Assembly (NCBI GenBank): GCA_011033025.1
Contig: WFMF01000011.1
Location: 1,116,001-1,180,000, forward strand
Direction of reading: 5' to 3'
Origin: Beroe forskalii
Taxonomy: Eukaryota; Ctenophora; Nuda; Beroida; Beroidae
Length of the DNA: 64,000 nucleotides
A program made the translations under genes and the position numbers. A model generated the notes under the pieces. That model did no database searches. It was not told the DNA's origin and saw only the letters and a program-made list of their open reading frames with translations. The first letter of the stretch is position 1. Each line of letters starts with the position of its first letter. Of this stretch, positions 1 through 64,000 are shown in pieces.

Positions 1-938
1 AAGCAATAAGTTATGGGCTTCTAAATATAAAATTCAACTGGTCAAAATTTGGACGCATTTTGTACATAAAGTCGGATCGGCGTAAACGTAAAACAAATCT
101 GAAAAGTGAAACAGCGTGTGATAGTTCACACGTGCATTGCAATAGCGCGCGTAAGAATTCATTCCGCGCACGTGAACAATAATTCAGTTTGGGGCCAATA
201 TTTTGCGTTTCGTAGCTCATACGAGCCACAGTGACATGGTTGTATCTTCCTCATCTTTCATCGAATCGCGATGAAACTTTCAGAAAAGTTTCCAATGCTC
301 ATTAAATGGTGATTGAAAATAGAAAATATTCGAAATTTAATTGATTGAAAAAGTCGACATTGGATTCATGTAAGATTCTGCAAAAAATTACAAGACTATT
401 TCTGGGAGTGGAAATTTTTGGATTATCGCAAAAGGGAGTGGCATTTTTACATCCACCTGGTCATTAGTTGAAATGTTCTAAACTAACTTCAAGTTCAACA
501 CCCCGTCATTAGAGAGTGTCACAACTTCACTATTTCAATTTGTACTATTTCAATTTGTACTTTAGCAAACGATCGGTTACCATTTCTCAATAAATCGGCT
601 TTCAGTTTCGGTTGGCTAAAAAGCCTGGTTCGGTTATCCTGTCGTTTCCTATTTGTACTGGATGTTTACTTACTAAGGCACCTGACTACGAATATGCATG
701 GGAACATTTGGAAAAATAAACGGTCATGAAATTGCAGTCAAACAGTTACCCTACAATTCAATATCCATTTCAGAGTGTACCGAATTTTTGGACTCAGTTG
801 GCTCAAACTTTTGTAAAAAATTTGCGCCAAATGGGCCCAAAATGTTTTGGAGAACCGAGAACTAAATTAGAAAATCCGAGTATCGTCGGAATTTCCCCTT
901 CCAAGCCCTGCAAAAAGGAGTATACAAAAATATAATTC
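1..938. other. AT-rich DNA without recognised gene
   Basis: I see no domain-bearing reading frame, RNA gene or clear repeat here. The open frames are short and read like chance frames. Confidence 0.5.
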
Positions 939-1196
939 TAGGGCCGGGCCATCCATAAAGGACTCAATGGATCCATTGGACTCAATGGAATAATCCATTG
1001 GCCATCAGTTTCATTTTTCAATGAACCATTTTTACCAATGGATCCATTAAATGAATGGATCCATTTTATTATTGGATCTCGTGGAAAAATGGATCCACGT
1101 CGAAAAATGGTCAGAATTCTAAAAGTCTTAACTTCTAAATAATCTACTATTTTCTAATTACGAGAATTAGATCCAACATTTTGACATGTGGATCAT
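939..1196. repeat. Cluster of ATCCATTG-type motifs
   Basis: The words GGATCCATTG, ACTCAATGGA and their inverses recur many times in 250 bases, making a loose, partly palindromic repeat cluster. It opens with TAGGGCCGGGCC, which resembles a hAT-type terminus, but I found no matching inverted end. It grades into the minisatellite that follows. Confidence 0.45.
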
Positions 1197-2230
1197 TTGA
1201 CTCAGGATCATTTGACACCAGTCTGAGTATCCATTGGACTCAAGTATCACTGACACCAGTCTGACGTATCCATTGACACCAGTTTTCTTTCTTTTTTACT
1301 CGACGGATCCGTTGACACAATGGATCACGACCAATTTAATTTTAATAATTTGACACCATAGTCTGACGTATCACTGACATTTTCACGTTTGGATTAGATG
1401 CAATACATCACTGACATCAGTCTGAGTCTTCCGTATCAGTATCACTATCACCAGTCTGACGTATCACTGACATCAGTCTGACTCTGACGCATCACTGACA
1501 CCAGTCTAATGTATCACTGACATCAGCCTGATGTATCACTGACATCAGTCTGACGTATCACTGACATCAGTCTGACGTATCACTGACATCAGTCTGACGT
1601 ATCACTGACATCAGTCTGAGTCTGACGTATCATTGACACAAGTCTGCCTTATCACTGACACCAGTCTGACGTATCACTGATACCAGTATGACGTATCACT
1701 AATACTAGTCTGACGTATCACTGACACCAGTCTGACGTATCACTGACACCAGTCTGCGTATCACTGAAACCAGTCTGACGTATCACTGACACCAGTCTGA
1801 TGTAACACTGACAGTGACATCAGTCTAACGAATCACTGACACCATTCTGACGTATCACTGACACCAGTCTGACGTATCACTGACAGTTGACAGTGACACC
1901 AGTCTGATGTAACACTGACAGTGACATCAGTCTAACGTATCACTGACACCAGTCTGCGTATCACTGACACCAGTCTGACGTATCACTGGCACCAGTCTGA
2001 CGTATCACTGACACCAGTCTGACGTATCACTGACACCAGTCTGACGTATCACTGACACCAGTCTACAATAATGACACCAGTCTGACGTATCACTGGCACC
2101 AGTCTTACGTATCACTGACACCAGTCTTACGTATCACTGACACCAGTCTTACGTATCACTGAAACCAGTCTTACGTATCACTGAAACCAGTCTACAGTAG
2201 TACTTCTGGCGTATCACTGACACCACTTTA
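1197..2230. repeat. 22-bp minisatellite (CACCAGTCTGACGTATCACT core)
   Basis: About 1 kb of tandem units with a 22-bp period. The shared core is CACCAGTCTGACGTATCACT, with variants such as CATCAGTCTGAG and CAGTCTTACG. The 5' part is more degenerate, and some units carry short insertions (for example CTGACAGTGACAT). No exon is recognised at either edge. Confidence 0.9.
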
Positions 2231-3065
2231 CTTCGCGAGACCAATGCAACAGCCAACTTGAACTATTAAACCAATTGACTATTGAATTACTCTCGCGGAT
2301 GAAATTTGAAATTCAATTTCATTTCACGAGTATGAACTCCCCCCCCCCAAATTCTCAGATTTTATTCTCAACGGATCATTTGAGCAAATCCTCGATAGAC
2401 GAACCCCTACATAAAAGTCAAATAATGAAACATGTTTTCAGCATGATAAAATTTGAATTATTTTACAGGGTTTTACAAAATATACATACAAAACGCTGTT
2501 CTGAACGTGAAATTCCCATACGGTACTCTTTGAAATTCTCTCAGTTTTGCACATACGTACGTGTTGCAAGAAGAAAATGTCAGAGATTTGCTGCAAAAAT
2601 GAACATCAACCCAACTTTCTATCTTCAAACTTTTATAACAATTTGAATCTTGAGTTGGTCGAAATTTCAAAAACCTTGCCGACAACAGTTTATCTCATGG
2701 CATTTGCAAAACTTTTGTACAAGTACCAAAGAAAAAAACGGCATTTGCACGAAATTGCTACCTCAACTGTTTTGAAACAAAATTCGCAAAAATATGGTTG
2801 GAATAAGTAATTAACCAACTCTCAATAAACGTTTCGAGTCTTTTATTCCACTTAATACTTTCACAATTACCCAATAATTAATACATGGAACCGCTGGTCA
2901 AATAATTGTTTAACTAATAACTATCACGAAGTCCCTTTCGCGATGTATGCCGAACCGCGGCTGCGTCAGCAGGCCTGGGATCACCAAGCATTCGTCTGAA
3001 ATAACGCAATATTCGTCCCATTGTTCTGATTCCAAGGTATATCTGTGATCGAGGGAGGGGTGTTT
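2231..3065. other. Intergenic DNA downstream of CRIPT
   Basis: Mostly AT-rich, with no supported gene. Bases 2935-3045 are a GC-richer island (GAACCGCGGCTGCG). The stretch just below 3066 should include the CRIPT 3' untranslated region. Confidence 0.4.
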
Positions 3066-3445
3066 TCAAGTGCTGGACATCTTGTAATTCTTGGTTGACA
3101 TGAGCGTTTTACCGCACATGCAACAGATGCTTTTCTTGTACGCACACGCTGAAAGAAGATGTGTTCATGTTGAGGGTAGAATACTTAACTGGTCAGAGAA
3201 AAGCATGTTGAGAATCATGAAGATGGACCTCCGGAGGGTCGAAAGGCCCCCGCTTTATTCTAGCAAATATTAGCAAAAACGATGAATCTAAACTCTACCT
3301 TGACAATAGTGAGCTTTAGGGTGGTGTGTAGCAACTCGGCAGATCCGGCACATCTTGAAGTTAGCCTTCGTTGGATCAAATCTGTTCCCCTTGGCTCGGG
3401 TCAGGAATTTGTTCTCGGTCAACTTCTGTTTGCCCGTTTCAGACG
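3066..3445 (-). CDS. CRIPT: CRIPT, last two exons (partial gene)
   Basis: Cysteine-rich PDZ-binding protein, a small zinc-binding protein conserved in eukaryotes; in animals it is known as a PSD-95 PDZ3 ligand and is linked to the minor spliceosome. Two minus-strand exons are seen. Exon 3299-3445 lies between acceptor TTTCAG and donor AAG/GTAGAG and encodes SETGKQKLTENKFLT, then CRICRVATHHPKAHYCQ. Exon 3066-3148, after acceptor TCTTTCAG, encodes CAYKKSICCMCGK and ends with STKNYKMSST and TGA. Phases join as CAA-G/CG, giving YCQACAYKK. The CxxC pairs and the order KLxENK, RFDP, CRIC, HYCQ, CAYKK, CxMCGK match the family along its length. Family members usually end in a PDZ ligand such as QTSV; here the end is MSST. 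The first exon or exons, with the N-terminal CxxC, were not found upstream. Confidence 0.9.
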
Positions 3446-4569
3446 CTGAAATATACGTTAAATCAGACAGAATCACAATATGTACGGTCGTGCGCGGCGT
3501 AAAATAATGTGAGCTATTTTAAAATTTTCACGCACACAAGGTAAAAATCGTGCTAGTACATTGGGTGTATCTGCAAAATTGTCCCATTTTATATGCTGCG
3601 TTGGAAAAACACGACATGGCTTCTTTTATCGTTGAATTGCTTTGCACAAAGAGGACAGAATTAAGGCTGGCGGGACTTCATTTCATCTTCCATGGCCATT
3701 GAAAGAAGTTTATCAATGCTAAGAGAATTGGACCGATAATTCAGGTGTAAGGAGTGTTGGCAAGGCCGTAGATGGGAAGTAAGCAGTGAAACACGTACAT
3801 GAATTTCAAATATGTAAGAATTGAACCATCTCTCGATCTGGACAATCAATGTAGACAGCATCATTAATAATGTATAGAATATCTGACACTACATTCTACA
3901 CCTAGAATACATCCCCTTAAGAGAATATTGTATCGAAATTATGCAAATTTTAAGGGCAGTTTTGTGGAGAAATGCGAATTTGGTCATGATCAGTTGGCAC
4001 GAATCATACTTGAGCCTCTAGATTTGATAATAATCAGTCAGCAATGATCAGAGATAGAAGTAGGGTCGATTTCATTTCTTTTGAATTTGAGGACGCAGGT
4101 TTTTGGGATGTAAAATGGTGAAATAGTAGCATCAAATAACATACATTTGCGTTACCGTTCCTAGGTAACAGTTCAATCAGTGTTGAAGAGTGTTTCAGTA
4201 AATACCGGTTTTTCAAATGGTAGAAATGTTTTTCCTAAATTCGAGGGGAAAATTGAGAGAAATCATCGATAATTCTGTCAAATTTCTTGATAATTGGCAA
4301 CTTTGTAATCCCACGCCATTTCATTTTTCATGGCTAAAAAGGATTCGTACATCGATACGTCTGTAGGTTAATCAATGATTTTGGTCCAATTTGTTGACCG
4401 GCTGTATACATTATACATTTTTGTATAAACTATACATTGTATACATTTCAAAACACTCTCACCGAACACAAATGAAAATGAAATATAATAGGTTCGAACT
4501 ATACATTATAAACATTTAACAAAAACAATCTTCATAGTTGTCGCGTAATATGTATCTCCTTTCTCTTAC

Positions 4570-4680
4570 TTTAGAATTCTTCCAGTTTTCCCATAGCACA
4601 TCGTGATCTGACCAATCGCAGCGCATGATTGGCGTGATACTGCAATCTGATTGGTTGAGCGTGAAGGGCTGTGAGTAACT
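4570..4680. repeat. CCAAT-type foldback element
   Basis: A palindromic segment with a CTGACCAATCGC arm and a CTGATTGGTTGAGCG arm around a GCATGATTGGCG centre. It belongs to a family of roughly 100-140 bp elements in this window sharing opposed CCAATCAG and CTGATTGG boxes. Confidence 0.5.
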
Positions 4681-5081
4681 AGAAATCTCCGGATGCCTAG
4701 TGGTAGATTTAGCGCTAAATAAGGGGATAAATTTGGCGATTGCATATCCTTCAACGAAAGTTTGAATTCCGGATGAATTCTTCCTTGAGATGGTTAGCAG
4801 TTTCAACGGTTTCAAACCCCATAACCCTTACGATTAAATTCTGCATTAACCCACCCAAAAATGCGTATGAAATTAATTCATTAAGGTGAAGGAAGTCAAA
4901 TCAAAATTAACAAAATCAAGGAAATAATAGCCACGTCAACATGACGCCAGAACACAGCATATTGTTCGTGAATGGAGACTAGCAAAGACTTTATTTATAC
5001 CATAAAATGCACATAAAATTCATTAACCCAAAACAGTATGAATTGTTATTTATATGATTCAATCAAAAACAATCAACTAAG

Positions 5082-5333
5082 ATGGACAAAATTGAGAGTA
5101 TGGGGTCTGAAATTTCCGCAACTGACTCCTTCGTAAAAAGGAACATCAAAGAAAGAAAAAAAAATGACTTAAGACTACACAAGTTAAAGAATTATTTCGG
5201 CAATACCGGAGAGTTTCCAAAGTATGACGTATTTAGTTCAGTTATTACGGTCCCAAAAGAAAGAGAATTATTATATCAACAAAATAAGACCGGTTTAGGA
5301 CTCTCGTCTCTGCATCAGCTAACTCTAGCTTAA
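5082..5333 (+). CDS. Possible small ORF, function unknown
   Basis: An ATG-started frame of 83 codons, lysine-rich at first (residues about 18-36) and ending LSSLHQLTLA. I recognise no domain, signal peptide or membrane segment. No splice site or partner exon supports it, and the surrounding DNA is ordinary AT-rich sequence. It could be a chance frame; listed because it is ATG-started and not repeat-derived. Confidence 0.15.
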   Translation: MDKIESMGSEISATDSFVKRNIKERKKNDLRLHKLKNYFGNTGEFPKYDVFSSVITVPKERELLYQQNKTGLGLSSLHQLTLA

Positions 5334-5644
5334 AATTACATTGACATAGATTTTAGCAGCTAGTTTGGCTTAATTTCACTTTTGCCATGAACTAAGTTGC
5401 AATATATGTATTTAGCTAGAGCTCACGATTTGTTTGAGTCCAGGAGCTCCCAAGAAGTTTTAGTACTCTGACACCAATATGCAATATACTTCCCGAACAT
5501 TAAGAAAGAAAACCTGAAGAATATACTATCATAATTATTGTTAATTTAATCTCAATTAATAAGATTTACCTCAGTTTTAACCCCTTCTATTTCCAACGCA
5601 TGCCACGCACAGAGATGAATTAGCCGCTAACATCAGCAGCGTAT

Positions 5645-5757
5645 TGCCTATCTATTACCCCGTAGGATCGCGAAATCGTCCTAAAATCGATCAATCAGCA
5701 CCCGAATTTACGACCAACACGTGCGTTGATTGGTCAATGTATCAAATAAAGTGGGTT
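5645..5757. repeat. CCAAT-type foldback element
   Basis: An inverted pair with a GATCAATCAGCACC arm and a GTGCGTTGATTGGTCAATG arm, preceded by CGCGAAATCGTCC. Same layout as the elements near 6894 and 8150. Confidence 0.5.
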
Positions 5758-6893
5758 TGCTTTAATACACCGTATAATTTGCATCATTTTTGCTGATACT
5801 GTGCGCAGCATGTATTAGAATACTCAAATCACAACCCATGCAACAATAATTCTGTCGGCAATTTCTCCACAAGTTCTCTCAATCAACTGTTTTGCGCTTG
5901 TATATAGTTCTAATTCAAAATGCCTTACGAGACATATTCATGAAGAGCGAAATCTGAGGATTTTACGAAACAATCCTTGTATTTTGAACCCAAGGTAAAA
6001 TTTCAATATGACGTCATCATCATACGATAACGTGGGTAATATTGGTATGAATACCCATATTTTCGAACACCCAGAATTTCGATCCAAAGAATTAGTTCCA
6101 AATAAATATGTCTCGTAAGGTATTTTGCGCTGGCATAGTTCAAAATCAAAATGTATAAAGATGGTACAAATTTAATAACATTATTATGCAAAAGATAAAA
6201 CTTTTGGGTTTTGGGGTGCATAATAATAATATCAAAGCATACTTTGAGTAAGTATGTTGGAAACTTTGAAATATGAAAAATGAAAAAAAAACAATGATAA
6301 ATTTGAAGCATATTATATATTGCAATTGGTAATCAATTAATTTTGAGAATAATTTGGCATTAAATCTAATTATTTCTAAATTATATCAGAAAATAAAGTC
6401 AAGTCGAACATAAGTACGTAGATGCTACACTATGGGTTTTCGTCCCTTAGGGACGCATTAACTAACAGCTTTACCAGACCTTGAAAATATAATGGTGCAT
6501 TATGAATCGGTAGGCCTAAAATTACCGACAAGGTATATTATTTAGTGATAATTTTGTTATGGATTATTCTACTAACTTAATTTTATCAGCCCATAAACAG
6601 AGAGACCGTTGGCGTTAATCTGGGTTTTTAGTGGGTGTCAGCCCCACAGCATGGGTCTCAAACCACGCGTTTCACTTTGTTGAATATGATATTCGATGAT
6701 GGATATATTTGGAATTTTCGTGTACTGCCGATAAACAATGCACCAAGATCAGCAACAACAGATATTGAAACCCAAATCATATGAGATACTTGGATTGTAG
6801 GTAAGAATATTTAGTTAGCAGGCTATCCGTGCACGAATCATAGACGACGAAACGCACTATTTTAATTTAAGGAGGCGTATTAACTTACGTATT

Positions 6894-6996
6894 GTATTCC
6901 GAAATCGTCGTGACATATTGACCAATCAGCGCGCGAGTTGACTATCAACTAACGCCCTGATTGGTTAATGACTTAGTGTCACGACAATTTCGTATC
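6894..6996. repeat. CCAAT-type foldback element, best preserved
   Basis: A nearly complete palindrome: CGAAATCGTCGTGACAT, then TTGACCAATCAGCGCGCG, then a short centre, then CCCTGATTGGTTAATGAC, then GTGTCACGACAATTTCG. No reading frame. It looks like a small non-autonomous foldback or MITE. Confidence 0.65.
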
Positions 6997-8458
6997 CTAC
7001 GGATATAAGCTAAAACGCCGCCGCAAAAGATAATGCATTTCAACCGCCGATCATTCGTACACGAACTAAGTATATTATGATGGTTTTAGGGGCGAATCGT
7101 ATTGCAATGTATCAATATCATATTAATAATCGTATCAAAACTATTTAAAATTTAAAAATTTTCATACATATATCGATGTATATCTGTCTGAAAAAAGAAA
7201 AGAAATTCAGAAGATATATATTTGCAAACAGTATTTCAACCCGGTGGATGGTAATTTCCAAATATTAGGGACTTTTCAAGAGATCATCCGCAAAACAAAC
7301 TTCACTTCAATTATATATCAAGTATTATAACCCATCTTGCATTTAAAGTCAATCAGTCAGCATGAAGGTATCCAATCTTGCCATGTATTATTTCACTTTG
7401 ATATTGAACAAAATTGCGTGCAAAATCACTGAAGATTCAACTAGATTCTTTAAATTGTTCGTTCTTAATCCTTGCAATCGAATTGAAAGTAACTTTTCAT
7501 TGCACCCAACTTTTCACGGCAATGTATATCATATAAAAACGATACAAAACACTTTTGTATAAGATGATGGACCATAACCACTATGATCTGAAAATTATCT
7601 GAAGATGATGATTGATCAGCTACAAAAGGGCGTGGCCCATTTTGTTACTGCATCGTTTTCACTTAAAACTTACTCGCATTTAAAAACAATCATTACCCTA
7701 CAGTGGCAATTACGGGGGGGCCGAATTAGTATACATTCTCCCACATGAAGAATTTTGACGACTCCTATTTAGCTCAAAATTTATTCTATAATAGCCGTTT
7801 TTATTTTGTCCGTTCCAAAGCTACAAATTTGGTTAGAAGATGATAGGACAATGCTTTCAAGACCCATTACTTCAAGGAACATACACAATTTATAGTTGCA
7901 TCAGAATTTCAGGCCCACCGGGCCCGCTTATTTGGCAGCCACCAGATCACATGAAATGCTGAAATTTACATAATCCACCGACAGTATTGGTTTAAAGGGC
8001 ACTGTAGAGTATACACTTAAAAGCAGAATGTATCGTGCGCTGAGTCAAGGGAATGGGGGAGGAAGGTGGAACTAGAGAAAACAAGTGATAAATGGGCGGC
8101 TTAAGTGATATTTTTATTATTATCGACAGTCTATTAGCTTAAACCACATTCGTCTTGACATTGACCAATCAGCGCGCGAATTAACGGTCAACTCGTCTGC
8201 ATACACCATCGTGGGATAATAATCACGATATATAATTTGATTTAGAATATATATGGTCAGTGGTCACCAGCACAACTATGAAAAAGGTCACTGATCACAG
8301 TTCTGTATAGAATGCAAGCTAAAACACATATCACAAAATGTAGGCAGGGGTTAGTCAAGGAAATTAACGTATTATATCAATAAGCTCATATCATAGATCT
8401 CCAAACGCAATTTGAAATATATCAATGCTATATACAAAAAATGTTATAATATTTCATT

Positions 8459-8560
8459 GGGCGAAGGGATGAAGCCTAAAAACCTTAAAAACCCTAGGCT
8501 CAAAACTTGCGAACATAGGCTGTATCATAATTCCATTTTTGGGCTTCATCCCCCACTTTA
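8459..8560. repeat. Short inverted-repeat element
   Basis: GGGATGAAGCCTAAAA on the left is answered by TTTTGGGCTTCATCCC on the right about 100 bases away, with a CCTTAAAAACCCTAGGC centre. It probably is a small MITE just downstream of PAN3. Confidence 0.5.
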
Positions 8561-8589
8561 TTCCAGATATCTTCTCTTCAAGATTGCAG

Positions 8590-10356
8590 TTAACTAGCCT
8601 GACCCATCGCTATTTCCTCAAAGCACTTCTCAAAGTTATTCTTAACTTCCTTGTAGGTACAGATTATAACACTTGTAGGGCTGCTAACATGTGGGGCAGT
8701 TAACATGAGTTGTTCTAGGGATCCAGAATCCAGTTTATTCAACGACAGTACAATATGCGGTAAATCCAGCCAGGGCACGCCCCGTTCGTCCGTTTTGTGG
8801 AACAGGAAATTTCTGAAAAGCTTAAGAATGTACCTCTCACTCGTCTCCCCCCACCCAGGGTCCATAAGATGTTCCGGACGGTCAAGGACGGAGTTTATCT
8901 TACACAACACCCGGAATAACCGTCCGTTTTCCAGCTCCTGTCGGAGAACCGTCCGAGTTGTATCGTTTTCAACCCTTAGTCTCTCAATGTGCGTGTAAAA
9001 CCGAGCTCCTATCATGGGCATGAGATCGTTTATTTTCTTAGGTTGCGGCGACTTGTTGAGCAGATGTTGGAGCAACATCCGGACATCACCCGAGTAACTG
9101 GACGATATTACGTCACTGGATTTCGTCAGGTTGGTCTGGTGAATGGCCGACATGGAATTACACGCCAAACACACGACCAACTTACCCAAATCCAGCATAT
9201 CCTCCTGCTGCTGATGTTGGACCAGGAACGGTTTGTTGGGGTCATCCAGCACTGAGCCCATTAACAACTCCATAATCCCCAGACAGTTCAGCCGGAGTCT
9301 GTTGCGACCCGTGATGATTATTTTAGAGGAGTTTATCATTCTGCACGATAGTTTATTGGCGTGTACGCACCTAATTGCAGCGGTCAACTGAATTATGTAG
9401 TTCCAGAGCAGGCTTTCTTCCGGGAAACCCTGCTCCTTCTGGAAATGGAGTTGTTTCAAATTCCGGGCCCCCGGACAGAATTCATACACCACGATAAACG
9501 AATTATCGCCGAATTGTTGCGTCGGAAACGCATCGTAAATACTCACGATATTCGGGTGTTGAATAGCCCGCCATCGCTCCACAATTTTCTTCGTTTCCGA
9601 AGTGTTTATCTGACAGTTTTTGAAGCGTTGGAGAGTATAAACGCACCCATCAACGCTACTGTACGCTCGATAACAAACCGAGGGGTAAGCAAATGTGTGG
9701 GCCGTAGACTGGGGTTCAAGTGTCGTTATTTCGGGTTCAAGTGGGTACAACCCGTAGTACTTGTCTACATCAGGTTGTTTAGCCTCCACAAACAGGGATG
9801 TGATGGACTGCTGGTAGAGCAGTTCTTCATACACATCCCTCTCGGAGGGGTTCTCTGTGGAAGGCTGCTCTAAGTGGGGCGGGGAGGGGATGAAGGAGCG
9901 GGTTGACATTTCCATGCGGGTAGCGGGCAGGTAGTAGTCCATGTGGGGTACGGGTTGTAACCCCCCTCCCCCAGCGTTATGCGAGGTATGCAGCCCGCCT
10001 GGAGCCCCCATGCCCGCTGTGTGGAGCCCTGCTGAGGTATGCAGCGCATTCTGCTGTGGCTGTAACGAGGACGGGATAAAGGGGGGAGCTGAACTGATGT
10101 CCTCGAGTGTGAGATTCCCGAAGGAAGTCTTCAACATGTTGCCGTTCATGAGCACGTCACTGTGTTGCTGGGTGACGTCACTAGATGAAACGTATGCGGA
10201 GGGAGTGGATGAAACGTATGCGGAGGGAGTGGAGGAGGAGATGAGGTGGTGGGAGGAGGAGGAGGGGGCTACGGGGGAGTCGAGATGTTGCAGGGTGCAG
10301 CTACTGCCGTGGATACAGAAGCCGTGTTCGAGGTATTTAGGACATATGGCGGTCAT
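8590..10356 (-). CDS. PAN3: PAN3, PAN2-PAN3 deadenylase regulatory subunit
   Basis: Regulatory subunit of the PAN2-PAN3 poly(A) nuclease, which trims mRNA tails in the cytoplasm. ATG at 10354-10356, 588 codons, one exon. Residues 5-24 form a CCCH zinc finger (C-x8-C-x5-C-x3-H). A PAM2-like motif lies near residues 82-97 (SAPPFIPSSL), expected to bind the MLLE domain of poly(A)-binding protein. The pseudokinase spans about 216-440 (HPNIVSIYDAF, FIVVYEFCPG). A short helical linker precedes the C-terminal knob, about 478-583 (NGRLFRVLCKINSVLDRPE, DPGWGETSERYILKLFRNFL, WLDLPHIVLSLNKLD), which in the family binds PAN2. Two 24-base repeats encode TPSAYVSS twice at residues 43-58. A single exon is odd, since vertebrate PAN3 has many. 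No poly(A) tract marks a retrocopy. A possible 5' UTR acceptor (GATTTCAG/GTG) lies near 10463. Confidence 0.95.
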   Translation of the reverse strand: MTAICPKYLEHGFCIHGSSCTLQHLDSPVAPSSSSHHLISSSTPSAYVSSTPSAYVSSSDVTQQHSDVLMNGNMLKTSFGNLTLEDISSAPPFIPSSLQPQQNALHTSAGLHTAGMGAPGGLHTSHNAGGGGLQPVPHMDYYLPATRMEMSTRSFIPSPPHLEQPSTENPSERDVYEELLYQQSITSLFVEAKQPDVDKYYGLYPLEPEITTLEPQSTAHTFAYPSVCYRAYSSVDGCVYTLQRFKNCQINTSETKKIVERWRAIQHPNIVSIYDAFPTQQFGDNSFIVVYEFCPGARNLKQLHFQKEQGFPEESLLWNYIIQLTAAIRCVHANKLSCRMINSSKIIITGRNRLRLNCLGIMELLMGSVLDDPNKPFLVQHQQQEDMLDLGKLVVCLACNSMSAIHQTNLTKSSDVISSSYSGDVRMLLQHLLNKSPQPKKINDLMPMIGARFYTHIERLRVENDTTRTVLRQELENGRLFRVLCKINSVLDRPEHLMDPGWGETSERYILKLFRNFLFHKTDERGVPWLDLPHIVLSLNKLDSGSLEQLMLTAPHVSSPTSVIICTYKEVKNNFEKCFEEIAMGQAS

Positions 10357-11963
10357 TTTGAGACATTTCCTAAGCAGGGAAGGGGTGGTGGTTAGTACAA
10401 AGGGAGACAGAGAGATGGAGAGAGTGGGGGAATAGGCCGTGTGGCGACATCAAGGGATCACCTGAAATCTGAGAAATCATTAACTGCAATGAATAGCCTG
10501 TAGTAAGGAAAGGTTAATTGTCAGGATTATTTAGCCGTTAATAAGATGCTCCAATTGAAACGACAAACATGACTTTTAGTTCAGCACGTTACTCTGCATT
10601 AACGAAGGTATTTTAACGACTCCCATTTAAGGAAACTAAAAGCATCAAATCTCGGGTTTTGGTAAGTGCTTTTAATTGAGATGGTGCTAATGAGTTTCTC
10701 AAATCTTTGCTTAGCTATGACATCACTGCAAAGAAACGATTTAAGCCTTTGATCGACTTCCTCGTCAACTCGAAGTTCTGAAATTCAAGCGATATAATTT
10801 ATAATTTTGGAATATAGTCTCCAGGCACTTAATCTATCCGTCCTAACCCTTAGAAACAAACAAAAAACGCCCTCAGTCAAACTCTTGCATTAAAAAGGTG
10901 AAACAAGAAATATTGCAAGAGAATGTGACGTTAGGTGGGGAGTAATCAGTCAGTTTCACATAACCTCAGCTTGAATATTTAAATTTGCACTCGGGAAAGG
11001 GGGGTTCGTGAGGCCCCAGCTGGTATGACACTTTATGATAAGCTGCAAATTTGAATACATAGTCAGATTATAAGCGGGTTCAAATGTGAGATAGGTATTC
11101 GAGATACCTTCATGACATTTAAGGATTTCAATCATGAGCAGATAGGATCAGTGTCAACCAGCCCCTGCCTTGACCTAACTTGTTCAAGTGACTGCTGAGC
11201 AGCCTATTGGGTAATGCTGAACAACCTAATACTGTAAATCTGTCAGCAAATTTGGTAGTTATTACAAGAGCACCCATGATGATAACTATATACTTAGTTA
11301 AAATTTTGACCTACCAACTGTGCTCCGAGATCCACTCTTCCATGTGTCAGCTGTAACAGAAACACCTAACTTCTTCTCACCTGCAAGATGATGTTAATTC
11401 AGTGATTGAAATGAAATAGTTCTGATCTTTCAGAGTTTTTCTGTTTAATAGGTCTAGAAGCTACTTATAATTTTTCTGAATGAGTAATAAATGATGGACA
11501 GGAATCTGGATAAAAATTTCCTGTTCATATCTAGTATCAATTGGATTAAATACAATTTTCAGGTTGATATGAAAACTTACATTTATCGCATACCATTTCA
11601 AACAGCTCAGAGTAAGGCTGAAGATCTTGTTCAACTGGTGTTGTTAATTGGCATCACTATCACATGGCTCAGGGAAGAGCAAATATGTAGAAGGCAATTG
11701 AAACCTTCCAGTGAACAATTAAATGAATCCAGGGTACAATTATTGTTTGAGTGAAACTTTAATTCAGGATAAGTATAAAAAGATTTTCAGACAGCTTTTT
11801 TAGATAATTTAATTACAAAGGGGGCCAAAAAGACTCTGTACATAGCAGGATTCGTTTCATAATAGATATTTGGCTTAATGAGTAAAAATCTGTTGATTCA
11901 ATAAATAATAAATAAAACGCTGCAGTAAAACACCTTGATCAATAAATAAAAACCACTGAAAAA
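10357..11963. other. Intergenic DNA between PAN3 and RPL14
   Basis: No gene recognised. It should contain the PAN3 5' UTR and promoter and the RPL14 3' UTR. Bases 10370-10450 are purine-rich. Open frames such as 11491-11754 have no recognisable content. Confidence 0.45.
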
Positions 11964-12368
11964 TTAACTTGACTTTTTGAGTTGTCTGGTGAGGCTTCTA
12001 ATCTTTCTGTTCACAGCTGTTTTAGACACCCTCAGCTTGAATCTGTCAAAATCTCCCAGATTAGCCTTAGCTTTCTTGGCTTCAGCTTTTTTGCTGAGAC
12101 CAGTAGCCAGGAACTTGGTGTTGATATCTTCTTTGGTGAGCTCAGTACGGACTTTCTTTGTCTTGCATCCTCTGGGAATCTTAACTTTAAGGTCAGTCAC
12201 AGCAAGTTGGTTAAGTCTGACAACACACCGAGGTACACCACTTGTTGGGCCATCAACAAGCAAATGTTTCTGGTCCACAAGATCAACAATAGTGCAGATT
12301 TTTCCACTGTGGTCACCAATTCTGATGTAACAAACACGTCCAACTTCAATGAATCTCTGGTACAGCAT
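11964..12368 (-). CDS. RPL14: 60S ribosomal protein L14 (eL14)
   Basis: Component of the large cytosolic ribosomal subunit. ATG at 12366-12368, 134 residues, one uninterrupted exon. The N-terminal KOW-type SH3-like barrel is clear (RFIEVGRVCYIRIGDHSGK, then VDLVDQKHLLVDGP). The C-terminal half has the family features DINTKFLATGLSKK and LGDFDRFKLRVSK, followed by a basic helix ending RQLKKSS. The length fits the short invertebrate form, without the long alanine/lysine tail of mammals. TATTCCTTAG just before the ATG could be a 3' splice site, so a 5' UTR intron is possible. It lies head to tail with PAN3 on the same strand, about 1.6 kb upstream. Confidence 0.94.
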   Translation of the reverse strand: MLYQRFIEVGRVCYIRIGDHSGKICTIVDLVDQKHLLVDGPTSGVPRCVVRLNQLAVTDLKVKIPRGCKTKKVRTELTKEDINTKFLATGLSKKAEAKKAKANLGDFDRFKLRVSKTAVNRKIRSLTRQLKKSS

Positions 12369-12780
12369 TTTGCTAAGGAATACCCTATTTGAACAAAGGA
12401 ATGTTAGAACATCAAATCAGTGAAGAAAGGCATTGGGTGGATTGAATTAAATTGAATTATTTAAATAATCAATAGAAATTGAACAAGGTTTATATCACCA
12501 GTCTGTTGTTTGATGACACCTAATTCAGTTAATGGTTGGAACATATGATTTCCTTCATTACCCTATATCATCTATGGCGAAGAAATCATCAAGGAAAATT
12601 TGTTATGGCACATTCAACACTCTAAGATGCGTGAAGTTGTGCTTTTAACAGAATTAATATAGAAAGTTGAAGCACACAGGAAATCTGCGCATCTTTATTG
12701 AGGTCTCTTTCAATACTCTCTGGTTGAAGTACCCTATTATTGTGTTTATAATGATCTATGTTTATATATTCAATATACTT
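12369..12780. other. DNA upstream of RPL14
   Basis: AT-rich sequence without a recognised gene. It should include the RPL14 promoter and any 5' leader exon. The tandem duplication starts near its right edge. Confidence 0.4.
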
Positions 12781-13236
12781 AGAAGCCCTTTGCGGTGCCC
12801 TCACGAGGGTTTTCAATCAATTCAATCAAGCAGTCTGCACACATGTGCATAAACAAAGAAAATGAACAAGGCAGTATGCAAAGCAGCAAATTACATGTGT
12901 GCAGATTGCTAGATTACTAGAGGGCTTAAAGATGCACAGATTTCCAAGTAATGTTTCAACTTTCTACAAAATCACAAAAATTATTATATATATATCACAA
13001 AAATTTGCATGATGTATTAATTGAGTCCTGTCAATCAAGCAATCTGTGCACATGCATATCACTTAATATTTCAAAAAAATTCAAAGTTTTTAAATATGAG
13101 TTCTACTGCTATTAGTGCATGATTCCATTCAAAGTTCTTAGAACCCAAATTTTACGAAAGGAAATGTATGGGGAGCTGACTTATATGACATCACAACAAC
13201 AACCAGTTCATCCAAGGGTTAAAACGCATATGTGTC

Positions 13237-13482
13237 TTCATAGGTCGAAAACAACAGGTTGAAAGGTAGGTCGAAAAGAAGGTCGAGAGGACATGTAGAA
13301 TTTTACTGTGCCTCAGTCTGGATGGTTTTCACAACAGGAACTATCTTTTCCTCATCTCTCTTGAAGATTGAAAGCATGATCTGCAATTTTTAAGCCAAGA
13401 AGGGTCTTTATTGAGCCCTTTCTACCTACCTTTTCAACCTACTTTTTGACCTTCTTTTCAACCTGTTGTTTTCAACCTATGA
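13237..13482. mobile_element. Foldback MITE with about 50-bp inverted ends
   Basis: The left end CATAGGTCGAAAACAACAGG is answered on the right by CCTGTTGTTTTCAACCTATG. Both arms continue through further GGTTGAAAGGTAGGTCGAAA-type words. No coding capacity. A second copy lies at about 24573-24820 in copy B, so the element predates the duplication. Confidence 0.7.
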
Positions 13483-13739
13483 GCACACATATCAGTTAGG
13501 GTAGAGCAGACATTCTGGGCAAAACAGATACTTTTGTTTGGCAATGAGATGCGAAATGATTATTTAAAATTCTCAAACAACTTTTATTCAGCTCAATCTA
13601 AGGCACCCGTAACGTTTGTCGGTCAATCGAATGGAATTGGTCGATCGATCAACTCCATTGAAACAAACGATGTGTTTTACTGGTCCCTAATGACTTGAAT
13701 CGTGTTTCAGTGAGCAATATTTAGTTGTTTCCCTACCAG

Positions 13740-14720
13740 CTCAAAGGGAAGCGCGCGGCGCGAACACACACACACACCTATGTGGGCTTAGGAACCACGG
13801 GGGCCGCGTGCGCGTAAGCACCTGGGCCTGGTTAGGTGAAGCCGCATGTAATTGTAAATCCGACCGCAGCTTGCAAGATTCCTAAGCCCGAATAGGTGTG
13901 CGTACGCGCGCCGCAGACAGGGATATACGTGTTTAGCAACTTGCAAGACGATGCCGTCTTGACTCTGCGAGTCGGGGCGCGCGCGCTTCGCGCACGCAGG
14001 GGGCGGGGGCCAGGCAACGTCGCGTCTGGCAAGGTTTTGGTTAGGGCTATACTTAGGTTAAGGATACAGAAAACTGACCTTTAGATCTGTGACGTCACTC
14101 AGCCAGAGTTATATGGGACACATACCGGCACTGCTGCTGGCATTGACACAGTTACGGTGGCGTATCTCGTTCATGTTACCCTACCCTCACTCGCGCGGCG
14201 CACATTTGGACAATTATTGTGAGAATGTGAGACCTATTTTGCGCACGCATTCAGAGAACAGCCGCGCGAAGAAACAGGGACACAGCAATAGCATATGGCA
14301 AGGATCTCAGATCACCTTCGGCAGAGGAAATGGATGGCAACAACCGTCGCGACGGTGGAGTATCGAACTGATACTTGCGCGGCTTTTCCATGCGCGGCTC
14401 ACAAGATTATGACAGTGAGCCGCGCATGAAAAGCCACTTACGTATCACTATCATAGCTTGACATGTAGCGTTTGAACTTTCATATTTCGCCTTCAAATTG
14501 ATTTGGTTTTGTTAATCGAATTCGACTGATGAACACAAACCGGTTCTACCAATGGTTTAAAAATAAATAAACGTTTAAAACGTCGACAGACAACAACACC
14601 GCACACAAAATACCCCTTCAGAAATAGGAGACTGCGATTTGAGGGAAATTGCAAAATTTTGCAGGTATCAAAATAAAATTATTTGCAATTCCCAGAAACC
14701 ACAGGCCGTATTCATATTCG
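13740..14720. other. GC-rich, CpG-rich segment downstream of eEF1-gamma A
   Basis: No gene recognised. It holds runs such as GCGCGCGGCGCG, a short CA repeat, and the phrase CTGTGACGTCACTCAGCCAG at about 14085, which also occurs at about 25477 and, reverse-complemented, near 41470. Short palindromes GCGCGGCTCAC and GTGAGCCGCGC flank about 14390-14425. Confidence 0.5.
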
Positions 14721-14730
14721 AATCCAGGGT

Positions 14731-17700
14731 TTAGAAGTAGAAGTCCTTGTTGAAGAGTTTACCCTCCCAATCGTCAACATTTCCGGCAATGAAGCGCGAC
14801 CAGAGGGCCTTGTCGTCAGCATTTGACATATCCAGCTTCTTCAGGTCAAAATGCTCCATGTCGGTGTTCCAGTTTTCATCCTCCAGGAAGATAAGCTCGT
14901 AAAATATCGGCGCAGGAAGCATATAGTGGTGAAATGATGATCTCCTGTGCGCGGCTCATACTTCGAACTGAAGTTTGAGCGTCTTTTGTGTGCGCGGCGT
15001 ACGTTTGCAAGGCGTTTAGACGTTATTTATGTGTCTGTACGCCGCGCAAAATTACCCCGCGCACAAAAGTACTGCACACTGAGCGTCTTGTAATTGTATG
15101 CGCGTCGCATTTATAAATAACATGTCTGTAAGCCGCGCACTCAAAAAAACGCGCATACTGCAGTCCGAACTGCAGTTTGCGCGTCTTTTGTGCGCGGCGT
15201 AATTTTGCACGGCGTACAGACATATAAATAACATGTCTGAACGCCTTGCAAACGTACGCCGCGCACACGAAAGACGCGCAAACTTCTGTTCGAACTGTCC
15301 CCTTAAGCTTGTGTTCTGGGTGGTCAATCTAACATTGTTTCGGAGTTAGTTTAATGCATTTTTGCAAGGATTTAAATCACATTTGCGTGCTATCACTCAC
15401 CACGAAATTCGAAAAGCACATTTGCGCGCAGCAAAAAAGCAAAACGCGCGCCGTAATAATGACACTGATAGGCCGTGCACCAAGGTCGGGGACACCAAGG
15501 TCATGTTATGAAATTATTACATCAAGAAGTGTTTAATGTATGCATTGCAACATTATGGGTGAAGAGCAAATCTTGCACAGAGTTCTATGGTGAATCCAAT
15601 TTTTCGACCCTATATGGGTGCGACAAGAACAACAACAACATTTTCGACGGTATTAAATTACATTCATTGATGGTCTTATCAGCAATAAAATTTGCAGAAG
15701 TTCCTCTAGTTTTTTCTTCTAATCTTTCAAACTTGATACGTACCGGTACAGTTTGTGCATCGGTTTTTTCAGTTGTGAAAATAAACCGGCAATCTATCAG
15801 CAATATCGAAAGTGATTTAGTACTTAGTGTTCAGTCATAGTGATGTTGCTATTCGGGGTTGGAAAAATATGGCGGGGGGGATTCACAATTTGAATTTGTG
15901 TTCGAACTCCTATTATGAATGATTCAAAGTAGATGAGTGTTTCACTACCATCAAAAATCGATTATATCATTAAATTTTAATCAGGTATCACCAGAGCAAC
16001 ATGGTTCTCAGCAATTATCAAATATTTTATTGAGTACTTGGAAAGCAAGGGGCGTCGAACTCAGTGTTGGAAATGGAAACAAGTTCAGTAGCATTGCTAA
16101 ATTACAAGAAGAAGTACATCTCGAAGGAGCGTAAGGAAAGGGATGATCTACTAGATGGATTTTTGACAGACGAAGGGGGGTGGCCGACATATTTTTTTGT
16201 TTTTTTTGTTTTTTGTTTTTTTCAAAAAATCACATTTACCTTAACAAAAAACAAAAAACAAAAAAAACAAAAAACAAAAACAAAAAAACAAAAAAATACA
16301 AAAATACAAAACAAAAAAACAAAAAAACAAAAAAATACAAAACATAAAAAACAAAAACAAAAAAACATAAAAACATAAAAACAAAAAATACAAAAAACAA
16401 AAACATAAAAAACATAAAACATGAAATAAAAAAATACAAAAATTACAAAATAGATTAAAAAAACAAATAAAAGAGTAAATATAATACTATTGATACATCA
16501 AGTTATTAAGGTTTGCGTAGTAACCTTCTGCTGAATTGAGCGTGGAAAATCCATTTTCACATTCATTTTGTCAGTTCGAGCCCACATAACCAAACCTTAT
16601 TCTAACTCGGAACAAACAACATTGGTCACGTATTTCTTATCAATTCCTTCAACTCATCGACGTGAACTCAACGGCTGAAATACAGAAACTGACATCAAGT
16701 TTACGTGTTTCTATCGCATCTGAACTTGTTTCAATGTAATCAAGTCGAATGACCTATGCAAATATAAATTTCTTGAAATCCCTAATTTCTAGAAAACATC
16801 CACGTGAACGTGCTTCACAATTTCATCGTAGATTTCTCATTCCTATTTATTGAGACATTGAGAAACCATTATCACTTCGTCATTATATCACCGAATAGGG
16901 CTACATTCTAAATTTTCGGTCTTAAACGTAATTTCAAGCATTTGGCAGTTACATTTTAGAAGCCTCCTGCGACAAAATTTTCGACCGATCGCCTTAAATT
17001 AAGAACTCCTCTATTGCTAAATCTCTAGGTCTAAAAGCAATGTGTATCGAAGTAAAACACAATCTGGCGAAAACTCTCTGAGTTACAGATGTTCAAAGTA
17101 GGGAAAATAGCGTTCTATCGCAAAATACTTTATTAGAGTGGTTTCACTCGATTTTGAAGACGACACCACAGCAGCAAAATGGGCACAAACCAAATTCCCT
17201 TTCATATTTTTTGGTTTTCATGTTTTTTGGTTTTTTATGTTTTTGTTTTTTGTATTTTTTTGTTTTTATTGTATTTTTTGTTTTTATTGTTTTTTATGTT
17301 TTTTAACTTTTTGTAACTTTTTGTTTTTTTTGTTTTTTTTGTTTTTTTTGTTTTTTATGTTTTTTTTTTTTGTTTTTTTTTTTTTTGTTTTTTTTTTTTT
17401 TTTTATTTGTTTTTTGTTTTTTTCAGAAAACAACATTTACCTTAACAAAAAAAACAAAAAAAACAAAAAATAGGTCGACCCCCCCCCGACGAAGTATCCC
17501 ATAAGGATGCAGAAAATTTAGACATTTTGAGGGGTTTCATTAATGATGAGTTTCAGGAGAAACCAAGTAGTGATGAACTTGAAAAACCAGCGTTAGATCA
17601 GAACGAAGCTGAAGCTAGCGAGGTATCCCCTAAGTTTCTAGAGTGGTTTGAAGGCAAAAGAGAACCGAGAACAGAGGAAGAAAAGATTATATACGGGGTA

Positions 17701-20380
17701 AGTTTCTTCAATGAACTATTTAAGGAACCCATGGAAAATGAATGTGATTGGAAAGCTAAGATCGTTCTTCAGCTACAATATATTGCCGTTGGATACGACG
17801 GTTATGCGGAATCGGTAAGAAAATGCACATTTCTTGACGTGATCAGCCTGGATCGCAACGACTTGGAAAGTCTCTTCGACCAATACGCTGGGTTATCAAA
17901 AAATTTGGAGAATGTTGGAGACAGAACAACATTGGATTTGATATACAATTCTCCGAAACTTCTGATATTTTGTCTGTACATGTTTATCAACGTAGCCCCA
18001 ATTAAGGAAAGTTTTTTGCAAACGGTCGAACTAAAAGAAATTTTAGGAAGGATGGCTTGGGAAGGATTATCAATTCTCGATGAAACCCGTGAAAACCTGC
18101 AGCAAATTCCGGAATTTAGTTACAGGTTATGGGAAGTGATGTCGATGTATACAAACAGCTGGATGAGAGACCTCGCTGGACGTTTCAGAATATCTGATGA
18201 AACTTTAGAATCTGTTATCAATCAGTTTGACAGTGAGCTGATTGGCATTATGAAACAACACCTTGCAGAAATTATTAATTTTGTTGATGCATTAAATGTG
18301 TCTATACTTAGAAGTCTCTTTATCATTATAAAAGCCGGCTGTGTCTATAGTAGGACTAGGGAGAGATACGGCAAAGAAAACATTGGAAAGTTTTTGAACA
18401 TGCATCCTCTACTGAAACCTTTACTCTTTACAATGAATATAATGCAAAAGTTGAATTTTGAAACACTACAACTTTGAAACACTAATATTCTGGATTAGAT
18501 AATGGAATGTTTTGTTTCAATGGCGATTTAGAATTGGAATGCTATGGGAAATTGCTCAAATTACCAGTGGAATTTCGATTTATCAACCTAAAATTTCGGA
18601 ATGATCTTAAGAAATGCAGGAAATTTTTCATCTAAATAGGCTACAGCGCGTTAATCCGCTTTACTATGTTTCTTTTAGAAAATACCTTTGTTATCTCAAA
18701 AAAGCACCCAAGCGCGTCGTAAGTCGACGCGCCTCGAAAGGTCGACAAACGGTAAACCGAAACAGGAAATTTAAATTTTGCAATATCATGACACGGCACA
18801 ATTATGATCGGCGCCGTATTATTTAATTTGCGTATTGAAATCCACAGCCTCTCATGTCATCTTTTTTGCATACGATACCAAATGCCCGAATGGACCTACC
18901 CCATAGTTAAATCTGCCGGTGTGAACGACAAACGTCAGACTTAACCATCTGATTGGTTTAATTGGTATCGTACACAAAGGAGAGGCAGGGGATGGACGGA
19001 TTACTGCGCCAATTTCGAATACGTGGACTTTATTATGAGCCGCGCACATAGGCGCAAATAAATCTCACTTACAAGGAAGAAGTTCTTGTCGCCCCGGCCG
19101 AGCCAGATTCCGGCGATAACGAGGTCTGGTTCGTCACCGAACGAGTAGATGATTCCGAAACCGAACTTCCTGAACGACTCTAGTCGCTGAAGGATACCTG
19201 GGAGCAGGGGAGAACGTGGGATAAAATTTGCAGATTTTAGTCGTGGCAAAATCCCGGCTGACTTCTATTGTACGAGACGTAATCTCGTCGCAATCTTTTA
19301 GACATTAACCAATGATTGGTTAGGGTAAAAGGCACCACTATAGGTTAATTATACTGCTACGCACATGAAAAAAACGAATATTCCGTCACTATTATAGCAA
19401 TCAATACCTTTGCAAAGGTTGTTGGCCTTGGTCTGCTTGTTCATTGGGTATTTGTACAGACTGGTCCAAACACTCCATTCTCCGGTCTTGAAGTGCTCGT
19501 TGAAGTAAGCCATCACGGCTTCAGCGGGCTCGTTCCAGTACAGCCTGAGAGAGTGACGTCATTACCTTAGGGCGAAGTGATGACGTCATTATCGTGAAAT
19601 AAACTCATAAGTGTCGTTTAATTGGCAAAATTCTGGCACAGCCAGAAAAGTTTCAGTAATTCAGACTTTAAAATGAGGGCAAATGCCTATCATAAGCAAT
19701 GAAAAAGGGTACAGTTTGGTCAAGTCACATGACATGCTTATACCTCTTGAATGAATCCATGTCGAATGTGGTCGGAGGTAGGTCAGCGAAAGGCTTCTTC
19801 TTTTCAACCTTCGGCTTATCTTCAGCTGCAGGCTTAGGCTCCTGAGAAAGCAGGAATTTGTTAACTTATTCGATAGAAAGGTGGATGGAGCTAAGTTAGT
19901 TCTTTAGATTACACTGGATTTAAACTGCAGTCAATAGTTCACGAAAAAAAACACTCCTTTAATAATGGACATCATCCTACCTCTTTCTTAGCCTCTTCTT
20001 TCTTGGGGGCTTCCTTTTTGGGGGACTGGTCCTTCTTGAGGGCGGGCTCCTTCTTCTGTTTGGGGTGGTTTTCGGCGAACAGTTTTGCTGAAATTTGAAG
20101 TTATCACCATTTTGTTTTGGACGCTCACACACCTCTTCCGCTTCTCAGTTCTCAAGATAAGCTTGGAATGCCAAGCATCAAAAGAATAACAACCATCTAA
20201 TATAAAAGTTTACGAACGACTTTTCTCAATCCAAAAGAAATCTCTCTTACCATCGAACTGAGCTGGTTTGAGGCAGTAACTGGTTTCTCCAAGAACCCTC
20301 GTTACCTCGTCTTGGTGTACGATGGTATCGAACCACCTAGTTACGTTAACATAGGTGTTCCTCGTCTTCTCATCGAACAT
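14731..20380 (-). CDS. EEF1G: eEF1-gamma copy A, 3' six exons
   Basis: Elongation factor 1-gamma, the structural subunit of the eEF1B complex that recharges eEF1A with GTP. Exons on the minus strand: 20251-20380, 19981-20087, 19744-19841, 19408-19544, 19073-19197, 14731-14880 (with stop). All have GT and AG borders and consistent phases; 747 bases give 248 residues. The first exon ends the GST-like domain (NVTRWFDTIVHQDEVTRVLG, then CLKPAQFDA). Next come a lysine-rich linker (KQKKEPALKKDQSPKKEAPK) and the conserved C-terminal domain: PFADLPPTTFDMDSFKR, LYWNEPAEAVMAYFNEHF, GILQRLESFRKFGF, GIWLGRGDKNFFL. The end NKDFYF differs from the usual NQGKIFK. The exons for most of the N-terminal GST-like domain were not found upstream, so this may be a truncated copy or have distant exons. 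The 4.2-kb last intron hosts another gene. Confidence 0.9.
14881..16063. other. Last intron of eEF1-gamma A, 3' half
   Basis: Non-coding intron sequence with many CpG-rich inverted words (GCGCGGCGTA and TACGCCGCGC) that could fold at about 14950-15290. It matches about 26519-27819 in copy B apart from a foldback element present only in B. Confidence 0.6.
16064..18477 (+). pseudogene. Nested intronic gene, copy A, split by a TIR element
   Basis: Plus-strand gene inside the last intron of eEF1-gamma A, antisense to its host. The ATG at 16064 opens about 37 codons matching copy B (KKKYISKERK, LLDGFLTDE). A T-rich TIR element then interrupts the frame at 16175. The frame resumes at 17488 after a short target duplication and runs to a stop at 18475-18477. 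From there to about 17798 the DNA is almost identical to copy B (EKPALDQNEAEASEVSPKFL). Beyond that only about 55-60% of residues match by eye. The protein is helix-rich and acidic at first, with no recognised domain. The element makes this copy unlikely to encode the full protein unless it is spliced out. Confidence 0.7.
16176..17487. mobile_element. T-rich TIR element, insertion 1
   Basis: About 1.3 kb with inverted ends: GGGGG(G)TGGCCGACATATTT on the left and the complement of GGGGGGGTCGACCTATTT on the right. Inside each end is a long T/A tract (TTTTTTGT units) and then ACATTTACCTTAACAAAA in inverted arrangement. The bases GACGAAG flank it on both sides, a 6-7 bp target duplication. The matching site in copy B (near 27929) is uninterrupted. 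The roughly 900-bp core has no long frame apart from low-complexity phenylalanine runs, so the element looks non-autonomous. Its core is nearly identical to insertion 2 at 30125-31458. Confidence 0.85.
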
Positions 20381-21490
20381 CTGGGAATGAAGGGATGGAA
20401 ATTAAAGGGTGAATTTCGTGGTGAAAAGCGATTGTTTTCTTTGTTTGATACTTCAGCGAGTACTATCGATAACATTTATCATGTTCCTGGAATCGTTAAA
20501 GAGTTTTCAGAAAATTTATATTCCCCCAAGAAGATAGAATGATGTATGATCACCAATTGACAATACATTGTGTACAATATACATTTCAGCAACGGTTCTA
20601 TACAATTCCATCGAACGCGCGCACAGGTCGCGCGCGCAAAATTTTCCAGCGCAGTGAGAAATTGTGTGGTTTGCAAGGAAAAGCGCGCATTTCGGAAGAC
20701 CTTTTTGATCAAAACGGTTATATTGACGTCATGTCATTGTGCAGCAGTATACAAATTAATTAGCAAATTCAATTTTGAATTCAGTTAATTCGTTGGCATC
20801 GCTCTCACCTGGTTAAGAAGAACGGTGTTATCACAACGGTAATTTGTTTCGTTGCAGGACGCCATCTCCCTGTCATATTCTTCAAGCAGGAGTTGGTAAA
20901 TGTTACGAGTTTACAAAGTATCGTGATAAAGTATGAAATGAAATGTCCAACGCATAATGCTTAATGCTGCGAAGTGAAAGTGTTTCCATGACAAAACACC
21001 CCCATACCTGAACGTGTACAATAGACCGGGGGGGCGGGATTTTGTCCGTGGGAGTTTTTTCCACTCCGGTTAAGTAGATAGTTAGGTCGAGAGTTAGCAC
21101 ACAATAAGGCGGGTAACGGAACATATGTCGGACAAGATAATGTCTAACTTATACCCAGGCCAGAAATATCTCAGGAGCATGCGATTGATGTAACTATTGG
21201 ACACGTTCCTGTAAAACCAGTCTGAACCTGGCCAGAGCGGGAAATGATTTGGTGAAAGGCTGTTGTTTGCTGATCCACCCCAGCTTCATTCTTCATCTCA
21301 CTAACCCACACCATCATAATAAATACATAAATAAAACCTCCTCACATCAGAGAAGTTATATTCCTCAGACCAAAAGGGGGACAATGTAACGTTAAGCAAA
21401 GATATCTTCAATCTAAATAGTGCCTATTTTAACATGAATCTCTCAATTTCAATTCTTTGTAAGAATCCACTTCAATCATGGAATTATTCT
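20381..21490. other. DNA 5' of the first visible eEF1-gamma A exon
   Basis: I looked here for the missing GST-like exons and saw none. A CpG palindrome-like run (CGCGCGCACAGGTCGCGCGC) lies at about 20616. The sequence matches copy B until about 21490. Confidence 0.5.
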
Positions 21491-23160
21491 TATCAAAAAG
21501 GAGTCTGCCATGCAATAAACAAGAAAATGAAGATTGTTATTGTTGAATTTGAATTTGAATTTGAAAATAATTTTTACAGCACAATTACAGAATATATTTT
21601 TCCCATTAATATATCTAAAGAAGCTTCTTGGATGTGCTGGAGGGAAAGCACTTAGCCAATCATAAAAGACTGTTAACAAGGCTACTCATAAGAATATACT
21701 ATAATATATTTATTCATATTCACAAAAATTTTCATTGCTGGAAATTTTTATGTCAAAAAAACTTAAAATTACACTCTTGAAACAGTGCATACTAAAACTA
21801 AAAAGAGTTTAAAACGTATTTACAAACATAAAGCTGCAGATTAGTGACTTGCCAAGGTCAGGCTGCATTTTAATGACAATCCCAGGTCAAAACAAAATAA
21901 TTTAAGTTAAATTTGATATAAAAGTATTCCCGCCCTGGCCAGGGCGGTAACCCCCCGCGGTAATAAAAAAGACTGGCCAGGGTATATATTAGACGAACGA
22001 GTGTCACAGGGTGATATAAGAATAATAATATAGATATAATATATACGATAGATCATGATAATTCGGGACCCAATTTATAAGGCCGAGATCTCAAGAACGG
22101 GAAATGGTAGAGCCATGATCGAGGTCAAGTTTTGTTGATCTAAGATGGGAAAATGTTATAGGCTATAAGAGAAGTTCTGGTGACGTCATTTTCACGTCAC
22201 TATGACGTCATCAACTTAGCGAAATTTTGTTTCTTTTTTTTAGCGAAAATAGCTAATTTCGAGCGCATTTTTCACCAAGAAGGAAAGGAGATAGCGGTCT
22301 GATTTTTCAGAACAATTTTTAGCAAATTTAAAGAGTTTCTTCAGAAAATCATATACGGATTATTGGGCTATCTCGATTTTTCATCGAGATATACGCGATT
22401 TTCTAAGGTACGGTGAAAATCGATTTCCAAATTATAGGACAAAAGTTAAATGAGTGAGGTGTCAAGAACTGCAACTTATCTTGAGATGAGACTGGTCAAA
22501 GTATGTTGTACTAAGGGTGGAATTGTCTTATAGGCTATATGGGAGGTTGGTTTGAGTCTATTTGGGTGCTGTGATGACGTCATCAAAATCGCGTAAAACC
22601 ACTCAAAATAGCGTATTTTGCGATAGAACGCTATTTTGCGCTACTTTTTGGACATCTCTAACTCAAAAATGGTTTCATCGGATTATGTTTTACTTTTGAT
22701 ATGCTGCTTTTAAGAGACCTTAAGATTTAGCTATAAAACGAGTTTCAGGGCGATCGGTCGAAGATTGTTGTCGTGGAGGCTTCCCAAAATTGAACTGCAA
22801 ATTGATTGAAATTACGTTTATGAAAAATTGTACTGTAATCCTATTCTGTGATACGATGGTCTACTGATAATGGTTTCTCCATGTCTTGCAGAATAGGGAT
22901 GGGAAATACGATGAACTAGTGGAGCACGTGAGTTGACGCGGACGTTTTGTAGAAATTAGAAAGAAATTGATATCTACACAGGATTTTCGACTTGATTACG
23001 TTGAAATGAGTTTAAATACGACTAATGCACGTGAAATTAGATCTAGTTGCCATATTTCAGCACGTGAGTACACACGGACGTTTTGTAGAAATTAGGGATT
23101 TGAAGAAATTTGGCGTTTACACGGGATTTTCGACTTGATTATGTTGAAATGAGTTTAAAT
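21491..23160. mobile_element. Inter-copy spacer with a diverged relative of the T-rich element core
   Basis: Absent from the paired position after copy B. From about 22590 to 23150 the plus strand resembles the reverse complement of the T-rich element core: shared words include TTTGCGATAGAACGCTATTT, GGCGATCGGTCGAA, and GAATAGGGATGGGAAA against TTTCTCATTCCTATT. No coding region found. I see no crisp ends, so its limits are approximate. Confidence 0.5.
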
Positions 23161-23162
23161 AC

Positions 23163-23402
23163 GACTAACGGGGGTCTGAATAACGGGGGTCTGAATAACG
23201 GGTCCGAAATGACGGGGGTCCTAATGACGGGGGTCCGAATAACGGGGGTCCGAATAACAGGGTCCGCATAACAGGGGGGCCCAATGACGGGAGTCCGAAT
23301 AACGGGGTCCGAATAACGGGGTCCAATAACGGGGATCCGAATAACGGGGGTCCGAAAAAGGGGGTCCCGAATAACGGGGGTCCGAATAACGGGGGTCCGG
23401 TA
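23163..23402. repeat. Short G-rich minisatellite (GGGGGTCCGAATAAC units)
   Basis: Roughly sixteen units of 14-16 bases built on AACGGGGGTCCGAAT, with length variation in the G run and occasional ATGACGG variants. The G runs could form a G-quadruplex on the plus strand. Confidence 0.85.
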
Positions 23403-23441
23403 ATATGGGTTTAAACTACATACATCTGTCAAAGATATCAC

Positions 23442-23570
23442 AAAACCGTTGGACGGTTGGTCTAGTAACCCCGCGGGTTTGGATGTGACAACGGAACCTG
23501 AAAAAGAGACAAATGGGCTGATCACATCCAAAACCAGCGGGGTTACTAGACCAACAAATTAACGGTTTTG
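23442..23570. repeat. Hairpin-forming inverted repeat
   Basis: AAAACCGTT, TTGGTCTAGTAACCCCGC and TTTGGATGTGA on the left are answered by TCACATCCAAAA, GCGGGGTTACTAGACCAA and AACGGTTTT on the right. The arms are about 45 bases and the loop about 40. A small foldback element or remnant. Confidence 0.75.
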
Positions 23571-23834
23571 GTGGTAAATAAAAAGAAAGAAAATTCCCTC
23601 AGTCACACAATATCGCTAACAAGAAAAAAAATCTGTTACATGAATACTTTAAAATGAAAACGGCAAATATCATTATATATATAACAAGTATACAAATATT
23701 GTGAAACTAGGGTGAGAATAAATGAATTAATTTTTTTTGTTCACTGCAACATCTCATGGGGTCGGTCTAAAAAATTTGTGATATCTACTTAATTAAGTTC
23801 CAAGGTAATTAAGTTCTAAGCACACTTTAAGTGT

Positions 23835-24185
23835 CTACAAGGTTGGTTTATAAATGTGGTCAAATGCATTGTTCACTATATAGTTTGGATTACTGGTCAC
23901 TGAGTCTAAAAGACAATTCTTATATTTCTTTCCAAATTCTTTTGGATCAGTTATCTTTCTTAGTTCAGGTGGAACACTATTCCATGCCTTTGCACCTAGG
24001 TAATAAAAGTTCTTAAGATTACTTGACTTGGGGGTATATAGATTACATTGTGCTCCATCCCTGCTTCCTCCAGATATATAGTTGAATTTACTTATGAAGT
24101 TTGATGGGCTATGCCCATTGAGTACTTTGAACATATAGGATGATAAGTGAACCTGGCGTCTAAGATGAAGGGGTTCTAATTCCAT
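23835..24185 (-). mobile_element. 5'-truncated non-LTR retrotransposon (reverse transcriptase C-terminus)
   Basis: The frame encodes the tail typical of CR1/L2/jockey-like reverse transcriptase proteins: LEPLHLRRQVHLSSYMFKVL near the start, then NLKNFYYLGAKAWNSVPPEL, then EFGKKYKNCLL. It ends at a stop at 23835, followed on the minus strand by an AATTA-rich tail (23780-23820), as expected for a 3' end. Upstream codons are broken within about 40 bases, so this is a dead fragment, inserted at the left edge of duplication copy B. Confidence 0.8.
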
Positions 24186-25884
24186 TTTATTTCAAATACC
24201 TTATGGGTACCCCACCGTGGGTTTCAATCAATCGTATGCAAATCAGCAAAGAACATATGTGTGCAGATTGCTAGAATACTAGAGGGCTTAAAGATGCACA
24301 GATTTCCAAGTAATGTTTCAACTTTCTACAAAATCACAAAAATTTGCATGATGTATTAATTGAGTCCTGTCAATCAAGCAATCTGTGCACATGCATATCA
24401 CTAAATATTTCAAATTTCAAAAAAAATCAAAGTTTTTAAATATGAGTTCTACTGCTATTAGTGCATGATTCCATTCAAAGTTCTTAGGACCCAAATTTTA
24501 TGAAAGGAAATGTATGGGGAGCTGACACCACAACAACAACCAGTTCATCCAAGGGTTTACACATATGTGTCTTCATAAGTCGAAAACAACAGGTTGAAAA
24601 GTAGGTCGAAAAGAAGGTAAAAAGGACATGTAGAATTTTACTGTGCCTCAGTCTGGATGGTTTTCACAACAGGAACTATGTTTTCCTCATCTTTCTTGAA
24701 GATTGAAAGCATGATCTGCAATTTTCAAGCCAAGAAGGGTCTTTATTGAGCCCTTTCTACCTACCTTTTCAACCTACTTTTTGACCTACTTTTCTACCTG
24801 TTGTTCTCAACCTATGAGCACACATATGAGTTAGGGTAGAGCAGACATTCTGGGCAAAGCAGATACTTTTGTTTGGCAATGAGATGCGAAATGATTATTT
24901 AAGATTCTCAAACATCTTTTATTCAGCTCAATCTAAGGCACCCGTAACGTTTGTCGGTCAATCGAATGGAATTGGTCGATCAATCAACTCCATTGAAACA
25001 AACGATGTGTTTTACTGGTCCCTAATGACTTGAATCGTGTTTCAATGTGCAATATTTAGTTGTTTCCCTACCAGCTCAAAGGGTTCCTAAGCCCGCATAG
25101 GTGTGCGTACGCGCGCCGCGCAACGCAGACAGGGATATACGTGTTTAGCAACTCAAAGGGAAGCGCGCGGCGCGTACACCTACACGGGCTTAGGAACCAC
25201 GGGAGCCGCGTGTGCGTAAGCACCTGGGCCTGGTTAGGTGAAGCCGCATGTTCCCCTAACCAGGGGCATCGTTTTAGCGCTTGCCGCGCCGCGCACTCCG
25301 TGCGCGTAACCAGGGTCCTGGTTAGGGCAAAGCCGCATGTAAATCCGACCGCAGCTTGCAAGACGTTGCCGTCTTGACTCTGCGAGTCGGGGCGCGCGCA
25401 GGGGCCAGGCAACGTCTGGCAAGGTTTTGGTTAGGGCTATACTTAGGTTAAGGATACAGAAAAATTGACCTTTAGATCTGTGACGTCACTCAGCCAGAGT
25501 TATATAGGACCCATACCGGCACTGCTGCTGGCATTGACATTTCTACGGAGGCGTATCTCGTTCATGTTACCCTACCCTCACTCGCGCGGCGCACGTACCA
25601 CATTTGGACAGTTATTGTGAGACCTATTTTGCGCACGCATTCAGAGAACAGCCGCGCGAAGAACAAAGAAACAGGGACACAGCAATAGCAAGGAATCAAG
25701 GATCTCACCTTCGGCAGAGGAAATGGATGGGCAACAACCGTCGATGGAGTATCGAACTGATACTTGCGCGGCTTTTCCATGCGCGGCTCACAAGATTGAA
25801 GATTATGACAGTGAGCCGCGCATGGAAAAGCCACTCAGATCACGTATCACTATCATAGCTTGACATGTGGCGTTCGAACTTTCA

Positions 25885-26117
25885 GGCGGCCGTAACGTTC
25901 GTCGGTCGATCGAATGGAATTGGTCGATCGATCAACTCCATTTGAAAGAATGATGTGTTTTACTGGTCCCTAATGACTTGAATCGTGTTTAAATGAGCAA
26001 CATTTAGTTGTTTCCCGACTAGCTCAAAGATTTTCTATTTAAAACACATCAGTCGATCAAATGAAGTTGATCGATCGACCAATTCCATTCGATCGACCGA
26101 CGAACGTTACGGCTGCC
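25885..26117. mobile_element. Foldback element with empty site in copy A
   Basis: Ends are AGGCGGCCGTAACGTTCGTC and the complement-like GACGAACGTTACGGCTGCCT. Both arms continue through GGTCGATCGAATGGAATTGG. The paired place in copy A (near 14483) reads straight through as CTTTCATATTTC. TCA flanks the insertion on both sides, a likely 3-bp target duplication. No coding capacity. Confidence 0.85.
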
Positions 26118-26368
26118 TCATATATTTCGCCTTCAAATTGATTTGGTTTTGTTAATCGAATTCGACTGATGAACACAAACCGGTTCTACCAATGGTTTAA
26201 AAATAAATAAACGTTTAAAACGTCGACAGACAACAACACCGCACACAAAATACCCCCTTCAGAAAAAGGATACTGCCCGATTTGAGGGAAATTGCAAAAT
26301 TTCGCAGGTACCAAAAATAAAATTATTTGCAATTCCCAGAAACCGCAGCCCATAATCGAATCCAGGGT

Positions 26369-29300
26369 TTAGAAGTAGAAGTCCTTGTTGAAGAGTTTAC
26401 CCTCCCAATCGTCAACATTTCCGGCAATGAAGCGCGACCAGAGGGCCTTGTCGTCAGCATTTGACATATCCAGCTTCTTCAGGTCAAAATGCTCCATGTC
26501 GGTGTTCCAGTTTTCATCCTCCAGGAAAATAAGCTCGTAAAATATCGGCGCAGGAAGCATATTGATATAGCGGTGAAGTGTTGGTCTCCCGTGCGCGGCT
26601 CATACTTCGAACTGAAGTTTGCGCGTCTTTCGTGTGCGCGGCGTACGTTTGCAAGGCTTACAGACGTTACTTATATGTCTGTACGCCGCGCAAAATTACC
26701 CCGCGCACAAAAGTACTGCACTCTGAGCGTCTTGTAATTGTATGCGCGTCGCATTTATAAATAACACAGATCTATAAATAACATGTCTGTAAGCCGCGCA
26801 CTCAAAAAACACGCATACTGCAGTCCGAACTGGAGTTTGCGCGTCTTTTGTGCGCGGCGTACAGACATATGAATAACATGTCTGAACGCCTTGCAAACGT
26901 ACGCCTTGCAAACTTCTGTTCGAACTGTCCCCTTAAGCTTGTGTTCTGGGTGGTCAATCTGAGGCGCCCGTAACGTTCGTCGGTCGATCGAATGGAATTG
27001 GTCGATCGATCAACTCCATTTGAACGAATGATGTGTTTTAATGCTCCCTGTTGACTTGAATCGTGTTTAAATGACCAATATTTAGTTGTTTCCCTACTAG
27101 CTTAAAGATTTTCTATTAAAAACACATCAGTCGATCAAATGAAGTTGATCGATCGACCAATTCCATTCGATCGACCGACGAACGTTACATGCACCTAACA
27201 TTGTTTCGGAGTTAGTTTAATGCATTTTTGCAAGGATATAAATCACATTTGCGTGCTATCACTCACCACGAAATTCGAAAAGCACATTTGCGCGCAGCAA
27301 AAAAAAGCAAAACGCGCGCCGTAATAATAAAAGGCCGCACACCAAGGTTATGAGTTATACTTGCAACATTATAGGTGAAGAGCAAATACTGCACAGAGTT
27401 CTACGGTGAATCCAATTTTTCGACCCTATATGGGTGCGACAAGAACAACAACAACAACATTTTCGACGGTATCATATTACATTTATTAATGGTCTTATCA
27501 GCAATATAATTTGCATAAATTCCTTCTTTTTTTCTAATCTTTCAAACGTGATACGTACAGTTTGTGTATGAGTTTCTTTAGTTGTGAAAATAAATCAACA
27601 ATGACTCTTTCGTTCTCCTTGTAAAATCAGCAATATTGGAAGTGATGTTCTAATTGGGGATTCGAAAAAAATATGGGGGGGTATTCACAATTTGAATGTG
27701 TGTTTGAACTGTGAATTGATTATATCATTAATTAAATTTAATCAGAGCATCTGAACATGGTTCTCAGCAATTATCAAATATTTTATTGAGTACTTGGAAA
27801 GCTAGGGGCGTCGAACTCAGTGTTGGAAATGGAAACAAGTTCAGCGGCAGTGCAAAGTTACAAGAAGAAGTACATCTCGAAGGAGCGTAAGAAAAAGGAT
27901 GATCTACTAGATGGATTTTTGACAGACGAAGTATCCCATAAGGATGTAGAAAATTTAGACATTTTGAGGGGTTTCATTAATGATGAGTTTCAGGAGAAAC
28001 CAAGTAGTGATGAACTTGCAAAACCAGCGTTAGATCAGAACGAAGCTGAAGCTAGCGAGGTATCCCCTCAGTTTCTAGAGTGGTTTGAAGGCAAAAGAGA
28101 ACCGAGAACAGAGGAAGAAAAGATTATATACGGGGTAAGTTTCTTCAATGCCCTATTTAAGGAACCCATGGAAAATGAATGTGATTGGAAAGCCAAGATC
28201 GTTCTTCAGCTACAATATATTGCCGTTGGATACAAAGATAATGAGCAACCAATAAATTACACATTTCTTGACGTGGTCAGATTGTATCGCCGCGACTTGG
28301 AAAGTCTCTTCGACCAATATGTTGAGTTATCAAAGAGTTTTGAGACAGGGCTACATTGGATCTCATATACGTTGGATGTCATAAATAAGTCTCACGAACT
28401 TCTCATATTTTGTCTGTACATGTTCGCAAACGTAGCCCTGATTAAGGATAGTTATTTGCAAACCGACGAACAAAAAGAAATGTTAGGAATGCTTGCTTTG
28501 CAAGGATTATCCATTCTCGATATAAACTTTGAGAACCAGCCAATTCCGTTCTGTTATGAAATGACGTTATGGGAAGCGAGGGCGATTTGTACAAAAGACT
28601 GGATGACAGACCTCGTTGGACGTTTCAAAAGATCTGATGTAACTTTAGAATCTGCTATCAATCAGTTTGACAGTAGGCTGATTAGTATTACGAAACATAA
28701 CCTTGGAGAGATCAGTAATTTTCTTGATGCATTTAAGGTTACTGTACTTCGCAGTCTCGCTTTTGTACTAAAAGCCGGATGTACCTATAGTAGGGAAGGA
28801 TTTAGCAAAGACAATATTGGACAGTTTTTGTACATGCATCCACTTCTGAAACCCTTACTCTTTACATTTCTATATAACGCACGAGTTATGCTTTTAATAA
28901 AAGAGACAAGTATAAAATAAAATCCTGGACTGGTAATGGAATGTGTTGTTTTTTCGTTTTTGAATTTGATTGTTATGGGTACTTTTTTGCTGTGCGCTGC
29001 AGCGTTAATTTGCTTTACTATGTTTCGCTTAGAAAGTACCTCTGTGGCCGCAAAATAGCACCCAAGCGCTTCGTAAGTCGTCGCGCCTCGAAAGGTCGAC
29101 AATAACATAATACGGCACAATTATAATCGGCCCCGTATTATTTGATTTGCATATATGAAATCCACAGCCTCTCATTTCATCTCTTTTGCATACGATACCT
29201 AATGGACCTACCCCACAATTAAATCTGACAGTGAGTACGTCAAACCATCTGATTGGTTAAATTGGAATCGTAAACAAAGGAGAGGTATTGGATTGACCAA

Positions 29301-32286
29301 GTACGCGTTCTCTAGTATACCCACAGGGTGCTGTGGTTTAACCAATCAACGCACATGATCCTGTGAGACTGCGCTCTGATTGGTCGAGGTACGCTGTAGG
29401 TTTACTGATAATCTGGCGTGTCGAACTGCAACGTGCGCAGCTTTTTCATGCGCGGCGCAACATGGCTCACTGGCTGCTAATAACCAATTACACGCAGTGA
29501 GCGGCGCACGATTACGCCACGCGTGTAAAAGCCGCGCACATAGGCGCAAATAAATCTCACGTACCAGGAAGAAGTTCTTGTCGCCTCGGCCGAGCCAGAT
29601 TCCGGCGATAACGAGGTCCGGTTCGTCACCAAACGAGTAGATGATTCCGAAACCGAACTTCCTGAACGACTCTAGTCGCTGGAGGATACCTGGGAGCAGG
29701 GAAGAAGTTTTCGTCACGTGGGATGAAATATGCAAATTTTAGTCGTGGTAAAATCCCGGCTGACTTCTATTGTAAAAGACGTATTGGCATAGGATCTCGT
29801 CGCAATCTTTAAGACATTGACCAATGATTGGTTCGGGTAAAAGGCACCACTATGGGTCAACTATACTGCTACGAATATGAATAAACTAATATTCCGTCAC
29901 TATTGTAGCAATCAATACCTTTGCAAAGGTTGTTGGCCTTGGTCTGCTTGTTCATGGGGTATTTGTACAGACTGGTCCAAACACTCCACTCTCCGGTCTT
30001 GAAGTGCTCGTTGAAGTAAGCCATCACAGCCTCAGCGGGCTCGTTCCAGTACAGCCTGAGTGAGTGACGTCATTATCATAGGCGAAGTGATGACGTCATT
30101 ATGATATAGCCGTCATTTGCATTAGGGGGGTGGCCGACATATTTTTTTGTTTTTTTTGTTTTTTTTGTTTTTTGTTTTTTTCAAAAAATCACATTTACCT
30201 TAACAAAAAAAAAAAAACAAAAAAAACAAAAAAAACAAAAAATACAAAACAAAAAAAACAAAAAAACAAAAAAAACAAAAAATACAAAACATAAAAAAAC
30301 AAAAAAAAAACAAAAAAACAAAAAAACAAAAAAAAACAAAAAATACAAAAAAACAAAAACCAAAAAAAACAAAAAACATGAAATACAAAAATACAAAAAT
30401 TACAAAATAGATTAAAAAACAAATAAAAGAGTAAATATAATACTATTGATACATCAAGTTATTAAGGTTTGCGTAGTAACCTTCTGCTGAATTGAGCGTG
30501 GAAAATCCATTTTCACATTCATTTTGTCAGTTCGAGCCCACATAACCAAACCTTATTCTAACTCGGAACAAACAACATTGGTCACGTATTTCTTATCAAT
30601 TCCTTCAACTCATCGACGTGAACTCAACGGCTGAAATACAGAAACTGACATCAAGTTTACGTGTTTCTATCGCATCTGAACTTGTTTCAATGTAATCAAG
30701 TCGAATGACCTATGCAAATATAAATTTCTTGAAATCCCCTAATTTCTAGAAAACATCCACGTGAACTTACGTGCTTCACAATTTCATCGTAGATTTCTCA
30801 TTCCTATTTATTGAGACATTGAGAAACCATTATCACTTCGTCATTATATCACCGAATAGGGCTACATTCTAAATTTTCGGTCTTAAACGTAATTTCAAGC
30901 ATTTGGCAGTTACATTTTTAGAAGCCTCCTGCGACAAAAATTTTCGACCGATCGCCTTAAATTGAGAACCTCTATTGCTAAATCTCTAGGTCTAAAAGCA
31001 ATGTGTATCGAAGTAAAACACAATCTGGCGAAAACTCTCTGAGTTACAGCTGTTCAGAGTAGGGAAAATAGCGTTCTATCGCAAAATACTTTATTAGAGT
31101 GGTTTCACTCGATTTTGAAGACGACACCACAGCAGCAAAATGGGCACAAACCAAATTCACTTTCATATTTTTTGGTTTTCATGTTTTTTGGTTTTTTTAT
31201 GTTTTTGTTTTTTGTATTTTTTTGTTTTTATTGTATTTTTTGTTTTTATTGTTTTTTTTGTTTTTTATGTTTTTTGTAACTTTTTGTAACTTTTTGTTTT
31301 TTTGTTTTTTTTGTTTTTTTTGTTTTTTATGTTTTTTGTATTTTTTGTTTTTTTGTTTTATTTGTTTTTTTTGTTTTTTTTGTTTTTTGTTTTTTTCAGA
31401 AAACAACATTTACCTTAACAAAAAAAACAAAAAAAACAAAAAATAGGTCGACCCCCCCGCATTATCATTATTTTAGTATGGCAAATTGATATCAATCTGC
31501 AATATGAAAATGATCGTGAAATTATAGCTCATCACGGGTCGTTTAAATTCTTGCACTGCCAGAATAGCATCTTCAGTTCACCAATTCAGAATCGGAAATG
31601 CGAGGGGGTAAATGCGAATCAGAAGCAATGGGAAAAGGTACAATTGGGTCAAGTCACATGACATGTTTATACCTCTTGAAGGAATCCATGTCGAATGTGG
31701 TGGGTGGTAGGTCAGCGAAAGGCTTCTTCTTTTCAACCTTCGGCTTGTCTTCAGCTGCAGGCTTGGGCTCCTGAGAAAGCAGGAATTTGTTAACTTCTTC
31801 GCAAGAAAGGTGGATGTAACTAAGTTAGTTCTTCAGATTACATTGCAATCCATATTTCACGAAAAAAACACTCCCTTAATGATGGACATCTCCCTACCTC
31901 TTTCTTAGCCTCTTCTTTCTTGGGGGCTTCCTTTTTGGGGGACTGGTCCTTCTTGGGGGCGGGCTCCTTCTTCTGTTTGGGGTGGTTTTCGGCGAACAGT
32001 TTGGCTGAAATATGAAGTTTGTTTTGGACGCTCATACACCTGTTCCGCTTCTCAGTTCTCAAGGCAAGCTTGGAATGCCAAGCATCAAAAGAATAACAAC
32101 AATTGATATAAAAGTTTACAAACGACTTTTCTCAATCCAAAAGAAATTTCTCTTACCATCAAACTGAGCTGGTTTGAGGCAGTAGCTGGTTTCTCCAAGA
32201 ACCCTCGTTACTTCGTCTTGGTGTACGATGGTATCGAACCATCTGGTTACGTTAACGTAGGTGTTCCTCGTCTTCTCATCGAACAT
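26369..32286 (-). CDS. EEF1G: eEF1-gamma copy B, 3' six exons
   Basis: Second copy of the eEF1-gamma gene. Exons: 32157-32286, 31898-32004, 31673-31770, 29919-30055, 29565-29689, 26369-26518 (with stop). Exon lengths (130, 107, 98, 137, 125, 150) and phases equal those of copy A, and the frame is open throughout, so both copies look under constraint or very recently duplicated. Substitutions in the linker exon include PAPKKDQ here against PALKKDQ in A. The first visible exon starts at the acceptor TTCCCAG with MFDEKTRNTYVNVTRWF. As in A, the exons for most of the GST-like N-terminal domain are not seen in the next several kilobases. The intron between the 31673 and 29919 exons contains a T-rich TIR element, and the last intron contains the intact nested gene. 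Confidence 0.9.
26961..27196. mobile_element. Foldback element, second B-specific insertion
   Basis: Same family as 25885-26117: CCGTAACGTTCGTCGGTCGA at left, TCGACCGACGAACGTTAC at right, with internal AATGATGTGTTTTA and AAAACACATCAGTC words. Copy A reads uninterrupted at this point (GGTCAATCTAACATTG near 15325). Related single-arm sequence lies at about 13605-13725 and 24945-25070 in both copies. Confidence 0.82.
27820..28920 (+). CDS. Nested intronic gene, copy B, intact; unknown function
   Basis: ATG at 27820, 366 codons, stop at 28918-28920, inside the last intron of eEF1-gamma B and antisense to it. I do not recognise the family. Residues about 15-35 are highly charged (KKKYISKERKKKDDLL) and about 55-100 are acidic (EKPSSDELAKPALDQNEAEA). 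Residues about 100-366 look all-helical, with short hydrophobic stretches (ELLIFCLYMFANVALI; VTVLRSLAFVLKAG) and the motif MHPLLKPLLFTF near the end. No signal peptide. The start follows AACTCAG, which could be a splice acceptor, so an upstream exon is possible. Compared with copy A, residues 1 to about 137 are nearly identical and the rest differ at about 40-45% of positions, far more than the introns around it. It might encode a fast-evolving recognition or conflict protein; that is only inference. Confidence 0.6.
   Translation: MLEMETSSAAVQSYKKKYISKERKKKDDLLDGFLTDEVSHKDVENLDILRGFINDEFQEKPSSDELAKPALDQNEAEASEVSPQFLEWFEGKREPRTEEEKIIYGVSFFNALFKEPMENECDWKAKIVLQLQYIAVGYKDNEQPINYTFLDVVRLYRRDLESLFDQYVELSKSFETGLHWISYTLDVINKSHELLIFCLYMFANVALIKDSYLQTDEQKEMLGMLALQGLSILDINFENQPIPFCYEMTLWEARAICTKDWMTDLVGRFKRSDVTLESAINQFDSRLISITKHNLGEISNFLDAFKVTVLRSLAFVLKAGCTYSREGFSKDNIGQFLYMHPLLKPLLFTFLYNARVMLLIKETSIK
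30125..31458. mobile_element. T-rich TIR element, insertion 2
   Basis: Same element as 16176-17487, in the same orientation, here inside an intron of eEF1-gamma B. Ends are GGGGGGTGGCCGACATATTT and the complement of GGGGGGGTCGACCTATTT. GCATTA flanks both sides, a 6-bp target duplication. Near-identity of the core with insertion 1 at a different target indicates recent mobility. No transposase is encoded. Confidence 0.85.
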
Positions 32287-33350
32287 CTGGGAACGAAGAG
32301 ATGGCATTGATGAGAAAGGAATTAAAAGGTGAATTTCGTGGTGAAAGCGATTGTTTTCTTTGTTTGATACTTCAGCGAGTACTCTCGATAACATCATGTT
32401 CCTGGATAATAATTGAGTATTCATAAAATTTATAATTCCCAAGACGATAAATTGATGTATATTCACAAATTGACTATACATTGTGTACAATGTACATTTC
32501 AGCAACGGTTCTATACAATTCCATAATGCGCGCGCGGCCGCGCGCGCGCAAAATTTTCCAGCGCAGTGAGAAATTGTGTGGTTTGCAAGGGGAAGCGCGC
32601 ATTTCAGAAGACCGTTTTGGATGAAACGGTTATATTGACGTCATGTCATTGTGCAGCAGTATACTGGTTTAATTTGCAAATTTAATTTCAAATTCAGTTA
32701 TTTCGTTTGTATCTCGCTCCTTCGCCTGGTTAAAAGACAGTGTTAACATAACGGTAGTACGACATTTCGTCTCAGGACACTTCATCTCCATACCATGAAC
32801 CCAACCCTAGCTTGGAGTTGGTAAATGTTACGAGATAAAGTATCGTGATAAAGTATGAGATGAAATATCCGTTTCGGGAGTTTTGTTCACTACGGATCAC
32901 TCACCAGTTAAGTAGATAGTTAGGGCAAGAGTTAGCAAATAATAAGGCGGATATTGGGACATAAGTCAAACACAAAGATGTCTGACTTATACCATCGCAA
33001 GAAATATCTCAGAAGCATGCGATTGATGTAACTATTGTATACGTTGCTGTAAAACCAGTCTGAACCTGGCCAGAGCTGGAATTGATTTGGTGAAAGGCTG
33101 TTGTTCGCTGATCCACCCCAGCTTCATTCTTCATCTCACTAACCCACCCCATCATAATAAATACATGAATAAAACCTCCTCACATCAGAGAAGTTATATT
33201 CCTCAGACCAAAAGGGGGGGGGGGATATAACGTTAAGCAAAGATATCTTCAATCTAAATAGTGCCTAACATGTGTCGCGCTACTTTGGTCATTTCTGATT
33301 CTCTCAATTTCATACTTCGAAAAAATCCACTTCAATCATGGAATTATTCT

Positions 33351-34695
33351 TTATTAGCAACAAATTGGGTGGGGAGAGTACTTCATAGCCAAAAGGTAAG
33401 TATCTTAGTTTTAGTCAGATACCCATGTTAAATACGAAATGTCCCATTGTTCCCTGAAATTTGAGAGTTAAATTGGTTCGTTATTTCCGTTGAGACTTCG
33501 CTGCCGTAGCTTCTCTAAACACCTGTGATAAATCATATTGCTAATATTTACATGACATCCAGAGCCGAGAGACGTCCCTAAAACTAGAATTAGATTGACA
33601 TACAGATTCGAGAGACGTCCCTAAACCTAGAATTAGATTGACATCCAGATTTTAGGGACGTCACAAGTCAGAACGATAGTAAGACATTCTGTCTCAGGAC
33701 ACTTAATCTTCCCAGTTCGAATCATAACACAACCCTAACCCAACCCTATAGCTTTGAGTTGTAATATTAGGAGATAAAGTGACGTGAGATGAAATGTCCG
33801 TTCCCCATCACAACGCATAGTGCTGATTGCTGCGAAAAGAACTGTTTATGAACGGCGAGTATCACTAACTCACTCAGCAGAAAGGATCCTGCACCTTTTC
33901 ATTATTTGCTAGGAAACTGTGGGGGGAATGGTAAAGATTAAGGATAGTGATCAGGTCGAGGGTGAGGGTGTTTCCCTGACAAAACACCCCCAGACCAGAA
34001 ACTTCACAGTAGGTTCAAGGTTGTATATACTACTTATGTTGGGGGGAGTTTTGTTCACTTACCAGTTAGGGCGACAGTTAGCAAATAACTATAAGGCGGG
34101 TTATTTATCATACACAGAAATGTCTGACTTATGCCATGGTCAGAAACAACTGTACACGTTTCTGTAAAACCTACCTCGCCCTGGCTAGGGCGGCATTTGA
34201 TTTGTTGGTCGCTGATTCATCCCGGCTTCAATCTTTGAGGGTTTGAGGCAGTTCCCTGTCAGCCAAAATCAAAATCTTTTCACTACCCCATCCCATCCCA
34301 TCATTACACTAGATAAACCCCCTCATATCACTACACCCTCGGTTGAGGATGATTGGCAAATGCTGATTGAGTGTAAACTTATATTCCTCAGTCAAAAAAA
34401 GGGGGAGTCCCAAATATAACGTAAAGCAAAGATTTGTACAATCTAACTAGTGCCTATTTTAACATGTTTTGCGATAGCTTGGTCATTTTGGAATCTCTCA
34501 ATTTCAATTCCTTGAAAAATATCCCACTTCAATTTTTTTTTAATAGTAATAAATCACAAATGGGGCGGGGGGTATATAAAAAAGAGTACTTCATAGCCAA
34601 CTCTGTTGTCCAGACATTCCCTAAACATGAAAAGGGAGGTATCCAAGTTTTGGTCAGATAAAATTAATGTAAAATGTTATTGGTAATTTTTACAT
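33351..34695. repeat. Flanking DNA with a partial third copy of the eEF1-gamma upstream region
   Basis: Bases about 33690-34560 repeat, in diverged form, sequence found upstream of the eEF1-gamma exons in copies A and B. Bases 33558-33665 hold a 2-3 unit repeat around GAGACGTCCCTAAA and ATTAGATTGACAT. No coding exon recognised. Confidence 0.55.
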
Positions 34696-35739
34696 TGTAC
34701 GTTGTGTAACCGCGTTAAATTATCTAAGTTTAATACCCTTAGTAGCCCGAGGAGTTAATTTGAGTAGAACGAGGAATAAATCTTAATAGCACGAGGAATT
34801 CACTTGTAGTTTCACGAGGAATTAATTCTAGAAGATCGAAGATTTCACTTTTATTGAGTTGTAGGTGTCAATTAAGAGTTTAATAGCATTGAAAGGAGAA
34901 TGAACCAATAGAAAAACAGGTATGAAGCTAGGTAAAGACGGGTGCGTTCGTCCTAATTATCAGTTCACAATCAACACTTTGACATTAATGATAAATCTTA
35001 ATAAACACAGGGAATCTTGGAAAATAACATGTCACGCAGGTCACTGGGCCCACCGGCCCCTCAAACGGGGTCAAAAACCCTCAAAGCTAGGGCTCTAACG
35101 ATATAACTGAAAACGCTTGTCAAATCTGATGCTCTCTGTTTACATAACGTTTTAAACCCAAGATTTAGGCAAAGATTTACTAGACGGAGGCGTTAACTGC
35201 CTTAACTTTTACGAATAGTGGTGTGAGCACCGGAAGGTGTCACCGGACTGGATTCTAGAAGCGTTATTGGTAGATTCGAGTCCGGCGAGGCCCGCCGGTG
35301 ATCAGGTAAAACGGCTCAAATCAAATGATACTATTGAGTCAGAATCATATCTAGGAAAGCTGGCGCCTCTCAACTTAACAAATTCCTTTCCTTTACGATT
35401 GAATAATAGTATCCATGCCAGGCTAAATATTCACCAAAACAGATAAACGAGGCAACCATAATCACGTCATTTGAGCCAGCTATAATTACGTCAGCTTATA
35501 ATACGTCATCAATGCGCGTACTGCGCCTAGCTTATAATCAATACTAGCTTACTATGACTTAGTCCATAATTCTATATCTGATTAGGTGAGTAGTCCGTAT
35601 GAGCTCAATCCACGTCTTTCGTCAGCGGGCGTAGTCCAATCCTATCTTCTGACTTGACTGGAGATGAGGCGCAAAGTGACGTCCCAATGTGGAACGTTGC
35701 GCCGCGGCAGCGAGGGTAGAGTAACATCCAACGAAGTCT

Positions 35740-36456
35740 TTAGACGCTGTGGGCGTAGCATGAGCAGCGGCCAGCTCTTGCTGGAGCTGATGACGTATCC
35801 AGAACTTTGTTAAAGAGGTATCTCTCTGAATCCACTGGTGTCGTTCCAGAACTGGAGGGCTGAGGCTCTTCCTGGGGTGCTGAGTCTTGACTCGTACTCG
35901 GCTTGGCAGTAACTGGAGCAGGGCCTTTCATAGCTGGTGCAGGACGTTGAGGTTGTGGTGCAGGGCCTTGTGTAACAGCAGGAACAGGTCGTTGAGATAC
36001 AGGAGTAGGGGCTGCAGGGCGTTGGGAAACTGGAACAGTGCGTACTGGAGCAGAGCCTTGTGTGACAGTCCGGTTCATTCCCAATGGCGTATTGGGCCTG
36101 ATGAGGGTTAAGTTAGGGTATAGTTTACCTACTTCCCCTCTGCCTCTTCCCATGGCTCTAACTGGCGTTGAAGTCGTTGCAGCTGCTCCTTCCACTGAGC
36201 TGCCTCTGCTGGTACTGATAAGTTTCTCAGGTTGTGGGGTTGCTGGTTGCATGGAGGCCGACGATTCGCATGACTCGAACTCTGATTCCGAGCTACCAGG
36301 GGAACCGTTTTCCTGAAGAGACGTGAATTTAGCTTGCAGTTGTTTAACTTCCAGTTCTAGGATGGCGTTTTCGAGCTCTTCTTTCTTCTTCCTAAGCTCT
36401 TTCTTAGACAATGTTCTGAATGGGCTTCTTGACCTGCTGGAATCATGGCTTCGTAT
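35740..36456 (-). pseudogene. Antisense, intron-less copy of the 37191 gene
   Basis: Encodes the same N-terminal region as the plus-strand gene at 37191 (RSHDSSRSRSPFRTLSKKEL, then PTTP/STPVRAMGRGRG-type low-complexity sequence). The matching sequence begins just after the start codon of the right copy, so the ATG is missing. After SERYLFNK it continues directly into VLDTSSAPARAGRCSCYAHS and a stop, the sequence that follows the putative intron in the right arm. It differs from the right copy by substitutions and by rearranged proline-rich repeats (SQRPAAPTPVSQRPVP). Probably not expressed as a full protein. Confidence 0.6.
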
Positions 36457-36841
36457 CAAGAAACATAATCGCTTACTAAGAGCAGCAATCCACGCAGCTA
36501 GGTTTCAACGTCAAGAAATACGTGCTCAGAATCTTTTGGAAGTGCCCGATCATCCGCAATACACCAACGTCGTTAGACAGCAGAGGCAAAATGTGCCCAA
36601 TAGGATTGTAAGTGATGAAGTGAATGATCAAGCGACGCAGTCAGGGTCATATACAGCAGAGAGTGCAGCTCAAACCTTTGAACTGTCTTATATGAAACCT
36701 TTGAACAAGGGTACATTGAAACGATCAGCAGCGCCGTCATTGCAGCATGGTTATCTGAAGAGAACAAATTGTAGTCCATTTAATCTGCTCACGAAGTTTA
36801 GGCGGTCATTTCCCACAATGTGGCTAAGCACACAATGGTGA
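36440..36841 (+). other. Coding-like fragment in the centre of the inverted repeat
   Basis: An open plus-strand frame begins at the arm junction and reads LRIKKHNRLLRAAIHAARFQ, then EVPDHPQYTNVVRQQRQN, then SGSYTAESAAQTFELSYM. Residue composition looks like a real protein, rich in Arg and Gln, but I recognise no family. No ATG opens it at the junction, so it may be a gene fragment caught between the arms. Confidence 0.3.
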
Positions 36842-37190
36842 TGATGTCACTAAGTCCGCCGCAGTCAGTTGGAGCTCTCATTCACGCTCACATCAAGTTA
36901 TCAAAAAGTACTTTAAACAACGCTCTAAGTCCAACCCTCAATCATTATAGCTTTCACCCGAACACCTCCCACACAAATCATAGTCACCTAACGCACAAGT
37001 GGAGACACGTCACATTACAAAGCTGATATGGTTATGATTTGTTTTCCTATACCGTTGTATAGAGACATTGCTTTTCGGGGAGGGGGAAGAGAATAATGAG
37101 AATTATTTCATTGAAATTGAAACCCCAAAATCATCAATATATGATTCTAATCTAACAACCAAATATGTTCAGATTCAAGTCGTATAGGAG

Positions 37191-38225
37191 ATGTCACGAA
37201 GCCATGATTCCAGCAGGTCAAGAAGCCCATTCAGAACATTGTCTAAGAAAGAGCTTAGGAAGAAGAAAGAAGAGCTCGAAAACGCCATCCTAGAACTGGA
37301 AGTTAAACAACTGCAAGCTAAATTCACGTCTCTTCAGGAAAACGGTTCCCCTGGTAGCTCGGAATCAGAGTTCGAGTCATGCGAATCGTCGGCCTCCATG
37401 CAACCAGCAACCCCACAACCTGAGAAACTTATCAGTACCAGCAGAGGCAGCTCAGTGGAAGGAGCAGCTGCAACGACTTCAACGCCAGTTAGAGCCATGG
37501 GAAGAGGCAGAGGGGTAGTAGGTAAACTATACCCTAACTTAACCCTCATCAGGCCCAATACGCCATTGGGAGTGAACCGGACTGTCACACAAGGCTCTGC
37601 TCCAGTACGCTCTGTTCCAGTTTCTCAACGCCCAGCTCCAGTCACACAAGGCTCTGCTCCAGTACGCCCAGTGACATCATCCAAACGCCCTGTTCCAGCA
37701 TCTCAACACACAGCTCCAGTCACGCAAGGCCCTGCTCCAGGTACTGCCAAGCCGAGTACGAGTCAAGACTCAGCACCCCAGGAAGAGCCTCAGCCCTCCA
37801 GTTCTGGAACGACACCAGTGGATTCAGAGAGATACCTCTTTAACAAAGGTACAATTGAATTCGGGTTAGAGCTGAGTGTTAAACATCTGAACATAATTAA
37901 GCAGAGCCGTCAATATACAGAGCTAAAAACAAACGTTTTAAACTTCTATGGCTTCATGGAAAAGTTTGTGAGCCGCCTGTTTCGCGAGATGCTTGCGAGT
38001 CTCAGGCAATCTAGGAGACAAGATCTAGAACGGCAGTTTAGAGTCTACTTGGCTGAACGTATTGGGACTCATAAGGACTTGCTTAAGGGACAAATGTCCC
38101 TTCTGGCCAGAGAGACAGGCGTGGTTGACGAGTCAGATCTTATCTTGTACAAAAAAATGGGGGTAGCACTCGTTATGGACTTGACGAGTCTTAAAGAGGT
38201 GAAGGCCACTAACAGACCCTGGTAG
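37191..38225 (+). CDS. Arg/Ser- and Pro-rich protein gene of the inverted repeat
   Basis: ATG at 37191, 344 codons if the frame is read through. Residues 1-15 are RS-rich, about 16-50 form a predicted coiled coil (KKELRKKKEELENAILELEV), and about 65-215 are low-complexity with repeats such as PVTQGSAPVRPV. Residues about 220-340 look folded and helical (FYGFMEKFVSRLFREMLASL, RQFRVYLAERIGTHKDLL). A GT at 37849 and a CCCCCTCAG ending at 38442 allow removal of the C-terminal segment; the spliced product would end after about 20 new residues (VLDTSSAPARAGRCSCYAHS) and a stop near 38504. The left arm carries exactly that joined form. I do not recognise the family; gene of a mobile element or host gene are both possible. 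Confidence 0.5.
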   Translation: MSRSHDSSRSRSPFRTLSKKELRKKKEELENAILELEVKQLQAKFTSLQENGSPGSSESEFESCESSASMQPATPQPEKLISTSRGSSVEGAAATTSTPVRAMGRGRGVVGKLYPNLTLIRPNTPLGVNRTVTQGSAPVRSVPVSQRPAPVTQGSAPVRPVTSSKRPVPASQHTAPVTQGPAPGTAKPSTSQDSAPQEEPQPSSSGTTPVDSERYLFNKGTIEFGLELSVKHLNIIKQSRQYTELKTNVLNFYGFMEKFVSRLFREMLASLRQSRRQDLERQFRVYLAERIGTHKDLLKGQMSLLARETGVVDESDLILYKKMGVALVMDLTSLKEVKATNRPW

Positions 38226-39968
38226 TTCACCCCTTTTGAGTGAGTATAATTAGCAAACTAATGAGGTATTTCTTGATACCTATTTGAGCTTTGTCTGAAA
38301 TAAATGACGCACTTTTGGAGGAAAAGGTTTGAACTGCTGGAAGATTGATAACTTGATGAGTTCTTGGATACAGTTTTAGATTAGAAAAGGGCGTACAGTA
38401 GTCGGAATTATCAGAGACTAACACCTATTCCCCCTCAGTTCTGGATACGTCATCAGCTCCAGCAAGAGCTGGCCGCTGCTCATGCTACGCCCACAGCGTC
38501 TAAAGACTTCGTTGGATGTTACCCTACCCTTGCTGCCGCGGCGCAACGTTCCACATTGGGACGTCACTTTGCGCCTCATCTCCAGTCAAGTCAGAAGATA
38601 GGATTGGACAACGCCCGCTGACGAAAGACGTGGATAGAGCTAATACGGACTACTCACTTAATCAGATATGGAATTATGGACTACGTCATAGTAAGCTTGT
38701 ACTGATTAAGCTAGACAATGCCTACAATGATTAAACTAACTAAGACTATGATAACCTGATTTAATTTTATTCGTTTTGAAATTGTTGGTCGTGGCGCGCA
38801 CAGGTTTTTTTTGTTTTTAGAAAGTGATCAAATTGACCGATGTTGAAAGTTTAAGTATTTAAGTGATCAAAATTGGAAAGTTTTCAGTTTTCGTAAGTGG
38901 TTTAATTGATCAAGTTTTCAATTACGAGATTACGAGGAATTAATTTATTTTTTGAATATGTATAAGTGTTATATCTGACAATGCCATAATTGGTTGGAAA
39001 AACTTTGATGATTATCCTAATGATAAAAATATATTTGATTGATTATTTGACATATGACGTTCAATCAACACGGCGATATATTAAGGAGGTCCCCCGGGTG
39101 AGGTGATTCTCAACCCGATGGGGGTGGGGGAAGTGTTGCGCAGTACGCGCATTGATGACGTAATAAAGGACGTAATTTTAGCTGAAGCATCACGCAAATG
39201 ACGTAATTATGGCTGCCTCGTTTATCTGTTTTGGTGAATATTTAGCCTGGCATGGATACTATTATTCTATCGTAAAGGAAAGGAATTTGTTAAGTTGAGA
39301 GGCGCCAGCTTTCCTAGATATGATTCTGTTTGCCCAGTACTCAATAGTATTATACTGACATTTGATTACAGCCGTTTTCCCTGATCACCGGCGGGCCTCG
39401 CCGGACTCAAATCTACCAATAGCGCAGCTAGAATCGAGTCCGGTGACACCTTCCGGTGCTCACACCACTATTCGTAAAAGTTAAGGCAGTTAACGCCTCC
39501 GTCTAGTAAATCTTTGCCTGAATGCTGGGTTTAAAACGTTATGAAAACAGAGAGCAGCAGATTTGACAAGCGTTTTCAGTTATATCGTAAGAGCCCTAGC
39601 TTTGAGGGTTTTTGACCCCGTTTGAGGGGCCGGTGGGCCCAGTGACCTGCGTGACATGTTATTTTCCAAGATTCCCTGTGTTTATTAAGATTTATCTTTA
39701 ATGTCAAAGTGTTGATTGTGAACTGATAATTAGGACGAACGCACCCGTCTTTACCTAGCTTCATACCTGTTTTTCTATTGGTTCATTCTTCTTTCAATGC
39801 TATTAAACTCTTAATTGACACCTACAACTCAATAAAAGTGAAATCTTCGAGCTTCTAGAATTAATTCCTCGTGAAACTACAAGTGAATTCCTCGTTCTAC
39901 TCCAATTAACTCCTCGGGCTACTAAGGGTATTAAACTTAGATAATTTATCGCGGTTACACAACGTACA

Positions 39969-41879
39969 TAAGAAATGCGGTTAATTGAAATGCAGCCACG
40001 GCAAATGGGATGACTTTGAGTTTGAGATGAAATAGGGGCTCATAATTCACTCTTTTGCTTCAAGAATGGTCACCTGACTAGCGGGACGTCCTTGAACCGT
40101 GTATTTCTTATCATTCGAAGCTTCTTACAGTGGGCAAAGAACCTGATTGGTTCACTCACTTTGGCTTATTGGTTGATGTGGTCATGGTTCATAGGGTAAG
40201 CTAGGGTCAAAATAAGTAAAATAGTGGAATTTTGGTACCTATCTAGTCGTTAATCGTCTCATAATTCTCACTGATCAATATTTAATTCACATCGAAAATA
40301 ATTTAATTCTTTATAATTTTCCAAATATAGATTTATGACCATTTGTCGAATATTATGAGTTCGCTGAATGACCATGTCTCAAAACATTATTCTAATTTAG
40401 GAGGGCAATCTATGGTGCTGGTAGAACTGGAGACTAATGGAGTCGCTGAAGAGATGTGGCAGTGCTGCAGTAGATGAGTATCTCAACAATCGAGAGGAAT
40501 GGGGTCCTGTGATATCGACCACATTGGACCCACGAGAGTACTGCACAATGTGAGTTGGAATTATTAATTAATTAAAATTGTTAATTGAAAGCAAATTAAA
40601 GTTAGGTCTTTAATCTTCATAATATTGAATGCTCCATAATAGAACGCTGTATATATGCTCATATTTGCCCAAATGCCCACGTACCATTTTTCATCCCTGC
40701 CAGTCCTTAGCCTCGAAATAAGTTTGTGCTCCTCCCCTATAAGTTTAGACCCACATATTATATTCATATTACGAGAAGGCAATGATAAATCGTTCATCTC
40801 AATTGCAATTTAAATATTCTCGACAATCAGATAAATATAATGGCTGACAAATAAAATGAAAATTCATCGCAAATTCTGTTCAAATTTAAAATTCATTCCA
40901 GTTCATCTCTGACACTTTTACCGTCCAATTACTGAATATAATTAGTTATACTGAATATAATTACTGCATTACTAATAGCGAGATAATTAGCTAATTAGCG
41001 AGATAATTAGCTAATTAGTGTCTGGATCCCCGGAATGATAGGAGTGATGATGAGGGGTCATCAGTAATTGCATCTGACATCTGATCAGCAGAAACTGGGA
41101 GGTTTGCACAGCCCATCCGGACACTTCACTGTTCCCGACTTGCATTGTCCCACGTTATCTGAGGGGAGAGATCTGTTAGAATCTGTTCGGATACTGGTGT
41201 TATAACGGTGACATGTCGAACACCTAAGTGCACGGCTTTTTCGTGCGCGGCTCACTGGCTGTTGGTAACAGCTTGAGCCATTGAGACGTGCTGGTGCAGG
41301 ACTACGCCGCGCACGTAGGAATTCGACATATCCCTGTAAGTTTAAGAGTAAGTAATGAGTATGGTCAGTTGAATGTCGTTGACGTGGTTATCATCATCTG
41401 TATATCGTATTCGTAGATGTTGCTATAATTTGATATATATGTTTATTTGGTATGTGTCCCATATAACTCTGGCTGAGTGACGTCACAGACCTAAAGGTAA
41501 ATTTTTCTGTATCCTAAACCTAAATATGGCCCTAACCTTAATCCTGACCCTAAACCTAACAAATCCTGACCCTAATCCTGACCATTAAAGTGCTAGATGC
41601 GCTTAACTATATTTTTCTGACTGATGTCATTATCATAGATAATGAAGAGCCCAGAGTTGTATGGGACACTATAGCCGTATATTTACTCATAATTTCCTCT
41701 CTATGATATGGCATACAAGTTACATCATCACTAGTGCAGCAAAACCAGTAAGGGATCAATATAAAGATACTAACTATCATTCTACTTACCAGCTAACTAC
41801 CACTATTGCAGGAACCACATTATCTTGAAAGCCCATTGCCCAACAGCTAAAGTCGACCACAATATGTGACGACATACGA
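39969..41879. other. Gene-poor interval with dispersed repeats
   Basis: Contains CCAAT-type foldback words (CTGATTGGTTCACT near 40144, GCTTATTGGTTGATG near 40166), an inverted CG-rich pair at about 41214-41331 (GTCGAACACCTAAGTGC against GCGCACGTAGGAATTCGAC), and a reverse-complement copy of the GTGACGTCACTCAGCCAG repeat near 41470-41540. Apart from one weak exon candidate I see no gene. Confidence 0.5.
40425..40549 (+). CDS. Possible saposin-like exon (weak)
   Basis: Between a possible acceptor (GGTAG) and the donor CAAT/GTGAGT, one frame is open and reads RLMESLKRCGSAAVDEYL, then WGPVISTTLDPREYCTM. The spacing of Cys, the VDEYL helix and the LDPREYC end resemble the second half of a saposin B domain. 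No partner exon was found, the acceptor is poor, and a stop lies just upstream, so this may be a chance or fossil exon. Confidence 0.22.
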
Positions 41880-43600
41880 GCTCAACAACTTAGTACCTCC
41901 TATGAACCCAACATCCCAATAGCTCCATGTGAGCCCAACAACCCAATAGCTCCAGGTGAGCCCAACAACCCAATAGCTCCATGCGAGCCCAACAACCCAA
42001 TAGCTCCAGGTGAGCCCAACAACCCAATAGCTCCAGGTGAGCCCAACAACCCAATAGCTCCAGGTGAGCCCAACAACCCAATTGCTCCATGTGAGCCCAA
42101 CAACCCAATAGCTCCAGGTGAGCCCAACAACCCAATAGCTCCTTTTGAGCCCAACAACCCAATAGCTCCAGGTGAGCCGAACAACCCAATAGCTCCATGC
42201 TAGCCCAACAACCCAATAGCTCCAGGTGAGCCCAACAACCCAATAGCTCCATGCGAGCCCAACAACCCAATAGCTCCAGGTAGAGCCCAACAACCCAATA
42301 GCTCCAGGTGAGCCCAACAACCCAATAGCTCCAGGTGAGCCCAACAACCCAATAGCTCCATGTGAGCCCAACAACCCAATAGCTCCAGGTGAGCCCAACA
42401 ACCCAATAGCTTCTTGTGAGCCCAACAACCCAATAGCTCCAGGTGAGCCCAACAACCCAATAGCTCCATGCGAGCACAACAACCCAATAGCTCCAGGTGA
42501 GCCCAACAACCCAATAGCTCCAGGTGAGCCCAACAACCCAATAGCTCCAGGTGAGCCCAACAACCCAATAGATCCATGTGAGCCCAACAACCCAATAGCT
42601 CCAGGTGGGCCCAACAACCCAATAGCTCCTTGTGAGCCCAACAACCCAATAGCTCCAGGTGAGCCCAACAACCCAATAGCTCCTTGTAGGCCCAACAACC
42701 CAATAGCTCCAGGTGAGCCCAACAACCCAATAGCTCCTTGTGAGCCCAACAACCCAATTGCTCCATGTGAGCCCAACAAACCAATAGCTCCTTGTGAGTC
42801 CAACAACCCAATAGCTCCATGTGAGCCCAACAACCCAGTAGCTCCATGTGAGCTGAACAACTAATAGCTCCAGGTGAGCCCAACAACCCAATAGATCCAT
42901 GTGAGCCCAACAACCCAATAGCTCCAGGTGGGCCCAACAACCCAATAGCTCCTTGTGAGCCCAACAACTAACAGCTCCAGGTTAGCCCAACAACCCAATA
43001 GCTCCTTGTGAGCCCAACAACCCAATAGCCCAGGTGAGCCCAACAACCCAATAGCTCCTTGTGAGCCCAACAACCCAATTGCTCCATGTGAGCCCAACAA
43101 ACCAATAGCTCCTTGTGAGTCCAACAACCCAATAGCTCCATGTGAGCCCAACAACCCAGTAGCTCCATGTGAGCTGAACAACCCAATAGCTCCATGTGAG
43201 CACAACAACTCAATAGCTCCAGGTGAGCCCAACAACCCAATAGCTCCATGCGAGCCCAACAACCCAATAGCTCCAGGTGAGCCTAACAACCCAACAGCTC
43301 CAGGGAGCCCAACCCAATAGCTCATTGTGAGCCCAACAACCCAATAGCTCCATGTGAGCCCTTCGACCCAATAGCTCATTGTGAGCCCACATTCCATAAC
43401 TCAATAGCTCCAAGTAAGCTCAACAACCAATTAGCTCCAGGTGAGCCCAACAACGCAAAAGCTCTATGTTACCCAACAACTCAACTGCTCGATCTAACCC
43501 CAAAAACTACATTTGAGCAAAATTACCCAAGAGCCCCATCTGAGCTCAACTACCCAAGAGCTTCGTGTGATTCACAAGTACCCTACACCCCTCAAACTCA
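41880..43600. repeat. 27-bp minisatellite (AACAACCCAATAGCTCCA units)
   Basis: About 60 units of 27 bases with core GAGCCCAACAACCCAATAGC followed by TCCAGGT, TCCATGT or TCCTTGT. Variant order is partly repeated: 42580-42850 and 42890-43180 share a run of variants, so higher-order duplication has occurred. Several units carry one-base gains (for example at 42284), which break any single plus-strand frame. Many units contain CCAG/GTGAGC, a 5' splice-site consensus. Degenerate units continue to about 43880. Confidence 0.92.
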
Positions 43601-43609
43601 TCCATTTAC

Positions 43610-44060
43610 AAAACTGCTTCCAGTTTTAATCGAAACAGATCACCATGGTCATTGGCTGGCAACACCCCACTATCTTTTGTAAGTGGGGTGGGTGGAGAAT
43701 AACAGTGTTATCCTCCTCCCCAAGAACCATGACATGGGAGCCCAACATCTCAATAGCTCCATGAGAGCCCAGCAACCTAATACCTAGCTCCATCAAACCA
43801 AACAGCTCCATATCTGCATTTAGCCCAACAACCCAACAGCTCCATGTGAGCTCAACAACCAAATAGATCCATGCATCTCCCCAACAAACCAATAACTCCT
43901 CACTATTACAAAACTGCTGCCAGTTATAATCTACCTATATCAGGTCACAGTTTTTGGCAACACTCTACTTTCTTTTCGAAGTGGGGTGGGTGGAGAATAA
44001 CAGAGTTGTTCTCTGCCCCAAGAACCAAGACCTGGAAGCCTTTGCTCCAAAAAACCAGCT
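43610..44060. repeat. Duplicated 125-bp segment with conserved minus-strand frame
   Basis: Two diverged copies, about 43610-43735 and 43905-44035, share AAGTGGGGTGGGTGGAGAAT and flanks. On the minus strand both encode a similar peptide: VLGEEDNTVILHPPHLQKIV in the left copy and VLGAENNSVILHPPHFEKKV in the right. Possible old coding exon or transposon fragment; family not recognised. Confidence 0.4.
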
Positions 44061-46668
44061 GTTTCCAGTGAACACATGAATAATATTGTGTACTGAAAAA
44101 CGCAGCATTGTTACACCATATGACATTAACATAATAACTTCGCACATTAAACAAAAAACAGAAAAATGCATGCACCAAAGTTTGCTTCCAACCTGGTACA
44201 AATCTTTTAAAAATGGCCTTACAAATTTACCAAATTTAACAATTTACCAAATCAACATTAATGATATACAGTAACCTCTTTGTCAATGAAAATTTACGAC
44301 AAACTTTATTGATATATCAAAAAATCATTGCACACCAATTTCTTTAAACTGGGACGTTTTAAACTAACCATTCCCCTGAAACCAGTGGATGATAAGAATT
44401 CAGTTATTAGAAACGGACAACACACCATCACTCATAGAAGAAACACAAAATATTAAGCTGTCCCAGCATTTGAGTCAACCAAAAAACCATTCTTATAGAT
44501 AGTAGACATAAATATTGCGATGAAACCTACTTGAGAGTTCATCAATAAAACACAAAAAAGCCTGCCATACGGCACACGCCAAAAGATATGAAAAAGGACT
44601 TTGATAGTGGATACCTCATCACATGAAGTAATAACAACATGGATAACATCAAATGCAATTAAGCACACCCTACCGTCAATGTAATCGGCGAACTGCACAA
44701 ATCACAAATTAACTGACAAAAAGCAAGGTAACTCATAATTATGAGTTACAGTATGCACTAAAACATCAGCTTAAAAATATGGAAGTACTGATCATGGAAA
44801 ATGCCTCCTTCATTAGGTAAACAATGGATCATCGAAAATGAAACAAGAAAGAACTAAATTATATAACCACCAACATTATGTGAAAAGTAAGCAAAGAAAT
44901 CTAAGTACGTTGATGCCAATGATAGTCGACCAGAGAACACTGCTCGGAGGACGGAGACGCTTTAGTAATAACATAGTAAACTTCCTCATTCTTGAGCCTG
45001 AACAAAACACACTTTTCGATTTCAAAAGAGCCTCAAGGACAGGAGCTTCACAAGGCAGCTGCCTCAAGGCAGGAATACACAAAAATATAAACAAACCAAA
45101 AAAGGGGATTCACTCTGTTTGCCCAATAATGAGAAACATGACTCAGGACATTCTTTCCCATTACTTGTCCAAGAAATAAAGAAGAATGGGAGGAAGATTT
45201 GGTTGCTTCATCGCCTTAAAAAGAAGCAAACCGTATTTTTTCGGCTCAAGTTGAACAGACAGATAACTGCTTGAGTTGGGGCCATTGGGGTTTATTACCC
45301 AGTTGGAGAATATAGTTAAGCAAACAATTTTCTGTATAGATATGTCCTTTACTGTACAGACTATTAGTTATGCCAACATATCAGCCAAACCGCGACCGTT
45401 GCCTCTCAGACTATGAGGGGCCATGTCGTATGGCACAGCGCCTCCGCGGAAGCGCATTTTACCTACCTACCTACCTAGATGTTGCTAGTTCTGAGAACGC
45501 CTTCCGACCTTCCGTACTAGTTTCCATACGACCGCCAATTAGTACGTACGTGATACTGATATTGCAATAAAACGCACGTACACAGTGGCGCGCGACTTGC
45601 GAATGTCGGAATGATTCCCATTTCAGCCATCTATCCGTGTCTCGACAGTAATAAGGACATCAAATTACTCGTTACTCAACGTTTAGTGCCCAGTATAGCC
45701 TATTATTCTCCATGTATCATGAGTATCCCGGTCTATATCCCGAATTTATAATCCGAGTTATGATCTTTGGCTCCCAAATTTTGCCCACGTAATCTATTAC
45801 ACAATTATAAGAATTTTAGGGATGTCTATTACCGAATATACAACTATACCAGCATTGCCATTTGCGGGGAAGCTCTGTTCGTTTAGTCAATGCCACATGT
45901 TTTCACCCTTCCTGGACAATAGCAGTTGCTCCTTTTTTCTAGCAGTGGAATGTTTGAGCAGTCTCCCAGGCTATTTCAGGAATAAGATGCATTTTATTCT
46001 TCCTCAAAACTTGCCGGACTCAAAAAAATCATGGCCCCTCCACTCTGATCCAGGCTTTTCTGTTCATTCTTGCTTACGTTTATTCTTACATCGCGTCTTG
46101 TCGAGTGGCATCTCAGGCTTCTCCAGATATTTTATCAGGCTTTGTCGTCAGCTAAATCATATATTTGCCCCATGTCTAAGAATGCTATTCTATACAATTC
46201 TGCAATTCCATTTCATAACATTGCCCTGTGTAGCTCAACCAACAGCTGCCTTAGCAGCTCGACCATCTTCCATTATTTTCATATTTTAGTATTTTCCATG
46301 TGCATTTTGCAAGTGTTTGTCCATGTACAATTAGAGAGGTACCCACTGGTAAGCTGAAAAGTAGGTTCACGAAATTGAGAATTTGCATTAGCCATCACGA
46401 TCTTTGTCCTACTTCTGCTGACATTTGGGAGCAGGAGTTATTACAGTCTTCACAGGGACACAGGATTACTCCGCAATCGTTTGATAGATATGTCTGAAGT
46501 GAGTGATATGATACACATAGTTAGATGTCTATAGAATCACTTATATCTTCTCAAACACAACCATATATATCCCGCGGGTGTGTATAAGACGACAGACGTA
46601 GAGGCAACACTGGTGCAATATTGCGAATGAGTTACTAAATGATATTTAATGGGTACTGCAGGTTCGGA
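44061..46668. other. AT-rich interval without recognised gene
   Basis: Open frames here (for example 44838-45179 and 45822-46289) lack recognisable motifs or splice support. A short CTAC repeat lies near 45462. Confidence 0.45.
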
Positions 46669-47191
46669 TAATTGTTCGATTACACCTGCCCTCTCATCTC
46701 TAGGGCAGCAGCTGAGAGTACCTAGTGTGACACCATCAACTCCCCATTATATTCCCTGATAATGACGTCACTCTCAGCCGCCTACCCGGGGTTCTGTGTA
46801 TCTGAGAGACACATGTGGTACTATGTGGATATGCTAGTACTTCTCCTCTGTGAGTTACTATTTGCTGCGCCCCCTCTAGATATTATACCTCTAGAGGTGT
46901 AATAATTACACTGTATGTTCTGCCGAAGAGTACTGACAAAGAGTACTGTCAAATCTGTCTCTTTGATCTGTTGAGCTCTACTGGGGTGTGTCAAACACTG
47001 GTTTCTGTGTTCTATTGGTTTTTCTTTATGTACCTTTTTTTATTCATGATTTTTTTGAACTTGTGCTTGTAGTCGTTTTTGCATAGTGTTGACTTTGTAT
47101 GGATAAACTGTCAGTGAAAGCTGTCAGTGTGAAATGCTAGCTATATCATATAGACTTGAATGAAACTAAGGGCTTATAAACTCTAAGGACA

Positions 47192-47257
47192 CTTACCATG
47201 AGCGTATATCTGTTAGAAAAGAATAAAACCTTTGTACGTACCATGAGCGTATATCTG
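47192..47257 (-). repeat. Duplicated exon-3 tail with its own splice sites, left arm
   Basis: The 13 bases ATATACGCTCATG that end lectin exon 3 occur twice, 45 bases apart. On the minus strand the second copy is preceded by TTCTTTTCTAACAG and followed by GTAAGT, a complete acceptor-microexon-donor cassette. The 32-base space between the copies starts GTACGT and ends AACAG. Confidence 0.85.
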
Positions 47258-49196
47258 TACTTCACAGAGCGCTAGAGAGAGGAGAGGAGGTCTGGGGTGG
47301 TAGAAATCCACTGTAACGAACTTGCCCACCAAGTTGTTACACAGGCGGGTTATTTGGTAGTCGGTGTGAATGGAGGTGTCAATGTCTCCTCCACACTGCG
47401 GGTCCTTGTAGTCACCCCTGAAAAGTAGGAGTAGTATACTAAGATAGTCACCCCTGAGGGTAAAGTAGTCAAGTTAAATTATACAATGTAGTCACTAGTC
47501 ACCCCTGTGGGAAAAATAGTCATTAGATAGTCAATTATATTCATCAGAGTAGTCACCCCTGGAGACATAGTGTTAGAAAGTCAGGTTAGACTGAACAATG
47601 TAGTCACCTCTGTGGCGGAAAGTAGTCATCAGATAGTCAATTGGATAAAACAGTATAGTCACCCCTGGGGGTAAAATAGTCATTGTGTTTGATAGTCATT
47701 GTCAGGCAGTAACATTAAACAATGTAGTCACTAGTCACCCCTGAAAATGGGTTAAAAGGTAGTCATTGCGTTTGAAAGTCAGGTTGAATTAAATGCTTGA
47801 ATGATATTTTCACCCCTGAACAGTGGTTAAAGTAGTCATATAATTGTATAGCCATGTAGTTTAATTAACATTGTAGTAAATACCCGTGACTGATGGTTAA
47901 GCGCTGTGATTTGAGATTTTAGCGAACTGTCGCAATGGCAGGAGAGTACAATACCATTACAAGTTCTATTTGACATCATGTCGTCACTGCAATGTCACGG
48001 ATATAGCACTGTAGCTCATGTACCCTTGTTTTAGTGTACATAGGTTACAGCCCCCGCCCTTCTTTCACTAGTATCTTAGTATATGACTTGCATATATAAC
48101 CCACCTACCATAGCTTTACCTACGTATATAACCCATCTGACCTACTGTCACTAAACCCACCTACCATAGCTTCACTAGCGTATATAACCCATCTGACCTA
48201 CTGTCACTAAACCCACCTGCCCTTGGGCCACTAGCATATTATATAGCCCATCTGACCTATTGTCACTAAACCCACCTACCATAGCTTCACTAGCGTATAT
48301 AACCCACCTGATCCAGTGTCACTATATAGACCCACCCGACGTAGTTTAACTAGCGTATATAACCCACCTGCCATAATATATAGTGTCTCTAAACCCACCG
48401 CCCCATTTTCACTAAACCCACCTGCCCTTGTGCCACTAGTATATAACCCACTTTCTGTCACTAAACCCACCTGCCCTTGTGCCACTAGTATATAACCCAC
48501 TTTCTGTCACTAAACCCACCTGCTCTTGTTTCTCTAGCGTATATAACCCACCCGATCCACAAAATCCACCGCCCCATTTTCACTAAATCCACCTTGTGCC
48601 ACCAGTATATAACCCACTTTCTGTCAGTAAACCCACCTGCCCTTGTGCCACCAGTATATAACCCACTCTGTCACTTAACCCACCTCCTCTCGTTTCACTA
48701 GTATATAACCCACTTTCTGTCACTAAACCCACCTGCTACCCTAGTGTCAGTACTCACTAAACCGACCTGCTGCCCACGTGGAGGGTAGCCCCATCCAGAT
48801 CTGAGGTGTTGTTGTCTGAGGTGAGACTCACTACTATCTTGTGGATGGTTCGGGTGTCTCCCAGCTCTACTCGCCACCAGCTGATGTAGTCAGGTCTGAA
48901 GTAGGAGACTTGTAGATTAAACTTTAAAGTAAGATAGCAGGCTAACTTTAGAGGTAACAGTTATTATAATTATGGTTCTATAGCACGAAGTTGTGCTGAT
49001 TGGTTGAAAGCCCCCGTATAAGGGGCTCGCCTTATTTGGGGAATTCTCGACTGATTCCCACATCAAACTCACTTCGTTTTACTACAGAAGCCATGGGTGT
49101 AGTTACCATCTGTCTTTCCATCGATAGCTTTCTCCGCCTTGCCAATGTGGTCTGCTGTAGTGGATTGTAACGCACTACCCGTCAAGGCTACGTCAT
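47242..49196 (-). CDS. FTP/fucolectin-like lectin domain gene, left copy (three exons)
   Basis: Exons 49073-49196, 48767-48895 and 47242-47417 with GT-AG borders and matching phases encode one F-type lectin (FTP) domain of 143 codons. Exon 1: DVALTGSALQSTTADHIGKA, then KAIDGKTDGNYTHGFCSK. Exon 2: PDYISWWRVELGDTRTIHKI, then LDGATLHVGS. Exon 3: DPQCGGDIDTSIHTDYQITR, then LALCEVQIYAHG. The order (ALQSTT, AIDG, WWRVELG, I..IVV, LDGATLHVG, LCEVQIYA) is that of fucolectin and tachylectin-4 domains, which bind fucose-type glycans in secreted or membrane proteins. Signal peptide and other domains are not visible, so the gene is partial. A possible decayed earlier FTP exon lies at about 49370-49440 (DELVARAVQGSSTE). 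Both introns' splice junctions are embedded in minisatellites. Confidence 0.85.
47411..47880 (-). repeat. Minisatellite seeded at the exon-3 acceptor, left arm
   Basis: Degenerate units of about 50-65 bases repeat TAGTCACCCCTG, which on the minus strand is CAG/GGGTGACTA, the exact acceptor and first exon bases of lectin exon 3. At least eight units are visible. Each therefore offers a 3' splice-site-like AG. Confidence 0.8.
48040..48772 (-). repeat. Minisatellite seeded at the exon-2 donor, left arm
   Basis: Units of about 45-57 bases contain AAACCCACCTGC or AACCCACCTACC; on the minus strand this is GCAG/GTGGGTTT or GGTAG/GTGGGTTT, the donor of lectin exon 2 (true site at 48765-48766, GTCGGT in this copy). 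The array runs downstream from the exon into the intron. The intervening unit text is CTAGTATATAACCCAC and similar. Confidence 0.8.
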
Positions 49197-50394
49197 CTGA
49201 AATTATAACACGGTTTATTACTTCGCCGGTTTATTACTTCGCCGGTTTATTAACCCGGTTTATCAACCCGGTTTATTACTTCGTTTATTACTTCGGTAAT
49301 AAGTAACTTATCACACTCCGCTGTTCGTCGTGCGATAAGGACCGGTAACGCACTGTCGCACTGTTCCTCGAACGATAACTTTTCATTAGTACTCTCCGTG
49401 GAACTCCCTTGCACGGCTCGTGCTACTAATTCATCGGAAATCATAACAGGGTTTATGTTTTAATTTCAATCTCAAGGGACATCCAGTTTCGATGCTTTTG
49501 GTCTGACCTCACAGTGGTTTAATGTAATGAAACTGTAAGTATATAATTCTATGGCACTGTAAAAGCAGTGTGCTGACATTGAAACTCTGGTTCCATGACG
49601 TCAGCTTCGCAAGACTGAGCTAGCAGATATTATTATTGTGAAATAGTGAGGTCAATGCATATGGATCCGCCCTGTGATGTTGCTGTTAATGTGGTAATGT
49701 TGTGCAGACTACCGTGCCTGGTTTAGCGCCTGTTTGCTTGAATGTTTCCGGTTTTGAATGTGTAAGCAGCTATCCAAGACAAGACTTAGACTTATAAATT
49801 TCCAATTATTTATGCAATTATTTAATGAAAAGAAATATAATTCCTGTATGACATATCCCGTGTCAAGCTTTCCATGAACTAAGTATATTGTAATGCTAAT
49901 ACTATTCCATTGGTAGTTACAACACAGCCCAACCTTCATGGTGAGTGAAACACATTGACACTTAGACATCATCAATTCACACCATTGTGAACCATGATAA
50001 TTACGACATTCTCCATGGTCTATTGTCTTAGTTCCCGGCGTTTAATTGTGTAATATATGGTTAATATATCTCTTGTCCGTGTTTTGTGCCATCTTCTGAA
50101 CCCATGTGTGAGTATAAAGGAGGATGATGCTGAACTCATCAGGCTTTTGTTAACTCTACAATCCCTACTCTGTTACTATCCCTACTCTGTTACTTACCAC
50201 CGCATCACTCTGTTAGACTGTTACCACCGCATTACTCTGGTATTGCCCTATTATCGCGCTTGTTATACGTCCCATTACTTCATTATAAGGACCTCCTGAC
50301 AACTGCCACTTTCATTAGACTATTCCATTGTGACTCTTCGTTCTATTCCCATAATCCCAGGTCATTTTAATATGTTGCTATGGGTTTGAGTGGT

Positions 50395-53300
50395 TTACTG
50401 GATTTTCCATGCACCAATATTTCCTTCTTTCGAAGTAATGTCGTTCATAAAGTTTCTCAAAATCTTGTCGCTTAAGTTTCTTAAAATCCCGTTTCTAAAG
50501 TTCCTAAAAACGCGGTGTGTTTTGAACTCATCGTCGTCCTTCTCGGCGTACAAGTCGTTGCTATCCCTCTCTCCCCTGTCTTGGTAGGTGAGTTCTGGGT
50601 ACACTGGAGCTTGGGTTATCATACAGCCGTCCTGCGAACTGTCCCGAGATACTCTGATAAACCCGTTCTCACCCCAATCCTCTCCCCAGCTGTGGGATGA
50701 GGGCGTTATACATTTTAGACATCGTATACATCATACATCTTTCACATTTATACATCTTGATATACATTTATATATCTTATGCATGCTATACATTTATACA
50801 TCACATACATTTATACACTTTATACATCTATGCATAAATTGTATAGTTATACTTCTTATACATATCATACATTTTATTCATCTTATACATTAAAACATTG
50901 CATACGCTATACATTTTACAGCTATTCATTTATACATCTATACACTATACATTTATACATCTAGGGTTTCCATCTAGATATTATCTAGATAAGATTATCT
51001 AGATAATTTGCAAAAAATCATTGTCTATTTATCTAGATAATTTGTACTAGATATCTAGATAAATTTCATATCCCCTTTTTGCCAAGAAATTTGTAGCTAA
51101 AATCGCCCTTTTTTCAGAAATTCGTCAATAATTGTAGGGATTTCAAGACCAAAATTTCCAATCTGTTCATTTTATACGTTTCGGGAGATTTTAAGGTATC
51201 AGGACAATTTATGGCTATGCATTAGTGGACGGACAACCTATTCTATACTTCTATATGAACATAGTTCAATTTTTAGGCCCCCAGAATCATGGGCAGGCTG
51301 TTTGGCTTCGGGCACAATCTGTTTCATTGATAATTAAACCTCTGTTAAACTGGAAATGAATAACTACAGAATTAGAAGGTGTTGTTTAAAGTATCTTATC
51401 ACATAACCTTACAAATCGTCATTTGCCATTTTAACGAAAGTTTAATACCTACTCTTAACACTCGCTATTTGCTTCCAATTTTGTTAAACTAATGACACCC
51501 TTTGGACAAAAAGTAAGCTTGTAAATATGTACGAAAGTCCCAGCTATGGTAAAGTGATTGCTTATTTGAAACTATAAAAAACCTACAAATGGTCAAAATT
51601 AAAGTTATCCATTGTAGAATCATAACTGCTAGATAGTTATGATGATTTAATACGAGGAATTTAATTTTTTTTTTTATGCATGTTATACAATTTTAGCTAT
51701 TCCAAAAAACAGGCCATCACTAGTGAGCATTTTTCCACATCTTATTTTTTTCGATGAATTATGCAAGTATTCATTGCAACTAATTGGTAGATAATGTTGT
51801 TAAGTTTGTCATGGGATTGGGAGAACTGATGTTTTATTACTGATTTCAACTCAATCAAAATGAAGAATGAATAATCTGAACTCCATTCAGAATCCAAATA
51901 TCACCATAAACTTTTGCGGTCAATATCATTCATTCTAATAACTGACAATGCAACAGAAGTTGTGCATTTCAACATTGAAAATTTTGTCAAAAAATGTGGA
52001 TAATTTTCGGATTCAAAAATTATCTAGTTTATCTAGATAATCTAGATAATGGCAAAAAAATTATCTATTTGTCTAGATAAAAGATTTCAAGTAGATAATG
52101 GAAACCCTATATACATCTTATACATCTGTAAATTTGTGCATCCATGCGTTGTATAGATCCCCAGATCCTTACACCCGTTCAGTCAGTGCATTTCTTATCA
52201 TGTGATATAAATGATATCTAAGAGTGGTAAATCCATATCCTCTGCACCTGCCTTACCTACCAATTAATAGCCACTGACAATATCTCGTCATTAAGCCGTA
52301 TTATATCCGGATTGTTTGTTTGTTGAGAATTCGAGAGCTGTTTGTCAAACATCTGTCTGGTGACTATCATTTACATTTAATCGATCCCATCTACTGTACT
52401 TTGAAAGTCAGTGAAGCTTGAAATCATTTTTTCAGTAATTGCAGGTTGTTTTGGAATCCTTTGAGCTAACTCAAATCAAGTCAGATGGTGACATTGCAAT
52501 CGGTTTTGCTTTCGTGAGCTAAGCTTCAATTTTGTTTGTCTGTTTGTTGATATCCGGTTCCAGTTCCGTCGTGTCATTTTAAATTAACCCTTGTTAAATA
52601 TCAAATTTAAACAGTTCAACTACCCTACAGTATTGTGGCATGGCTGTCGATAATTGGTATTCTATACAGTCAACAATCACAAACAGTCACAAGCATATTG
52701 GCAATGCAATTGCTTATTTTGACAGTCGCTTATTTCGACAGTCTTTATTTCGACAATGCTTATTTCGACAAGATGCTTATTTCGGCAGTACCTATTTCGG
52801 CAGTGTTTACTTCGACAGCCCATCCTATTCGCCTACTGGCGAATTAGCGACCTGATAATGTGTCACGCCATTACAGAATTGCTTCGCAATGTACGTCGTC
52901 TTAAATACATAGGTTAATTGCGATTATAAATCATTTAACGCGGTCAATCTTCCAATTAGTCCTTCCTTAAGCAGATTTTTACTTTATTAACGTCTTCCGA
53001 AACAAGTTATTTGATTTGTCACTCCTTTGTATACTACTGTTTCAACACGCCTTTAAACCATTGATCTCCGGGGGTTTCAAAAAGTGCAACGTTTTAGAAG
53101 ATAAAACACATGGCCCGGCACCCACCGTGGTATTTTGGGATTTACGACATAATAATTACAAATAATCATGTAATATTCCCTTATTCTGGAATTCAAATTT
53201 AGGATTTATCACATCAATAACAATGGATACAATAGCACGGCACCTACGACTTTCAACGCCTTGATTAACGTTTTCCAACCTGTTTTTGACCGTCCTCTTT

Positions 53301-56300
53301 CCTATAATGAGAGTCCTCTAACCTATAAGTGTTCAAGAGAGTCCTCTAACTTGTTCTTGAGAGTCCAGTAAGTCTGGGAGAGTCCTCTTACCTGTTCTTT
53401 AGAGTCCAGTAAGTCTGTGAGAGTTCTCTTACCTGTTCTTGAGAGTCCAGTAAGTCTGGGAGAGTCCTCTTACCTGTTCTTGAGAGTCCAGTAAGTCTGG
53501 GGGAGTCCTCTAACCTGTTCTTGAGAGTCCAGTAAGTCTGGGAGAGTCCTCTTACCTGTTCTTTAGAGTCCAGTAAGTCTGTGAGAGTTCTCTTACCTGT
53601 TCTTAAGAGTCCAGTAAGTCTGTGAGAGTCCTCTTACCTGTTCTTGAGAGTCCAGTAAGTCTGGGGGAGTCCTCTAACCTGTTCTTGAGCGTCCAGTAAG
53701 TCTGTGGGAGTTACCTGTTCTTGAGAGTCCAGTAAGTCTGTGAGGGTCCTCTAACCTGTTCTTTAGAGTCCAGTAAGTCTTTGAGAGTCCTCTTACCTGT
53801 TCTTGAGAGTCCAGTAAGTCTGTGAGAGTTCTCTTACCTGTTCTTGAGAGTCCAGTAAGTCTGTGAGAATCCTCTTACCTGTTCTTTAGAGTCCAGTAAG
53901 TCTGTGGGAGTTACCTGTTCTTGAGAGTCCAGTAAGTCTGTGAGGGTCCTCTAACCTGTTCTTGAGAGTCCAGTAAGTCTGGGGGAGTCTTCTTACCTGT
54001 TCTTGAGAGTCCAGTAAGTCTGTGAGAGTTCTCTAACCTGTTCTTTAGAGTCCAGTAAGTCTGGGGGAGTTCCCTTACCTGTTCTTGAGCGTCCAGTAAG
54101 TCTGTGGGAGTTACCTGTTCTTGAGAGTCCAGTAAGTCTGTGAGGGTCCTCTAACCTGTTCTTTAGAGTCCAGTAAGTCTTTGAGAGTCCTCTTACCTGT
54201 TCTTGAGAGTCCAGTAAGTCTGTGAGAGTTCTCTTACCTGTTCTTGAGAGTCCAGTAAGTCTGTGAGAATCCTCTTACCTGTTCTTTAGAGTCCAGTAAG
54301 TCTGTGGGAGTTACCTGTTCTTGAGAGTCCAGTAAGTCTGAGGGTCCTCTAACCTGTTCTTGAGAGTCCAGTAAGTCTGGGGAGTCTTCTTACCTGTTCT
54401 TGAGAGTCCAGTAAGTCTGTGAGAGTTCTCTAACCTGTTCTTTAGAGTCCAGTAAGTCTGGGGGAGTTCCCTTACCTGTTCTTGAGAGTCCAGTAAGTCT
54501 GAGAGAGTCCTCTAACCTATTCTTGAAAGTCCAGTAAGTCTGTGGGAGTTACCTGTTCTTGAGAGTCCAGTAAGTCTGGGCGAGTCCTCTAACCTGTTCT
54601 TGAGAGTCCAGTAAGTCTGAGAGAGTCCTCTTACTTGTTCTTGAGAGTCCAGTAAGTCTGTGAGAGTCCTCTTACCTGTTCTTGAGAGTCCAGTAAGTCT
54701 GGGGGAGTCCTCGTACCTGTTCTTGAGAGTCCAGTAAGTCTGGGGGAGTCCTCTAACCTGTTCTTGAGAGTCCAGTAAGTCTGTGGGAGTCCTCTTACCT
54801 GTTCTTGAGAGTCCAGTACGTCTGTGAGAGTCCTCTAACCTGTTCTTTAGAGTCCAGTAAGTCTGTGGGAGTTACCTGTTCTTGAGAGTCCAGTACGTCT
54901 GAGAGAGTCCTCTTACCTGTTCTTGAGAGTCCAGTAAGTCTGTGAGAGTCCTCTAACCTGTTCTTGAGAGTCCAGTACGTCTGTGAGAGTCCTCTTACCT
55001 GTTCTTGAGAGTCCAGTAAGTCTGAGAGAGTCTTCTTACCTGTTCTTGAGAGTCCAGTAAGTCTGAGAGAGTCCTCTTACCTGTTCTTGAGAGTCCAGTA
55101 AGTCTGAGAGAGTCCTCTTACCTGTTCTTGAGAGTCCAGTAAGTCTGAGAGAGTCCTCTTACCTGTTCTTGAGAGTCCAGTAAGTCTGTGGGAGTTACCT
55201 GTTCTTGAGAGTCCAGTAAGTCTGAGAGAGTCCTCTTACCTGTTCTTGAGAGTCCAGTAAGTCTGGGGGAGTCCTACCTGTTCTTGAGAGTCCAGTAAGT
55301 CTGGGAGAGTCTTCTTACCTGTTCTTGAGAGTCCAGTAAGTCTGGGGGAGTCCTCTTACCTGTTCTTGAGAGTCCAGTAAGTCTGAGGGAGTTACCTGTT
55401 CTTGAGAGTCCAGTAAGTCTGGGAGAGTCCTCTTACCTGTTATTGAGAGTCCAGTAAGTCTGAGGGAGTCCTCTTACCTGTTCTTGAGAGTCCAGTAAGT
55501 CTGAGAGAGTTCTCTAACCTGTTCTTGAGAGTCCAGTAAGTCTGAGGGAGTCCTCTTACCTGTTCTTGAGAGTCCAGTAAGTCTGGGAGAGTCTTCTTAC
55601 CTGTTCTTGAGAGTCCAGTAAGTCTGAGAGAGTCCTCTAATCTGTTCTTGAGAGTCCAGTAAGTCTGAGGGAGTTCCCTAACCTGTTCTTTAGAGTCCAG
55701 TAAGTCTGTGGGAGTTACCTGTTCTTGAGAGTCCAGTAAGTCTGTGGGAGTTACCTGTTCTTGAGAGTCCAGTAAGTCTGTGAGAGTCCTCTTACCTGTT
55801 CTTGAGAGTCCAGTAAGTCTGTGAGAATCCTCTTACCTGTTCTTTAGAGTCCAGTAAGTCTGAGAGAGTCCTCTTACCTGTTCTTGAGAGTCCAGTAAGT
55901 CTGGGAGAGTCCTCTAACCTGTTCTTGAGTGTCCAGTAAGTCTGTGGGAGTCCTCTTACCTGTTCTTGAGATTCCAGTAAGTCTGAGAGAGTCCTCTAAC
56001 CTGTTCTTGAGAGTCCAGTAAGTCTGTGGGAGTTACCTGTTCTTGAGAGTCCAGTAAGTCTGTGGGAGTTACCTGTTCTTGAGAGTCCAGTAAGTCTGAA
56101 AGAGTCCTCTTACCTGTTCTTGAGAGTCCAGTAAGTCTGTGAGAATCCTCTTACCTGTTCTTTAGAGTCCAGTAAGTCTGTGAGAGTTACCTGTTCTTGA
56201 GAGTCCAGTAAGTCTGAGAGAGTCCTCTTACCTGTTCTTGAGAGTCCAGTAAGTCTGGGGGAGTTACCTAACCTGTTCTTGAGAGTCCAGTAAGTCTGGG

Positions 56301-59300
56301 AGAGTCTTCTAACCTGTTTTTGAGAGTCCAGTAAGTCTGAGAGAGTCCTCTTACCTGTTCTTGAGAGTCCAGTAAGTCTGGGGGAGTTACCTAACCTGTT
56401 CTTGAGAGTCCAGTAAGTCTGGGAGAGTCTTCTAACCTGTTCTTGAGAGTCCAGTAAGTCTGGGGGAGTCCTCTTACCTGTTCTTGAGAGTCCAGTAAGT
56501 CTGGGGGAGTCCTCTTACCTGTTCTTGAGCGTCCAGTAAGTCCAGGGGTAGGTCTCTTACCTGTTCTTGAGAGTCCAGTAAGTCTGTGAGAGTCCTCTTA
56601 CCTGTTCTTGAGAGTCCAGTAAGTCTGAGAGAGTCCTCTAATCTGTTCTTGAGAGTCCAGTAAGTCTGAGGGAGTTCCCTAACCTGTTCTTTAGAGTCCA
56701 GTAAGTCTGTGGGAGTTACCTGTTCTTGAGAGTCCAGTAAGTCTGTGGGAGTTACCTGTTCTTGAGAGTCCAGTAAGTCTGGGGGAGTCCTCTTACCTGT
56801 TCTTGAGAGTCCAGTAAGTCTGGGAGTACCCCGTCATCACCATGGCGTGGTCTATGTCAGGGTTGGAAGAGGAGGGTGGACATCCCGCGAACACCCCACT
56901 CCTGAGGAAAAGGAAGATACTGAGTTCCTCATGTCTAACTTAACTCCTACCATTAGGGTCAAGGGATATTTGCTTACACATTAGTCCCTTGGCCATTGAC
57001 CAATCAGTGCACAATTCAGCTAAACTTGCAGTTTTTACTTTAATAAATGAACTACTCTTCTCATGATTTAGCTCAGGGCATATTACCTGTAAAAGAACAT
57101 GGTGGAGCCGTGAACTGCCACCGCTAGCAGTCGCTGTGAGAGTGCCCTCTCCACTGAAGCGCCGTCAGATGCCACCAACTTGAACCCTTCAAACTTCACG
57201 TTCTTCATTCCGTTAGGTGGCAACTTGTCCCGGTCACATGGCCTGTCTGGAATGACGAATGAATTTCCACAACTAAACAGGAATTAAAAGGGATTTAACA
57301 TTGATAATTAAATAATTAATTGGTCATAAATTATAGGTGCAATTCCCGACCCTTGAAATAGAATACTCACATGGTTCTATAGAACACACTCAATACATGA
57401 ATTGACCAGACGATAATAAGCGAAATTAAAAAGTCTTTGTTTTGACCCTCACCCTTGGCAACGTAAGGGTAGTCGTTGTACGTTGCTAGCCGTTTGTAGT
57501 ACTTGATGTAGTAGAAGGGTTTGTAGTGGTATCCTCCGTTACAGGAGTCATACGAGTCTCCATAGTAACAGTCTAACAGCTCCTGCGGAGTAGGAATTAG
57601 GCTGATCACGTGACAGGAGTGTATAACGCGTGATACTGCATGACATGGTAACGCGTGATATTTGGTTTTTGGCAACGCTACGCGTGATGTTCGGTAACGC
57701 GTGGCATTCGGTAGCGCGTGGTATTCGGTAGCGCGTGATATTTGGGAGCGCGTGATATGGTAACGCGTGATGTTTGTCACGCGGCGCGTGACATTGTATA
57801 ATTGGGATCAATGTTACGAGTTGTGATGTTTGATTTTGTTGCGATACTGCGAAAAATTCTCGTGATGTTATTGTACCAACGAACGCAAAATAATCCAATT
57901 TAAGTTTTATTATCACGTGATCAAAGGTGGCGGATTTTCACAAATATTGTTCTATCATCATCAACTCGACTCATCGTTAGCTGCAAAAACCGCTTACCTG
58001 CTCAGAAAACGATTTCAGGTATCCTGTGACTTGCTTATACGCTCCTTCGAATGCACCGACCTGAAATTAAAACATCAATATTCTTCTAATTTTGATGTAG
58101 CTATGGAGGTGACTCAGTTCTGATCTACAAATATTCACAATACTATTGATCTGATGATCCGCTGTCTGGTATGAAATCGGATCTCAGATAATATTGGAGT
58201 GACAAAGGCAGATCGTTGTGAATTTCAAGCAGTCTCCCGGTAGAAATATAGACAAACATTACTGAAATAATATTACAATGTTTCGCAATAATCTATACAA
58301 TTATACTCTGTGTGAAGGCACTGAGTTTCTCTTTATATCCTACTCTCCCTGCTGTCCGTGATCGAATTGCAGTGAGTCCTGAAGAGCTGTGTGTCCTTTG
58401 TTTGCCGATGAAAGAGCCAATTAAACCGGCATGGCTCGGTCAGCACTTCCTCACGGCGGATATAAAGCTTAGTTTTATTAGTTTGCGAACTTCACGGCTT
58501 CTTTCTAGGATCTTTGTGTCGTACACACTGCACCGAGAGAGGTGGTGTTTGGTTTTGTCTATTCACTGCTTTAAACCCGTCATAATATTCCGTCTACACT
58601 TCCAACTATTTCTGTCTGTTCTTTGGAAAGGTCCGGGTGAATTTATCCCGTATCCGTTGACTGAGTAGGTATACTGTAGAACGATCTCCGTTTGGGTTGC
58701 CCGAATCTCGATACTCTCAAGAGTAGCTTATGTTGGTTTGTTGTTCAACCGCTCACGGTGTGGGAACAGTGTTGTCACTTTCCAGTCTGTGTTGGCCTAA
58801 CTTATTCAGCAGGTATAGCGATCTGGCATAGGACTAAACGGCCAGTGACCATGCAATGGGTATGGTCTGGCAATACTAGATTAAACCCGTGTAATGGCAT
58901 GTGTTCAATAACAGTAATTCCAGCCTCCCTGACCTTATTATGGGTTGCCGCTGATTCTCTATTCTCAACTTACCGCTGAGAAGGTCCAACAGGAACCACA
59001 GGCGTGCTGGTTCTTCACGGGGGTCACAATCCCTGACGTTCTGTGGTCCACCTGACAGGAGTTATATTGATTGAGTTAAAACTTGAGTTATAACTCGAGT
59101 TAACTTGGTTGAGTTAAAACTTGAGTTAGAACTTTAATTAACTTGGTTGAGTTAAAACTTCAGTTACGGCGTTACGCTGCTCTAAGTTAGATTTGAGCAG
59201 AGTGTTGCTTATTCTTTAATCTCCTGTACTAAGGGATCGTTCACATATTACGTAATCACCAAGGGGGAGGGGGTTTCCGAATGATTACGTTACATGTTAT

Positions 59301-59768
59301 TGTAACAAATACAACTACTGTAAACTTGATTATGAGGGGGAGGAGGGGTTGAAATCGGCCAAAACTTGACTACGTAATATGTGAACGATCCCTAAGATAA
59401 TCTGAAAAGCAGGTTGCTTTTCAGGTGTCAACTTTCATGGCCCTCTTTAGTGAGGTCGTGGCATGTTATGAAACCAAAACGATAAGTTGAGTGGCAATCA
59501 CTCATGCTAGAGACCCTAGAGATCAGAATCAAAATATGTTCTAGAACATATTATCTCGATAGAATAATTCAAATCATTACCAAATGTATGACATGATATA
59601 TTAGAAATACTCAAAACAATTCGTTGAGTATTTGCTCACTTCTGGGGGTGGTATCTGTCGTTTTGTCCTCGTAACTTCCTCCTTCTCCTCTCTTGATAAG
59701 AGTTTGAGTTCGTGTAGTAGTTCCGTGGTATTGCCCATTCCCAGGTATTGTGATAGCTCATTCTGTTT
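50395..59768 (-). CDS. Papain-family (C1A) cysteine protease, seven exons seen
   Basis: Cathepsin-type cysteine protease. Minus-strand exons: 59640-59768, 58974-59051, 57998-58060, 57453-57582, 57087-57246, 56797-56901, 50395-50689 (with stop); all borders are GT-AG and phases join. The first encodes propeptide ([20 protein letters not shown]) ending PPPE. The mature domain starts [20 protein letters not shown]; catalytic Cys is in GSCW (codon 58989-58991), the oxyanion Gln in KNQ. Then [32 protein letters not shown], the catalytic His in [12 protein letters not shown] (56847-56849), and the catalytic Asn in TYWTLKN (56799-56801) joined by splicing to [18 protein letters not shown]. All catalytic residues are present. 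After VYPEL comes an unusual charged tail of about 60 residues. Upstream exons with signal peptide and most of the propeptide were not found. The intron after the Asn exon contains a 3.5-kb array made from that exon's end. Confidence 0.9.
50700..50961. repeat. TATACAT-type microsatellite
   Basis: Loose repeats of ATACATTTATACATCT and variants in the protease intron. It provides the target copied around the hAT-like element that follows. Confidence 0.7.
50962..52109. mobile_element. hAT-like non-autonomous TIR element
   Basis: Ends are TAGGGTTTCCA and TGGAAACCCTA, exact inverted complements. TATACATC lies immediately outside both ends, an 8-bp target duplication as in the hAT superfamily. Subterminal regions are packed with TATCTAGATA palindromes, typical of transposase-binding clusters. 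The 1148 bases contain no long frame. It sits in the intron before the last protease exon. The target DNA is itself TATACAT-rich, so the duplication alone is weaker evidence than the exact ends. Confidence 0.8.
52110..53289. other. Protease intron, middle part
   Basis: No exon recognised. Bases 52715-52820 hold about six 13-16 base units around GCTTATTTCGACAG. Confidence 0.5.
53290..56824 (-). repeat. 41-bp minisatellite built from a protease exon-intron junction
   Basis: About 85 units, typical period 41 bases with shorter variants. Read on the minus strand, a unit is CAGACTTACTGGACTCTCAA plus GAACAG (the last bases of the protease exon at 56797, encoding QTYWTLKN), then GTAAGAGG and about eight more intron bases. 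The array begins directly at the exon and runs down the intron. Nearly every unit keeps the donor consensus AACAG/GTAAGAG or AACAG/GTAACT, and many have CTCTCTCAG before the coding part, an acceptor-like word. A splice from the exon to 50689 keeps the frame whichever complete unit's codons are read first, but only the first unit is contiguous with the exon. Confidence 0.93.
57604..57795. repeat. GCGTGATAT-type short tandem repeat in protease intron
   Basis: About ten units of 15-25 bases with core GGTAACGCGTGATAT and GGTAGCGCGTG variants, lying just upstream (in gene sense) of the 57453-57582 exon. CpG-rich against an AT-rich background. Confidence 0.75.
59231..59395. mobile_element. MITE in protease intron
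   Basis: AAGGGATCGTTCACATATTA at left and TAATATGTGAACGATCCCTT-like complement at right (TACGTAATATGTGAACGATC, CCTAAG) give inverted ends of about 24 bases. Total about 165 bases, with G-rich inner parts and no coding capacity. Confidence 0.8.
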
Positions 59769-60857
59769 CTGAGTAGGGAGAATGAAGTTAGAAGTTTATA
59801 GGATGAAGTAAGAGTGATGTAAGAAGTTTGAAGGGTGAAGTTAGAGTGAAGTTAGAAGTTAGAGCGAAGTAAGAAGTTTATAAGATGAGGTTAGAAGTTG
59901 AATTTATGAGTTGAAGTTAGAAGTTAGAACGAAGTTACAAATTAGTCTAAAGTAAAAAGTTGGAGTGAAGCAACATCTCTTTATGAAAACAGTGCCGAAA
60001 GAAGGTGGGGTGTAGGATGTTATAAAATGGCAATGTGTTTTGAGTTTTATGACAGCAGCCAATTTTATGCTTTGTTATTTCAAATATCCACCATATTCAA
60101 AGTTTACCTCCAGTTCCTTTCTTGAATGGCGCAGTACACCTATCATCACTATATATTACACAATTAAACGCCGGGAACTCAAACAATAGACCCTGGAGAA
60201 TGTCGTAATTATCATGGTTCACAATGGTGTGAATTGATGATGTCTAAGTGTCATTGTGATTCACTCACTAGAAAGGTTGGGCTGTGTTGTAACTACCAAT
60301 GGACTTGTATTAGCATCACAATACTTAGTTCATGGAAAGCTTGACACGGGATATGTTATACAGGAATCATATTACTTTTCATTAAACTTTCATGCATAAA
60401 TAATTGGAAATTTATAAGTCTAAGTCTTGGCTTGGATAGCTGCTTACACATTCAAAACCGGAAACATTCAAGCAAACAGGCGCTAAACCATACACATCAT
60501 TACCACATTAACAGCAACATCACAGGGCGGATCCATATGCATTGACCTCACTATTTCACAATAATAATATCTGCTAGCTCAGTCTTGCGAAGCTGACGTC
60601 ATGGAACCAGAGTTTCAATGTCAGCACACTGCTTTTACAGTGCCATAGAAGTACATATTAACCGTTTCATTAAACCACTGTAACGTCAGACCAAAAGCAT
60701 CAAAACTGGATGTCTCTTGCGATTGAAAATAACACATAAACCGTGCTATGATTTCCGATGAATAAGTAGCACGAGCCGTGCAAGGGAGTTTCACGGAGAG
60801 TACTAATGAAAAGTTATCATTCGAGGAACAGTGCGACAGTGCGTTACCGGTCCTTAT

Positions 60858-61683
60858 GCACCTTCCAGGCATGTTTTTGCTATGTATTCAAAAACCCTAT
60901 AGGCACCAGGGTACCGTGCGCAATAAATTATTACGCACTGAAGTGCCAAAATCAGGATTTATTACGCACTGTAGGTCATAATAATTTATTATGGTGTGCG
61001 TAATAATTTATTTCGCACAGTCGACCCAGTTGTAGCTTCATATCATAAATTAAAACATTTCCTTGTGTTTGAAATTATCGCCTTTTTACGAGTAATTACG
61101 GTGCATAATTCAGTTTAATAACTCGTAAAAATTGCAAACCTCTGCAATAAAACCTCGGCCTTCGGCCTCGGTTCTTAATGCGATATAACACACTCGGGCC
61201 TTCGGCCCTCGTGTGTTATATCAAGGTTAGCAATTTTTACTCGTTACTAAACCCTTCATTATGCACCTTCCAGGCGTGTTTATGCTATGTATTCAAAAAC
61301 CCTATAGGCACCAGGGTACCGTGTGCAATAAATTATTGCGCACTGTAGTGCCGATATCCGGATTTATTACGCACTGTAGGTCATAATAATATATTATGGT
61401 GCAGTAGAACAGTGCGTAACAATTTATTTCACACAGTTCGGCAAACAGTACCTTCAAATCTTGAATTAAAACATTTCCTTGTGTTTGAAAATATTGCCAT
61501 TTTTTCGAGTAATTACGGTGCATAATTCAGTTTAATAACTCGTAAAAATTACTAAACTCAGCATTAAAGAACCTCGGCCTTCGGCCTCGGTTTTTCAATG
61601 CCATATTACACACTCGGGCCTTCGGCCCTCGTGTGTAATATTACGTTTAGTAACTTTTACTCGTTACTAAACCCTTCATTATC
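60858..61683. mobile_element. Two foldback elements in a 410-bp tandem unit
   Basis: Two copies (about 61085-61264 and 61505-61683) each begin GTGCATAATTCAGTTTAATA and end with the inverted TACTAAACCCTTCATTATGC or similar. Their centres contain perfect hairpins: CCTCGGCCTTCGGCCTCGG and CACTCGGGCCTTCGGCCC followed by TCGTGTG. The surrounding text GCACCTTCCAGGCRTGTTTNTGCTATGT is repeated with them. The left arm lacks this block. Confidence 0.75.
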
Positions 61684-61757
61684 GCACGAGGAACAGCGGA
61701 GTGTGATAAGTTACTTGTTACCACGATGCGAAGTAATAAACCGTGTTATAATTTCAG

Positions 61758-63302
61758 ATGACGTAGCCTTGACGGGTAGTGCGTTACAATCCACTACAGA
61801 AGACCACATTGGCAAGGCAGAGAAAGCTATCGATGGAAAGACTGATGGTAACTACACTCATGGTTTCTGTAGTAAAACAAAGTGAGTTCAATATATGGGA
61901 ATCAGTCAAGAATTCCCCAAATCAGGCGAGCCCCTTATACGGGGGCTTTCAACCAATCAGGACAACTTCGTGCTATAGTTCGTTAACTGTTCACTTTCAC
62001 GAGCCTGGTATTTACAAGCCTGGCATTTCAGACCGGACTACATTTCTAGCCACAATAAGTGTCTAAACCAAAATTTAAGCTGCGAAATGCGGTCATCAGT
62101 CACAACTTTTAGTAAACTATGACTACCAACTGTTACAACTCTTAAAAGCCTCCTACTTCAGACCTGACTACATCAGCTGGTGGCGAGTAGAGCTGGGGGA
62201 CACCCGAACCATCCACAAGATAGTAGTGAGTCTCACCTCAGACAACAACACCTCAGATCTGGATGGGGCTACCCTCCACGTGGGCAGCAGGTGGGTTTAC
62301 TGACAGAAAGTGGGTTATATACGCTAGTTAAACTACGTCAGGTGGGTTTAGTGACACTGGATCAGATGGGTTATAAACGCTAGTGAAGCTATGGTAGGTG
62401 GGTTTAGTGACAATAGGTCAGATGGGTTATAAACGCTAGTGAAGCTATGGTAGGTGGGTTTAGTGACAGTAGGTCAGATGGGCTATATACGCTTGTGAAG
62501 CTATGGTAGGTGGCTTTAGTGACAGTAGGTCAGATGGGTTATATACGTAGGTAAAGCTATGGTAGGTGGGCTATATATGCAAGGCATATACTAAGATGCT
62601 AGTGAAAGAAGGGCGGGGGCTGTAACCTATGTACACTAAAAACAAGGGTACATGAGCTATATCCGTGACATTGCAGTGACGACGTGATGTCAAATAGAAC
62701 TTGTAATGGTATTGTACTCTCCTGCCATTGCGACAATTCGATAAAATCTCAAATCACAGCGCTTAACCATCGGTCACGGGTATTTACTACAATGTTAATT
62801 AAACTACATGGCTATACAATTACATGACAACTTTAACCACTGTTCAGGGGTGACTATATTATTCTAGCATTTATTAATTCAACCTGACTATCAAACGAAA
62901 TGACTACTTTAACCACTTTTCAGGGCTGACAGTGACTATCAAACACTATGACCACTTCACCCCTGGTTCAGGGTTGTTTAATTTAACCTGACTATCAAAC
63001 GCGATGACTACCTTAACCCACTGTTTAGGGTGGACTACATTGTTTAATTTAATTGCCTATCTAACGACTACTTTACCCTCAGGGGTGACTACATTACATT
63101 ATTTGACTATCTACTACTCCTACCAGGGGTGACTACAAGGATCCGCAGTGTGGAGGAGACATTGACACCTCCATTCACACCGACTACCAGATAACCCGCC
63201 TGTGTAACAACTTGGTGGGGAAGTTCGTTACGGTGGACTTCTACCACCCTCGACCTCCTCTCCTCTCTCTAGCGCTCTGTGAAGTACAGATATACGCTCA
63301 TG
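61758..63302 (+). CDS. FTP/fucolectin-like lectin domain gene, right copy (three exons)
   Basis: Mirror copy of the left lectin gene, transcribed away from the protease. Exons 61758-61881, 62162-62290 and 63127-63302 have the same lengths and phases as on the left. Substitutions are few (STTEDH here, STTADH on the left). Domain landmarks: ALQSTT, KAIDGK, ISWWRVELGDTRTIHKIVV, LDGATLHVGS, QCGGDID, LSLALCEVQIYAHG. After exon 3 the exon tail is duplicated twice more with splice sites. A candidate fourth exon begins at 63456 (ARDMNGSNHFCTLVFRLKYG, then GTAAAT), unproven. N-terminal part of the protein is not visible. Confidence 0.85.
62282..62600 (+). repeat. 56-bp minisatellite seeded at the exon-2 donor, right arm
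   Basis: Starting at the donor GCAGCAG/GTGGGTTT, the intron repeats about five units of 50-56 bases ending TATGGTAG/GTGGGTTTAGTGAC. Every unit keeps AG/GTGGGT. Units here are more uniform than in the left arm. Confidence 0.85.
62820..63140 (+). repeat. Minisatellite seeded at the exon-3 acceptor, right arm
   Basis: About six units end in CAGGGGTGACTAC or a close variant (near 62845, 62917, 62968, 63025, 63079), identical to the true acceptor and first exon bases at 63123-63135. The rest of the unit is AACCTGACTATCAAACG and ATGACTACTTTAACCC-type sequence. Confidence 0.82.
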
Positions 63303-63455
63303 GTAAGTTTATTTCTAAGGTTTTACTTCTATTCCAACAGATATACGCTCAGGGTAAGTCTTATTTATTTGCAAATGTTTTACTTCTATTCCAACAGATA
63401 TACGCTCATGGTGAGGTTATTTATTTGCAAATGTTTTACTTAGATATTCCAACAG
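63290..63455 (+). repeat. Exon-3 tail duplicated as acceptor-microexon-donor cassettes, right arm
   Basis: ATATACGCTCATG (last 13 bases of exon 3) occurs at 63290, 63341 (one change) and 63398. The second and third copies are each preceded by CTTCTATTCCAACAG and followed by GTAAGT or GTGAGG. A fourth acceptor, ATATTCCAACAG, ends at 63455. Confidence 0.88.
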
Positions 63456-64000
63456 CCAGAGATATGAATGGATCAAATCACTTCTGCACATTGGTTTTCA
63501 GATTAAAATACGGTAAATGACACGAGTCGAAGGGCTATATTGGCTAAGCTAGCAGTGTTCTAAGTTTCATCCAAGTCCAGCTGATAAAGCAGGCTTTCAC
63601 AAACAAAGTCAATAAATACAACAAAAGCAACTTCAAAAACTGACCATTGATTTATGGTATGTTCATAAAGAAAAACCAATAGAACACAGAAGCCAGTTTG
63701 ACACACCCCAATAGAGATCTACAGATCAAAGAGACATACTTGAGATACCGTTTGTCAGAAGGCGTACATACAGTGTAATTATTACACCTCTAGAGGGGGC
63801 AGCAAATAGTAACTCACAGGAGGAGAAGTACTAGCATATCCACATAGTACCACATGTGTCCCTCAGATACACAGAACCCAGGGTAGGCGGCTGATGATGA
63901 CGTCATTATCAGGGAATATAATGGGGAGTTGATGGCGTCACACTAGGTACTCTCAGCTGCTGCCCCAGGAGATGAGAGGGCAGGTGTAATCGAACAATTA

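What the first reader, a model, noticed from the sequence alone, without database searches (positions are those of the whole stretch)
53290..56824. A coding exon-intron junction amplified into about 85 tandem copies, each with a splice donor and the catalytic-Asn codons
Seen directly: on the minus strand the 41-bp unit equals the last 25 bases of the cysteine protease exon at 56797-56901 plus the first 16 bases of its intron. The array starts at the exon border. Nearly all units keep AACAG/GTAAGAG or a close variant, and the coding part TYWTLKN including the active-site Asn. Known: splicing needs one donor; tandem duplication of AGGT-containing DNA is a proposed way of creating introns. Inference: the array gives the pre-mRNA dozens of competing donors, and may act as decoy sites, as a length-variable regulator of protease output, or simply be neutral. 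The retained donor consensus across units is either recent homogenisation or selection.
Basis: partly seen in the sequence, partly recalled or inferred. Interest (0 to 1): 0.92.

Follow-up and report, generated by a model that had tools for sequence, protein, structure and literature searches.

The report
Intron array copied from exon end
In a comb jelly gene for a protein-cutting enzyme, the end of one coding segment, together with the signal that starts the following non-coding stretch, has been copied about 87 times in a row inside that stretch; such arrays are known from lancelets, and the pattern of small changes hints that these copies descend from working gene ends.

Summary
TRF finds a 41-bp array of 87 copies at 53337-56826. 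On the minus strand each unit is the last 25-26 nt of a papain-family protease exon (56797-56901) plus the first 15-16 nt of its intron. The next exon starts at 50689 and joins in frame as [12 protein letters not shown]. The genome is a ctenophore's, judged by PAN3. A second contig, C1131, carries 143 units.

It matches the 'mirages' of amphioxus (PMC3087553, PMC3902484, passages read). Selection on decoy donors is not supported: intron donor positions +3..+6 deviate in 23% of cells, codon positions 1/2 in 0.4%. What stands out is a coding imprint: 7 of 13 possible synonymous but 6 of 59 nonsynonymous changes occur in the window array (p=0.0012; C1131 alone p=0.29). I infer that units descend from junctions once in use, then spread by block duplication.

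Only donor 1 gives the enzyme; the 86 others put TAA one codon after the exon. Exons that probably belong to the same gene carry smaller splice-site arrays. Eight of eight paralogues read lack this intron. No RNA was available.

The parts
53337..56826 (-). 41-bp junction minisatellite, 87 units (exon end + donor + intron start); unit 1 is the real exon end
   Evidence: TRF; unit list; columns
53280..53336 (-). about two decayed unit remnants at the far (intron) edge of the array
   Evidence: read directly; excluded from counts
56797..56901 (-). exon E5 of the protease: SGVFAGC...[18 protein letters not shown], with the His and Asn of the active site; ends in phase 2 at AACAG|GTAAGAG
50690..56796 (-). 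array-bearing intron, 6107 bp
50569..50689 (-). exon E6, beginning [17 protein letters not shown]..., acceptor CATCCCACAG; its 3' end was not determined
58974..59051 (-). exon with the catalytic Cys ([26 protein letters not shown])
57998..58060 (-). exon E2 [21 protein letters not shown]
57453..57582 (-). exon E3 ELLDCYYG...YPYVAK
   Evidence: one search prints the start one base off
57087..57246 (-). exon E4 [16 protein letters not shown]...FFYR
49073..49196 (-). exon E7, first part of an F5/8 (discoidin-like) domain; membership in the same gene inferred from paralogues
   Evidence: the plus-strand copy matches F5/8 in Pfam
48767..48895 (-). exon E8, F5/8 domain; donor GCAG|GTCGGTTTA
48098..48770 (-). 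donor-side array at E8: 12 matches to GCAG|GTGGGTTTA with up to 2 mismatches, real junction included; only GCAG of the exon is shared
47409..47745 (-). acceptor-side array before E9: 7 matches to CCCAG|GGGTGACTA with up to 3 mismatches, the last being the real acceptor
47242..47417 (-). exon E9, F5/8 domain
47191..47259 (-). E9 donor junction ATATACGCTCATG|GT present twice (GTACGT, GTAAGT)
41088..41150 (-). possible last exon, motif GQCKSGTVKCPDGLCKPPSFC then stop; weak match to the C-terminus of two single-exon paralogues (E 0.015 and 0.13)
61758..63416 (+). inverted second copy of the F5/8 exons with its own repeated splice sites (donor GTGGGTTTA x5, acceptor x3, ATATACGCTCATG junction x3)

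Best explanation
It is an exon-intron-junction minisatellite of the kind called a 'mirage' in amphioxus, here in a ctenophore papain-family protease gene. Shown: the unit spans the real junction, the reading frame is intact across it, only donor 1 can give the enzyme, and the exon half of the units carries few and disproportionately synonymous changes while the intron half varies freely. Inferred: it began as a slip between a short repeat in the exon (TACTCCCAG) and a similar one just inside the intron (GACTCCCCCAG). The units descend from junctions that were in use as exon ends, so that protein-changing and donor-breaking changes had been removed before each was copied into the intron; block duplications then scattered them. 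The spliceosome uses the exon-proximal donor 1, as reported for amphioxus mirages, and the other donors are tolerated because any use of them ends in an immediate stop and loss of that transcript. I expect at most a small cost or tuning of output.
For: Unit and junction identity; in-frame exon joining; Peptidase_C1 match and active-site motifs. Coding imprint: window array, synonymous alleles 7 of 13 possible, nonsynonymous 6 of 59 (two-sided p=0.0012); in the two other frames 1 of 19 vs 9 of 44 and 0 of 13 vs 9 of 50. Intron half 14 of 39 vs nonsynonymous 6 of 59, p=0.004; in C1131 22 of 39 vs 13 of 59, p=0.0011. The three commonest exon-half variants over both arrays (-9A 35 units, -12G 8, -6A 7) are synonymous. 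Five-unit block 64-68 = 74-78; longest run in 200 order shuffles 3. All 86 downstream donors give TAA one codon after the exon. Mirages in amphioxus Adh3, TnC, globins and PGBD5, said not to disturb regular splicing (PMC3087553 and PMC3902484, passages read). Other repeated splice sites nearby.
Against: The synonymous bias is not significant in C1131 alone (5 of 13 vs 13 of 59, p=0.29; with changes in at least two units 4 of 13 vs 5 of 59, p=0.0496), pooled p=0.0099. Split by type of mutation the pooled bias is not significant on its own (transitions p=0.12, transversions p=0.067, one-sided). Of the pooled variants in three or more units, 3 of 8 are nonsynonymous. Alleles are few and the arrays share history. 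No gradient of likeness to the exon unit (rho -0.07, p=0.50), which speaks against simple growth from the exon edge. No transcript and no close homologue was found (46 matches at E 1e-30 or better, none above 41% identity), so splicing is unproved. A stop after GTAA is a general property of phase-2 introns.
Confidence: 0.68

Rival explanations
1. Pure neutral minisatellite: a recent expansion of a few founder units, the low exon-half variation being founder chance without any coding history.
For: C1131 alone shows no significant synonymous bias, nor do transitions or transversions taken apart; block duplication and shared variant frequencies in the two arrays.
Against: Window array: synonymous vs nonsynonymous p=0.0012, true frame only; nonsynonymous sites are poorer in variants than intron sites in both arrays.
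Confidence: 0.2
2. The array is a length-variable splicing decoy or poison device: a share of transcripts uses donors 2-87, gains an in-frame stop and is degraded, so array length tunes protease output.
For: 44 of 87 donors are at least as strong as the real one by U1 pairing; every alternative donor is unproductive; a six-unit stretch folds less than all 200 shuffles, z=+3.2, so donors may be accessible (repeats bias that control); the two contigs differ in length (87 and 143 units).
Against: Donor intron positions vary more than exon positions; the 23 GTTAG and 15 GTAACT donors pair more weakly with U1. No expression data.
Confidence: 0.12
3. Recursive or dual-site splicing: AG|GT of each unit acts as both acceptor and donor, and the intron is removed stepwise, each step regenerating the same junction so that the protein is unchanged.
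For: AG|GT is intact in nearly all units; a tandem array of dual-specific sites exists in human UBC (PMC10809524, abstract read).
Against: Pyrimidine content before AACAG|GT is 0.41 on average, below all five real acceptors measured (0.64-0.93, the E3 value taken one base off).
Confidence: 0.04

Closest known systems
Amphioxus 'mirages' (Adh3, TnC, globins BflGb6/BflGb9, PGBD5)
   Same: [quoted passage not shown] many units keep AG/GT; both 5' and 3' boundaries can be affected; length variation (PMC3087553, PMC3902484, passages read).
   Different: Ctenophore, not cephalochordate; 87 and 143 units where BflGb6 has 6 and 3; a coding imprint in the units; several junctions of probably one gene affected; paralogues without this intron.
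Intron gain by tandem genomic duplication of AGGT-bearing exon segments (review PMC3443670, passages read)
   Same: Tandem duplication of DNA containing AG|GT; a gene whose paralogues lack the intron.
   Different: The acceptor of this intron is not a unit copy, so the array enlarges an intron and cannot be shown to have made it.
Tandem dual-specific splice sites of polyubiquitin UBC (PMC10809524, abstract read)
   Same: Tandem array of AG|GT motifs.
   Different: In UBC the sites delimit ubiquitin monomers and variable numbers are spliced in; here units are 41 or 36 bp, retained unit 1 brings a stop, and use as acceptor looks improbable.

Membership tests
Mirage (exon-intron boundary minisatellite) | Tandem units span a real exon-intron boundary | tested here: met
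   (boundary inferred from the reading frame and family match, not from RNA)
Mirage (exon-intron boundary minisatellite) | Units carry AG/GT splice signals | tested here: met
   GT kept in 85 of 87 window units; in C1131 3 of 282 GT cells deviate
Mirage (exon-intron boundary minisatellite) | Regular splicing is not disturbed (RT-PCR) | not testable with these tools
   no RNA; only the frame analysis
Mirage (exon-intron boundary minisatellite) | Length instability between alleles or cells | tested here: inconclusive
   C1131 holds 143 units up to its end, but allele and other locus cannot be told apart
Intron gain by tandem duplication | Intron bounded at both ends by copies of the duplicated exon segment | tested here: not met
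   acceptor side reads CATCCCACAG|CTGGGG, by eye not a unit copy
Intron gain by tandem duplication | Intron absent from relatives | tested here: inconclusive
   8 of 8 paralogues read have an open frame across the NSWG site, but intron loss by retroposition is not excluded
Dual-specific splice-site array | AG|GT used as both donor and acceptor | not testable with these tools
   only pyrimidine content measured, which is low
Papain family protease (PF00112) | Domain match and Cys, His, Asn active site | tested here: met
   E 3.7e-49; alignment to mexicain; residue roles recalled from the family

The most novel reading that the evidence does not exclude
The array is a written record of the exon end: units pass through use as the real junction before being copied into the intron, so that an intron carries the synonymous history of its own exon. 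In what is probably one gene the same process works at four splice junctions at once, a live case of introns growing, and perhaps being born, from duplicated exon borders in a ctenophore.
Probability: 0.25. Interest if true: 0.75.

Novelty: new member of a known kind. Interest (0 to 1): 0.52.

Why it matters
In the papers listed by my searches mirages under that name appear only for lancelets, and none of the listed papers describes one in a ctenophore; the library lacks most subscription papers. A ctenophore case makes them a general animal phenomenon or a repeated one. An array of 87 near-identical donors beside an intact reading frame is a natural test of how the spliceosome picks one donor among many. 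The coding imprint, if it holds, gives a way to read how such arrays are fed from the exon and whether they can make new introns.

Tried and rejected
Amphioxus as the source: dropped after the PAN3 search, whose best named hit was the ctenophore Bolinopsis microptera at 68% (amphioxus PAN3 in that list is at 36%). An 18S pattern from memory found nothing, and an Rfam search failed. C1131 as a plain allele of the window locus: not supported, because its 12.3-kb flank has no match in the window and no run of three or more identical consecutive units is shared; but several common variants have nearly equal frequencies in both (+3T 0.29/0.30, -9A 0.15/0.16; others differ, e.g. -27A 0.44/0.28), and apart from the gene's own exons no listed match to the protease exceeds 54% identity (a capped list), so it stays open. 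Genome-wide donor enrichment in tandem repeats: not found (64 arrays of period 20 or more in 164 kb, window included; 14 with donor score 7 or more against 11.6, sd 2.8, in random windows, reached in 83 of 300; score 8 or more 3 against 1.9, reached in 92 of 300). Growth only from the exon edge: no gradient. Earthworm metallothionein intron repeats (PMC12783039, passages): intronic minisatellites, not described there as spanning a junction.

Rows dropped: 2 of 143 C1131 units (lengths 60 and 50) from column counts; the decayed remnants at the array's far edge. In the early protein queries I joined one stretch wrongly before the E4 acceptor was fixed; it does not touch the E5-E6 junction. One search used an E6 start two bases off; its result for donors 2-87 does not depend on E6, and donor 1 was redone. 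One search measured the E3 acceptor one base off, and one search gives the E3 start one base off.
Full report
What was checked. The array is present as described. TRF reports 53337-56826, period 41, 87.1 copies. An anchor split gives 87 units, and no unit length points to a missed copy. The first unit is the end of a coding exon on the minus strand, 56901-56797. Its last codons are CAG ACT TAC TGG ACT CTC AAG AAC AG, then GTAAGAGGACTCCCC. The next exon starts at 50689; the join reads [19 protein letters not shown] in frame, intron 6107 bp. The product matches Peptidase_C1 (E 3.7e-49) and solved papain-like proteases over 218 residues.

Where it is. The window is G000:C110:1116001-1180000 of a 216-Mb assembly. 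The PAN3 frame at 8593-10449 has its best named match in the ctenophore Bolinopsis microptera (68%), with two unnamed records at 82% and 79%. I call the genome a ctenophore's and do not name the species.

The host gene. Paralogue frames map onto successive exons of the minus strand: Cys exon 59051-58974, E2 58060-57998, E3 57582-57453, E4 57246-57087, E5 56901-56797, E6 from 50689. In two paralogues (L015 and L019) the same open frame goes on into an F5/8-like domain; others (L017, L018, L023) go on into different cysteine-rich sequence. F5/8 exons lie downstream on the minus strand of the window (E7-E9: 49196-49073, 48895-48767, 47417-47242), and a weak match to the C-terminus of L019 and L021 lies at 41150-41088 (E 0.015 and 0.13). 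I infer that protease and F5/8 exons are one gene, but no E6 donor was fixed and the E6 frame can also run to a stop at 50398, so a separate F5/8 gene is not excluded. Eight of eight paralogues read have an open frame across the NSWG site; in L017 and L018 the frame begins after the Cys region, so only part of their structure is known to be intronless.

Conservation. In the window array the share of cells that differ from consensus is 0.4% at codon positions 1/2, 3.4% at codon position 3, 1.1% at -2,-1 and at +1,+2, 23% at +3..+6 and 18% at +7..+13; C1131 gives 0.8, 3.7, 0.7, 1.1, 16.5 and 13.5%. Gaps count here; much of +4..+8 is the five bases missing from the 36-bp units. The donor's intron bases are the variable part and the coding half is the quiet part. 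Counting each kind of change once, the window array has 7 of 13 possible synonymous and 6 of 59 nonsynonymous changes (p=0.0012); reading the same bases in the two other frames gives no excess. C1131 has 5 of 13 and 13 of 59 (p=0.29), pooled 9 of 13 and 17 of 59 (p=0.0099). Transitions and transversions taken apart give p=0.12 and 0.067, one-sided. The intron half is richer in changes than the nonsynonymous sites in both arrays (p=0.004 and 0.0011), and AG|GT, with 3 of 12 pooled, is like nonsynonymous sites (p=1.0) and below intron sites (p=0.016). The simplest reading is that the units descend from junctions that were once real exon ends under protein and splice-site selection. Counts are small and the two arrays share ancestry, so this is an indication, not a proof.

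Turnover. The 87 units have 55 distinct sequences; units 64-68 equal 74-78 in order, while 200 shuffles never exceed a run of 3. Neighbours are not more alike than random pairs, and likeness to the exon unit does not fall along the array. I infer growth by blocks, not by steady addition at one edge.

Splicing. By pairing to the recalled U1 end, 44 of 87 donors are at least as strong as the real one. Use of any of the 86 later donors leaves AGG TAA after the exon, so translation stops one codon on. This follows from a phase-2 intron beginning GTAA and is not a special feature. One or two 23-nt microexons break the frame, three restore it, but the acceptor-like sites are weak (mean 0.50 pyrimidine against 0.64-0.93). 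I expect donor 1 to be used, as reported for amphioxus mirages (PMC3087553, PMC3902484; passages read). No RNA could be examined, and no close protein was found (46 matches at E 1e-30 or better, none above 41% identity).

More of the same. The E8 donor is followed by a donor-bearing array (12 matches to GCAG|GTGGGTTTA with up to 2 mismatches, the real one included, with only GCAG of the exon repeated), E9 is preceded by 7 matches to its acceptor CCCAG|GGGTGACTA (up to 3 mismatches, the real one included), and the E9 donor junction is doubled. The inverted F5/8 copy on the plus strand has 5, 3 and 3. Of 17 splice junctions placed, the number lying close to a tandem array on the intron side is 1 at distance 0 (random mean 0.30, reached in 536 of 2000), 3 within 20 nt (0.78; 83 of 2000), 5 within 60 (1.54; 22 of 2000) and 7 within 120 (2.67; 23 of 2000). 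In 164 kb of this genome, however, tandem repeats in general are not enriched in donors.

C1131. This 18.2-kb contig holds 143 units running to its end, next to a 1.1-kb repeat found elsewhere with other flanks. Its remaining flank does not match the window. Whether it is another allele, a moved copy or a partial duplicate is open.

Verdict. A real exon-junction minisatellite, a new member of the amphioxus 'mirage' kind in a ctenophore, with a coding imprint that deserves a population test.

Noticed in passing
50961-52109: A repeat of about 1.15 kb inside the same intron, with dozens of copies on other contigs, mostly at 78-90% identity (40 of 169 candidates scored).
   Followed up: partly
C1131:11204-12338 (L009, L024): A 1.1-kb repeat abutting the second array, with 91-96% copies on C692, C290 and C802 that end at the same base.
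   Followed up: partly
41878-43484: A 27-bp array of about 60 copies between E9 and the possible last exon, open in several frames.
   Followed up: no
   Followed up: partly
61758-63416: Inverted second copy of the F5/8 exons; both copies match the joined query at 88-98%, and their repeated splice sites differ in number.
   Followed up: partly
59059-59166 and 49211-49252: Small tandem arrays 8 and 15 nt upstream of the Cys-exon and E7 acceptors.
   Followed up: no
17446-18474 and 27790-28917: Two related open frames of 343 and 376 codons; the second was scanned and has no Pfam match.
   Followed up: no
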